Of a DNA stretch of 64,000 nt, positions 1 to 64,000 are shown piece by piece. Location: positions 109,393,652-109,457,651 of the forward strand of contig NC_067285.1 in NCBI RefSeq assembly GCF_020740795.1, given 5' to 3'. The position numbers and the translations under genes are program-made. Source of the stretch: Apus apus. Taxonomy: Eukaryota > Chordata > Aves > Apodiformes > Apodidae. The notes under the pieces are model-generated. The model made no database searches and was not told the DNA's origin. It saw only the letters and a program-made list of their open reading frames with translations. The first letter of the stretch is position 1, and each line of letters begins with the position of its first letter.

Positions 1-2411
1 TCCCTTCTCACTGCTGCCCTGGTACTTGCATCTGGTTATGAAGGTCTCAGTGCAAAAGATGTGGGGTTTTTTTTGCCGTCTCTTGGTAGCTTATCAGTAG
101 GGTGCAAAGGGAAATGTTTGTCTTGTGGGGAAGATTAATGTTTTATGAAGCTGATTATAAAGAATGTTGTACATTGGAAAACTTAACAAGCCTTCTTGAG
201 GTATAGGTTTCCATCTGGGATGCAGTGCTGGCTGCAGCTGACCTGAACTGGAAGAGGGATCAGTCGTGGGACTGTGTGGAAGGAAGAGCTCGTGAAGGAA
301 GCTCAGTCTTGCTTTGGAGAGCTGTGCTGTGTCACTGCCTGTGCTGGAGGGGTCCTTGGTGAAGTCAGTCTGATGGTTTGAAGCAAACTTTTCATGGATG
401 TATCTGCCTGTGAGGTGTTCCTCATCTTGAGGGCAATCAACATGTAACTTGGGGTAGCAACTAAAGAAGAGTAGGTGCTTATTCTGGTGTATTCCCCAAG
501 CTGCCCCTTCTGGTTCCCTCAGCCTTCAGGCCTCCTGCAGAGGTGGCTTTGCTGGTTGTGTAGCAAATGCTGAATCACAGCAGCTCAGTGTATTTGGTGT
601 ATTTCTAAAATATACTTAAATGGCAGTGGTTCACAAACAGAACAGCTGGATATGCTTTTAAAATTAATTCCTTAATAGGCTTATGCTGACTGGTGGTATC
701 AGTTACAACGGTACAGAGGGAGGACAGTTCTACTGATTCTTCATATGCACTTTGCAGCCAACCTTAATGTGTAGTTTGGGTGATACATTCCTTTGCTCAT
801 CTGCAGATCTAAGAACCAAAATCAGAGACCATCAAGATCTGTGTTTTAGAGAGACTAATGACATGAATGAAGATACAGAATTGAAGATGACACCTGGCTG
901 ATAGTGCATAAGAAGCTGGAAGCTGCTAACAGAGCTCAGTGGCATTCATGTGGTTTTCAATAGCTTGATTATACCCAGTGAAAAGCCAGGCCCTCATAGC
1001 TTCTGGCTGCTGTGATGTTGTCCAGAAATTGGCAGGCAGGAGAATTTGTCCACTAACTGGCCTTTCTTTTACATGAAACAAACCCTCTAAAGAGAGAACA
1101 TGATATACAGACAGCAATATTGCCAGGAAAGTCCTTTCTTTGGAGCACTGAAACTGCTGGGAGCTGCTAGAATGTATGAACAAAGGCTCCAGTCACCTTC
1201 AAAGAGGAGATTTTCAATTTGGTTTCTTTCAAGGCACTTGGCTGTGGAACCAGAGCTAGATCCAGCAGGTGGTGGCTGCTGCAGGCAGGGGTGTGGGGGT
1301 CAGTGTTTATTTGGGTTTGCCATGCCTGGGTGCACCCTGGGTCCTGAGGGTTGTGTACCCTGGGGTGCTGTGTGAACTGGGGCCTGCGGGGTGCAGGTTG
1401 GGGGATCAGCAGGGAGAGCATTTCCAGAGGCAGGAGGCATCCCAAAGCTTCCTGGGGTTGGCATTAGGGTTAAAAGGGATCCATGATGTTCTGTCATTCT
1501 GAACTAGAGGTCAACCATCAGTAGCCTCCACTGTGCAGTGGATTTTGTGCTGTATTTAGGAGAGTAAGTGCAATTCTCAGTGTTCTGTTTTTTTTCTTTT
1601 CTAGGTGTTGATTTCCTGTGCAAATGTAGACTGCTGAAAATACAACCAACAAACCAAACCCAGAAAACAAACACACTGCTTCCCACATTCACCTGTGGTG
1701 TCAGGAGGGCTTTAGCTGTGTTCATCTCCCTGCAGGACCAGGGTCTCAGTGCAGCACTGCAGAGAGGAGCACTGCTTTTAGTAATGTCAGCAGTTAGTAA
1801 TGCCCAAAAGTAACCATTCTACATTGCTTAGAGTATGTATTTTTTTGCTCTGTTTCTCCTGCATTAGGTTTCCATGTGGTTTCTGTAGTGAGGAATTATT
1901 GAAATGCTTTTTGATGTTTTTTTAAATACCTGTATCCTGGTTTCTGCTACATGATTGACCTCTGTAGGCTCTCACAGCAGTACAACTAGCAATAAATATT
2001 TAACGTGTAGATCATGAAATAATCATTTCATTTGAAAGAACAGTATAGCTGTCAAGGAGTAAAATGCAGAAAAATGCTTCTGCTGGTTGTCTGTTCAATA
2101 TTTAACACTAAACATTTCATCTTAGTGTGTGTCACATGCCATGTTCAACTGCTGTGCCAGAGAAAATGCATTTTCAAGGAAATGCATCCCTTGCAAATAT
2201 GTGGCCTTTTGTGGGGAAACAACAAGAGATGTTGCAGCCAGACCCCTTCACCTTCTCGCTGCAAAATAATTTAAAAGAGCTGGAGGGGGAGGTGCCTGTG
2301 CAAGGGCAAAATTATTGGAAGAGGGTTTAGGTTTGGGAGGTAGTGTCTGACAGCCTGGGTTACAGAAACAGGGCAGAATATAGACCAAAGCTCCAGTATA
2401 ATGTGAAAATG

Positions 2412-2477
2412 GCAGAGGGTTGGACTAGATGTTCTCCAGAGGTCCCTTCCAACCCCTAATAATCTGTGATTCTGTGA
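2412..2477 (+). repeat. CR1 LINE 3' tail fragment
   Basis: The block reads like the 3' end of an avian CR1 LINE in sense orientation: 'ggttggactagatg', then 'aggtcccttccaacc', then a 'tgtgattctgtg' tail. Only the terminal part is present, as expected from 5'-truncated retrotransposition. Confidence 0.85.
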
Positions 2478-3082
2478 AAATGCAGGATAAAATGATGGAA
2501 ACCAGCAAGGAAAGAGCTGTTGAGAATGCTATCAGTGAGGCAGTGACGTTGCTACCTCTTGTAAACTGTTTTGCAGAAATGCTTTATGAATTAAGGCTTT
2601 TTAAGTGAAAACTTGTAGCTCAAACTAATTCAACAAGACACTCCAGGGTGAGCTGATAGTAAAACTGATGCTCATAGGAGAGAGAGAAGAGGTATGAGCT
2701 TTTCCTTTGCATGATTAGAGCTGACTGTGGGGTGAGATCGGGCTGGTTTAGGCAAACATAACTTACTAAACAAGGGTAAAAGTTGGACCTAGTCTGCCTA
2801 GAAACAGATTGGTGTGTAGATCTGCTTCATGTTGTAAAAAGCCACATGTTGGTGATGGGGTCGAGTCTGGCACAGCAGGTGTGGTGAGACCCTCAGTTTT
2901 CCTCAGCTTAGCACCTGGGGCTTGAAGAGGGTCACCCTTCACAGATGGGATGTTTCTTCAAGTCTGTCAATTCATTTGTTCTTTATAGTACATGTAGACA
3001 CATGGAGTTGTCATCCAGTATTTGCCTGATATTGTTTAGATACACTCATCCAGTCCCTAATTTTTATTTTGTTAAGTATTAC

Positions 3083-3099
3083 AAAAAAAAAAAAAAAAA
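3083..3099 (+). repeat. A-run
   Basis: A run of about 17 A's. It creates a false poly-lysine stretch in the overlapping open frame and argues that this frame is not a gene. Confidence 0.9.
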
Positions 3100-6000
3100 G
3101 AAGTTTGGAAGAACTTTGTTTCTCTCTGAATTTCTCTCTTTCCCAGCTTGTTTGCAGGGAAGTAGATTAGCAAAGTGTTTCTCTCCTTGTTCTTTTTCCC
3201 CTGGTTTTTATCAGCTCCTTGGCAAGAATACCAGAGCAGCTGCAGAGTCTTTATCTCATCCCCCTACAAAGCACCCCCCTGGAACGGGGGAGTGTTTCAG
3301 GGCCCATCCTGCAAGTGTCTGGGAAAATACTTTGAGAGATCATTTTAGGCAGTGGCACTGGCATCCTAAAGCTCAGGCTAGTATGGAAATCATTACCTTT
3401 TCCCTTACCCAAGGCTGCCTCAAACCCTCATTTATTATTTTAATGAAGGATTTTAGCTTTTCTGAGGTTAGGAAGTGGAGAAAGAATGAAACATTACTGA
3501 GCCTGACTAGAAACATTGTTTTATTTGTTTCTCAGTTCTCCATTTGCAAATGGAGTAAGGAAATACATCAAATACAGAGCTGAGAAAACAGAACTCACTG
3601 TAGTCAGTCAGGGTGTCCCAGGTTGATATGCTAAAAGTCCTGCTCAACCAAAGCAAGTGACAAAGACTTTTTTTTTAGCCACTCAACCAGTTTCTTCCAG
3701 AAAGAAAGAAATTCCCACCTTCCTTGCTCAGGCAAAACTCCTGCTGAAATTGGTGGAAGTGGGGCTAGCAGCAGAACAAGGGTAGCAAGAGGGAAACAGT
3801 GAACCTTAGCCCCCAGGACTGTAAAAACTTGAAAAGTAAGGCCCTTTAATCCATATTTGCTTTCTCACTGTAACCTTGTATTTTGTTATATTAGATTCAA
3901 GAGAAAAGCTCCTGGGAGATATATGGCACCATAAAAGAGGGTCTGTTAAGTGAGGCCTTTTATTTCTAAGTAATTTTGCAGCAAATTCAAATTTTGGCTA
4001 CATCTTAGAAAGAATGATGACACACCCTTGAGCAAAGATCAGGCTCATATCCTTATTTCTCATCAGCTTATCACTGCTACATGTCAGCATCAGGACTGAC
4101 CTGGGTTTTGGTTTTGTTTTTTTTTTCCTGAAACACAAAGCTGAATCATGTTTGGCCTAGGGAATTCATTTGAAAGACTCAGGTTTTGGAAGGAGCTGTG
4201 CTTTGGGCTGCAGTTCACAGAACAAGGGCCTGCTTGCTGTCCATGTGTCTCTGCTCCATCTTATCTTTTAAAATTTGCCAGGGTAGAGTGCATGAGAAGT
4301 GGTAGCATTCTGGGTTATGTAGGTGATGGGTTTATGCAGTGGCAGCTCCCAGAAGATGATCCAGCAGCCAGAAGGTGCTTATGTGTATTGGCCTGGTGGG
4401 ATGGGTTTCATGTTAGGCTTCCCGTTTGCAGGTCTAGAGAGAGAAAAGGTTTGGGTTTGCTTTGATGTGCAAGGAACAAGAAGGCAATTAATATGTAGCT
4501 GCTTTTCAGCTCATTTAGCCTTGGTCTGCAGCCAGGGACCTCCAAGAGCAGGCTGCAAAGTGATCCTAAATCTTAGTGAAGGACCTGCAACATTTCAGCT
4601 GGTGACAGCCAGGAGAAGGACTTCCTTAAGGTACACTGCTAAACAATTTGTACACTAATTAAAAAGAAAAACAGTTGGTTTTTTTTTAACATTTGCCTCT
4701 GACTTCTGCACACTCCTGTCCTCTTATCAAGCCTTACCCCACATTCAGAAGTGAATGGAGAAAGAAGAGCTCAGGGCTTTTTTGGAGTTGGGGAAGCTGT
4801 TATCAATTCATAAGGACTACTTCTTGTTGCAAACCAGTTTCCTGCAGAGGAGTTTAAAACGAAGCTTTCTAGACTAGCAGTGTGTTCCTAAGATGATAGA
4901 AATTACTGGTCTCCAGCAACTAATAGTTGCTGATTTAATGAGCTGGAGATTTGGCACCCATTTTCACTGAAGATTAATTTGTGGTGGAAAATGACTCCCT
5001 CAGCTGCCAGCAAGAATCCCAGGCCAGATCCTGAGGCACTCTTTAATGAGTGAAATGCACTATTAACTTGAAAAGAGCTTCATTTCAATAAGTGGGAACA
5101 GCTCAGAGCAGCAGGAATTTCTTCTCTAAATAAAATCTTAAATATGCTAGAATTGCTTAAGCCAGGGCTCTGCCATGTTAAGGGAAGCTGTCCTTGATGA
5201 GATGATTTCCTGAGGCACTTGTAACCCAGCTACTCCATCCCTGCAAAACTGAAGAGCTCTGCAGCCTGTTTTCCCCCTTAGGGACAGAACATCTTTGCAC
5301 AGGGCTGGCAGCAGGGATTGAGATAAGTGAAGAATGCAAGCACATCCTAAACAAGGCTGCAAGAAGAGCTCTTTGTTATCATCTAGCCCTTGGAAAGCCA
5401 GGTGGAGATCAGAAGAGCTCTGGGTACAATAAATATCCATTGTAGGGACAGGCTGTTCCCTTCTTCAGACAGGTGGAAGAAAAAGCAGGTCTGTAGGAGT
5501 GGCTGGAATCCAACATACACAGAGATTGCACCTGAGGGGCAGGAGGCATTGCCACTCAGTGCCTCCTCCCTTAAATGTTGCTATCATTCAGGCCTTGATT
5601 TCTGATGCTTTCTGTCTTTAAAAAAAATAAGTTGTAGGGATCCATTTTCTATTAATGTAGGGGAGGGAGACATTTCCTGGTCATTTCTTTCTGAGTGACC
5701 ATATTAAAGTTGAACATAAAACCTATTAACTTTGTACTATGAAACTCGTGCATATACAACAAGGAATTTGAATTTATCTGATCTTAAAGATGTTTGATTT
5801 GCAAAAACTGAGGCTCCAGAGGTGAGACAATACTGTGCCAAACTTCTCTTGCAACCCAGCTTTTCCAAGTGCTAGCCCAGCACTGCCCTGGCAGGAGCAG
5901 TAGCAAGGATTTGGGTGCTGGAGCACTCTTTGCCACAAGCCCAGGGGTACACCTGGGGGACAAGGCTTGCTGAACTGCAGAAGGGGGATGCTGCAGAGCA

Positions 6001-6779
6001 GGAGAGGTGAAGGGACCAGCCACAGGGAGGCTGATTTGCAGAAGTAAAATGTGTGCTACTTGCTGGGAAAAGGATTTCTTGATCAAAGCTGGCAAATTGC
6101 AGTTCTTATTCTGATAGTGTTTTCTTGGTGACTCAGGATGATGGGGGGGTTGGAGAGGCAGGAAGGAAAGCAGAAAGAAGGGATTCCTCTCTGCCCTAGA
6201 AAATAAGTTAGCTCTTAAGCTGCATTGCTGTTTCTTAGGGATGTCATCTGAGGCTGCATCAGCCTCTCTGCTACTGTTACTTGGTGCCTGTTGGGGAAAT
6301 AAAGATATAAAGCCATGGGGATGTTGGTCTAAAATTGTGTACAGGGGATTTGGGATGTGATAACTTGAATCTAACCCACGGGCACAACCTGAAGGTGCAG
6401 TGATGAAATCAAATGCACAGTTTGGGGAGTGGAAGGGAGGGAATGCAGTCACCCCTGGGCTCAGTGTGATGTTAGTTATGAGCATTGGGTGATGCACAAA
6501 GATTTTAGGCTGCCACAAACAGCTCCTGTGCTTCTGTTTATACCAGCTGCAGCCTCAGTGCTCAGTAATTTGAATTACTTTGAAAAACAAACAAGAAAAC
6601 ACATGAGAAGAGAATCTTATCTCTATTTCTTGCCCTTAATTCATTACGCAGTCCCCTCCCACCCACTGAACATCAGATGAAGAATTTTTAGGTCGCTTTT
6701 TGGCACCTGCCTGCTTTCTTGCTGGAGGGCAAGATGCTGCTGAGTTTAAGAGAAACATCAACCCCTGTCACTTACTAAC

Positions 6780-9700
6780 CTTTTACATCTGCATCTTCGT
6801 CTTCTGGTTTCTAGGATGAAAAAGAAAACGTTTTAGTTGAAAGAGATGGAGTCACAGCTCAATAAAGAAATGCTGCAGCAAGGCAGGGCTGGCATTCCCA
6901 GCTTGAATGGAATTTTCATGTGAGTAACAGTAGCAGCCTCAGCCTGGGAACACTGGGAACACTGCTGTCTCCAGCAACTTTGGCACGTTGCTGAAAATCC
7001 ATTGACAGCAATTAATTTCCACAACTGGAGAGTGGCAATGATGCCACGCAGCGTGTAACCCAATGGAATGATGCTCTTCCCCCTCTTGGCTTTCCTGTCA
7101 TTACTTTGGGATATGTTTGGTAAAATACAATGTCCAGCCATTAACATTAGCACAAGGTAAATCTGTCCTTCAGGGCTCAGGTGGAAATAAATTGCAGATA
7201 ATGGGTTTTCCTTGCTGGTTCACATCAGCATTAAAAGGTAGAAATACATCACTGAGAGCCTGTGTCGGTTGTTACAGGTCACTGGGGAATCCTGGTGCAC
7301 ATGGAGGGCTCTTGGCTCCTGGTGACTTCAGAGGGAATTTGGACCATCTTGGGGTGCTTAGCCAGAGATTTTGCATCACTGCTTCAACCTTTGCAGTCCC
7401 TGAGCCTGTGTAATTAAGTGGCTCGTTTGGTTGCAGCTCGAGCTGCTCATGGGAGTCTCGGCGTTGGAACTTGCAGGCCCATTTTTAGCCCCTGAGACAC
7501 CAGCTCAAGGACCGTAGAGCCAAAGCAGTTTGATGGAGTAAGTGTTCTCTATTTATCATCTCTTTTTTTTTCCTTGTGCTGTAGAACTTGATAATTATGT
7601 CTCAGGCTAAGCCTGCTGGTGAGGAAGAGATGGACACTGATTTTTCTAGCCGTGTCCTTCTCCTGGGCTGACTGTGCCCTGGTTCTCAGATCCCTGCCTA
7701 AAGGACATGGCTAGAAGATCCATTCCCCTGAAGGACAGGGCTGTGGTTTTGGGCTGGAGGAATATCTACAGGGGGTTTAGGGGTGAGTCTTACGTTGGCA
7801 CAGCATGATGGTGATTGCCAGGGCCAAGAGGAGCAGGAGGCAGGTGACTGACAAGGGAACCCAGATCAGGATGTCACAGAAGTAATTCAGCTCTTTCTCC
7901 TTGCTGGTGTCTGCAGGAATAGAGAAGAGGAAAGGTCCTCCAGGTGGTCACAGCTGGTGTTAAGGCCAACTGTGTTGGAGCTAAGGGGCCTGCCTGGTGC
8001 TCAGTGAGGCTGGTGCTGAAGCAGAGGGCTTCCCCTGGCCTGCGAGGCAGAGGTGGGTGCCAGGCATGTGCACAGGTAGTCAAAAGTTTTTGTGTCCCTG
8101 GCTGGGGCTCAGACCAGCCCCAGCCCCCAGGGCTCTGCCCTCCCTCCACCTCTTCTTGATGTACCCAGTCATGAGACATCCTGAGGCTTTGGAAGTCATC
8201 CTTAGCCTTCCTACCTGGAAGGACATGTTGGGATTTAACCCTTCCAGCTGCACACACCCAGTTATCCAACCCTCACCAAATTTAAGGATTTTTCCTTCCC
8301 CCTCATCCCAAAAAGCCTGCAGGATCCTCCTTGGAGCCCATCTCTTCTCCTCTCCCTCCCTGGAGCTGGAATACCTGGAGCCGGGCTCTTCAGGCAGGGG
8401 TCCCTGGTGATGTCAGTCTGGTTGGTGGCTGCTGCTGTGGTGGGTGCTGCTGTGGTGGTGACTGTAAACAAAAATGAATGAATGTAGCATACAGGACAAC
8501 AAAATAAATCAGCTTCCTGCTGCCCTTCTACTCTCTCAGCCCTGCCAGGCCACGGCTGCTCCTATGGCCACTGTAGGGCTCTTCAAAGAGCCCCTTTTGG
8601 ATGATGACTCCCAGAGTGAAGGTCTCCCAAGGCCAAATAAGGAGTTGCAGGCTCCTCATTTCTTGCTTTCTGCCACCACCCTCCAAAAGCCTGAGTACCT
8701 GAGGTTGGGAGGACTTTTGGGCCCTACATGAGGTGAGGAAGGACAGGGTGGTGGACTTTGCTGTGGTCTTATCCCTTCAGAGCCACGAAAGAGCTGGAGA
8801 AGTGGGGATGGGGAGGTGGTGCTGGGTCTGGCTGGAAGCAGAGCCTCTGGCAGGAGGACCAGTGAGTTGGTCACAAGATGCCTTGAGCAAGCAAGCAGGG
8901 AAGAGGAGTTTGTGGGAGAGGGGACGGATTAAAAAGGGCAGAGGCAGGAGGTGCTGGGCATTTTGGCAGAGCTAGGCGAGGTTGGGTGGGGGTGTTACTG
9001 ACCTGGGAAGAAGGCAGGCTGGCCAGAGCTGAAGTACAGCATCTGGTTGCTGTTCATGAGGCAGAAATAGTTCCCCTCGTCCTGTGGCGTGAAGGACTTC
9101 ACTACCAGCCGGTAGATCGTGCCATCTTTCCATGCCCAGAAGCGTGTGGATGTCCTCTCATTCCTCTCAAAGGTGGTTCGGGACAGGGAAGAGATGAATA
9201 CAATGAAGTGAAGGGTCCCACCCATGTCCTGTCGGATCCAGAACATGCCAGAGTCATCCTTGTTGGTCAGACACTCCAGCTCCAGCTGTTCTCCCTCCTG
9301 GGGGTGCTTGATGTTCCTGTCACGAAACCTGGCTCTCATCTGGTACCTGTGGCCACGGATCCCAAGGCAGCCTGTGGGAGAGACATCCTCATGGGAACAG
9401 CTCAGGAAGAGCTGTGTCCCCTCTGTGCACACCTCCTTCACTGGCCATTCCTTGAATGTCAAGGAAGGACCATGGTGTCCAGGTGACCTGAAGGAGTCCT
9501 TGCTGGGATTGCGTGTGGAGGGTGCTCAGCAATCAGCCACCTGGGCTTTAGAGGTGGGTGCAGCCCTTCTGAAAAGCCTTTCAGCTGCCTTCCCAGGGAC
9601 GTTACCCCTTCCAGCTTGTCTGGTGTCTCCCTGGAACCTCAGGCTGCTAAATCCCCTGGTTTCCCCCTTCCCTGTCTCCTCCAGCAGCACTTTTCTACCC

Positions 9701-9950
9701 GGGCTCCCTTCCCATGGCTGCCCCGCGCTGGCTGAGGCGATGCTGCCGTGACCTGCACGCTGAGCGAGCAGACCCCCAGGTCAGCCTCCTTGGTTTGCTT
9801 TTTAGTTCCCTTTTGGCTGTTTATCCCAACGTCCTGGATTCAGTGGAAGGGGTTTACTTGCCCCTCCCGGCGAGTGCGATGCAGAACCCCGTGTCCATAC
9901 TCACAGAGCTCCAGAGCCAGCAGAAGGAGCAGTGCAGGAGCCCTGGCCAT
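6780..9950 (-). CDS. CD8A: CD8 alpha chain, copy 1 (five exons resolved; last exon not found)
   Basis: T-cell surface co-receptor chain; forms CD8 alpha-alpha or alpha-beta dimers that bind MHC class I and recruit Lck. Exons on the minus strand, all with GT-AG borders: 9950-9905 (start, signal peptide [15 protein letters not shown]), 9371-9003 (Ig V domain), 8461-8375 (Thr/Ala-rich hinge with an NQT sequon, ending near [10 protein letters not shown]), 7910-7794 (membrane exon: [17 protein letters not shown], then a Leu-rich span) and 6810-6780 (tail, [10 protein letters not shown]). Splice phases agree throughout. The V domain has the cysteine pair (LELEC and NYFC), the tryptophan in FWIRQD and the DEGNYFC motif; FFP at its end and the hinge closely match chicken CD8A as I remember it. 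The CxC in the basic tail corresponds to the Lck-binding motif of mammalian CD8A. Exons found give about 216 residues against about 235 in the family, so one short terminal exon left of 6780 remains unplaced. Upstream lies a near-identical second copy. Confidence 0.9.
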
Positions 9951-11575
9951 CTCCTGCCAAGGGTGGCCGTCCTCAGGACGGTGCAGCGGAGCAGAGAGGA
10001 TCGTTCCTGCTGCCTTGGGAGGCCGTGTCACACTTTGGGGAGGATGTGATGTCACCAGGACCCTCTTGGGTAAAGAGACGGTGGCAACATGAAGGGAACA
10101 AACCCCAAAACACTTCTGAAGAAATTCCATTCCAGAATCCAGAATTTGGGATAATTTGTAGTTACTGGTTCCTAATGGTGCCTCGAGGGTCTTGCCTTGA
10201 TGGGTTCCCTAGAGGTTCAGCCTGATGGTGCTGGTGCCTGAGGTGGGATCAGCCCCCACAGCCTGCTGGCTCCAGCCGTTTGAGGGTTCACAGCAGCTCC
10301 AGCTCCACAGAAGTCACGGTCAATCCCTGCACTTTGGCTGCAGGGCCCATATTTTATTGCCCAGCAAGCAAGGCAGGGGTGTCCCGTAGCACCTCCTGGT
10401 GTGTCTTTGTTATCTCCAGGCACATGCACTGCAGAACACAGCTGTTCTTCAGGTGCTCAATTGTTCTCTGCACTTGCTCTGCAAAAGCTGCTTTGTGCAA
10501 GGCAGGTGGTCTGTGAGCTGAAACCCACCAGAAAGCCCTGTGCCCCGGGGGCATGTTTCGTGCTTTTGTTAAACTCCTTGTGGTTTTCTTCTCTAACCAC
10601 GGGGGCTTCCGCCCTGCCAACAAGCTTCAACCTTGCTGCTGCCTCTGGGTGACCACTTGCCTGTGGGTATGGGTGATGCTTTCTGGAGCTTTGCACAAAC
10701 TACAGCAGCTGTTTCACCAGACTGTGAGGCTGTGGTGTCTTATTTATTTCTCCAGTTGACCGTTTCTGGCTTTCCTTCTAGTTGTTTTTCTGTGTGAGCT
10801 GTTCTTCTGTCCCTCCTTTGCACAGAAAGCCCCTTGTTCCTGAGCAAGTCAGAAACTGGGTGCTGCTGGCTTTGGTGCCTCTGCTTTTGTGGCTGCTGCT
10901 TAGAGATGAGTTATGGAAAGTGGCTTAGGAACTGGGTTCATTTCATTGAGCATCAAAGCCTGTTGGTGAGTGAGGAAAGCTGCTCCTCGGCCTGCTGGGA
11001 GGTGTGAGATTGGTACTTTGATGAGGCTGTGATGCTTGTGATGTCTACCTGAAACAGCAGATTTGGGCAGGCTTGAGGTTCTTGCAAGGCTCTCCAGCTG
11101 TCTCCAGATGAGATATCTAAGTGATGCTACCTGTGTAGGCCCTTCTGATTTCAGTGGGCAATTTATTATCTCCTCATCCTAAGGAGAATTCATTCTCCCT
11201 TTATAATGGGATGAGGTGCTCTTGGGCCTGTCTTCATGGGCTGATGGAGGAACACAGGCAAGGAGCTGAAGCCATGGGCCTGCCTTGTAGATGACTACAG
11301 TTGACTGTCATCTTTTCTGGGATGCTGAAGTGAGCTGGTGTCTCTTGTCCACCAGGATTGTTATGTGAGGCTCCCCTCCCTTCCATCACTATCAGATTTC
11401 AGTGACAGAATAGGACATCTCCAGGGCTTTTTCAAAAGCACAACCCTCTTGAGACCAAAGAGGGAAAATTCCTGGTTCCCACGTCTCAGCACGGCTCCAA
11501 TGAAGGTGAATGTACTAGCACATGGGGAGGGGGAACATGTTTGTCAGGGTTTCCACTCTGCTGTAGAGGGTGGAT
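7212..11575. repeat. Tandem segmental duplication, unit 1 (homologous part)
   Basis: This stretch aligns with about 16559-20462. Blocks by eye: 7212-7330 with 16559-16700; 7361-9805 with 17142-19666; 9808-10025 with 19864-20085; 10506-10707 with 20099-20312; 11429-11575 with 20312-20462. Within blocks only a few differences per 200 bases are seen, so the duplication (or later gene conversion) is fairly recent. The segments 10026-10505 and 10708-11428 have no partner in unit 2. The left edge near 7212 falls between CD8A exons 4 and 5. Confidence 0.85.
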
Positions 11576-12172
11576 ACTTAACTACTGCACGTAGTGCATG
11601 TCCTCCAAGATGTGGTGATGGAGGTGCTGGGGGAACCTGTGCAGCTAAATGATCATCCGTGGAGGGCTGGTGACTTTCTTAGCAGTGACATCTTTCCTCT
11701 CTCTTGCCCTTGAGTTGCAGTAAATTGTATTGTGACTCTGTTCCAGGTGCCAAACAGGAGCCCAGAGATTCCTCTGCTGGGTGTCCTTCCTCTTGCTCCT
11801 CATGGCTCATGCTGGGGAGTCACAGGAGGTGGCTTCAGGGGGAGCTATTCCCCTTTGTGCTGCTGCAATAAACTGCTAATGAATATGTCCTTTTAAGGCA
11901 AGACTGAGGACCAAGGTCAAATCAGTGAAACTGGCATTAATAACAAGTTTTATTAGCAATTTCTGTTGTAGTGCCACAGTTATGACATGACTAAGGAAGA
12001 AGGAAGATCTCAAATAACCAATAACTTCTGCAGAGCATCGCGTAAGAGATGTCAGGAGACCAGACAGACTGGTTAGGCAGTAGAAGGTGATTCTTTCTTT
12101 CTCCCAAACCTACCCGTATGTTTTATTTTGCTCATAGCTGAGGTTGCAGGGCTGTGATTGCTGGTGAACTCC

Positions 12173-12198
12173 AACCTAAGTCACTTATGACTTAGGTT
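12173..12198. repeat. Short perfect inverted repeat
   Basis: Eleven-base arms (aacctaagtca and its reverse complement) flank a 4-base loop. The arms contain tgact-type sequence resembling AP-1 half sites, but no function can be assigned. Confidence 0.7.
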
Positions 12199-13370
12199 TA
12201 TCTTTATATACTAAGGCAAGCCTAAGTCTGCGTTTAATTACTGTCCAACAATTAAGCAGGAGGAGACAGGAGCAAGGATAGAAGAGACAAAACCACACAG
12301 GGAAGAGACAGACTGATGAGGATCCACATTTTTGGAATGGGACTTGGCAGGAGGTGAGTTTAGGATTAATTTTCTTTGTGCTGGCTTCCATCCATTTCAC
12401 AGAGCAGAGATGGGAAATGAGAGGGAGCTTGGGGCATCAGAGCAGGAGGAGGTGCTGGGTTTTAGATGTGATTGATTTCCTAGTTGTTTTGTGGAAGGAT
12501 CAGTAGCTTTTGCATAGTGGTAAGAAACTCTTTAGCTTCTTTGTAACATCAGACAGTGCATGGATGTCTGACCACATTGTGTGGCTGGCAGCAGGAGCAC
12601 ATCTCAGGACATGGGAATGATGCTGTGGTGGGTGGATGATAGACACAAAAGGAGCATCCAAATGCCCATGCTCTACCAGATCCACTGTTTCTGCTGCCCA
12701 TGGTATCTCCTCGTAGTGCCTCAGGTGGACATCCCATTGCTCAGCAATGATGCAACCTTGCTGCTGGTGAGCAGGTCTTGTGTGATCCCTGCAAGTGGTC
12801 CACAGCTGTGACCTGGGGTGTGACACTGAATTGTGTTTGCTTCAGCATTGCTGATCCTTCCTGTCATTGACCTTTGATCTCTTTCCTAAGGAGGAATGGA
12901 AACTTAATGAAGATTTCAGAATTTAGCTGCAAACCTTTTGTTTCAAAGAGAGGAAAAATACATGCTGAGACTGTAGCATACAGCTCTTCCGGTGTGAAAT
13001 GAAGCTGTGGTTTATGAGCAAGTTGCTGCCCCCTTTTCTTTACAAAGCTGCAGCATTGAAGGGGTTTGGAGAACATCAAGTGCAACTGTCACTCACCAGA
13101 TCCACAGGCTCTTTCCACTGTAGCTGCCTGTTTGCACCTCAGTGGCCAAAACTGCACTGTCTCCTGGGTGCTCTGTGTAAACACCACGTGCCTTAAAACA
13201 CAGAGTGCAAACCACTCCTGTGCTCTGCTCTTTCCATGTTGTAAACCTCTAACCTGCTCACTTGGTCAAAAATCTCCATAATCTCCATGTTGTTGGTAGC
13301 TCAGCTGAGAGGCTGGTACAAAAAGACCTGAATGTGTTATGAGTTTTCCTTGAACAGCTTTTTGTGGCTT

Positions 13371-13752
13371 CCTATGAAGACAGGCTGAGAGAGTTGGGGC
13401 TGTTCAGCCTGCAGAAGAGAAGGCTCCAGGGAGACCTTAGAGCACCTTCCAGTGCCTGAAGGGGCTCCAGGAAAGCTGGGGAGGGGCTTTTTACAAGGGC
13501 TTGAAGTGAGAGGACAAGGGGCAATGGACCAAAACTGGAAGAGGGGAGATTTAGGTTAGACTTTAGGAGGAAATTACTTCCTGTGAGAGTGGAGAGACAC
13601 TGACACAGGTTGCCCAGAGAAGCTGTGGCTGCCCCATCCCTGGAGGTGTTCAAGGGCAGGTTGGATGGGGCTCTGAGCAACCTGGGCTGGTGGGAGGTGT
13701 CTCTGCCCATGGAGGGGGTTGGATCTAGGTGATCTTTTAGGTCCCTTCCATC
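13371..13752 (+). repeat. CR1 LINE 3' end
   Basis: Typical avian CR1 3' region in sense orientation: 'gaagacaggctgagagagtt', 'ggggctgttcagcctg', and an end at 'aggtcccttcc'. It is 5' truncated. A sister CR1 fragment of the same type is at 26.39 kb. It lies inside duplication unit 1 and has no partner in unit 2. Confidence 0.92.
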
Positions 13753-14275
13753 AGCAATCAGCAATCCATGATGGCACCTTTTGGGGAGTGGTGACAATTT
13801 ACTCTGCCAGTGCCACATCTGGAGTTGGCAGCTCCAATCTAACTTGTGGGTCAGGCTGAAAACAAACAAACTCATCCTCAAACAGAAGTCCCTGCCAAAG
13901 GACACTGAGGATGCAGAGCCTGGGAGAGGGGTCCGTTGTGGGTTACACAACAGACAGCAACAGGCCCAGGAAACCTTTTTAGTTAAAAATAACCTGAATA
14001 TCAAGGGAAAGTGCCAGATATGGTTGTCTTGTCCTCATGATTCCTTAGCAATCTGCTCGTAGCCAATGCTGGAGAAAGAAGAGTGGTTTGGACAGACCTT
14101 TGCTCTGAACCAAACCAGTGGTTTTTATATTCTCAACTATGAGATCTCATTACCATGTGTTGCATTAAGGAAGCTGTTTGCTACAAGACTTCAGGTCCAT
14201 TTCCTCTGACACTCTGTTTCCCATCATCCCATACTTTAGTGCAGAACCCTTAACTCTTCCTTAGCTGTTGGCCCG

Positions 14276-14733
14276 CGTGGTTTGGGCCCAACCCGACAAC
14301 AAAGCACCAGCCCCACGGCTGCTCACTCACCTCCCCCCACGGTGGGGAGGACAAACCCAACCAGAAGCTCATGGGTTGAGACAAGGACAAGGAGGGTTCT
14401 TCAGTGATTAAGATCATGGGCAAAACAGACTCAACTTGGGGAAAGAATAACAAGTTAATTTCACACTAATCAAACACAGCCAGGACACAGACACACCCAG
14501 AGCAGGGCTCACACACGTGACCCCCACCCCTCCCTTCTTCCCGCCCAAATCCCTTCGTTCCCGGTTTCTCTCCCTCCTTCCCCCCAGCGGCACAGGGGGA
14601 TGGGGATGGGGTTTAGAGTCAGGTCACAGGCTGGTGCTTCCTGCTGCTCCTCCCTCCTCAGGAAGAAGGATTCCTCACAGTCCTGCCCTGCTTCCCCACG
14701 GGGTCCCTCCCATGGCAGAGAGTCCTCCCAAGG
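14276..14733 (+). repeat. Left arm of a ~1.2-kb inverted repeat (LTR-like interspersed repeat)
   Basis: The arm begins 'gtggtttgggcccaac' and runs through a C-rich stretch to 'cctcccaaggttggtg'. Its reverse complement is found at 15013-15484 with high identity, so the same 70-residue reading appears on opposite strands of the two arms. The opening sequence, the gctcactcac tract and the 'gggttgagacaaggac' block resemble a common avian LTR-type repeat, though I cannot name the family with certainty. Confidence 0.85.
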
Positions 14734-15012
14734 TTGGTGAGGAAGAAGGGGAAGCAGATGCCCGAGCAGAAGTTTCCCTGCAGCCCACGGCGAGATGGCA
14801 GCTGTGCCCCTGCACTCGTGGAGGAACGTGGTGGAACATTCCCTGAAGGCACCAGGAGGGGTGAACTTGGATTTGCTGCCAGTGGCCTGGGATGATGCAG
14901 CCATGGAAGCCCCCGGGCCAGGGGAGGTGCCTGTTCCCGAAGCAGCCGTGACTCTGTGGGAAGCCCAGGCTGGAGCAGCTCCGGGCCTGGTGGGAAGGAC
15001 TCATGGAGGAGA

Positions 15013-15484
15013 GGTTGGTGGAGGACTCTCTGCCATGGGAGGGACCCCGTGGGGAAGCAGGGCAGGACTGTGAGGAATCCTTCTTCCTGAGGAGGAAGGA
15101 GCAGCAGGAAGCACCAGCCTGTGACCTGACTCTAAACCCCATCCCCATCCCCCTGTGCCGCTGGGGGGAAGGAGGGAGAGAAACCGGGAACGAAGGGATT
15201 TGGGCGGGAAGAAGGGAGGGGTGGGGGTCACGTGTGTGAGCCCTGCTCTGGGTGTGTCTGTGTCCTGGGTGCGTTTGATTAGTGTGAAATTAAATTATTA
15301 GTTTTTCCCCAAGTTGAGTCTGTTTTTCCCGGGACCTTAATCAGTGAAGAACCCTCCTTGTGCTTTGTCTCGACCCATGAGCTTCTGGTTGGGTTTGTCC
15401 TCCCCATCCCAGAGTGTGTGAGGGGGGAGCTGAGTGAGCGGCCACGGGGCTGGTGCTTTGTTGTCCTGTTGGGCCCAAACCACG
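15013..15484 (-). repeat. Right arm of the ~1.2-kb inverted repeat
   Basis: Read on the minus strand this arm starts tgtcgtggtttgggcccaac and repeats the left arm in full. A spacer of about 280 bases (14734-15012) separates the arms. Either two related LTR-like elements inserted head to head, or one segment was copied in inverted orientation. The block is absent from duplication unit 2. Confidence 0.85.
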
Positions 15485-15539
15485 ACACTGCCTGAAGGCA
15501 TTTTTTCCTCCTAGTATTTTTTCTTTTATTTCTTGACAA

Positions 15540-15740
15540 TATGTAGATAATAACACACACACACATATCTATATGAACAGAACTAATATAAAAATAATAC
15601 CTATAATACGGTTATCTAAAATACATTTAAATGTAATCTATGATATATGTTATAATTGTATTGAAAATATTCTATATACTTACGTGTAATGTAAAATAGA
15701 TGAGGGATAATATAACTAGATATAATAATATGTATTTGTA
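15540..15740. other. AT-rich stretch with a short CA repeat
   Basis: Very AT-rich DNA with a short acacacac run and many TATA-like words. A similar AT-rich stretch lies at 20.87-21.01 kb, right of CD8A copy 2, but I do not see clear base-by-base homology. No gene is visible. Confidence 0.5.
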
Positions 15741-16342
15741 GAAGTGTCACTATGAATAACTGCCAATACAGAGGAAACAACACCTCCATATTTAAGGTCC
15801 CTGTGAACTGTTTCATCTCTGCCCTAGTGGAGCACCCAGGCGAGCTGGTGTGTGCGGAGAGGGGCTCTAGTGCCTTGGATGCTTCTGGAAGCTGGGGAAG
15901 GGCCTTTTCTGTGCCCCTGCTGAGGTGAGCAGGTGTAGGGCTGTGTCTGTGCACTAACACCATCCAATAACAGCTAGGAAAGATCAGGATTTGTTTATTT
16001 TATTTATTTTTTTTTTCAGCTTCTGGGATGTGTCTTGTTGCATACGGTGGCAGGAGAAGATGTTCCAAAGCTCCCCTTTAACGGGGCTGATCTGGATGCC
16101 TAGAAGTCCTGCTGTGAAGCCCTTTTTCCTGCCAGGAGGAGATATCTAATAAGAAGCTAGAGTGCACAGAGCTCTTCTGGCCCAGGATAAATCAGAAGGA
16201 ATTGAAACAGCACCAAGGATATAGGTATCTCCTTTCCCTTTGCATGCAGTTCAAGTGTAATCAATTAATAGTGATCTTACTCCTCCTTTCTCTGTAGGCC
16301 TGTCCAACTCATCTGTGTTTAGGACTCTGCAAAAGTATTTTT

Positions 16343-16535
16343 TTATATATTTAGGACCTTTAAAATCAGGTACTACTTCTGCTGTCTTGTCACTAGCTTG
16401 TTTTCAATTGAATGTCTTCAGCTGCACCTGATTTGTTTTACTTGTTTCTCTGACAAAAACTCAGGCCCTCCACAGAAAATGACTGGACAGCCTAAAAGAA
16501 TGAAGAAAAATTGAGCCCTGCCAGTATTAGATCAG
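16343..16535 (+). repeat. Direct repeat S, left copy (duplication junction)
   Basis: About 195 bases from 'tttaaaatcagg' to 'ccagtattagatcag' recur at 20503-20696 in the same orientation with about 5-10 percent differences by eye. Because S ends both units, it marks the right end of each tandem unit: unit 1 runs from about 7.21 to 16.54 kb and unit 2 from about 16.56 to 20.70 kb. Confidence 0.85.
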
Positions 16536-16609
16536 TAGCTAATGGCTTTTCACTGATGGTTCACATCAGCATCAGAAGGCAGAAATAAATCACTGAGGGC
16601 CTTGGCAGG

Positions 16610-16791
16610 TTAACATTGTTGCAGGTCACTGGGGAATCCTGGTGCACATGGAAGGCTCTTGGCTCCTGGTGACCTCAGAGGGAATTTGGACCAGCTCCAG
16701 GTGCTTTGCTGCAGCATCAGCTGTTTGCCTTGGGAAGGATGAATTTTGGATGTGGCTCGTTGGTGTTTTCTTCGTGTTTTCCTTCCTGTTG
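16610..16791 (-). other. Possible tail exon for CD8A copy 2 (speculative)
   Basis: Reading leftwards from copy 2 exon 4, the next tidy acceptor (gcctgcag) is at 16797-16792. Joined in the phase left by exon 4 it opens a 59-codon frame to a stop at 16610. The frame starts with a basic stretch, STGRKTRRKHQR, recalling the polybasic start of the copy 1 tail but without the CxC motif. Most of it lies in DNA that copy 1 lacks or that is non-coding there. Chance is a real alternative; no transcript evidence is available here. Confidence 0.2.
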
Positions 16792-17571
16792 CTGCAGGCT
16801 GTGGCCATGAGTATTTTTCAAGGCTGAAGGATGCTGAAGAACTGCACTTTTAAGCAGTGGGTCAGCTGGTAAATTTATCTCACACCAGCTCCAGGCCGTG
16901 GGGTCAGTGAGGATTTAGCTAGGCTAATTCAGCAGCAACTCTTTGGTGTTCCAGGAAAACGAGCTGAGCTGGTTTAATGGCAGCTCTGTCATTTCTGGGG
17001 GTATCAGGGCACTCCCCAAAGGAAGTTAAACCGATTTCAACGAGCGTTAAATGGATTTTGAGGTGCTTGCACTCACTGCTTTGCTCAGGGTAATTTGAAG
17101 ACATTTCAAACCTGACATTTCACCAAAGGACTTTTGCCTGCCCAGAGATTTTGCATCACTGCTTCAACCTTTGCAGTCCCTGAGCCTGTGTAATTAAGTG
17201 GCTCGTTTGGTTGCAGCTTGAGCTGCTCATGGGAGTCTCGGCGTTAGAACTTGCAGGCCCATTTTTAGCCCCTAAGACACCAGCTCAAGGACCGTAGAGC
17301 CAAAGCAGTTTGATGGAGTAAGTGTTCTCTATTTATCATCTCTTTTTTTCCTTGTGCTGTAGAACTTGATAATTATGTCTCAGGCTAAGCCTGCTGGTGA
17401 GGAAGAGATGGACACTGATTTTTCTAGCCGTGTCCTTCTCCTGGGCTGACTGTGCCCTGGTTCTCAGATCCCTGCCTAAAGGACATGGCTAGAAGATCCA
17501 TTCCCCTGAAGGACAGGGCTGTGGTTTTGGGCTGGAGGAATATCTACAGGGGGTTTAGGGGTGAGTCTTAC

Positions 17572-20009
17572 ATTGGCACAGCATGATGGTGATAGCCAGG
17601 GCCAAGAGGAGCAGGAGGCAGGTGACTGACAAGTGAACCCAGATCAGGATGTCACAGAAGTAATTCAGCTCTTTCTCCTTGCTGGTGTCTGCAGGAATAG
17701 AGAAGAGGAAAGGTCCTCCAGGTGGTCACGGCTGGTGTTAAGGCCAACTGTGTTGGAGCTAAGGGGCCTGCCTGGTGTTCAGTGAGGCTGGTGCTGAAGC
17801 AGAGGGCTTCCCCTGGCTTGCGAGGCAGAGGTGGGTGCCAGGCATGTCCACAAGTGCAGTGTGGGTGTCATCCCTATTGGAGAGGGTTTCTGAATGCCCC
17901 TCTCAACGTGTTCCTAGGGATTGAGGAGAACACGTAGCCAAAAGTTTTTGTGTCCCTGGCTGGGACTCAGACCAGCCCCAGCCCCCAGGGCTCTGCCCTC
18001 CCTCCACCTCTTCTTGATGTACCCAGTCATGAGACATCCTGAGGCTTTGGAAGTCATCCTTAGCCTTCCTACCTGGAAGGACATGTTGGGATTTAACCCC
18101 TCCAGCTGCACACACCCAGTTATCCAACCCTCACCAAATTTCAAGGATTTTTCCTTCCCCCTCATCCCAAAAAGCCTGCAGGATCCTCCTTGGAGCCCAT
18201 CTCTTCTCCTCTCCCTCCCTGGAGCTGGAATACCTGGAGCCGGGCTCTTCAGGCAGGGGTCCCTGGTGATGTCAGTCTGGTTGGTGGCTGCTGCTGTGGT
18301 GAGTGCTGCTGTGGTGGTGACTGTAAACAAAAATGAATGAATGTAGCATACAGGACAACAAAATAAATCAGCTTCCTCCTGCCCTTCTACTCTCTCAGCC
18401 CTGCCAGGCCACGGCTGCTCCTATGGCCACTGTAGGGCTCTTCAAAGAGCCCCCTTTGGATGATGACTCCCAGAGTGAAGGTCTCCCAAGGACAAATAAG
18501 GAGTTGCAGGCTCCTCATTTCTTGCTTTCTGCCACCACCCTCCAAAAGCCTGAGTACCTGAGGTTGGGAGGACTTTTGGGCCCTACATGAGGTGAGGAAG
18601 GACAGGGTGGTGGACTTTGCTGTGGTCTTATCCCTTCAGAGCCACGAAAGGGCTGGAGAAGTGGGGATGGGGAGGTGGTGCTGGGTCTGGCTGGAAGCAG
18701 AGCCTCTGGCAGGAGGACCAGTGAGTTGGTCACAAGATGCCTTGAGCACGCAAGCAGGGAAGAGGAGTTTGTGGGAGAGGGGATGGATTAAAAAGGGCAG
18801 AGGCAGGAGGTGCTGGGCATTTTGGCAGAGCTAGGTGAGGTTGGGTAGGGGGTGTTACTGACCTAGGAAGAAGGCAGGTACAAAGCTGAAGTACAGCATC
18901 TGGTTGCTGTTCATGAGGCAGAAATAGTTCCCCTCGTCCTGTGGCGTGAAGGACTTCACTACCAGCCGGTAGATCGTGCCATCTTTCCATGCCCAGAAGC
19001 GTGTGGATGTCCTCTCATTCCTCTCAAAGGTGGTTCGGGACAGGGAAGAGATGAATACAATGAAGTGAAGGGTCCCACCCATGTCCTGTCGGATCCAGAA
19101 CATGCCAGAGTCATCCTTGTTGGTCAGACACTCCAGCTCCAGCTGTTCTCCCTCCCGGGGGTGCTTGATGTTCCTGTCACGAAACCTGGCTGTCATCTGG
19201 TACCTGTGGCCACGGATCCCAAGGCAGCCTGTGGGAGAGACATCCTCATGGGAACAGCTCAGGAAGAGCTGTGTCCCCTCTGTGCACACCTCCTTCGCTG
19301 TCCATGCGGCGTGAGGTTGAATGTCAAGGAAGGACCATGGTGTCCAGGTGACCTGAAGGAGTCCTTGCTGGGATTGCGTGTGGAGGGTGCTCAGCAATCA
19401 GCCACCTGGGCTTTAGAGGTGGGTGCAGCCCTTCTGAAAAGCCTTTCAGCTGCCTTCCCAGGGACGTTACCCCTTCCAGCTTGTCTGGTGTCTCCCTGGA
19501 ACCTCAGGCTGCTAAATCCCCTGGTTTCCCCCTTCCCTGTCTCCTCCAGCAGCACTTTTCTACCCGGGCTCCCTTCCCATGGCTGCCCCGCGCTGGCTGA
19601 GGCGATGCTGCCGTGACCTGCACGCTGAGCGAGCAGACCCCCAAGTCAGCCTCCTTGGTTTGCTTTTCACAGTATCACAGTATCATTCCCGTTGGAAAAG
19701 TCCTTCAAGATCATTGAGTCCAACCACCACCCTAACTCTGCCACATCCATCGCTGATCCCTTTCCTCTGGCTCCACATCTGTCTTTTTTGATGGCTCTAG
19801 GGATGGTGGCTCAACCACCTCCTTGGATAGCCTGGATCACCAAGTCCAGCTCCTGCACCCCCCACCTCCCTTTGGCTGTTTATCCCAACGTCCTGGATTC
19901 AGTGGAAGGGGTTTACTTGCCCCTCCCGGCGAGTGCGATGCAGAACCCCGTGTCCATACTCACAGAGCTCCAGAGCCAGCAGAAGGAGCAGTGCAGGAGC
20001 CCTGGCCAT
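17572..20009 (-). CDS. CD8A: CD8 alpha chain, copy 2 (exons 1-4; no copy of the CxC tail exon found)
   Basis: Tandem paralogue of copy 1. Exons: 20009-19964 (signal peptide, same as copy 1), 19228-18863 (Ig V domain), 18320-18234 (hinge) and 17688-17572 (membrane span). All borders are GT-AG and phases agree, giving about 205 residues. It differs from copy 1 by a handful of residues: MTARF for MRARF, HPREG for HPQEG, one residue fewer near the V-domain end (YFSFVPAFF for [10 protein letters not shown]), ALTT in the hinge, and WVHLS for WVPLS at the membrane border. The open frame and intact splice sites indicate a live gene. The duplicated unit stops between exons 4 and 5, so the Lck-binding tail exon was not copied. 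Its transcript must use another tail, stop early by reading through the donor (adds only CKTHP then a stop), or splice onward to the single downstream exon at 6810-6780. CD8A paralogues are known in chicken. Confidence 0.85.
19668..19862 (-). repeat. CR1 LINE fragment in intron 1 of CD8A copy 2
   Basis: Reads 'cacagtatcattcccgttgg', then a 'gatcattgagtccaaccacc' block: the reverse complement of an avian CR1 3' end. The matching place in copy 1 (about 9806) lacks it and continues directly into 'ttcccttttggctgtttatc', so it entered copy 2 after the duplication or was lost from copy 1. Confidence 0.85.
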
Positions 20010-20502
20010 CTCCTGCCAAGGGTGGCCGTCCTCAGGACGGTGCAGCGGAGCAGAGAGGATCGTTCCTGCTGCCTTGGGAGGCTGAGTCACTCTTTGGGGT
20101 GGTCTGTGAGCTGAAACCCACCAGAAAGCCCCGTGCCCCGGGGGCATGTTTCGTGCTTTTGTTAAACTCCTTGTGGTTTTCTTCTCTAACCACGGGGGCT
20201 TCCGCCCTGCCAACAAGCTTCAACCTTGCTGCTGCCTCCGGGTGACCACTTGCCTGTGGGTATGGGTGATGCTTTCTGGAGCTTTGCACAAGCAACAGCA
20301 GCAGTTTCACCAGGGCTTTTTCAAAAGCAGAACCTTTGTGAGACCAAACAGGGAAAATTCCTGGTTCCCACGTCTCAGCATGGTTCCAATGAAGGTGAAT
20401 GTGCTGGCACATCGGGATGGGGAACATGTTTGTTAGGGTTTGCACTCTGCTGCAGAGGGGTGATAACTAACTGTTATATATTTAGTTATGTATTTATATA
20501 AC

Positions 20503-20696
20503 TATATATTTAGGATCTTTAAAATCAGGTACTGCTTCTGCTGTCATGTCAGTAGCTTGTTTTCAATCAAATGTTTTCAGCTGCACCTGATTTGGTTTCC
20601 CTTGTTTCTCTGACAAAAACTCAGGCCCTCCACAGAGAAATGACTGGACAGCTTAAAAGAATGAAGAAAAATTGAGCCCTGCCAGTATTAGATCAG
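20503..20696 (+). repeat. Direct repeat S, right copy
   Basis: Partner of 16343-16535. After it the two sequences part: the right copy runs into unique DNA ('caactgagacactctgg') while the left copy joins the start of unit 2. This is the signature of a head-to-tail tandem duplication. Confidence 0.85.
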
Positions 20697-23600
20697 CAAC
20701 TGAGACACTCTGGAAAGGCTGCCAATTTTTTTATCAATCCATTTACAGAAGTTTTACAAAAACATGAAGAGTATTCACTTCCATGCCTGAAATACCCATA
20801 TTTCTGCTCTGCTCTCCTTGAATATTTTAATGCTTTCAAGATATACCTGCTTATTGAAAAGAACGTTTATTGAAAAAATAACTGTAGTATTTTAAAAATA
20901 ATATAGAATATATAATTATATATTCTGTAGTCCATTTTCCAAATAATTATAGAATACGTAATATACATGGAATGTAAGTATAGAATATAAATGATAAAAT
21001 AATAATATGACATTATTGCAACATGATTTATTTTACCTCTTTTACAGTTTGTTGGCTGATGATTGGTGGGGGTGGGCAAAACACAGGTCACACTTTGTGC
21101 CCATAGGTCTGCAAACCCCTCCTGGTCCTATTCCAAGGCCTTTTGTCTTTGTGGCATCTCCCTTTGCCATCTAAGATGACATTGTTTATTAACCTCTCAT
21201 GTGAGGGTTTGGGGTTATATATAAAATGTAATTATTTTTCCTTCTAGGTATGGATATTCCTTGCTGGGGGGGAGGAGAGTGACAGCAGGAGGTGATAGAA
21301 GGCTGGTCCATCCTTGGAAGGGAACAAAGTGTAAATTATGGACTCCCTTAATTGTGATACTGTGACAGGTGATGCCATTCCTGTCCCTCTCCCTTCATGG
21401 ATCTGGGCACTGTGCCATTAGCAGAGATGCACAGAGAGATTTTCCTGTTAGGTTTCAGGATGGAAACATCCCTTTTTCCCCACGTGCCAGGACCTGGGGT
21501 GTCCCTGACCCTTCGTTGGTCTTGTCGTCGTGCTCTCAGCACAGTGATGAGTAGGAAAGGAAATGAAAGAAGCTGCAGATATCAGGGACCAGTCTAATTT
21601 TCCCAGACATAACACCATCTTTTTATTAGTGTTTCTATCTCTTTTTCTTGTATACGCTCTGGGGAAAAAAAAATCTATGAAATGGTGATTTTTATTATTT
21701 TTTTTCCACTGGCTCGTGCAGTTGTGAAACCTGCTGCTAAAACCTCTCTGAGGTTTATTGTCTTAAAACACCCCATTGATGATTACAGGAATTACTGCAA
21801 TTTTTTTCATTATTTCCATTGTTAAACTGCACAAACCTGTGTTTAGACGGGAGGGGACAGCCAGGGATGTTGCTCCTGTTTTCACTGCATGCAGATGATA
21901 TGGAGTTTGGGGATTTTTCAAGGTTTTTTTCAAAGTACAAAGGAACAATGAAGCCAAATTGGGGAATTCAGACATGGAGCAAATGCTTTGCTGGCTGTTA
22001 CAGTTACTGGTGGGCAGAGAGCTGAGGGGTGAATCCCTGTCCTTTGAGTGGGTGTTACTGGAGTTGGGATAATGCGGTGGCTGAAGTCTGTCAAGGTGAG
22101 ATGGTTTCAGCAAGGGTTGGACACCATGGGGCTGGTGTGAGGGTGGGATGGAGGGAGGAGGAGTGGAGCAGGCAGGATTATCCCTGAGGTTGCTCCCCTT
22201 CCTGTGGGAGAGGAGGGTTGGAGTGTTGCAGCCTGTCTTTCACTCTCCAGACCCAGTGTCATGGGAGGCCAATTCCTGTGCTGGCTAAGAGGTGGGAGAA
22301 GTGAAGCCGGGGTGGACAGTAAGGTCAGGTTGTCTCAAGAGCTGGGATTTCAAAAGAAGCTGCAGACAGAGGGAAAAGCTCTTGGTTTTGAAAAAATAAA
22401 TGTCTGCCCATGGGAGTTTCAAAGGGGTTTCCTTGTAGCTGTCCTCATCATACAAATCCTCTGCTCCTAGAGCAAAGGTTGGTGCACGGAGTCCTTGCAG
22501 GGTAGAAAAATGGTGGGTTTAGTTCACTTAAGCATTCACAGAGGCTAGAGTGTGCTGCTGGTGTGGGGTGTTGGAGGCAGGGATGCTTGGGGACCCCTCT
22601 TGCAGCATCCCTGGAGGGTTGGGGCCTGGGGTCACCTGAGCTCCTGGGTGGGCATCCCAGCCCAGGAAGGCCAGCTCGGCCTGCACCCCTGCCTGCTTCA
22701 TTTCTGTGTCATTTAGGGGAAACATCCATCTCAGGGAGGACCCACGGCTGCTTTTGAGATCAAGTCCTCCAGAAAATATGAATTAGAGGGGAGAGCAGCA
22801 GTTCCCCACTGCTGGGAGGGGAGGGAAAACTCTGGGGATTCTGGAGCCACACGGTCCTTGGATCTGGGGCAGCTGTAAGGACACAGGCAGGACAGGAATA
22901 CCCTGTATCTTCTTCAGCTGTAAAAACAGCTGCTGTCCTTCCCACCTGTGCTGGTGGGGACAGGAGGTGTCTGACCCCCTTCCTGTGGCACTCGCTGCAG
23001 CTGACACAGCCCTGTGCCCTGTTCAGCAGAGATGAGGGGCTGGGGATGCACCCAGTGCCACCTGCCCTTGGCCAGGTGCTGGATTTCCAGCCCCACGTTG
23101 GGCTGGCACCTCTGGGCAGTGGCTGAGCCACGTTAGCAACCCTGGGGAGACCTATCCTGCTTCTGGCAGTGCTCGGGGCTCAGCACCCATGGGCCTGAGC
23201 CCACGGACATTGCTGAGGGCTCAGCACACACGGGCATTCCCCCAGCACACAGGGCCACCAGAAGGGACATTGCTGTCACTCTGTCACCCTGCTGGGCTTC
23301 GGGCCAGCCCCCAGCTGCCGTTTGCTCTCAGAGGTCGTGTTGGCCTTCGGGCTGTGCCAGGTGTTTGGCCTTGGGTGCCTGGCTTTGTCTGGCTTTCCTC
23401 TCCCACTCTGGGCTGTTTGCAGCCTCCTGTGGGAGAAGTTGCCTTCCCAGACCTGCTCCCCCGGAGCTGTACTTCTGCCTTAACTCCTTCTCAGGCAGAG
23501 GCTGTGGCTCTTTGCTTGTCACGCAGCCATGTCCTGCACCCTGTGCAGCCACCGGACACCAGCCTGCAGAGCAGAATGGCTGAGAAGTAGTGAATATATT

Positions 23601-23924
23601 CACTATTTCTAACAAATATGCCTGGACAGGGCCTTCACAAGCTGTGCAGCGACCTGCCCCTGCTGTCTGCTCTCAAAGTGTTCATTAACCAAGTCTGATC
23701 TACCAGCCTTTGGTTTGCTCCTGCACCTTTTGCCAGCTCTTGTAGCAAGGAAAAATATTAAAGTCATGGTCCATGGCAGGGAAGAAATGTCTGTCTCACA
23801 GTGCAAGCCCACGTCTGCATCCTGTAAGGTCCTCCCCAGGTCACATCCAGGCAGGGCCCAGCACCATGCAGGAAAGGTTGGTATCTTCTCCCTGCCTGCT
23901 CAAGCTGGGGAGAGCCACTGGGAT
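20697..23924. other. Region between CD8A copy 2 and CD8B, no gene recognised
   Basis: Holds an AT-rich tract at 20.87-21.01 kb and otherwise unassigned DNA. It forms the 3' flank of CD8B and the 5' flank of CD8A copy 2, so the promoter of copy 2 should lie at about 20.0-20.5 kb. No further Ig or membrane exon was found. Confidence 0.5.
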
Positions 23925-26900
23925 TTACTGCCTGTGGATACGAAGCCACAGCCTCCGCCGCAGATCTGGGAAGAGATGGTGTCCATCAGCCCCAGGACCT
24001 ACTCCCAGCTCCCCATCCTGCTCCCGGGCTGTCCTGGGGTCTGACACCCCTCATTGTCCCCCTGGGCTGGCGGGATACTTACAGTGGAGGTGGTGGGCGG
24101 TGGGGACCAGGCTCAGCAGGAGGACCAGGGCACCGGTGGCCAGCGGGACCCACACCAGGGGGCTGCAGGCACCTGGAGAGCAGGAGGGGAGATGGTGTGG
24201 AGCTGCCCTCCCAGATCAGCACCCAGCACCATCCCACCCTGGCAGCTTTGGGGGATGAAGGGTGGGGAGGAGAGCAAAGCCAGGAACGTCCTCAGGAGGA
24301 GTGGAGGACAAGACCATCACCCTGGGCATCCCTTGGGGGATGTATTACATCTGAAGGCATTGCAGGGAACTTGGCCATGAGCCCCAGTGACCTTTTTTGT
24401 GCTGTCCTCTCTGATACAGGAATTTCCCATGCCTGGAGGACTAACACTGCACCCACAGGGGCTGCACACCCAAGTGACACCAGAGCTTAGGCAGAGCTAA
24501 ATGGAAGTACCTCCTAAACCCTTGTATATCCCAGGGAACCGCTCATAAAGGCAGAGGTCAGCTCCACCTGGAGCAGTGGGTCTAGGCAGACCTGGATGCC
24601 CACCCGTGCAGGGTCCTCTTGTGGTTGCCACCTCCCCTGTCCCTGGACACCCTCCAGTTGAACCCTGGGGTCCCTCAGAAGCTCAGCAACCCCTCTTTGC
24701 AAAACAGCCTGAGCCAACCTGGTGCCATACCTTTCTTGCTGGCAGCTTTGCTTTTGGTTATGCACTGCACAGGTTTTTTGGAGGTTGGTGCCAGAGTGGT
24801 CTTCAGAGGCAGAGGCAAAACATCAACTGGTGGATAAGGAGGAGAAGAGGGTGGTCAATATGGCACCGACTACAGTGGAGGTCTCAAACAAGCAGGCAGG
24901 ATGGGCTGGAAATTTTGGCTTTTAAAATTAGCCCCATCTGAGGATGCCCACAAAGTCCTGGGTCATCTGGAGGGGTGGGAGCTTGACCTGAACCTTGTGG
25001 TGCCCACAGGAGTTACCAAGAGCTTGTAAAAGTGTTAATGAAAACCAGATACCAGGCAAGCAGGGGCAGAAGGTTAAGAAAGGGAAAAGGAAACTTCCTT
25101 GAGCTACATTTAATTCCAGGAACCATCTGATCAGTGTTGCATGAAATCACGGGTAGCAGCAGATTTCAGTAGCTCTGAGGAGCTTTTAAGGGATCCTTGG
25201 ATCATTTCCATAGTCAGGTTGCTCTATTCTTTGCTCAAAAATTGGATTTTAATTTTTTTTTTTTTTCCTGATAAAATGAAGGCAAGATTTATTATGGTGT
25301 ATCTGAATTATAATGGAGAGCATTAATCTCTCTGTAAAGTTGGAAAATATCCCAGTAATGTCATTAAACAGCTGTACATCCAACTGCTCAGACACCACTT
25401 ATTGACAGTTTTGGGTGATTTGAAACTACGTTTTTCTGCTTCTATCCAGGATTGAAGTTCCTATGGAAACCACCATTCTTTTACATGAAAAGGTGAGAGA
25501 CATCAAGTGTCTGGGATTTTTCTGGACAATTTCTCCCTTTTTACATTAGAATAGGCTTAAAGAAAGAAACTTCCAGACAATTTGTTTTATCATGTGTACT
25601 GAAGGAAAAAAGAAAATAGCCATCAAAGCCTGAGTCCTTCCAGATCACCTGCTGGTGTTTAGTTTTAATTGGAGTGTCCTTGATCATGTTGAATCTCAGC
25701 CCTGTTTTTCATGCTTTGCTTTGCACATAGATATGGTGCCCAGTTGATAAAAAAAACAGTTCCCCTTTATCTTAAACCAGCTTTTTTTTTCAGCCAGCAA
25801 GAATCCAAAAGAGATTTCTCAGCCAGCCCAAGGTGCAGGGCATATCTGCAAAACTATTAAAACAAACTAGAAGGGTTGGAGCACTGGGGCTGCTTTTTAA
25901 CTGGTTAAATAAGTTAGTTGTCTCCCTAAAAGCCTGCAAAGAAAGGGATGAATCCTAATTCAAACATATTAGTTTTTCTACATCATGTCCTGCTCTGTGG
26001 CCAAGGGGAAAAGGGGCTGAAAGGAGCTGCTGGATGACCCAGGGTCTGTAAAGCATCACTCCCCCAGTGCCACCTGCAGAGAGCTCTGGTTTCTGGTTGG
26101 AGCTCCCCAATGGTGGTGGGTCGTGAGCTTTGAGGGACAAATCCCATTTTGATCCCTTATGTGAAGGACAGGTTTGAAACCTGCAGTCAGACCCACCCCA
26201 GAGATGCCAGGGGTGATGCCCTCTGGCTTTGATGCTGCTCTTGTCACTTGGAGAAAGGGTAAGGAAGAACCAGGGCATGGAAGGAGCCAGGAGCTGAGCA
26301 GGACACACAACCAGCCTCTCATCCAAAGTACCACAAGAGCACAGGGCATGGCAATACCAGGGGCTGAGGGACTTCCCATAGAAATCCTAAAACACTGTGT
26401 ACAGCTGTGGTGCCCTCAGCACAGGAAAGATATAGACCTGTTGGAGAGGGTCCAGAGAAGGGCCATAAGGGTAATCAAAGGCCTGGAGCAGCTCTGTTAT
26501 GAAGACAGGCTGGGAGAGTTGGGGCTGTTCAGCCTGGAGAAGAGAAGGCTCTGGAGAGACCTTAGAGCACCTTCCAGTACCTGAAGGGGCTCCAGGAAAG
26601 CTGGGGAGGGGCTTTTCATCAGAGAGGGCAGTGATAGGACAAGGGGTGATGGTTTTAAACTGAGAGGGGAGATTTAGGTTAGATATTAGGAAGAAGTTAT
26701 TCACTGTAAGGATTGTGAGGAACTGGAATGGGTTGCCCAGGGAGGTTGTTGATGCCCCATCTCTGGAGGTTTTTAAGGCCAGGTTGGATGAGGTTTTGTG
26801 CAACCTGATGTAGTAGTGGGGTTCCCTGCTCATGGCAGGGGTTTGGAACTTGATGATCTTTAAGGTCCCTTCCAATCTTAACCATTCTATGATTCTATGA

Positions 26901-29900
26901 CCAATACAGTGCTCAAGGCATGACCACAGCAGAGCAAGTGCTGGTGGTAAAATGACTACCACATGCAGCTGACCTAGAATTGAGCTATTTTCTGCATTTT
27001 CTGCCTTACCCAGCCTCATAGGTCTTTTCGGAAAAACCCCAGAGCCCCCCCAACCCTGCATCTCTAAACTGGGAAGGCTCTACCCACACACACCACCCCT
27101 CGCCCGGGGGACCTCTTTGCAGCCTGCTGGGGGCACGTTTTGGAGCCCTGGGGGTGCTGCTTACCTACACTGAGCCGTGTCCCAGTGCCCAGGAGGAGCT
27201 GGGAGGACTGGGAGATGGAGCAGTAATAGGTGCCGTTGTCTGAGGCATGGAGCTGGCTGATGTGCAGGCGGTAGGAGCTGCGGGAACTCGCCCCGTGGAC
27301 ACGAAACTTCTCCTGGCTGATGTTTGTGCCATACACAGCTTTGCCCAACATGCTGGAAAACATCAAGAACTGGAAATTTTGCCTCTCCTGGCTCCAGCGG
27401 TACCAGTACACCCCAGTATGCTCCTTCTTCAGCTCACAGAGGATTTCTGTTTTATTGTTAGTTTGGGCTAAAATATGCTTTGGAGTCGGGGATAAAAGTA
27501 GATTCATACAGAAGCCTAAGGAAAAAGAAAAAAAAAAAGAGTCAGAAATATACAGTTATTAATTTATTGTCATTATTTTCTTCCACGCTAAGCACAGATT
27601 TCCTTTGTGGGCTTAAAAGGACCAAGTGGTCACAGACCAGGGGATCATGCAAGTGAGAAACGGGAGCATCTTTATCAGGATGCTCCCATATTCCCCCCGG
27701 AGCTTTTTTGGGTGCCCCAACTGGTTTTTGGTCAAGCCAAGTTATACAGGTAGAGTTTGCCTTGTGAACACTCAGCTGGAGAGGAGGCTCAGTGGGCAGG
27801 CAGAGGGTTGGGGGAAGGATTAGGAGGGTATCCTTGGGGCAGTATGTGCAGGGAAGGGCATCTCCACCTTCACCCCTCCTGCCCTCCTTTTCCCTCTCAT
27901 TTCTGGGTATGTTTCACCCCCCTTTCAACAGATTTCTTCTGAGCCTCTTAAATGATTTGCCAGATTTTTATTCTAACAGATGTAACACTGAGAAATGTCA
28001 TCTCAGGTGCATAAAAAGATCAAAACCATGCAAAACGTCTCAAAATGATCCAAATTGGTATTAGCTTTCAGAAAACATTATTTTTCTATGGATTTCCAGA
28101 CCTGGGGAAGGAGAGGGAGGGAGGGGTGGTGGAGAGGTTGAAAGCTTTTGTTTGGCATCACATCGTCCTGTTTGGGCTTTGCAGCTTGTGTGGAAATTAT
28201 CTGAGACGTGTTTGGCCCAGGCAGATGTGAGGGGTGTCTGTGTGTGAGCAAGGATGTGTCCTTGTGAAAAGGATAACAGGTGACTTGTGATCCTTTCTGT
28301 TCAGCAAACAGTCCTACAAAGATGCAGATACTCCAAGACCAAGTGAAAAACAGCCCTCTGAAGATAAGGGTGCTCTCTCTTCCCCCGTCTGTTTCCCAGG
28401 CGTGTTTTAAAGCTGTGCAAAAAAGCTCCACAAAACGTGGCTTTTTGGCTTTTTTTGCCTTTTTTTTTTCTTTTTTTACCTTAAAATGCCCCTATTCCTT
28501 CAAAATCCAAAGCTGCTGGTAGTGGTGGCTGCAAACAGCCCCACGCAGCCCTGCAGACCCACTGGTGTGGGAATGGATTTGAGTGGCCACAGGAACACCT
28601 GAAGCCACCTCTGTGGCTCATGGCCCTGATGTCTTCCATCTCCCCAGTGGGGACAAGCAGAGAAGAAGGCTCTGGTGACTGCCACAGGTTCAGAGATGTT
28701 CTCTGTCCCTGCATCAATGCCCCCCCATCACTGCTGAGGTGCTGCAGAGATGAGCAGCCTTCAGCCCTAATACTGTGGTGCCGAAATTCCGGCGCTGCAC
28801 GGTGGCAGCTGCAGCCTTTCACCACATCCTCTGGTGCTGAGACAGTATAAATGTCTCCTTGTTATTAAAATACATGATTTTCAGAGTTGTTGTTTTTTTC
28901 TTTTTCAGCAATCTTCCCAAATGTTGCTCTGGCGACCAGTCGTGTGGTTTTTTTAGGGGATGAACTGTGTGTGGCTGTGGGGCATGGTGGCTTCAGTGTC
29001 CCCTGAGGTCTGACTCTGCTGGGCACAAGAAAATCAACCCCATGAAAACCTTTTCCTTGAGGTATTGGAGAGATTTTTTAGATGAGTAAGAAGGGATGAG
29101 AAGGGATGCTAGAGAATGCTCAGCTGAGCTCTGAGTCAGTGGTAAAATTCCAGCAGGGTAAGCTGGGACAGAGTCAGAGCAGGAAAGCTCATCCTTGCCA
29201 CACCTTCATCCTCCAAAACCTCCCTGCTCCCTTACCTGGTGTATATTCTCACAGGATACCACAGGGAATCAGGGTGGGATAGGTTTGTTTCCATGTGCTT
29301 GGCCAGACCAGCCTGTAGCAGCTCAGAAAGGGTCCCTTTTGTCTTTGCACGTGCAGAGCAAACTAATTTATTGAGGTTTTGTCAGCAGGGACACCCCCCC
29401 CCCCCCCCGCCCCCATGTAGATCTATAGGATATTATCATAGAAGGATGGAATGCCTTAGAGGTCCTCTCCAAGCAAAGGCATTCTATCATTCCATGATAT
29501 TTTAATTGTACAGTGGTGCCAGTGAAGTGCCTTGGGATGTCTGGCAGGGACAACCTCAGCTATCACCCTAATACATACATTTAATGAGGGTTTCAAGCTC
29601 TCAACAATTTCCACCTAAGAACGGATGGCACAATTTGCCTGTAAAGCTTCGTTCTACCCCTTTGCTGCGACACCAACTGTATATATTCAGTCTAGACCTC
29701 CTGCAACAAGCAGAAGGCAGCCTGGTGTTGTAACACACCAATTCTAGCTGTGGCCCTTGAGAAACATTCAGCCCTTGGATAGATTTAGAAGTAAATTTTC
29801 TGGGATGTTGTTTGTCTGCACGTTTCACAGGCAGAGGAGACAGGTGCTACTTCAACTTCTCCATCAGCAGCTTCCCACAGTCTGTCTGCACTAAGAGGGT

Positions 29901-30600
29901 GCAGTTAAAACAAACTGTGTGGTGTCTATTCCATTATATATTGCACTGAGGAGAGGAGAGGAGAGGAGAGGAGAGGAGAGGAGAGGAGAGGAGAGGAGAG
30001 GAGAGGAGAGGAGAGGGAGAAGTGAAGAGAAGCAAAGCAAAGTGAAGCAAAAAGAAGACTATTTCAGTTGGAAGGGGCCTAGACTAGATATTAGAAAGAA
30101 TTTCTTTACTGAAAGAGTGGTTGGACACTGGAACAGGCTGCCCAGGGAGGTGGTGGAGTCACTATCCCTGGAAGTGTTTAAAATAAATGTAGATACAGTG
30201 CGTAGCAACATGATTTAAGCACTGAATGGGTAGATTAGGTTATGGTTGGTGGATTTAGGTTATGGTTGGACTTGATCTTCAAGGTCCTTTCCAACCAGGA
30301 TGATTCTGTGATTCTGTGAATGATCATCTCAACTGCCTGACCTTTTCAGGGCTGGCCAAAAGCTTATGCATGTTATTGTCCAAAATCATGCAGTGATAGG
30401 TAATAATATCCTGTAGATCTATACTGTGCCCATAGATTTAAACTGTCACCATCTGGATGCTTTGCAACACACCCTACGTGCTGAAGTGGGGTGGAGGAGA
30501 GGCTCCAGCATGATTCTAGGTGCCCACAACCCTTAAGAGATGTGTCCCTCTTACCTGGCATCTGGAGGAAGAGGCAGAGATGGAGCCACGGCTGGGCCAT
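23925..30600 (-). CDS. CD8B: CD8 beta chain, complete five-exon gene
   Basis: Beta chain of the CD8 co-receptor on T cells; pairs with CD8 alpha and raises the avidity for MHC class I. Exons: 30600-30555 (start and signal peptide [16 protein letters not shown]), 27515-27165 (Ig V domain), 24826-24731 (hinge, [18 protein letters not shown]), 24172-24083 (membrane span, [20 protein letters not shown]) and 23965-23925 (tail [12 protein letters not shown], then TAA). The lengths 46+351+96+90+41 give exactly 208 codons, and every border is GT-AG in phase, which supports the model. The V domain has the cysteine pair (EILCEL, GTYYCS), a tryptophan pair (YWYRW), sequons NKT, NIS and NGT, and a J-like end GTGTRLSVG typical of CD8B. 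The short Arg-rich tail matches the mammalian pattern and lacks a CxC motif. Length is close to the human 210 residues. A CR1 sits in intron 2. Confidence 0.93.
26390..26901 (+). repeat. CR1 LINE 3' end in CD8B intron 2
   Basis: About 510 bases of CR1 3' region in plus orientation, antisense to CD8B. Landmarks are 'gaagacaggctgggagagtt', 'ggttgcccagggaggttg', and a 'ccattctatgattctatga' tail. Open frames on either strand across it are derived from the repeat and are not host genes. Confidence 0.95.
29394..29414 (+). repeat. C-run
   Basis: Fifteen C's, a G, then five C's, in CD8B intron 1. Such a tract is prone to length errors in sequencing and to G-rich structure on the minus (transcribed sense) strand. 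Confidence 0.9.
29434..29498. repeat. Hairpin-forming inverted repeat in CD8B intron 1
   Basis: Arms 29434-29457 and 29475-29498 are reverse complements at 21 of 24 positions, with a 17-base loop. The size fits a small-RNA precursor, but the 'ccttagaggtcctctcc' loop resembles CR1-end vocabulary, so a chance pair of truncated repeats is as likely. Confidence 0.55.
29949..30016 (+). repeat. (GAGAG)n microsatellite, about 13 units
   Basis: A pure five-base purine repeat that grades into a longer purine-rich tract up to about 30060 and abuts a CR1. It lies in CD8B intron 1 and gives the minus-strand transcript a long pyrimidine tract. Confidence 0.97.
30079..30320 (+). repeat. CR1 LINE 3' end in CD8B intron 1
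   Basis: Sense-orientation CR1 3' part: 'aacaggctgcccagggaggt', 'aaggtcctttccaacc', then a 'gattctgtgattctgtga' tail. The purine repeat sits just before it. Confidence 0.9.
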
Positions 30601-33600
30601 GGTGGTGGAGTCAATGATGGGGTTTCGTGCCAGCTCCCCCGGTTCCACGCCCGGTCACCTCTTGGTGGTGGGGTTGGCTTCAGCCCAGGAGGTCCTTCTC
30701 CAGCTGGACACAGATGTCTCACCAACAGCTGCCAAAGAGCGTCTGCCACGGCAGCACCCAGAGCCTCAGCCCTGCAGCTTCTGCTGTGCTGAGCCCCAAG
30801 TCCAGGTGTGCATCAGGGCAGCGTCCCCTTGCGCTTCCCCAGCACCACACGGGATCCCCAAGAACCCCCTTGGGGTGAAAAAAAAAAAGAAAATGAATTG
30901 ATTTTTAACTATGATTCCATCATATTTCATCACCTAGTTTTCCCTCCTCCTTTTCATCTAGATCCAGGCAATTAAAAAAAGAAAAATACTGGCTCTTGGT
31001 GTTAAAAACAAAAGCAGAAGAGGACGAATTTTGGCTGATTTGTCCTCTATTGACAGAAAAATCATTCAAAATAAGGAAAAAAATGCAATTTGAGGCATGG
31101 GGTTGTTTTCTTCAGCAGAGTCTTTAGCAGGTGTTTCTCTCTGGGCCTGGAAAATGCTGCCTGCCAAATGAGCTTGCCATAAAGCAGAGGCTGGAGGCAT
31201 CACAGCAATCTTTGAAGCCAAGAGCAAGAAACCTCAAAGAAATTTGGTGGCTGAAAAACCACAGAAATAAGGAAATTCTGCTGGGGCTCCCCACCTTGCT
31301 TTGGGCGCTGCTGTGGTAGCTGTGACAGCACGTGGCTCAGATGCAGAAGTATTAAAATGGTAGATAAAACATCAGAGTGGCTTTGAAATGGCTTCTGGAG
31401 GGAGAGGTTTGAAGTACTTGGGGTCTGGAAGAGTGAAGTTACATGATGTGAAATTACAGGGGTGAACCTGTTGTCAGCAGCCTCCAGTATTTCTGTGTTT
31501 GGGGGGGAAAAAAAAAAAAGAAAGAAAATAAATTCTTTATTATTTTTACTTTTCACTGCCCCCTTGGCTGCCAAGCAGGGTTCAGTTTTCTTTTATGCCC
31601 CCCCGCCTTGTGCAGGTACTCGTGGTCCTCGCAAAGCCTCAGCATCTCCTCAGGACTGGCTCCCATCAAGGGGGAATTTCCCAGGGGGGGTCTCATGTGG
31701 GGACACTGAGAAATGTCCCCCGGGGTTTGAGCTGGCAGAGGAACAGGAAGAACTCATCTTGTCTCTCATCTTGTACCGCGTCATGCGTTGGTCCATTTTG
31801 GACCAGGTTTTTCCATGCTGCTGTAACATGTCCCCTCCCTTCTTCTGTTTAAAAGAATTTCCTGCCCGAGGTGGGTTGCTAACCACCAAAATTCTTGTCA
31901 CCAAGGGCTCAGCAGCTAAAATTTGGGTGGGCTGAATCTCTCCTTAACCCTTTCCTGGCCCCCAGAAAGTAATTTTTAGTGTTTTCAAATGCATTTCAGT
32001 GCAGTTAAGCTCCTGTTTTCAGAGCTCAGCCCCCAGTGTGGGGTGCAGCAACCCTTGCCTCTCCCCTCCTTACCTCCTACTCACCTTTCCTCTTTTGTTT
32101 CAAATAACTCCCAAATCTGGACCTCCCCAGAACAGGGTATGAACACCTCATTTTTATTTTTATTTTTTTTCGGTTAGGGGCGTATTTATGTTTTTAAGAT
32201 TAGAAATGCCACTGCAAGTGAATCTTCCCTGTATCCCCATGGTGAAATCAGTGAGTTGAGCCCAGTCTCAATGCTGTGCTACATTCCCCCTTTTCTCACT
32301 GCTGCTGTCACCTGGAGCATCTTCTGGCCTCCTGGCCAGGATCAAAAGTGCTCCCAGAGGTGGCTTTTGTCACCATTACACCCTGGGACATGGAGCACAT
32401 TACAACTGGGCACCAAATTCTGCTGCAAGGCTGGTGACACTGGGTTGTTTAAGCAGATCTGTTGGGTTTTCTAAGGAGAACTTTTGGTTGGGGAGTATCC
32501 CCCAGGATTTTATAGCATTTTTAGGACACTACCCTGCAGCACTTTTACCTATAGGATGTCTCCTATGTAAAGAAAAAGGAACATTTGCAATGTAAAAATA
32601 TAGTGTGTGTGCAGAAACAAGGAATCACTTTTATTTTATTTTATTTTTTTCTAAGCTGCTGTTTATCACAGTTCAGATATTTACCAGCAGCCAGAATGTT
32701 CTTGGGACTGGATGGTGTTCCTAGGAGAAAACATTTTGGAGGTGGGATGCCTTTGTCTGGCAGCCCATGGCCAACAATAACAAAAGCAGTGTGGGAAGGT
32801 GCAGGCGAGCAGCTGGTGTTTATAACATCCTCAGGTTGTTTGGGGCTGCTGTGCTGGGAAGAAAACCGGGGAGGAGAAAAGGGTGTAAGTTGAACTGATC
32901 TGTTTAACACAAGCAAGATCTGTTGGTGACCTTGTTGGGGCACAGCAGCTCCTCATCACGAGTGTTTGGCTCAGGGCCGGGGCAAGATGGAGGAGATCGC
33001 TGAATTTCAGCATATTAGTGTTATTTGCCTGCACAATTTACTCTTTTTCTGAAATAAAAGACAACCACTCTGGTCCCCAGCCCAGCCAGCTCCCTGTCCC
33101 ATCTCAGTGCTCTCCCTGTGGCTCTTTCCTCCTCACCCATTCCAGGAGCACTTCATTTTCTCAGCCCACATCCCAGCTACCTCACCATCCCAACACTAAT
33201 TTCCTGTGTTTTCACCAGTTTTGTTACATTTTCAACAGCTTTATATTTTCTCTCTCTGAAGGGTTTCTTAAAGTATTTGCCCTCGGGGTGGGTTGGAGCA
33301 AAGCTGCGGGGTAGAAGGAAGGGGTCTGTAGACAAGGGGTCTGCAGATGAGAAGCAGGACCTGGGTGGGGTTTCATCCCTGCTGAACTCCCACGTTGCAG
33401 CAAAGGTAGTTGCAGCTGGGTGTAAATGCCAAGCTGGTGGAACAGCTGCCATAAAGAACAAGGAAAAAAAAAAGTCCATTCCTTCTGTGCTTTCTGAGAT
33501 ATAAGGGCTGATTTTAGGGATTGGGGAGGGCTGCTCAAGGCTGGTCCAACTCAGCCAGTACCAGTAGAACCTGGAAATAAGGGCCTGTTGGGGAAAAACG

Positions 33601-34329
33601 GGCCACTGGGTAGAAACTCCCCAGGACTTAAGCAGCCATGAGTGAATATTTTATTGCTTTTTAAAATTTTTTGAAATGCTTTCATTCCAGGGAAGGCTGT
33701 GGCTGCTGGAGTAATTTCATCAAGGGGAAAAACAGCAACAAAAATGGTGGCATTTTCACCGAGTAAGGCGAGTTCTACTTTTTCTTAGTGTAATGGCAGG
33801 AGGAAAATCAAGCAGGTGGAGTTTTCTTTTCTAAACTGCTCTGAGCTGAGACATGGTTTGTAGGACGAGGCTGGGGGGGGTGTGTGTGTCTGTCTGTCTG
33901 CCTTTGCAGGTGCAGATTTACAGCTGTCCTTCAGCTGGTGCAGTATCAGAGTTGAGGGTCCTTGTGCCCATCATGGGGTACCCCCCAGGTCTATGTCAGA
34001 GTGCCGTGGGCTGGTTTGTTTTCTGTTTGCACGGAAAAATGGTGCTTCTGAAGTCCAGAAGCCCCAGTGGAATGAAACTTCTAATTGTGTGAATTCTCCT
34101 GCCATTCTGTCTCCCCCCAGCAAGCAGTTTGTGCTTGGAGGGGGGGCTTGGGGGACCGTGTGTGTGACAGGTGTCAGGTGTGAGCCCCATTTGTAATGTG
34201 CCCCCCAAAACCCAGGTGCTAACGGTGTGTGCAGCGAGAAGTCCCTTGGGGGCCTTTGAGAGGATGGATGCTGTGGGGATAGGCTCCAGCTCTCCCTCTT
34301 CAGGACACTTGGTGGAAGCAGAGGTTAGC
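30601..34329. other. Region upstream of CD8B, no gene recognised
   Basis: This should contain the CD8B promoter just right of 30600. I see an A-rich segment near 30.87 and 31.5 kb and nothing I can call a gene. In mammals SMYD1 lies head to head with CD8B; I recognise no SET/MYND exon here. Confidence 0.45.
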
Positions 34330-34740
34330 ATGAGTGAGTGGTGACTAATCCTGGGCCCCCCCTTAAAAGAGATAAGGGGCAGTGCAGCTGCTCCCATGTG
34401 ATTTCGACCTCCCTAATCAGTTCCAAGGAGGATAAGGAAAGACAAGGCAAGCGTCCTTGGGAAGACAGAGGGAGGGATGCAGCACCTGCAGGAAAAACAA
34501 CACCGAAGAAGTAAGCAGAGGTGTTATCAGCCCCAAACAACGACCTGCCATGGCTATAAAAGGCCACCCGGACGAGACCTCGCCAACACCTTTGCCTCAA
34601 AGGTGCCGAACCTGCCGGACCTCTGCGGTGATCGTCTCCAGGATCCCGGGACTGCCAGGACATCCAGCCAAGGATTGGTGAGATCTTATTATCGGGCTCC
34701 TACTACACCTCTGCTTCTCTTCACCCCTTCCCATATCCCT
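34330..34740 (+). repeat. 5' LTR (approximate ends)
   Basis: Defined by block homology to 43440-43824 and to 51868-52264. Shared blocks include 'gcagaggtgttatcagcc' and, further on, 'ggtgagatct' versus 'ggtgaggtct'. A TATA box lies inside. The left end is placed at the TG of 'tgagtgagtggtgac' from the alignment with the lone LTR; the right end is uncertain by tens of bases. Confidence 0.7.
34555..34561 (+). promoter_or_regulatory. TATA box of the 5' LTR
   Basis: 'ctataaaagg' lies just after the conserved 'gtgttatcagcc' block of the LTR and about 400 bases before gag, where a retroviral promoter belongs. The other two LTR copies have no equally good match at the aligned place. Confidence 0.6.
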
Positions 34741-34961
34741 TCCCCGTCCCCCTCCCCGGGAGCCGGTGGGTCGCGGCTGCCGCCCACCGGGCCTCGGCCA
34801 CCCGTCCCCACCTCCCCCTTCCTTTGCTACCAGGCTCGGCACCTCCCCGGGGGGGCACTTTTTGGAGGGGTGGGTGGTGGGGCCGCAGGTGTGTTGCTGG
34901 TGCTGGTGTTATGGTAGCTTTGCCCTGAGAAGGAGCCGTTTCGGATCTCGTTCCCCTCACG

Positions 34962-36659
34962 ATGATGAGTGACATTGTTAGCAACTGGAAGCTGGAGCAG
35001 TTTGTGCTCCAGAAGTGTCTCCCCCCAGTTTGGTCCCCGGGGTCTTTCCAGGGACCAGAGGCGTACCAGCAGCTCTGCCAGCAGTGGGAGAGCTGGTCGG
35101 AGGAGTCCAAAAAGCCCAAACCCACCAATAAGTGCAAGAAGCGTGCGGCTTTGCAGGGTTTGTTGATGGTGAGCAGGGAGTTGTCTAAGTTGTTGAAGGA
35201 GGCTCTTGAGAACGTGCAGACTTTGGAGCAGGCCAAGGTCGAGCTGAAAATGCAGGTGGACAACCTGCGGGCAGAGGTGCAGGGTTTGTGCGGGGACTCC
35301 CTGCGGAGCGCGGTGGAGATCACCCGGCTGGAGAGCAAGCTGGGCTATGAGAAGCTGAAAACAGAGGAGCTGGAGAAGGAGGTTGGCAAATGGATCGGGG
35401 AGACCCACGACGCGCAGAGCGCCGTGCGGGCGGTCCTGCAGGACGTCCAGCGGGACCGGGGCGCTGGCCCTGACCATAAGGTGTGCCACGCCAAGATCCA
35501 GGAGCTGCAGGCGGAGCTGGGGGTGTCGAGGGGTATCGTGGCTGCCATTCAAGGCAAGCGGAGCCGGTTCGGGAACGGGGAGGGAGAGGACTCCTTGGAC
35601 CCGCACACGCCCCACTATGACTATGAGGATGATGTGTGGGGTGCCAACGGCCCCACCAGGCCGTCCCCCTACGCTCCTCTGCGGGAGGAGGTGTGCCAGC
35701 TGCAGGGAGGGGAGGTGGAGGCTTCCAAAATTAAAAAGAGCCCCCCCGATGAGCCAGCCAGCCACGGCCCACTCCAGGCCATAGATACTAACAGGGCTGT
35801 GCTCTGGTTTACCCCTGAGCAGCTCAAAACGGTGGGGAAGATGCTGGGCCCGTTGACAAAGGAGACTGCAGTCAACTGGCTGTCCAGGGCTCAGCAGCTG
35901 CCCAGGTCCCAGAGTGGCAACTCAGTGAGTGACCTGATAGACGTGGTGAGAAAGTGCATGAAACCAGATGATTTTGCGGCTCTGCCGGGGGATGTGCAGA
36001 TGGGCAATGTCCAGGACATCGGGCACGTCCAGTCAGCTGTGCTGAAGCTGTTTTTCCCAGAGGTCAACCCCTTAGTGCTCTTCCACCAGGAGAAACAAAA
36101 CCCGGAGGAGCGTCCGGATGCTTATGTTAACCGTAAAAAGATGCTCTACCAGATGGCTGGGCTGCCCGGCTCAAAAGAGTCCCCCCTTGATTTTGACAGG
36201 CCCGAATTCAAGGAGCCTCTGGTGGTGGGGCTGACCCCCCCATTGCGGGTGATTGCTGGTGGGGATGCAGCCAGGAAGCCGCTGTCAGAGCTGGAGCAGA
36301 TCCTGACCCAGAATTTTGAGCTGCAAAAGCAGGCATTCCCAGGGTACATGTTAGGGGGGAAGAAAGGCAAAACCTCAGCCATGTCCTTCCAAACTGGGGG
36401 GATGAGAAAAATGCAAGGAGACAACCGAAAAGAACCTGATGGCAAGGGTGGTTCAGGCAAGGAGAACCAGCAAGGGATGAGGTTTCAGAAGTCCAACCTG
36501 TGGCGGGCCGAGCTGAGGAAGCGCCTGATAAAATACGAGAAGCAGGAGGACATCGACGGGTTGCCGGATGCGGAGCTCTTCCGAAAACTGGCCCTGCACG
36601 AGGTCAAAAAGCACAGCAGCTCCAACCCGATTGACCCGGGGTCTAAGGCTCAGCAATAG
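34962..36659 (+). CDS. gag: Retroviral Gag, 565 codons
   Basis: Structural polyprotein of the fossil provirus. Start at 34962, with a second ATG in the next codon. Parts by eye: an N-terminal basic segment; a long predicted coiled coil at about residues 72-145 (heptad-like, rich in Leu, Glu and Lys); an acidic, proline-rich linker at about 200-260; a capsid-like region from about residue 280 (VLWFTPEQLKTVGKMLGPL) with a later segment reading NPEERPDAYVNRKKMLYQM that resembles a major homology region; and a basic, Gly/Lys-rich C-terminal part. The frame ends in TAG and continues in frame as pol. The coiled coil recalls the ENS-1/ERNI Gag-derived protein of chicken, but that is from memory and not tested. 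The large minus-strand frame at 34827-35765 is its shadow. Confidence 0.85.
   Translation: MMSDIVSNWKLEQFVLQKCLPPVWSPGSFQGPEAYQQLCQQWESWSEESKKPKPTNKCKKRAALQGLLMVSRELSKLLKEALENVQTLEQAKVELKMQVDNLRAEVQGLCGDSLRSAVEITRLESKLGYEKLKTEELEKEVGKWIGETHDAQSAVRAVLQDVQRDRGAGPDHKVCHAKIQELQAELGVSRGIVAAIQGKRSRFGNGEGEDSLDPHTPHYDYEDDVWGANGPTRPSPYAPLREEVCQLQGGEVEASKIKKSPPDEPASHGPLQAIDTNRAVLWFTPEQLKTVGKMLGPLTKETAVNWLSRAQQLPRSQSGNSVSDLIDVVRKCMKPDDFAALPGDVQMGNVQDIGHVQSAVLKLFFPEVNPLVLFHQEKQNPEERPDAYVNRKKMLYQMAGLPGSKESPLDFDRPEFKEPLVVGLTPPLRVIAGGDAARKPLSELEQILTQNFELQKQAFPGYMLGGKKGKTSAMSFQTGGMRKMQGDNRKEPDGKGGSGKENQQGMRFQKSNLWRAELRKRLIKYEKQEDIDGLPDAELFRKLALHEVKKHSSSNPIDPGSKAQQ
36657..36659 (+). other. Amber codon between gag and pol (read-through site)
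   Basis: gag stops with TAG followed by G, and the same frame runs on into pol with no ATG near the join. In-frame amber read-through is how gammaretroviruses such as MLV make Gag-Pol. So this stop is a family feature. Confidence 0.75.
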
Positions 36660-39600
36660 GGCTGCCAGGCACCCGCATCGCCCCTTTTTGTGGCACCGAT
36701 TAAGACCGATTCGTGGGGGCGCCTGATAGTTGATGTAACTATTGGAGGAGGGGTGCTTGGACAAGTGATGGTAATTGATACTGGTGCCTCTTATTCAATT
36801 CTGAACCTGGCCCCTGGCAAAGCCGGGCTCTTCCAAACCTCTGAAATCATTGAATTGACGGGGCCAAACGGCCAGAAATCCTCTGTGCCCTTCACTGGGC
36901 CCGTACCCTTTGAAATTGGGACTGCCAAAGGGTCTGAAAAATTTGGGAAAATGGAAATGAAGGGAAAGCCAGGGATTTTAGCCATCTCTGCGCTGACAGC
37001 TATGGGGGTGGTGGTGGACTTGGCAAACCAAGCGCTGTTACACTGCCCTCAGAGTGACGTGCCTGTCATCCCGGCGAGCCACAGGGTGATGGCAGTGAAA
37101 GCCCCTGAGCTCCTTGTCCACCCTGAGTGGGAACCCCGGGTGAAACGGGTCACAGAGCAGTTCCCCCAAGTCTGGGCACGAAGCAAGCTGGACTGCGGGC
37201 AGATTGATGCTGTCGTGGCAGTCAAAGGGCCGGATCCCCCTCCTCAGCCACAGCCGCAGTACCCGGCTGAGGCTGCGGACGGGTTGTGGGACACCATCAA
37301 AACCTTGCTGGAGCAGGGGGTGCTGGTGGAGCAGCAGAGCACCTGCAACGCTCCGGTGTGGCCCCTGCGGAAAGCTGATGGGAAAACATGGAGGCTGATG
37401 GTTGACTTCAGCGCCCTGAACCGTGTCACCCCACTGCGGACCTGCGCAGTGGCCAAGTACCCCGACATCATGGCTGCCATCTCCCAGGGTTCTGAGTGGT
37501 TCTCGGTGCTCAGCCTGACCAGCCCATCCTTTGCCATCCCCTTGCACCCTGACTCCTGGCACAAGTTTGCCTTCACCCTTCAAGGACAGCAATTTGCCTT
37601 CACCAGAGTCCCCCCGGGCTTCAACAACACCCCCGCCATCTGCCACGCGCACGTGGTGAGGATGTGGGAGAAGCTCAGCCACCGGGAGAGCGTGCTGTCC
37701 TGCGCCGGTGACATCCTCATCCACACCCGGACCAAGGAGGAGAACCTGGAGGTGCTGGCAGAGGTGCTGGAGGCTGTCCAGAAGATGGGGTTCAGGATCA
37801 GCCCCACAAAGGCCCAGCTGTGCTGGAAGGAGGTCTCCTACCTGGGGGTGACCCTGGGGGAGGAAGGGCGCTCCCTGGAGAAGCAGAGGGTTGAGCTAAT
37901 ACGGAAGGTGTCAGCACCAGCCGATGCCACTACCCTGAGGTCCTTCCTGGCTCTCCTCAGGTTCTCCAGGGAGTTTGTCGAGGGCTATGCAGAAAAAGCT
38001 GCCCCCCTCTGCCACCTCCTGAGGAAGGACACCCCCTGGGAGTGGGGGCCAGAGCAGGATGAGGCGGTGAAGGCTTTGAAGGAGAGTGTGATGCGAGCCC
38101 CCATGCTGGCATGTCCCCAGGGGGACAGGCCCTATGCCCTCCAGCTGGTCAGCACAGGGAGGGGGCTGCAGGCCACCCTGAGCCAGCAGCACGGTGCCAT
38201 CCTCCTCCCCGTTGCCCACGCCTCTCGCCTCCTGACGCCAGCCGAGCAGCAGCTCACCGACTACGAGAGGGAGGTTTTAGCCTTGACCTGGGCCGTGCAG
38301 CACTGGGACTACCTGCTGGGGCCAGCCCCGGTGCTGCTGAGAACCTCCCGCACCCCGGCGAGGTACCTCTTGTCGGGCAAGGGGGACGAGTGTCCCCTGC
38401 GCCGCCCCAGAATGGCCAACTGGGCGTTGGCGCTGACCGACAAGGAAGCCCGTGGGGAAGCGAGGGAGGCCTCTCCCGGTGCTTACCGGGTGTTAATCAG
38501 CGGGGAGAGGGACGGGGAGGAGTCGGGGGGGCCCCTGGCCGAGCCCGGGCTGCGGCGGGCGCCCCTGTTTGAGAGCGGCCTCAGCCTGGCGGAGGCCAAG
38601 GACAGAGGCTACGTCGTGTGGTTCGTGGACGGGTCCAACTACCACGAGGAAGGGGTGCCCTACACGGGCTACGCCGCCGTCAACCGGGCCACCGGGGAGG
38701 TGGTGAAGGGGAAGTGCCTGCCCCACTCCATCCAGGCTGCCGAGCTGGTGGCGGTGACGGCCGCCCTGGAAAACACTCCGGCCGACCAGCCCCTGGCCAT
38801 ATTTTCAGACTCGGGTTGGGTGGTGCGGGCGGTGCTGGAGTGGCTGCCGCTCTGGAGGGAGAGGGACATGCAGTCGGCCGACGGCAAGCCTGTCACCTAC
38901 GCCAAAAAGCTGCTGTACCTCGCCAGGCTGGCGGAGCAGAGGCAGCGCCCGGCCCAGATCATTAAGGTCAAGGCCCACAAGAAGGGAACAGAGGAGGCCA
39001 AGTGGAACAAGGAGGCGGACGCCAAAGCCAAGCAAGGCGCGAAGGAAGGGCTGATGTGGAAGGCCAGCAAGCCCTCAGAGAATGGCCCTGTGTCAGTGGC
39101 TGCTAGTAGACACTGGGAGAATGTGGACCTGCTGGGCTTGCAGGCACAGGACCCCAGCATCCGGGAGTTAGCGAAGGGCAGGGAGTACAAAGGGTGCAGG
39201 GTGTGGAAGGACATCTCAGGGCTGGTCCTGGCACGGAGGGAGGGAGCAGACTTCCCAGTCTGGGTGGTGCCTGAGCTCCTCCGGACTGAGCTGGTGGCCC
39301 TGGCTCATGAGCAGGGGCATCTGGGGACAGACAAGACCATGGCGAGGCTGCAGGGTGCTGGGTGGTGGCCTGAAATGAGAGACGATGTGGACAGGTATAT
39401 CAGCAATTGCCTGACATGTGCAGCCAACAATCCCGATGCCAAAACAACCAAAGACCTCCTGGGCCACCAGAGAAGTTCTGGGCCGTGGAGCAAGTTGCAG
39501 ATGGAGTTTATTGGCCCCTTGCCCCAAACAGCCCAAGGCAACAGGTACTGCCTGGTGATCAGCGACAACTTCACCAAGTGGGTGGATGCGTTTCCAACTC

Positions 39601-40334
39601 GAAACAACACGGCCAGTGCCACAGCAAAGATCCTGGTAGAGCATGTCTTCTCACGGTGGGGTGTCCCAAAGGAGATCGACTCAGACCATGGCCAACGCTT
39701 CATTGCAGAAGTCACAAAAGGGGTGTGCCAAGCCCTGGGTATCAAGCAAAAGCTTCACATCACAGGGCATTTTCAGAAGCCCGGGTCAGCAGGGGGGCCC
39801 AACCAACCACTGAAGACAGCACTGAGAAAGCTCGTGAACCAGCAAAGGAAAGACTGGGATCAGAAGCTCCCACTGGTCCTGCTGGCGTTACGGGGGGCTG
39901 TGGCTTCTCAAGTGCCCTCTCCCCAAAAGGTGTCTCCTGCCAGAGACCTGAAGCTGCTGGGACACTGGCAGCAAAGAGGGGAGCCTCCAGATGAACTGCA
40001 GCCCCGCGTCCTGATGGACAGGTGGGTCCAGGATGTTCTGAGGACGGTGTTGGCTACATACCACCACCTCGCCTCGGTGCAGGAGACCAACATTCCCAAG
40101 ATGGACAAGCAGTTGGGAGCGCTGCTGCGCCCTGTGGAGTGGAACACAGGGGACCTGGTGACGTATCGGGAGGTTAGAGAGAAAAACCAGGTGCTGGCAC
40201 CTCAATGGCTGGGGCCTGTTAGGGTTGTGAACAAGGCCAGCCCCTCTGTGTACCAGGTAGAAGTCAGAAAGGGGGCAAAAATGCAGGAAAAATGGCTCCA
40301 TTCTTCACAGTTAAAAGCATGGAAGGGAAATTAA
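36660..40334 (+). CDS. pol: Retroviral Pol: protease, reverse transcriptase, RNase H, integrase
   Basis: One open frame of about 1,224 codons directly after the amber codon. Domains in order (residues counted from 36660): aspartic protease at about 15-130 with VIDTGASYSIL; reverse transcriptase at about 190-550, entering at WPLRKADGKTWRLMVDFSAL; a connection and RNase H part at about 640-800 with VWFVDGSNYHEEG; integrase from about 870 with an HHCC zinc-binding segment (HEQGHLGTDK to CLTCAANN), then the core (QMEFIGPLPQTAQGNRYCL, FTKWVDAFPTRN) and a C-terminal domain ending near 40334. The order PR-RT-RH-IN and the RNase H/integrase style are class I. GC content is high over the whole frame. 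Some enzyme motifs look unlike the working consensus, so enzyme activity should not be assumed. Confidence 0.87.
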   Translation, partial: GCQAPASPLFVAPIKTDSWGRLIVDVTIGGGVLGQVMVIDTGASYSILNLAPGKAGLFQTSEIIELTGPNGQKSSVPFTGPVPFEIGTAKGSEKFGKMEMKGKPGILAISALTAMGVVVDLANQALLHCPQSDVPVIPASHRVMAVKAPELLVHPEWEPRVKRVTEQFPQVWARSKLDCGQIDAVVAVKGPDPPPQPQPQYPAEAADGLWDTIKTLLEQGVLVEQQSTCNAPVWPLRKADGKTWRLMVDFSALNRVTPLRTCAVAKYPDIMAAISQGSEWFSVLSLTSPSFAIPLHPDSWHKFAFTLQGQQFAFTRVPPGFNNTPAICHAHVVRMWEKLSHRESVLSCAGDILIHTRTKEENLEVLAEVLEAVQKMGFRISPTKAQLCWKEVSYLGVTLGEEGRSLEKQRVELIRKVSAPADATTLRSFLALLRFSREFVEGYAEKAAPLCHLLRKDTPWEWGPEQDEAVKALKESVMRAPMLACPQGDRPYALQLVSTGRGLQATLSQQHGAILLPVAHASRLLTPAEQQLTDYEREVLALTWAVQHWDYLLGPAPVLLRTSRTPARYLLSGKGDECPLRRPRMANWALALTDKEARGEAREASPGAYRVLISGERDGEESGGPLAEPGLRRAPLFESGLSLAEAKDRGYVVWFVDGSNYHEEGVPYTGYAAVNRATGEVVKGKCLPHSIQAAELVAVTAALENTPADQPLAIFSDSGWVVRAVLEWLPLWRERDMQSADGKPVTYAKKLLYLARLAEQRQRPAQIIKVKAHKKGTEEAKWNKEADAKAKQGAKEGLMWKASKPSENGPVSVAASRHWENVDLLGLQAQDPSIRELAKGREYKGCRVWKDISGLVLARREGADFPVWVVPELLRTELVALAHEQGHLGTDKTMARLQGAGWWPEMRDDVDRYISNCLTCAANNPDAKTTKDLLGHQRSSGPWSKLQMEFIGPLPQTAQGNRYCLVISDNFTKWVDAFPTRNNTASATAKILVEHVFSRWGVPKEIDSDHGQRFIAEVTKGVCQALGIKQKLHITGHFQKPGSAGGPNQPLKTALRKLVNQQRKDWDQKLPLVLLALRGAVASQVPSPQKVSPARDLKLLGHWQQRGEPPDELQPRVLMDRWVQDVLRTVLATYHHLASVQETNIPKMDKQLGALLRPVEWNTGDLVTYREVREKNQVLAPQWLGPVRVVNKASPSVYQVEVRKGAKMQEKWLHSSQLKAWKGN

Positions 40335-40351
40335 CGGGGCTGGAGAGCCCG

Positions 40352-40370
40352 TCTTGCTTCTGTTTTGCAG
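40352..40370 (+). promoter_or_regulatory. Splice acceptor before env
   Basis: A pyrimidine tract 'cttgcttctgttttgcag' ends 10 bases before the env ATG and just after pol. It fits production of a spliced subgenomic env message. The matching donor should lie near the gag leader and was not fixed. Confidence 0.75.
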
Positions 40371-40380
40371 ATAAAGGAAA

Positions 40381-43005
40381 ATGGAAGGCGATTGTGACCG
40401 GCGGGAAGGGCGAACTTCGTGGCATCACCAGCCCTGTTTGTGCTGCGGGGAAATTGCTTTGAAATTTCTGATTGCAGGATTTGCTTTGCTTTATGGTATG
40501 TGCTTAGTGCTGAGTCCCCAGCGTGCCCCACCAGCCCATCAGCACCTCAGACAAAAAGTCACTCGTTCCCACTTAGAAAAGCACCCTGACACATGGGCCA
40601 CCGCCCAGCACAGGGTTAGGAGGTACCCAAAAACTGAGACTGATTGGCCCTGGTCTCAAGCTTACATGAAATATACGGGAAGTATGGGATTAAATTCTAA
40701 CAAAGGCTTGAATTTGTCAACGGTGGTTATGCATGGGACAGAGGCCTACTTGGAAAACGAGTGGAGCTGGGATAGCACAAACAGACTCCCACAACTACTG
40801 GGGAAGGTGGGACAAGAAATAAAGGTAGGGTGCAGGGTAATTAATGGATCCACTTATCAACGGGTAACTCAAATCTCTGTCACCGAAATCAAAACTAAGA
40901 AGAATCAGAAAAAAAACTGTGCCGTGGAAAAATTGGACTGTTGGTGCAATTTTACTTTGGTCCAGCCAGTCTTTGTGGTCTGTCTCTGGGCACACAAAAG
41001 CGTGGGGCTGTCCTTTAAATTTAAGATTAGCACCACGATGCCCTCCTTTGCTGCCGTTAAGATCCCCAAGTGCCATTTTTTGGCCTGGCATGCAGCTCAA
41101 TACGCTGAGGTTGGCAACCAGGTAAAACTGGAAATTCAATACTCCCAAGAAAGTGTAACTGACCCCAAGCAAATTGATGGCACCACCATGACTGTCTCTG
41201 CCCCTAACGGCCACAAGTGGGTCGTGCCTGTAAAATGCCTCCACGAGAGCAAAAGGCTTAATAGATCTGAATTAAGCTCAGAGGCTGCATGGTATCATCA
41301 GGATTATGGACACTGCCAAAACCTGGTCATAAACCTCCAGGTATTGTGTCGAGGAAATCTGAGCATAGAAATGTCCCCCAAATTTGGAGGAAAGTGGTGG
41401 ATAGGAGGCCCTGAAGGATTTAAAAAAGAGTTTACCATCATTCCTGTCCTGCGCCCTTTTGTTTCCAAAATAGGCCCTTATGTAGTCAAGAAAAATCACG
41501 TCCAAGAGCTGTTGACCGCGCCTGTCCGGTCACTGAAGAAGGTGGTGTTGTCCCTGTCCACTGTTAATATTTCATCTGTCAGACCACACTGTTCCCCCTT
41601 CCTATCCACCCTCCACACAGGCTGGCTGGCCTGGCTCCACAGCCGTTCCATCCAGGGCACCCGGGCCAGAAGAGACCTGCTGGCCACAGCGCTGGGAGGA
41701 GGAGGTGCTGGGCTGGGGGTCCTCAACAGCATGAATGTTGAGGTCTTGGCCAACAAGTTGGAAGCTGTCACCTCAGGCGTGCAGGGCCTCCTCAGCCCCC
41801 TGAATTCATCCCTGGCCAGCCTTGGGATGGGGCAGTGGCTTGTGTCAGAAGTGTTGCCCACCTGGGAACAAATAAGTGAGAAAGACCACCAGGTGCTGTT
41901 GCGAGCGCTGGGCATCGAACAAAATAACGTCTCCCTTGCTCTTAGTTGCATCCAGGCCCAGGTGTGGGTGCAGAGTGTCGTTGCAGGTATCCTGAGAGAT
42001 GGTGACAACGGCGTCCTCCCCACCGAGATCCGGAAGATCGTGTGGGACGCGGCCACGGAGAAGGAGCGGCAGCTCCAAGCCTGGTGGAGGCTTGTCAACT
42101 TCACCCACGACCAGGTCCACAATGTCGTCATCGCCCACGTCCTGACGGTGGCAGAGGCTCGCATCGAAAAGGTCTACCCCATCGTGGCCCTGGGGGTTAA
42201 CACAAACGGGTCTGTGGTCTACCCCCTGGACCACCGGATGTGGGCGAGGGTGTCCGGTGGGAAATGGCAATCGGTGGATCTGGAAGCCTGCATTTTGGAA
42301 AGGGGGCTGGGATTCATATGCGAAGATGATGCCCTTAAGGCGAGCGACGTTTGCTTTGACACCAAAGAAGGGGTGTGCCATTTTGAGATCAACCCCCAGA
42401 GCAGCAACCAAACCGTGTTAGTGTACGTAGGGAAAGGGTGCGTGTGCTTCAGAACGGTGTGCAAATCCGTGCAAATTAACGAGGCTTATAACCAGACCGT
42501 GTTTAACTACTCCAATATGTGTGCTTGCAACGTAGCTATTATTAGAGGCTGTGACTTTGTGTACAGACCACCCGTATTTACCAGCCAGTTGCTAATCAGA
42601 AACTACACCTTGTATCGTAGTATAACCCCGACCCCCATCGGGATGAATCTGTCTCTTGTAAAAGAAATGTTAGAGCATGCCAAATTGCAGCAGCTGTTAG
42701 AAAATGCTAAGGCAGAAGCGAAGAAGATCCTGATAACTGTACATCACGATGGCAGTGTTATCAAGCAGGTGATGGAACGAATTAAGAGGGTGGGGGAACA
42801 CCACTGGTGGGAGATTTTCTTTGGCTGGTCCCCCACGGCCACCGGCATCTTCAACGCGCTGCTGCACCCTGTCGTAGTGATACTGCTCACGCAGATCTGT
42901 GTGTGCTTTGCCATGGTAGTGACTTGTTACTGGATGAGGCAGGTGAAGCTCTGCATTGACAAGCAGGTGGAAGGACTAGGGCTGGCCAAGCGCCTCCTGC
43001 CATAG
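40381..43005 (+). CDS. env: Retroviral envelope, 874 codons
   Basis: Surface and transmembrane glycoprotein of the fossil provirus, in a different frame from pol. The ATG sits in a good context (aaaATGG) right after the acceptor. Visible parts: a hydrophobic signal-like segment at about residues 27-46 (LKFLIAGFALLYGMCLVL); a Cys-containing surface subunit; a basic cleavage-type site, TRARR, at about 427-431; next a Gly-rich hydrophobic stretch like a fusion peptide (LLATALGGGGAGLGVL); a long ectodomain with many N-glycosylation sequons (NNV, NFT, NGS, NQT, NYS, NYT, NLS); a membrane span at about 830-853 (VVVILLTQICVCFAMVV) and a short tail. It is long for class I Env, as in epsilon-like elements and Ovex1. 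The frame looks whole despite the age implied by the LTRs. Confidence 0.87.
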   Translation: MEGDCDRREGRTSWHHQPCLCCGEIALKFLIAGFALLYGMCLVLSPQRAPPAHQHLRQKVTRSHLEKHPDTWATAQHRVRRYPKTETDWPWSQAYMKYTGSMGLNSNKGLNLSTVVMHGTEAYLENEWSWDSTNRLPQLLGKVGQEIKVGCRVINGSTYQRVTQISVTEIKTKKNQKKNCAVEKLDCWCNFTLVQPVFVVCLWAHKSVGLSFKFKISTTMPSFAAVKIPKCHFLAWHAAQYAEVGNQVKLEIQYSQESVTDPKQIDGTTMTVSAPNGHKWVVPVKCLHESKRLNRSELSSEAAWYHQDYGHCQNLVINLQVLCRGNLSIEMSPKFGGKWWIGGPEGFKKEFTIIPVLRPFVSKIGPYVVKKNHVQELLTAPVRSLKKVVLSLSTVNISSVRPHCSPFLSTLHTGWLAWLHSRSIQGTRARRDLLATALGGGGAGLGVLNSMNVEVLANKLEAVTSGVQGLLSPLNSSLASLGMGQWLVSEVLPTWEQISEKDHQVLLRALGIEQNNVSLALSCIQAQVWVQSVVAGILRDGDNGVLPTEIRKIVWDAATEKERQLQAWWRLVNFTHDQVHNVVIAHVLTVAEARIEKVYPIVALGVNTNGSVVYPLDHRMWARVSGGKWQSVDLEACILERGLGFICEDDALKASDVCFDTKEGVCHFEINPQSSNQTVLVYVGKGCVCFRTVCKSVQINEAYNQTVFNYSNMCACNVAIIRGCDFVYRPPVFTSQLLIRNYTLYRSITPTPIGMNLSLVKEMLEHAKLQQLLENAKAEAKKILITVHHDGSVIKQVMERIKRVGEHHWWEIFFGWSPTATGIFNALLHPVVVILLTQICVCFAMVVTCYWMRQVKLCIDKQVEGLGLAKRLLP

Positions 43006-43200
43006 TCAAGGGCAAGACTGGGTTGGCCTCTGTGTTTGCCACCAAGAAGAACCTTGAGCTCCGCTGTTGGCTGCAACCCAGTAGGCGTTGAGCGGTGGGG
43101 ACACACGCCATACCAGACCTTGATGTGAGGGATGGTCTCCTCTGTTATAAGAGGGCCATCCAGGAGGGGACGGCAGGCCAAGCCTGCAGCTGGCATGAAT

Positions 43201-43435
43201 CACAGAATGGTTGAGGTTGGAAGGGACCTTTTGAGGTTATCTAGTCCGACCCCCTGCTCAAGCAGGGTCACCTAAAGCAGAATGCCCAGGACTGTGTCCA
43301 GTTGGGTTTTAACTATCTCCACAGATGGAGACTCCACAACTTCTCTGGGCAAACCCGTTCCAGTGTTTGATCACCCTAACAATAAAATAGCAAGAATAAG
43401 CATAAGTAACTTGTCTTTGAACCTCCTATCTTTAA
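43201..43435 (-). repeat. CR1 LINE fragment at the start of the 3' LTR
   Basis: 'cacagaatggttgaggttgg', then 'ggagactccacaacttctct' and 'ccagtgtttgatcaccc': the reverse complement of a CR1 3' end. It lies between the env end and the recognisable body of the 3' LTR, so it landed in or beside the LTR after the provirus was in place. Confidence 0.92.
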
Positions 43436-43439
43436 ATGC

Positions 43440-43824
43440 TGTGTGAAAAAGTTGCTCTTGTGTGATTTAAGACTCCTTAAGCAGAGGAGAAGGAAAGCCA
43501 AGGACAGTGTCTGTGGAAGAAAAGAGAAGGGAACATAATGCCTGAGCATGGAAAAGCACCCACTGAAGATGGCAGAGGTGTTATCAGCCTCAAAGGCTTG
43601 GAAAGCTGATAAAAGATGAGCAGAACAAAAGACATTGTGATCACCTTGGACTTAAAGGAGCTGAACACATATGGACCTTTGCAGCAACTATCTCTGGGTT
43701 CCCAAGACTCCCAGAATGTCTGGCCAACCTTCTGGTGAGGTCTGGTTTTGGAAGCCTGGACGCTACCACTTTGCTTTGCCTAGTTGTGCATGTACTCAAT
43801 AAAATTTAACTGTTAGAGGACAAA
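43440..43824 (+). repeat. 3' LTR (body; first bases lie left of the CR1)
   Basis: Shares ordered blocks with the 5' LTR and the lone LTR: 'gtgattt..gactcct', 'ggcagaggtgttatcagcct', 'gttcccaagactccc', 'ttctggtgaggtct' and 'ctagttg', ending near 'aactgttagaggaca'. A polyadenylation signal is present. The extreme left end is probably near 43196, with the CR1 between it and the rest. Divergence from the 5' LTR is large. Confidence 0.75.
43798..43803 (+). terminator. AATAAA polyadenylation signal of the 3' LTR
   Basis: aataaa lies about 20 bases before the inferred LTR end, the expected place for the signal that ends proviral transcripts. Confidence 0.65.
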
Positions 43825-46800
43825 CTGTCTGTTCAATCACAGCCTGCTCAGCTGCTCCCTACCCAGCCTGGTCACTTTGGCTATATTTTAAAGAGAAATT
43901 CTGCTAAAAAGAAGAATGTGGGTGGGTTTTTTTTTCCCCCTTTTATAGGCCAAAATTGCTCCTTTGCTTTTTGTCCACAGAATATTGACTGAGACACTGA
44001 GGTTTCTGCCTTGAGCTGAAGAGTGGGGCTCTGAGCTGCTGCACAAACTCACTCCCCTCTTCCATGCTGCCTCTCCCGACCTGCATCACCTCCTGGCTCT
44101 GACTGCAGAAGGAGCCTTAAAATATACAGAGGGGGGTCTCCAACATTTTAAAAACATTGGCAATTTAAAAAACTAGATGAACCACCTAACTCCCAGCCCA
44201 TGTATCTGATTTCATCTCAGAGGTGCTACTGTCTCTGAGAAGGGATGGGGGTGAGGGGGTGGGTTGGGGAACGGTTTAACCAAACAAAAAGCCCCTTGCA
44301 ATCCAGGCTGAAATGAAAAGATTAAAGAACCGGCCTTTAACCCAACAGGCAGTTGCTGGGCCAGCTCAAGAAATGAGTTTAAAACCCCACTTTTCATACA
44401 CACTGGACTGGGAAGCACAAAGAAATAGCATTTTGCCACAACCAACCTTCTTTCAGGTAAAGTGGAACTTCAATGTGGGGTTGATTAAGACACTTCTCTT
44501 CAAGGATCACACGTTATAACTGGGCTCATGAGAACAGGAATAAATAAATCACTGTCTAAAACCACAGAAATCCTTTTCCCCCTCCAAGCACCATGAAAAC
44601 ATCCCCTTCACCTTGGGACACGGGGGTTGAACTCTCCCCTCAGCCTTCCAACCTGCTTGGGAAAGGGCTGGTGCCTCGTGCCCTCTGTGCTCTGCTGCTC
44701 CCTTCACTTTGGCCGTAACAAAGTCTCACACAAAACACAGTTATTTTGGTTAAAGCACCTTTCTCACTTGCTAACACCTTAAATGTTTCATGAGAATTAA
44801 TTTCTCCTTGAATAATTACCCTTTTATATAAAATCTTCACCCCTCTAACCGTGTTGTTTTTTTTTGGTGGAGCCTGGAGGGGAAAAAGGAACCACAGAAT
44901 ATTCCCATTATCCACTCCTCAGTCCCAAAAAGCCAGAGATTTTGTCTGCTTTTCCAGTCGTTTCAGGAGATTCCATAAAAGAATTTACCCAAACTTCCCT
45001 GCTTTTCCAAACCAAATGGGTAACACAATCGGATTTATTCCCTGGTGTTTTGGTCCCTGTCCTCAGTGCTCTGGAGCAGAGGGGAGTCTGCCTGTGTGGA
45101 GTGTGCAAGCAGGGGCCTGTGGAAACCCCCAACCCAGTGGGCAACACAGCAGCTCTGCTCAGTTCCAACCAGGGAAGTCAAAGAGGCAGTTTCCAGAGCT
45201 ACCCTGGCCTGGCTGCATTCACTTCAGGTCACTGCAGGCAGGTCACTGGCCCCACTGGTCTAGTCCTGTGGCAGTAACTCAGACTGACTTTAAAAAACTA
45301 GAGGCTGAGATGCTGCTGTGAAGCAGTTTTGACTCAAGGGGAATAAGTGATCTAAAAATAAGCCTTGGTGGACCTCCAGATATTCTCGGGTCTCTGGAGA
45401 GTTTAAAAAGAGCCCACAAGGGACAGGAAGGTACCAAACACATAATTTAACCCAAGGAGCCTGTTCTCCATGCCAAGCACCCACTTACTGGATATGTTTC
45501 ATGAGACTGCAGGGATGCTCTTTTATTTCTCTAGGTACCTGGCTTGATGGACCTTTCCTGATGCTGCAGAGGATCCTGTCAGTTTCAGGACATGCCCTGC
45601 AGCCACGGGGAGGTGCCACGGCAGGTCCTCAATCCATGTGAGCAGGCTTGGAGAGTCTCCATCTGCTCTGAAGCAAAGGTAAGAGGGGGGCTACATGGAG
45701 ATATCTGGATCGTGGCTGCATGGGGCCACCTCCAGAGCCAGTCCTGGGGTAAAGACCTGGCTACATGCCTACACATGCCACATTGGCTCAAATCAAATGG
45801 AGAAGGAATTTGAGTCTTGGTTTTCCTCTGGTTAGGCTTGTACTTGAGTTTGTTGCTCAGAAAGGTCAGACTTTGATTTCCCAGCCCCAGACAGGTTAAC
45901 ATCATTGTATTTTCATGAAAAACATTAAAAAAAGAGCTGGGAATTTTTTTTTCTGGGGGAGGGTTCTGCCTCCAAAGCCCTGAAGACTGCAAGGTTGATT
46001 CCTCACACCTGGGGCAGGGCCAGGCAGAAGCTGGCAGATTCCTGTCTGTCCATCAGAGCCCTGTGTCAGAGCTGCTTCCTCAAACCTGTATCAGCATTTT
46101 GACCAATATCACTCTCCAGAGTGAACTTTGCCTTGCAGACTCAAGACTTGGCCTTGACTCTCCTTTTTCTACTCTCTCCCTCTCTCTTTTCCCTCTTTCC
46201 CACCTCTAACTTTATCCCCTTCCTCCACCAGATGCTTTCCACCTTCCTTAACACCAGTTTTCTTGCTTGAGTGTGACTGTCCCTCACGATCATCCCTCAG
46301 GACTCCTTGCTCTGAGCAGGACCTTGCAAACCTCTCTTCCTTCACCCAGCCCCTACAAGGTGTCTGCACATTCACAGGGAGGGGGATTCATCTGGCTTAG
46401 AATTCTCAGTGCTGATGTCCCTCAAACCTCATGCATTTTTGTAAGCCACTGCACATCAGAGGAATCCTATAAAAACAGAAGTTTCACTCCTCTCAGCCCT
46501 GCTTTGTGCCCAGACAAGCTGCTCCTCAGTTCTTTTTGCTCCCAAGCATTTTACTCTCTCCCAGAGCACACACAGAGAAGCTGGGTACTTGCCCCAACTA
46601 CCAACAACCTGTACATTTCCTGTAGACACAACCCAGTGTAGCAGAGCAGTGAGAAGGGAAGAACAAGAAAGCCCCAGGGCCAGTGATACAATCAGCTGGC
46701 AATGTAGCACAGCTGTGTGCTGGCTGGTCATGACTCATTATGGATGGGCAGGATGCAAGAAATTAATTTTAGGAGGCAGAATTAAAAAGAGCATCAGGAC

Positions 46801-47594
46801 TCAGAGGCACAAGGAGGAGAGCTCGTTTGAGAGCTAAAATGCTGGGTAGCTCATGGGATGTGGGACAGATTCTGGCCTGTGTTGATTCTTTTTCTGCTTT
46901 GTGGAGTCCCAGGGAAATTCTGTGATGTGCCAGCACCCAGTGTGAAGGGAGCTGCTTGATTTATTATTTCTCCCAGCAGACTCAGGAAGAGATCACATAT
47001 ACATCAGCCAGGCTGAGAAGGGAACATGAATTAACTCAGGAGGGAGTGAGTTTACTCTTAGGAGTGGTGAAATGACTAAGGTTATATCCCACAGAGGGAA
47101 ACGCAGGGAATTCTTACCGGTTTCACTCATTTTCTTTAAAAACAAAACAAAATGGAAACAACTTCCAATTCTGAGAGAGATCTATCATTGGCATGACTGC
47201 TGAGTTTGGCAAAGCTGACACAAGACAGTGTAATTAAGCCTTCTACAGTACAGGGGAATCAAATTGCCCTTGTTCCTCCAGCTGCTCTCAGCAGTCTCAC
47301 CAGTGGCCAAGAGTCACAGGTACCTGGAAGGGAACAAAGAGACACAAGGTTGCTGGAAACAGTGCAAGCTCAAAGATAGGGGGAAAAAACATCCCCCTTA
47401 AACTTTAGATTACATTTCCCTTTCTTCCCAGCACCTCTAGAAGTAGCACAAGGCTTTATTCCATCAAGAGGCAACATCTGCACGTGTGCTGGTGGATGTG
47501 CCATGTGGGGCACAGCTCTAGGAGGGGAACAATGGTGGGAATTTACAGCACATCAGCTGCTCCATGGAAACTGCCACTCCGGGCAGTCCTTCCT

Positions 47595-47757
47595 TGTTGG
47601 GGGCTCCAGAACTGGACACAGCACTGCAGGTGGGGTCTCATGAAAGCAGAGGGGCAGAATCACCTCCCTTGACCTGCTGGCCATGGTTCTTTTGATACAG
47701 CCCAGAACACAGGTGCCCAGAACACAGGTGGTTTCTGGGCTGCAGGGGCACGTAACA
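47595..47757 (-). repeat. CR1 LINE fragment
   Basis: 'ctccagaactggacacagca', 'ggcagaatcacctcccttga' and 'ctgctggcca' are the reverse complement of a common internal-to-3' CR1 segment. A direct duplication of 'gcccagaacacaggt' lies inside it. Confidence 0.8.
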
Positions 47758-48390
47758 AATGAGAAGGGAAGCAGCCGCAGCAGTGAGATGAGCGCTGGGG
47801 AGCAGGTAAGGCTTCACGGTAGAGGTCGAGATGGACACCAGCTTGCAGCTTTGGTCTCAACCTCCTTTCCTCCACCAGCTGGTGCTTCTTGATGCTTGCA
47901 GCACAGAGCAGGAAGGTGAAAAGCAAGCAGTGCTCTGTGAGCTTGCAGCTGCTCCGGCAGCGCGCCAGCTGTGCCCCGGCTGGGCGGCACAGCGCCGGGA
48001 CCGCACCCAGCACCCCTCAGCTGGGGCCAGAGCTAGGGAAAAAGAACTAAAGGCAAGAGGTGTAAACAGAGCAGAAGGCAGGAGCAGCTGGCATCACCTT
48101 CATCAGATTTGAGAGCTGTTCTTTAAAGAAAGGCCCTTCCATAGCACCCTCTCATTTTGAGGGCCATTGTAAGGAGACGGGTACATCTGCACCCTGAGGC
48201 TGTGAGCGCAGACACCCTCCCAGAGGGACATGGAGTGATGTGGCAGGGGAGAGACACCCACCCAGGGAGCTTTCAGAAAACATCACAGATCTGTAAGGGC
48301 TTAGACCAGACACAGATGCCAGCTGGGCTTACTGCTGACCTTTCACAGAAGGTCCCAAACTCCAGACTTCATATACACATGATGGAGTAG

Positions 48391-48443
48391 AATCATAGAA
48401 TCACTTAGGTTGGAAAAGTCCTTACAGATCATTAAGTCCAACT
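48391..48443 (-). repeat. Short CR1 3' end
   Basis: 'aatcatagaatcacttaggt' then 'aagtccttacagatcattaa': the reverse complement of a CR1 3' terminus, only about 50 bases long. Confidence 0.8.
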
Positions 48444-51400
48444 GAGTAGGTTTTATGTCTGATGTTACTTCACAGGATGCAACTCTGCTGTCATGGTCTT
48501 GACCCAGGGTATCCTCTTCCACCCTGAGCATGACAGTGTGGAGCAGAGGAGCAGCTCACGTGTGAAGGAATCCCTGATGCACATTCTAATTTGAACACTA
48601 TGCACAACGCAGGTGCAAAAGGTGCCTTCCCAAAGGGCCCTGAGGCTCCTGCATTGTGGGCACCCCTGACATGAGCTGCTTGGCCAAGGAGCCTCAGAGT
48701 GTGCACAGGTGGTGTTGCTGAAGCCCAGGTGCTCTTGGAGAGAAGCACATGCCAGCTAAGTGCATCCTGCACGGTCCTTTGCTCTGGACTTCCATGGTGC
48801 CACAGCACCAAAACTTCTATTGACCTCTAAGATGTGTGAAAAAGAGCCAAATCCTGCAAGCTGCTGAGAAGTCTCATGTTTCAGTGGTGACAGGACACCT
48901 TGCCTGGGTGACTCATTTGACCAGAGAGAGATGCAACCAGTTTCCTGATGTTGCAGCAACATGGGGAGCACAAAGCCAGAGAGGAGCATCACTGGGGTGA
49001 AGCTGAGCAAGGCAGAGTGATTTTTCTCTTTTTTAAACACTAAATGTGGATTTGAGAAAGGCTGAAGGCAGGGTAGGAAGGAAAAGAGCTGATGGTGAAA
49101 GGCCCCACAGCTTCTCCCATCGTGCCCTCAAGGCCAGGACTTCATTTGCAGGTGAAGTCAATTGAACATAAGGATACAGGCTTCAGAGTTCTGATGAACA
49201 CACTGAGGAGAACCTGCATGTACACCCTGGTGCTTCAGTGTGGTCCCTACCACGGCCATGGCACTGACATGGGGAAGTGAGGAGAAACAGAAATAATCAT
49301 TCCTGCCAGCTACCAAAGGGAAGGTGTGGCTCAGAAATAGCACCAAGAGAGACTGATGCAATGCAGTTCCAAAAGGAACATTTTGAGGGAAAAAGCTTAG
49401 CCATGAGCAAGAGGAATCAGTCCATACATTTCACATACAGCATGATATGGTTCAGCCTGTGGAGCCTGAATTTACAGCGTGGGTGGTTTGGAAACACCCA
49501 GCACTTAGTTTTGGGGAAAACAACTTGATTTCAACTGTTTGTTAGCTTGGTGCTCAGAACATTGCTGTGAACAGTTTCATTGCTAATTCTAAGAAATCCT
49601 ACCTCATTTGAAGGGTTTCTTTGAAATCTCCCCTCCCTCCCCCACACAGATAACTTGTTTCCCCCACAGCTCTTGGAGGAAAAACACCAATACAACGTAC
49701 CACTTTTTTTCACACTCCCCCCATAGAGATTTTGGTTTTATTTCAAACTTTCATGTCTTAAGTAGAGAAACAGCAAGGACCTGAGCCTGTCAATGCCAGA
49801 AGAAAAGGTCTGTGACCTGAGGGTCTGTTTTTTTGCCCAGTGTTGTTGAGCATCAGTCCTATGATGAAGCCCAACTGTGAGACAAGTGGTGCTGAGCACA
49901 GTGTGTAAACCCCTGCAGGCGTTCAGGACTTGTTGGAATTGAGATTGATGCCTGCACCCTGGAGCAGGAGGGATTGCCAGCACACTCCTAGGAGCAAAGC
50001 TGTGCAGGCAGCTTGCTGTAGCTCTCTGAAACCAAAGCAGAATTTTCTAAATTTTGATAGGAATCGATGCCTAAACCTTTGCTCTGCCAGAAATCACTGG
50101 TTGAAATAGCATTTCATTGCTTGCAACTGTAAATCAAGCTCCTTGAAAGCAGCTTATCTGGAGATGAGGAACACGGTTGCTCCTTTTCCAAAGCTTTCCC
50201 ACAGGAAGATTTATGGCACTGTACATATTTATGGTTCCTATTTATTAATTTTTTGGTGACCCATTTTTGTGATACCTGGATTCATCACCAGTTTAAGGAT
50301 GTAGTCAAGAACTGCTACAGCTGGTTGGGGTTAAAAAGACACTGTGCCTTGCTGCTCACTGCCTCACTCTGAAAATATAAGCAGGATGGGAAACAGGTAG
50401 AGCTGGAAAGACACCAGCAGATCTGGCAGGGTTGTAACCTCCTCCCTCAGCTGATTTCCATCAGTGGATGTGAAGAAGAAGCAGAAGCGATTACATGTTA
50501 AGATTAAAAAAGCTGCAGCTGGAACAGCTCATGTTCCTGGCAGCTGCAAATCACAGGAGAAGCTTGTGGGAAGGCTGGAAAGAGGATGCAAATCTTTCAG
50601 TCCTCAACCCGGACGCTTTCAGCTTGGTGTTCTGGCTGATAAAAACAGCCATTAAGCACATTGTGAGCTTCTGTGCTGTTAGACAGCAGAGCTCTATACT
50701 GAAAAAAAAAAAATCCCTTAATTTAGTGAAATGTTGATAGCCCTCTAACTAGCTCAGCCAACTGCTTAACATTGGGATCTGGATCAACAGACACATGGTG
50801 AAGCTGAGATGCAGCTCTGGGTGTTGCATTCAGGTGATTTACACTGAGTTCACTCAGGTGCCTCTCAATCTTTATAAGAACATGCTTGGGCAAGTCAGTA
50901 GGTGAGATGTGATGAGGACCTGTCTCCTGGGCCACCAGCAGGGTTCACTTGCTGGGTGTCATCCCCAGTGTGCCCACTGAAACCACAGCCCCAGCTCAGG
51001 GCGGGTGAGGCAGCTGCAGAGGTTCTGCCTTTCAGAACAAGACTTCAAGTGAAACCTTTTCACCATGAAAACAAGTCTGTGCTCTCTTCACAGGGTGTTC
51101 CAGCTGTGGCTTTTTCAGACAGACCTAGCACTGGGACCTCACTGCAAAGTTTTCACATGCTGCAGCCAGTCATGAAACCAAAGTATAAAAAAGTTATCAA
51201 AAGGAAAACAAAGTATAAAAAACTGACCGTGACTTTGCAGAGCAGCAGGTTTTTGGCACTCACAGGCCACTGAACGTGGCTGGGCCACCTCTCCAGCACG
51301 AACTCCTTGAGGATCATCTGCCAGCAAAACTGATGGAAGGCCAGGGAGAGATCACCCTCCCTGAGTCTCAGTTATCACCCCCTGAGGAATGCCAATGCAC

Positions 51401-51867
51401 TGTGAGTGTGAGCTATAGGCTGCCCTCTTCCAGCCACCTCTCTGCCTCTCTCTGTGTTGGAATATATACACTTGCCCTTAAGAGTGTAGGTGTCTATATG
51501 TTTCACTAGATCCAAATATTTCTGTCTGGGTTGGTGTTTTGTGTTTATATATATGTAGGTTCACATATACTTTGATTTAAGATACCTTGTAGTAAGTTAG
51601 TGTGAATCTTGTCATTCTCAAATCTGTAATTGAGTCTCTGCTTTGATTATGATATATTCTGCACAATCACTTGTTAATCCTTAAATTGGTTAATGATTAA
51701 GTGCTATGAAAATTCAACCTTTTGATTAATAAATATTCAGTTGCTGATAAATCAGAACAGTGTCAAAATATTTCATCTGTGACAAAGAGAGAATGCTTAA
51801 AAACTTCCCCAGTTACACTGAAGGGCAGCTTACAACAGCTCTCAACTCTCATCAAGTTAGCAGGAGT

Positions 51868-52264
51868 GTGTTATGATTGAACTCAGGCCCATCCCAAGTA
51901 AATAATATGAAAAGCAGCGATTGGTGTGTGAATTGGGACTTCCTCATTAGATAAGCAGGGGCTAGGGAAAGCCAGGGAAAGAGTCCTTGGAAAGACATGG
52001 AAAGTCATGTAACTCCGAGTGAGGAACAAGAGCCACTGAAGAAAGCAGAGGTGTTATCAGCCTGAACAAAAGCACAGAGGAAACAACAAAAGGGGAGCAC
52101 AACAAGGATCCTTTGTATCTGTTGAACTGAAAGCTGAATCCCCACAGACCTTCGAGTTCAGGTTCCCAAGACTCCTGACCAAGGAATTGATGTTGGCACC
52201 TGCATGTTCCTGTTCAACTTCGTTTAGTTGCACAGATATCTAGTTAAGCTTGTCTGTTATAGGA
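51868..52264 (+). repeat. Lone LTR related to the provirus at 34.3-43.8 kb
   Basis: Aligns along its length with the provirus LTRs: 'gaaagcagaggtgttatcag', 'gttcccaagactcctg' and a 'tttagttgca' block, plus a leading tgtgttatgattgaac that matches the start of the 5' LTR. No gag, pol or env sequence adjoins it, so it is a solo LTR, most simply left by recombination between the LTRs of a second insertion. It is as diverged as the others, so it is old. Confidence 0.75.
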
Positions 52265-53778
52265 TGAGCTAAATTACTTGACACCTCAGATGCTAACCAC
52301 TCAGATTTATAACTTTATCTGCAGCAGGAAAAATCTAAATCCAAGATTGCAATCAACCACAGCACACAAATACTTAAAAACCAAAGCAGACTACATTATT
52401 TTCAGGGCTTTTCAACCTACTTTTTACACCTGCAAAATTAAAACTAAGACAAATCAGACAGAGTTCAAGGTTTGAGTGTCCTGGTCTCTACTCCATCCCA
52501 CACCACAAGGACCCACAACAGACGGTTTCAGTTGGGCAGGTTCGTGGAGAGCAGCAGCTCAGCACAGGTGCCTCTACAAAGAGACTAACCCAGCGGGAAG
52601 CACAGCCTGAGTGGTGCAACCCAACAGCCTTGTGGCTTTCAGAACCCACATCAAGGCTCAGAAAAAGCTCTCTTGCAACCTGAAGGCAGTTAGAGAGATA
52701 CTAAAGGGTGTCTTTAGAAATTGCTTTTAAATGTTTGCTTTTCAGAACATAACTATTCACCCAGTCCAGCAGCTTTCAGGAAGGCATCACACATGCTTCA
52801 AATTGTTTACACAACCCCAGCTCTGCACAGTGCAGGCAGAAGCTGCAATTCCTCTCCTCCTCTCAGGCAGTCCACCTGCGTCCATGGCTTATTGAAGGTC
52901 CCATCTGAGAGACCTGGGAGCACTGGAAGAGCTGGAACCCCATCAGTTTCTCAATTCATTGTGCATATGCAGTATATCAGTGCTCCTGCCACAGTAAAGT
53001 AAATCCATATTGTTAATGAGTGTCTGGTGACATGACATGTGAAATGAAAAAACAAAGCTGTTACTGATTTTTCAGAGCATTGTTCTCAGAGTACAGGTCA
53101 CAAATCTAGCTTCATTCTAACATTCCTTCTGCACATTACCTTGAGAGAAGCAGGAAACCAGGGATACAATGAGAAGAATCTACTAGACAATGTATATTTG
53201 ACAACCAGTTGCATGTTTAATAGACTTAAAATTTTACACTCAGAACTGGGTGACAAAAAACCCAAACCAAACCGAAACCCCAAAAAACCCCAACCCAATA
53301 ACAAAAAGGATCTGGGATCAAAAGCTTTTCACATTCTTCTTTTAAATCTGTCAGAGAAATGGGTACAGACACAGCTGGGTGACAACACTGTAGTGCCATT
53401 ATTTGTCTTATGTGTTATGTACTTTCCTAGAAGAATAATAGAAAGCTCAACAGGAGGCAACATTAATATGAGAAAGAAACCACACATTTTGGTAAAATTC
53501 CAACAGGATTCCATAAACTTCTGACCCTTATTTGTGGTATATTCCAGAAAGGATTACAGACTTTCAAACTTGGGTTAACTGCAATGGCTGCTGTATGTGT
53601 AAGATGATTACAAATTGATGCCTACCTACTGTCCCAAATGTTCAGAAAACAGACTTTTTCTCACTTCTAGATTGGAACACAAACTTTGCTTAAAACCCCA
53701 AAAAGTCATAGTATAGAACAAAACAGTTAAGTGAATCTACAAACAGAGTCAACTTCTTAAAGCTAAGTAAAAGCTTTG

Positions 53779-56700
53779 TCAATATCCCAAGACAGATTCA
53801 TCCCAGAGTAGCTCCTCTTCTCTTTTCACATTTGTCTGTGACTTCATTTTACTATTTTGGGGCTTTTTGTTCTCTTTCTCAGCAGGGTTTTCTTTAAGAC
53901 TTATGTCTTTATAAGGTCTTGATTTATTCTCCTTTCCCAAGCCTATCTCAACTTTAATTCTCTTCTGCTTCTCATTTTCTTCTCCAAAATTTGCACCTTC
54001 GCTATTTGTCTTTCTTTTCTGCCTTGTGGTTCCTTTCTCACACTTCAGCTCTTCACTGGCATATTTTTCCTCCTCAAAATGTTCCATCTGAAATTTCTCT
54101 TCTTTTTTGTAGGAGCTGGTGAAAGTTTCAGCAAGCCCAAGTTTGTGGCAGCCTTCAGATTGTGCAACCAGCAGGCTGAAGCTTTTCTCTCTGACGGTGG
54201 CCATCTCAGATGCCTGCTCTACTTTACAGAATCCCTTGTTATCGTGACAACTAGGTGACTTTTCTAGTGCATGCTCACCAGCTGATGGCCAGCTTGGTGA
54301 TCTGTTTTCACCACTAGTTGTAGACCACTGTGTTTCAGAGAAAAGGCTGTAATGCTGGACTTCTGCACAGTTAAAGTCTGAAGATAAAACTTCACCAAGG
54401 TTACTTCCTCCTTGAATATTTTTGTCTTTAAATTCTTCTTCTTCTGCTTTTCCTAAAGACCTTCCTGGCTGCAGATCTCTAGCTTTCTGAGCCTGAATGT
54501 GATCTGTTAATTCATCTTGAAAGGAGTAATTTGTTTTATTTGACTTCTTCCTGAGACTAGCAAGCACTGTTTCTCTGCATAAATTGGATAGAAAGTCTTA
54601 GTTATTAATACTAATCAATTTGCTTCATACCTGTTGAGTTTAAAAAAAAAAAAAAAAAGGTCATATTTCCTCTGTTAGAGAAAGAACATATTCCAGGTGT
54701 GTTGCTCTGTGTAACTACATGGACCCTGCTCCACCTGATCAGATCTGCAAAGCTCAAGTTACAGGAACAGATTCTACTCTTTTGTGAAAACTGAAAATCC
54801 AGAGTGACTTCACGAAGACCAAATGAGTTTCTTGTGACCTAGGGTGCTTCAGGAATAAGATGCTTTTAAAAGGACTGTAGACATTTTAAAAACTACTTTT
54901 TAAACAGAAAATTCAAGGTTCTCTTTTATGAACTTATCTCCAAGTAGCAGCAGATAGGAAGCAGATACATGATACACTGTCTGTCAAGTAATAAAGTTAC
55001 CAGTTTCTTTATGAAATTCATTCTGTTGAACAGTTGCAGTAACTTCAGTCAAGCCGTGTGACTCCACAGCAGAAACAAAGCAGAACAAAACCAACCAACC
55101 TGGATTGCTAAAAGCCCCCAAGAAGATAAATGTGCTTCAAAGGCAAAACTACACATAAGTTTACATTCTACTCTCTTCAGCCTGGAAGATCAAGTGGTTA
55201 CATGACAAAGGATATACCCTGTGGGAAGGGCAGCTCCAAAACCCCATCACTTAAATGTATCTTGTTCTGCCTTAATTCACTAGCTTTACACATTCATTTT
55301 GTTAAACCTCAGACAGGCCTGGAGCAGCTCCCTACAATCCTGTTTTTGGGGACTCTAATTCTATTGACTAAACAAACTTTTTAAATCCTATGAGTTCTAC
55401 ATCAGTATCTTGTGATTATTATTATTGCACCTTCACTTAAAACACGTCTTATCCCAATTCTTAACATGAAAGCACTTTTGACATTTAGCCGACTTGCAAG
55501 CACTAAAAAGTGCCTCTTGAATCACATCCACCCTGCGATTCGCACAGTCTCCAAGCCCTCTACTGGCTGAAAGGGAAAGTACAAGAGATAAATGATCGGG
55601 CCAAACGCGAGATGCATGCTGAGGAATCCTGAAAGCAACACAATTTATGGAAACTTGGCACTTTTTGGGATTAAGGTTTTCTTTGCCCTGTCATGTAGGA
55701 ATCTTTAAGTTCAGAACATTTCCTTCTGGAGTGAGCACTGAAGATTCTGTACCAAACTAGGTGCTGCTGTCCCCAGACAGCAAAGGAAGTGGGAAAACTA
55801 CAGGCTTGAGGACCTTTCCCCTGTGGGTTGTCATTGAAGATGCAACTGTGGCAACTCCAAGACTGAATTCCAGTCACAAGTAGGACATTTAAATGCAAAA
55901 TGCCCCTTTAAAACAGTAAACCAAACAACAAGAAAAACCCCAAACCAAACCAAAACCCCCACAAACCAGGCAAAGTCACTTAACATCAGTCAACAGGGCT
56001 AATGAAAAGGTTTGAAAGCACCAACTCCAGAGGGATAGTAACAAAAGACTTACTTATTCCGGTGCTTACTGCCCTGCATGTGGGACTGGTAGGTTTCTAT
56101 GGATGTAAGTGTGATGTCACACACGGGGCACAGGTAATAACCAGCCCCAATTGCTGAAAAGAAGGAACCTGTAGGTTAGAGAGACTGCAAATGAAAGGCA
56201 AAACTCAAAGCACATCACGATTCCACCCCACACAAGAGTCCTAACATCATGTTCCCATAGACAATGTTTATAGACAGATAAAAAGCCTCTGCTGCAATTT
56301 CACACTAGCAGCATATTTATGAAGGGAGCTGTGCAGCTGCAGTGCACCCATGGTGTAAACATTGACAGAGAGTATCCTGATGACTGAAGTGATCCAAGAT
56401 AATTCCAGTAAACCGTTGTCAAGTGCTGAGAATGAACTGTACTGAAAAATTAAATCCTATTGTTAATACCTGGCCCAAAGCAAGCACCAACAGATACCAA
56501 CCAAGACAGCTGAGGTTTATTTAAAATAACATTAGTTTAAACATTACCTGCTCGTGCAGCATTGGTTCAGCCCTGCAAAGATGCTGAGGATTGTCAGTAA
56601 AGTACATTATGAACACGGTACATGGAGTCTCAGGCAAATAGAAGGTAAGGTCAGATGAGGAAAATCCTTGTATTTTCTAGGCTCTTTTCTAGGCATTTTC

Positions 56701-59700
56701 TCCTCTCCTATATGTGTCATCCATAGACCTCAGTATTCTGAAACCATCTCCCCTGTGCAAACCCAAGAGCTTCATCTATTAGCAAAATGCAGCATTAATT
56801 CCAGTGGGCTATTGCATTGCATCAAAACACATTATTTTGTTAAAATTGCAGCATGAATTCAATAGAGCTGTTTTATACTAACAGTGACTTTTGATTTTGG
56901 ATTTTTTATTAGAATTTTGAATTCCTTGCTAAAGAAATGACTGTCAGGACCTCAGAATTAATGGAAGTTGTACAGCAACAGGGCCCTGGCTTTGGACACA
57001 GTGCCTGAGCTGGAGACAGTCCTGGTGGGGGGCTAGAGAACAATGACTTTAGGAAACAAATTTCCTTATGTGGAAAGACTGAAAACATTTTAATGAATAA
57101 AAGGTTAAGGGAAGACATGATACCAGCTTTCAATTATTTAAAGTATGTGACAGAAAGCAAACAAATTATTAAATTCTTGTGTCTGCTTCTTGGTCTGTGC
57201 ACAGTGAAGAAACACATCGTCCTCAGAGAAAGCTGAGTTCAATGTCAGTGGAAGGTTTTAAGATCAAGAAGGTAAAGACCAGAAGTCTTGGGTTATGTTC
57301 CTTATGGAGGTTGTGGAGCTTCCAGCACAGATGGTTTTTCAGAACTGGGTGGATGAACATGTTAAGAATGACACAGATACAACTGATCCTGGCCTTGGAC
57401 TTAGGGGACAGGACTATTTCCTGTGATCCTTTGTATTTGACTGCAGAACTCCTTAAGTACTGGCTTTGGGTGTTCAAGTCAGTAAGAAATATTTTCCAAC
57501 CTGTCAGAGACAGAATTTTAGCAGTTCACAGACCAAACAGAAAGGAAGAAATGAACTTGTTCTGTTTCCTTGCACAAATCAGAGCAGTTCCTTGAACAAA
57601 TCAGAACCAACCAATCTGAGCTACCCTCAGAGATTGTACCACTTGCTCATGTTCTGCTTACCACTTGTGCTGGATTCTGCAGGGATGGCTTTGTCTCCCA
57701 GCTCCTCCAATAGCTTTTTCCGTGCTTCATTTCTTCTGTGTTTCTTACCAAGATAATGCTGGTGGGCTGTGACTGGGTTATTGAAGGGAGCACAACAGAG
57801 CCTGCAGTACTTCTCTGGATCATTTAACTTCAGCTTTGAGTTGGAGGATGATGAAGACTCTTCAGCTTTTGAAGGCAGCAAAGGTTTCTCAGCCAATGGC
57901 TTCTGTAAAGCTGGAGACATGGAAGTAGAGGATAAATCTGCTGACAGGACAGCCAAGGAAAGGCTAGAACAATTCCACAGAGCAAAACAGGTGACTGCAA
58001 ACCTACAGAGCTGGAAAGAACAGTCTGCTGCATGCTGAAATACTTGCAGGAGACTGTAAAATAGCATAGTCCTTGCAAGGATTTGAAAGTTCAGACTGGC
58101 AAGGAAGACAACCATGGATTATTCAGAAACCCTACCATTAGATCTCTAGAAATCAGCTGTGTTTGATGGCTCTAAGGTCCTTACAGAGTCCAAGGAGAGA
58201 GATTTATCCCACTGAGGCTGATTCAGAGCACATACTCTATGCTCTCTCTTAAATACAGTCCTGCAACTTGTAAAGGACAAACATCAGTTTAGTGCTGCTC
58301 AGGGACTTACTGATTTTAATTTCTTATCATATTAATTTATCAGAGCAACACCTTGTTGGGACTGCACTGAATTCTCAGAACAATAATAAACACCGTTAAT
58401 TCATAAAAAATCATAAATACTTGCTTTTAGTTTCAGTCAATGAAAGACAGGGAATTTGAAAGCAAGGTTCCATGGCTTCAGAATGGCATGGGGTATCTCT
58501 GTACCTAAGGAGTTACCACAAGACAGCTCCACAACTTTGGCAGAATAGAAAATACATGGCAGGTGTAGGAAGATTGTTCTCTATATTTGTCTCAAAAACT
58601 GACAGGAAAACATACACAAACCAAACTATTTCGGTCTTACCAGGAACAGGCTGCATGCTCTGTGCTGGCATGTGGGCTTGGACTCCTGATAATTGTTTCA
58701 GCTTTTTAGCATGGATCTTTCCCAAGCAGTGAGACAAAGCAACGACTGGGGAACTAAAAACCACATTGCAGAGATTGCAGTATTTGTTTTTGTTCACTAC
58801 TTCACTCCCATTCACCTGAAACCACGCAAGAGCAAGCACAGTTACAAGCACTTACTGAAGTGCACAAGGAATAATTTTATTTAGTCATGAAGAGCAATAA
58901 TCACCTGGAAACTGCTACAATCCTTCTCCTGCCTCTCACTTTTCTCACCACGCATTTGGATGTAAAGACGAACTTTCTGAGCATGCTTTTTGCCCTGGCA
59001 AGAGACTAGAATTATTCCTGTTCCAGTACCAGGCAGTGGTATATCCCGTGACTGGGAGGGACTTCATTAATCAAAAGCTGCTTTCAGCACTTGCCAGATT
59101 GTATTTGTGTAAAGCAGAGCCACAAATGCCAGCTCTTGTAACAGTGCTGTACTTTAATCAATAATATTGCATTTAGCATCACTCGTAAGATTTTGCTTCG
59201 AGGAGCCTTCAGAGTCATCTACTCTCAACTCTTTGGGGAATCAAAAATCCTTCCATGTCTCCTTACACACAGAGATGGTAGCATAGGTAAGGAAAGGAAT
59301 GCAGCCATGCTACCAGCAAGTCTGTTGTGCTCCTCTACCACTAAGCCTGGAGGTTTGACATCAAGGCCATCCAGTGTCCTGGCACAGAAGAATGACAGAC
59401 AGCACGACTCAACTTACCTTCCTAAATAACAAGTCTAGTCTCCCCATACAGACAGTGGAGAGAAACGGGTTTCCCTGGAAGTGGAGTTAAAGTATCTCCA
59501 GCTTAGAGTCAGTCTATGGAGATTTCTACATCTTTTTACTGAGGATAAAATAGATAACTAAAATTGGGTGTTAACATATACTTCCTTCAGATGCAATTAT
59601 TTCTTAATTCTTAGATGTTCTCTCAACTCACAACCTTCAGACTCTTGCACTTGTAATGTACTTACCCACGTGCCACACTATATAGTGGTAACCTATCAAG

Positions 59701-60725
59701 TAAAAGAAGTAACTTGCCTTCTCTGACCTCATGCTTTTCAGATGCTTTTTAAGGATTCTGAGGAACAGTGCAGACTATTATAACAATATTATCAAAGAGA
59801 AAGGGGTCCTATCATACCTGGCTAGATAATACAACTAAGAAAAAAAGAGTCAGTTATTTCCAACAATTTGATTTGTAATGGTGAAGTCAGGTAACAGCAT
59901 CTATTATCCTCAACTGGATTTGGATCCAAGAAACAGGACATCAAACAGAGGGTCTGAACTCTGCAAAGTTGTTACAGCACAGTTGCTGCTTAAGTTGAAG
60001 TAAATAGACCACCTTGCGAGACCTGAGTCTTAATAATGCAAACAGCAGGAAAAGCTGCTGACAGCAAATGACATTTTGAACTTCAACTTGTTCAAGAAGA
60101 ATGAAATGCCTGTGCCCGCAAACCTGCACATCCTCAGGATTCAGAATAAAGTTTCAAAACAAAGCCTGCTTGCCCATGTCTGCAGCAACATCCCAAGGCA
60201 CACAGCTGTTCCAAGAAATGCCTTCAGCATAATTCATGCAACTGGCCTCAAGCAGACACTGGTGCCCAGAGCACCACGTGTGCATGGCTGGGTGAGGTGT
60301 CAGGAGGGATGGCCTGGATCCTCCACAGCCAGCACTGCCCCAGACATCTGTTCTGGCTCAGATCTGCTTCAGTCCCACACACAGTGTGGCCCAAACCTGC
60401 TCAGTTCCTTCTCAAGTCCTGCTGCAACATGCAGGTGATTGCCCTTCTCCATCACTGAATTCACAACTCTCACAACATTCAGGTCTGGTTAATGTCTGAG
60501 CCTAGTGTAAGCCTTCAGAAACACACTATAAAAATCTTCTACAACACTACACAGAAACCCAAAACAAAGAAACCAAAGCCCCAGTGCTTGCTAGGAGAAA
60601 TTCTCCCTCCCAGCCTACCTTATAGTGTGACATCCTGTGAGACTCAAACTGCAGCACTGCCCTGCAAACCTTACAGAAAGTGTCAGTGAAAAGGTCCTTC
60701 CTTGTTCCCTCATCTAAAATGTCAC
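53779..60725 (-). CDS. ZMAT1: Zinc finger matrin-type protein 1 (six exons resolved; 5' end not found)
   Basis: Exons on the minus strand with GT-AG borders and consistent phase: 60725-60619 (finger 1, [19 protein letters not shown]), 58994-58905 ([17 protein letters not shown]), 58815-58641 (finger 2, [18 protein letters not shown]), 57910-57662 (finger 3, [18 protein letters not shown]), 56153-56054 (finger 4, [18 protein letters not shown]) and 54574-53779 (C-terminal region and TGA). The fingers are matrin/U1C-type C2H2 units, a class usually binding double-stranded RNA, so a nuclear RNA-binding role is likely. The last exon has [16 protein letters not shown], matching a motif repeated in human ZMAT1, then a Lys/Glu-rich part and the end [13 protein letters not shown], close to the human end LWDESILGF as I recall it. 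These two features separate it from ZMAT4 and ZNF346. The first resolved exon starts in mid-codon, so the initiating exon lies right of 60725, perhaps outside the window. Confidence 0.9.
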
Positions 60726-63700
60726 CTAAATGGAAAGAGCAAAAGACAAAAATCAGCCAGTAGTTAGGACAAGTCACATTTGCCTGTCTTTGCTTACACA
60801 AAACACCAACCACTTGAATATTCACATGCAGCAGAAGATGAAGGGACCAATGTTTATCCACAGAATCACACAATGCCCCTCTGCAGCTTCCAAGCAAAGC
60901 TGTAAACCTAATTCTTACAGAAGTGTTGCTCTCCTGGACTTGGAAAGTTCTACTATAGAAGTATCCAGGCTTTAAAAACAAAGAAGAAAATGACTCTTCC
61001 TTGGGTCTTCAGTCCATTTCAAATAAGGCACAATGTCAGAAATACTTGAGTAACAGCCTAAACAGAAGGATTTGAGCTAGATCACAGTTAGTTAAAAATG
61101 GGAATACTCCTTAAAGAAGAGACTGTAAGCAAGCCTGGAAGTAGCTCAGTACATGAAAAAAGCTTCTGACACCTCCTGGCCTAGGAAGCTTGTACCTGTG
61201 TCCCATACACCAGTACAGCCAACTTAGTCATATGGGAAAAAAATGTTTCAATATTCTTTACACTGTTCCCAATTAACTCATCATGGGCTGTACACACTTT
61301 GATCCATTCTAAAATTGGCCAGTGCTTGAAGCTATTCCTGAATAATTGTATGGTCACACACATTTCATCTGGAGAGGAACGACAACCTAATTAAGCACTT
61401 AAAAGTAGTGCCAACATCATGTCAATTAAGAGAATTAAACACATCCTTCAGAAGAGAATAGCAGTGCTAGCAAAACCCTCACATCATCCCTGTTCTTTCT
61501 CCTCTTAATACACTTTAATTCATTAAGGAAACCAATTTAAGTCATACTGCTTGAAACTCTTCTTTCAGGGAGCAAGTTTACCCACACAGTGCTATACCAC
61601 CAAATCTTTTTCTGTGCTGATAAACATGAAGACTACCTGTTTCCTTTTCCTTCCAGTGGGCTTCACTTTAATTCCAGTTATGCTAAAATGTAACTCCTTT
61701 TGGCATGCCCTGCTCTTGAAAATAAGTCAGCATTACAGAAATTGAAATAAAAATAAAGGAAGCCACACAATCAGTCACAGTTCAACCAAACCATGCTCTT
61801 GAAATGAAGGGAAAATACTGGGGAAAGTAATGAGATGTCTTAACTGAGCTTAAATCCTCAAAGTTTACCCAAGAGTCCATCCTGGAATCCACATGTGGAG
61901 CAGTTGGCTTTCTGTGCTTTGCACAGAGCCTGGAGAGGTCATGGGCAAGGAAAACAACCCTCCCTGTGGCTCAAGGCTTGGTGCCAAAAGGCATCCACAA
62001 ACCCATAATAGCATACAACCTGTACTGTTATTTCTAAAGATTGTCCTCTTGGCCCCTTGCCAAAGCAAAGTCCAGGAAAATGTGGGAAAAAACCACCAAA
62101 GCCAAACAGAATAAAATACTGTGCAGTGTAACTTGTAACTCTAAACAGTAGGGCTAAGCTGTGGGATGATCAGTCCATAAATGATTCAGGAAAGACCAGA
62201 GCCTACAGAGTCCCTCATGTGTGCCCTGGACAGCACATGGCTGCCACCTGTGCACAAGTAAAAAACCTCCTAAAAAATCAGAGCATGAATTTGAGTACCA
62301 GCTGTATGACACATACTTCAACTGAGCCAGCATCACCCCAGGAATGTGGCTCCAGAGGAAGCCTGAAATGAGGACTGCTTTGACAAGCCAACATGAACAT
62401 GAGCAACCAACTGAAAATCCATCAGCAGCTCGATGGGCACTGACAAAACCTGAGGAATGGCAGATGCAGTGACCTTCCCCAGACTGTGTGCATCGTGAAC
62501 CCCACTTTGCCTTCCCAAAATCAGAGCTCCTGAGTCGTTTAACACACAGATCTTAACAAAGCTGGCTCTGATTTTCATCTAACCCATGCTCCTACCAAGA
62601 AAGGTTGGACCAGACGATCCTTGAGGTCCCTTCCAACCTGGAATTCTATGATTCTATGATTCTATGATGAGGCTTTTGGCTGAAATTGCAACGACTGGGT
62701 ATCAAAATGTCACTGTCTGGCATGGTTTACCATCAGTCCCCAGTATGGGAATTAATTTTCTAATAAAACCTTTATTTTAATGAAGTACAATGGCCAGGTG
62801 ACTAGTTTAGTTTTTATATTCTCTAGTTTGTTTGTGTATTCTGTAGTTTGAGTCACCCAGAAATGTTCAATATTCCACAGCTGTTGATTTCCATAGCTTT
62901 GCCCCTTCAAACAGAGGAGTGAAGGACGGACACAGTAACTTGGATTGATCCACCCAAGAAAATCCAATCACTTAGTTCTGGGCAGTAGATGAAAGCCCAT
63001 CTGGCACCTGAGATGCATGAATTGCCAGTGTTTGAAGCAGAAAAAGCCACTTACATAGGAAAATCACATCAGTTTGCTCAAGTGTACTGAGCTGTAAAAA
63101 CAGCTACCTAGAGAAAGAGCAGTGGAAAAATATTCTCTATTTAAAGAAAAACAACTAAAGGCAACTGCAATGCAACTGTGCACAAATCTATAAAATGTTA
63201 CTGCCCTGGGCATAACTTCTCATTGGAAGACAGACTTCTTTATATAAGCTAAGGACAGTATTTTATGTGTATTTTCCTTGACTTAGCAGTGAACTGCACA
63301 GCATACTTGGCAGACAAAAACCAACCAAGTGAAAAATTAAAAACATTACAACGTGAAATTAAAAATGAGGCTTTGTTCACCTTTTCCTTGGCTGGTCACC
63401 ATAATGAAAAGATTGGATTATAGGGAACAGAGGTCTGGTTGTCCAAGTAACTTCTATTGTGCCTTTTGGAGCTGTCCTGCACCCTGTTGTATCCTTGTCC
63501 TCTATGGCACTTTGCAGTAACTGATAAATTGCACTAAAATATATGCTAGGGACAGTTTTAAATATTGCTCTTCATTGCTACAAAAGCCATTTTCATTCTT
63601 CAATACTGTAAAAGGGCTGACAGGACTTGACTTAAGATCCCTTCTTTGTAAATTTATCACATCTTAGTTCTTTTTTTGTAGTGTGTTCTATTTCTCATTT

Positions 63701-64000
63701 TTCACCTCTCAGCACTGTTGCTCCTCTCTTTTGGCTCAGTATTTTCTCAATATAAGGTTATGCTACTACAGCTGAGTCTGCAGGGATGAATGCAGGGCTA
63801 TAAATAATTTTAGTGAAGTTTCCTAGTTCTGTCCAACACTCGTAGAGTTGTTAAGCCCAAAAATTTGCTTCCCCTACAAAAATACAGAGAAAGAGCTCAC
63901 ATCATTTGCCCTTCATTTTGGAACCTTACAGAGCTGCCCTACTCAGTTTTTCTGCATGGTCACAGGATGACTAATTAACACATATCACATGAAACAGGCA
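60726..64000. other. Region upstream of resolved ZMAT1 exons
   Basis: Probably ZMAT1 intron 1 and perhaps its first exon, which I could not identify. A CR1 tail lies at 62.6 kb. No other gene, long frame or notable repeat is seen. Confidence 0.45.
62601..62669 (+). repeat. CR1 LINE 3' tail
   Basis: 'aggttggaccagacgatcct', 'gaggtcccttccaacctgga' and a triple 'attctatg' tail: the very 3' end of an avian CR1 in sense orientation. Confidence 0.93.

Follow-up and report, generated by a model that had tools for sequence, protein, structure and literature searches.

Ovex1 in other birds and the corresponding locus of Apus apus

Domesticated retroviral genes are usually single gag or env genes. Chicken OVEX1 (chromosome 4, LOC422925/LOC422926; FJ406461 and FJ406462) comprises a 565-aa Gag, a TAG, an in-frame Pol and a separate ORF3, and its domestication was proposed in 2009 (PMC2717909). 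Full-length and spliced RNAs have both been shown in chicken, with expression in the left gonad cortex and granulosa cells; left-biased gonad expression has been published, and RNA-seq shows the same for LOC422926. PMC5006616 extends the Ovex1 proteins to turkey, duck, four reptiles and 18 Neoaves, and finds purifying selection at 207 sites of ORF3. In the parts of PMC4299795 that concern them, CrocERV37-39 and tuatara SpeV belong to a retroviral lineage said to cluster with Ovex1 or to be similar to it, but they are reptile endogenous viruses not described there as host genes, and the likeness comes from that publication rather than from sequence comparison. The syncytins, discussed in PMC2717909, likewise have an env-position frame kept by the host and are expressed in reproductive tissue; unlike them, the locus studied here has an ORF3 without the C-x6-CC loop and has kept all three retroviral frames, not env alone.

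The window (the whole 64,000-nucleotide stretch of Apus apus DNA that was analysed) carries a provirus whose features are listed in Table 1. It shares with chicken OVEX1 the Gag length, the TAG, the in-frame Pol and the separate ORF3, together with the motifs, the acceptor spacing, the TATA and polyadenylation signals, the antisense CR1-like piece and the CD8 neighbours, as well as the loss of two of the three RT aspartates and an integrase whose first acid is E. It differs in that the protease reads MVID for MLID and that WLGPVRV stands for WMGPVRV. ORF3 has 874 aa here and in zebra finch and 873 aa in chicken, and Gag-Pol has 1789 residues plus the stop codon, versus 1786 in chicken. Because the length of Gag, the TAG that leads in frame into Pol, the Gag motifs, the acceptor spacing, the antisense CR1-like piece and the upstream CD8 genes all fit the 2009 description, we are highly confident that this locus is the OVEX1 orthologue in a bird other than chicken, kept by selection. 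The original prediction had compared the element with Ovex1; the match stood, and this locus is the Ovex1 of another bird instead of a novel Ovex1-like element. Host use of Gag, Pol or Env, proposed as plausible, is supported. The observation is thus correct but already known, as Ovex1 and its proposed domestication are published (PMC2717909).

Table 1. Positions of the proviral features and neighbouring exons in the window
Feature	Position	Strand	Basis
Second CD8A-like V-set exon (recent tandem duplication)	8998..9525	-	V-set match, located by pattern
CD8A-like V-set exon	18858..19397	-	PDB CD8 alpha chain 5eb9, E 5e-42
V-set exon, tentatively CD8B	27067..27555	-	CD8 beta chain 3dmm, E 6e-12
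5' LTR remnant (U3 with TATA box, plus R)	34386..34716	+	Gapped alignment with 43450-43776
TATA box (TATAAA) inside LTR repeat	34555..34560	+	Sequence pattern
Possible splice donor GGTGAGAT	34678..34679	+	Placed by chicken position, ~95 nt after inferred cap
gag, 565 aa, terminal TAG 36657-36659	34962..36659	+	Open frame and published motifs
pro-pol, gag frame, after TAG	36660..40334	+	1224 codons stop to stop, motifs
Probable splice acceptor TTTTGCAG	40369..40370	+	10 nt before ORF3 start codon ATG at 40381
ORF3, Env-like by position, 874 aa	40381..43005	+	Open frame
Antisense CR1-like 3' fragment, 3' UTR	43197..43364	-	Match to repeat at 26722-26895
3' LTR remnant	43450..43776	+	Gapped alignment with 34386-34716
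Polyadenylation signal AATAAA	43798..43803	+	Sequence pattern

Ovex1 has been placed between CD8 and SMYD1 (PMC2717909). Three V-set exons were located upstream of the provirus; for the one tentatively assigned to CD8B, chain 3dmm ranks behind five TCR or antibody chains. None of the 81 downstream frames of at least 70 aa (within 20 kb) showed SMYD1, which may sit outside the window or be encoded by exons too short for this cut-off; that side instead has a zf-met zinc-finger gene, and synteny was therefore checked on the CD8 side only. No relatives of Pol, Gag or ORF3 were found in viral contigs, and none of Gag in genome contigs. The whole window gave no Rfam match at gathering thresholds, nor did phage records match one 2.3 kb pol piece.

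LTR divergence and retention of the open frames

The LTRs had been thought to share only short blocks. This was not upheld, since a gapped local alignment (15 blocks) spans about 330 bp with identity at 222 of the 313 aligned bases (71%); its score was 174, and 300 dinucleotide shuffles reached no more than 47. Taken alone, the U3 part gave 122/160 identical bases (score 109 versus 40 in 300 shuffles) and the R part 88/129 (score 71 versus 31 in 300 shuffles). The recognisable pair of ~330 bp, with U3, compares with a 120-122 bp repeat in chicken. If bird substitution rates are assumed to lie between 2.5e-9 and 1.5e-9 per site and year, the LTR divergence (K2P 0.375) corresponds to 75-125 My. 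The original prediction of an old provirus was therefore borne out.

With the TATA-to-cap spacing of 23 nt borrowed from chicken (PMC2717909), the cap site is expected at about 34584. A strict donor pattern found no site over 34400-34960, and the GGTGAGAT donor rests on position, the chicken Ovex1 intron beginning at transcript nt 97 (PMC2717909). The stretch from ORF3 to the 3' LTR match has no purine run of at least 11; two such runs lie within that match (43483 and 43515). The CR1-like fragment of the 3' UTR was compared with a repeat in the window, not with the CR1-Y4 consensus, and matched it at 71% (E 3.9e-12); that repeat ends near (ATTCTATG)n, a tail that we take to be a mark of CR1. 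An additional AATAAA lies at 43381. In the published record, an antisense CR1-Y4 fragment is present in the 3' UTR of chicken and zebra finch Ovex1, and the chicken polyadenylation signal is at nt 9190 (PMC2717909).

A total of 2,663 open codons was counted (Gag 565 aa, Pro-Pol 1224 codons, ORF3 874 aa), in line with the roughly 2,660 uninterrupted codons predicted. They had been assigned to three frames, but Gag and Pol lie in one frame split by a single TAG, so that only two frames are used; ORF3 occupies the other without overlap. Stop-to-stop runs of 576 (gag), 1224 (pol) and 876 (ORF3) codons were found, whereas no stop-free run exceeded 368 codons when 34330-43824 was dinucleotide-shuffled 200 times (the longest run per shuffle had a median of 231); this rules out a chance origin of the three open frames. 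An antisense run of 364 codons over gag is at this chance level and was rejected as a gene. Under a neutral model with assumed parameters, about 49 stops plus frameshifts are expected over the three frames at 0.18 substitutions per site, and none was seen; even at 0.011 substitutions per site, the chance that a neutral copy has no stop is down to 5%. The published dN/dS between chicken and zebra finch is 0.08 for Gag, 0.18 for Pol and 0.16 for ORF3 (PMC2717909). These values and the absence of decay here support the proposal that selection has held the frames open.

Observed/expected CpG was 0.36-0.61 at every codon phase of the three frames, 0.15 upstream and 0.11 downstream; it was only 0.17 in the 3' UTR and LTR, and 0.35-0.39 in some flank windows. 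The raised CpG may be just what GC-rich coding exons show. Together with the intact frames, CpG above the flanks is also what would be seen in a younger provirus, its frames open because recent and its LTRs diverged through recombination or gene conversion. We consider this barely credible, given the lost catalytic residues of RT and integrase, the neutral expectation above, and a CR1-like piece and CD8 neighbourhood as published in chicken and zebra finch. A recent provirus as such is ruled out by the 71% LTR identity and the degraded RT and integrase. Very probably the provirus integrated next to the CD8 genes some 100 million years ago, and the host has since retained it as a gene.

Products of the three open frames

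In Gag, the MHR at residue 377 agreed with the published motif at 20 of 20 positions and the nuclear localisation signals at 50-61 at 12 of 12 published residues, whereas 200 shuffles reached at most 8 and 6, respectively. The leucine zipper starts at residue 88, as published (88-109). A coiled coil has been published for residues 62-114, and single-sequence AlphaFold drew a helix at 56-164 in a model too poor for structure search (mean pLDDT 44.8). Pfam gave no Gag match at E 0.01 and three weak ones at E 1 (E 0.14 or more); PDB phmmer gave three weak matches up to E 1, the best at E 0.0042, which were taken as chance. Gag-Pol readthrough of gamma/epsilon type involves a folded element just 3' of the stop; here the MFE fold in that place, modelled without pseudoknots, did not beat shuffles (z -0.17, with 81/200 shuffles at least as good).

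Some Pol enzyme motifs had been judged unlike the working consensus, and this was confirmed for RT and integrase. Two of the three RT catalytic aspartates are lost, that of motif A and the second of motif C, with VLSLT for VLDLK and AGDI for YVDD. The integrase triad reads E-x59-D-x35-G, so that two of three residues are changed (E-D-G here, E-D-E in chicken and E-E-E in zebra finch). Because of these losses, replication appears very unlikely. A replication-competent endogenous retrovirus was rejected, as the catalytic residues of RT and integrase are not intact and the LTRs are only 71% identical over 313 bases. Among solved structures, integrase best matched that of foamy virus (PFV). The chains matched by RT are, we presume, of gamma (XMRV/MLV) and foamy type. 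PMC2717909 groups the Ovex1 RT with SpeV of tuatara, in the vicinity of SnRV and the spumaviruses. The predicted gamma-like affinity is accordingly doubtful for Pol, although all three Ovex1 products have been called gammaretroviral (PMC5006616). PMC5006616 states that the chicken RT 'appears intact'; this is unsupported in Apus apus, where catalytic aspartates are lost, and is not backed for chicken by PMC2717909.

The protease active site VIDTGAS is kept (Asp 606), with 11/12 agreement with the published protease motif, and all the RNase H acidic residues (D1223, E1261, D1283 and D1353) and H1339 are kept, with 7/7 and 4/4 agreement with the published RNase H motifs. The published C-terminal motif agrees at 6/7. 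The pattern of kept and lost catalytic residues could mean that protease and/or RNase H were kept for cellular substrates, RT and integrase being decayed passengers: the protease aspartate, the four acidic residues of RNase H and its histidine are retained, four of the six catalytic residues in RT and integrase have changed (including one D-to-E change), and the chance of so extreme a split is 0.045, a post hoc count over just 11 residues chosen after the data were seen. The published constraint is, however, weaker on Pol than on Gag, and Pfam gave no match on the protease stretch 36660-37259, which makes this explanation distinctly unlikely in our view.

ORF3 has hydrophobic stretches at residues 25-43 and 831-849. 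Its published start lies 11 bp after the splice acceptor. No C-x6-CC loop was found in it (searched as C-x5-7-CC) and no Pfam family, even at E 1; PDB phmmer returned a single weak prM match (E 0.0036), taken as chance. ORF3 may be a membrane protein without cell-fusing activity. An open ORF3 with a C-terminal membrane anchor would suit receptor interference, in which selection favours ORF3 for keeping related retroviruses out of the cell, Gag and Pol being either passengers or restriction factors that target the capsid. This was proposed in PMC5006616, which reports expression in many tissues, and was discussed in PMC2717909. We regard it as unlikely, since Gag and Pol are open too, the lowest published dN/dS is that of Gag, and ORF3 lacks both the loop and a Pfam match.

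Expression and possible roles in the host

Most likely, the locus has been retained as an ovary-expressed host gene. A purely ovarian role is weakened by the low expression reported in all chicken tissues studied, with ovary highest (PMC5006616). In chicken follicles, the protein C7ACT2/LOC422926 was listed by TMT mass spectrometry (F6/SY 0.476, P 0.00066; PMC7367319), in a table silent on which Ovex1 product was seen. Strong published ovarian transcription would also be consistent with a locus that works chiefly as RNA or as a regulatory element, its proteins unused; this is highly improbable in the light of the open codons, of a published dN/dS well under 1 for each frame and of the protein product listed by mass spectrometry.

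For a host gene of this kind, we propose that the old 5' LTR promoter would drive one full-length and one singly spliced RNA. The former may yield Gag and, by occasional TAG readthrough, Gag-Pro-Pol; the latter would in Apus apus be translated into the membrane-anchored ORF3 protein. The coiled coil, the capsid-type MHR, the nuclear localisation signals and the lowest published dN/dS point to Gag, and the function may tentatively be placed mainly there, as a structural or regulatory one in ovarian supporting cells. It is rather improbable that the complete retroviral programme was kept, with LTR promoter, splice, stop-codon readthrough and all three polyproteins, the chemistry of protease and RNase H being selectively retained and reverse transcription and integration discarded. 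If it were so, ovarian supporting cells would gain a processed Gag particle or RNase H activity.

To the published record this analysis adds an LTR pair that is longer and takes in the TATA box, another loss in integrase and raised CpG over the frames, and it links the locus to a protein listed as 'Unknown' in published follicle proteomics. That gag, pro-pol and env-position frames were kept together for about 100 million years with degraded replication enzymes is unusual, as was argued already in 2009. These additions make the molecular function easier to test, through the questions of which product follicles translate and whether birds in general retain the residues of protease and RNase H.

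Identity of the locus as Ovex1

The Apus apus provirus is orthologous to Ovex1, the retroviral locus of birds for which domestication was proposed in 2009. The original prediction had named Ovex1 as an analogue; that resemblance held, and the locus is Ovex1 itself. All 20 residues of the published Gag MHR were matched (best of 200 shuffles, 8), as were 12 of 12 residues of the published nuclear localization signals, at the published residues 50-61 (best of 200 shuffles, 6), and the Gag leucine zipper begins at residue 88. As described in PMC2717909, chicken Ovex1 has a Gag of 565 residues, an amber stop, and Pol in frame; ORF3 has 873 aa in chicken and 874 aa in zebra finch, starting in chicken 11 bp past the splice acceptor; the 3′ UTR carries an antisense CR1-Y4 piece; and the locus sits between CD8 and SMYD1. 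Here, gag closes with TAG, Pol continues in the gag frame, ORF3 uses a different frame, and a splice acceptor lies 10 nt upstream of the ORF3 ATG. Motifs and Gag-Pol length differ from those of chicken Ovex1, marking a non-chicken copy. The 100 nt starting at the TAG folded no better than shuffles (z -0.17), which is weak evidence only because pseudoknots lie outside the fold model.

Features of the provirus and its flanks, in window positions
Feature	Position	Strand	Remark
CD8A-like tandem duplication, first copy	7196-10720		
CD8A-like tandem duplication, second copy	16537-20313		
(GAGGA)n array	29948-30016		perfect, 13.8 copies
Provirus	34330-43824		
5′ LTR match	34386-34716		
Antisense run over gag	34827-35921	minus	364 stop-free codons; rejected
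gag	34962-36659		565 aa; ORF listing
pro-pol	36660-40334		1224 codons; ORF listing
ORF3	40381-43005		874 aa; ORF listing
CR1-like antisense piece	43197-43364		3′ UTR
3′ LTR match	43450-43776		
Zinc-finger gene	56053-58851	minus	three C2H2-type finger patterns
(ATTCTATG)n run	62643-62668		

Upstream of the provirus, the minus strand carries two CD8A-like V exons and a further V exon, which may tentatively be assigned to CD8B, tentatively because TCR and antibody chains outscore CD8 beta in PDB. SMYD1 was not found among the 81 downstream frames of at least 70 aa, in a flank scan covering the 271 frames of this length out of 373 of at least 60 aa (the other 102 have 60-69 aa); the clear matches among the downstream frames were to a zf-met zinc-finger gene. 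zf-met was matched in three downstream frames, and the closest solved relative of one finger was ZNF346. A CD8A-like V exon lies in a tandem duplication. Identity is 97.7-98.2% in its larger blocks and 84-89% in two shorter ones at the edges, so most of the duplication is recent. Simple repeats included a GAGGA array and the (ATTCTATG)n run, which resembles the tail that CR1 elements carry at their 3′ end.

Age of the insertion and retention of its frames

Gapped local alignment of the LTR pair gave 222 identical bases of 313, with a score of 174 against a maximum of 47 in 300 shuffles; taken on their own, the U3 portion (122/160 identical) and the R portion (88/129) each exceeded all 300 shuffles. 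The divergence (K2P = 0.375), which local alignment tends to underestimate, would correspond to an insertion 75-125 million years ago at assumed bird substitution rates. In PMC2717909 the chicken repeat is described as only 120-122 bp, with 73% identity, interpreted as R and without a recognized U3; the LTR pair is therefore longer in the present species, and its 5′ copy includes a TATA box. Two results fit less neatly: purine runs of at least 11 were absent between the end of ORF3 and the 3′ LTR match, which itself holds two, and no splice donor was found in the leader by a strict pattern.

The claim that an old provirus keeps gag, pol, and env open was borne out by this divergence and by the three long frames. 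Dinucleotide shuffling of the region (200 replicates) gave stop-free runs of at most 368 codons, so that the lengths of the real frames were never reached, and no stops were seen in gag, pol, or ORF3, for which 10, 21, and 18, respectively, were expected neutrally at 0.18 substitutions per site (assumed transition bias 4 and CpG factor 8). The antisense run over gag was set aside as chance level because shuffles reach 368 codons. Pfam matched reverse transcriptase (RT), RNase H, and integrase families in Pol; Gag and ORF3 had no match at E 0.01, and relaxing to E 1 gave three weak matches, all in Gag. No relatives of Pol, Gag, or ORF3 were found in IMG/VR, nor of Gag, the sole query, in a prokaryote collection.

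CpG observed/expected was 0.36-0.61 across the three codon phases in all three frames, and 0.43-0.55 at the codon 3-1 junction, where C to T is silent. It was 0.56 in the 5′ LTR and leader, 0.17 in the 3′ UTR and LTR, 0.15 upstream, and 0.11 downstream. In GC-matched 500-base windows, provirus means (34386-43005) of 0.40-0.47 exceeded flank means of 0.11-0.24 two- to fourfold, with overlap between windows (flanks up to 0.35-0.39, provirus down to 0.20-0.29). The raised CpG could reflect long-lasting low germline methylation, or it may be normal for GC-rich coding exons.

Pol enzymes and ORF3

Compared with solved RT chains, which we take to be of XMRV/MLV type, motif A reads VLSLT in place of VLDLK and motif C reads AGDI in place of YVDD; thus two of the three catalytic aspartates are gone, the same loss as that described for chicken and zebra finch Ovex1 (PMC2717909). 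This argues, for the present species, against the statement in PMC5006616 that the RT "appears intact" and against its suggestion of an ability to transpose other repeats. The integrase triad is E-x59-D-x35-G, whereas the triads given in PMC2717909 are E-D-E (chicken) and E-E-E (zebra finch); since both end in E, the glutamate change is an addition in the present lineage. RNase H residues D1223, E1261, D1283, D1353, and H1339 are retained, as is protease Asp 606 within VIDTGAS, and retained protease/RNase H chemistry is one rival account of host use. All four changes are confined to RT and integrase (chance 0.045, from a count of 11 residues picked post hoc).

ORF3 has a short tail as well as hydrophobic stretches at residues 25-43 and 831-849, fitting the description in PMC2717909. 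Receptor interference by ORF3 is a second rival; a fusogenic, syncytin-like role appears unlikely, as ORF3 contains no C-x6-CC loop.

Selection, expression, and host use

Ovex1 proteins are reported from turkey, duck, 18 Neoaves, and four reptiles, and purifying selection is reported at 207 sites, or 18.8%, of the avian alignment (PMC5006616). Expression is described in granulosa cells and in the cortex of the left gonad (PMC2717909). At E4.5-6.5, LOC422926, from the chicken locus, is expressed with a left bias in males and females alike (PMC10572726), and its expression is low in large yellow follicles (PMC8944860). Ovex1 RNA was present in every adult tissue studied, ovary being the highest (PMC5006616), which counts against a purely ovarian role. 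Translation was still to be demonstrated as of 2009 (PMC2717909). In a TMT mass spectrometry study, C7ACT2 (LOC422926) appears in the top ten of decreased proteins under the label "Unknown" (F6/SY ratio 0.476, P 0.00066), and the study does not state which Ovex1 product yielded the peptides (PMC7367319); among the papers listed by our literature searches, none ties this proteomics entry to the retroviral origin of Ovex1.

Over the two rivals, we tentatively favor a role led by Gag, structural or regulatory, in the supporting cells of the ovary. Host domestication, as originally proposed from the sequence, is well supported, yet for this orthologous locus the proposal already dates from 2009; the present analysis contributes the copy of another species, with small differences.
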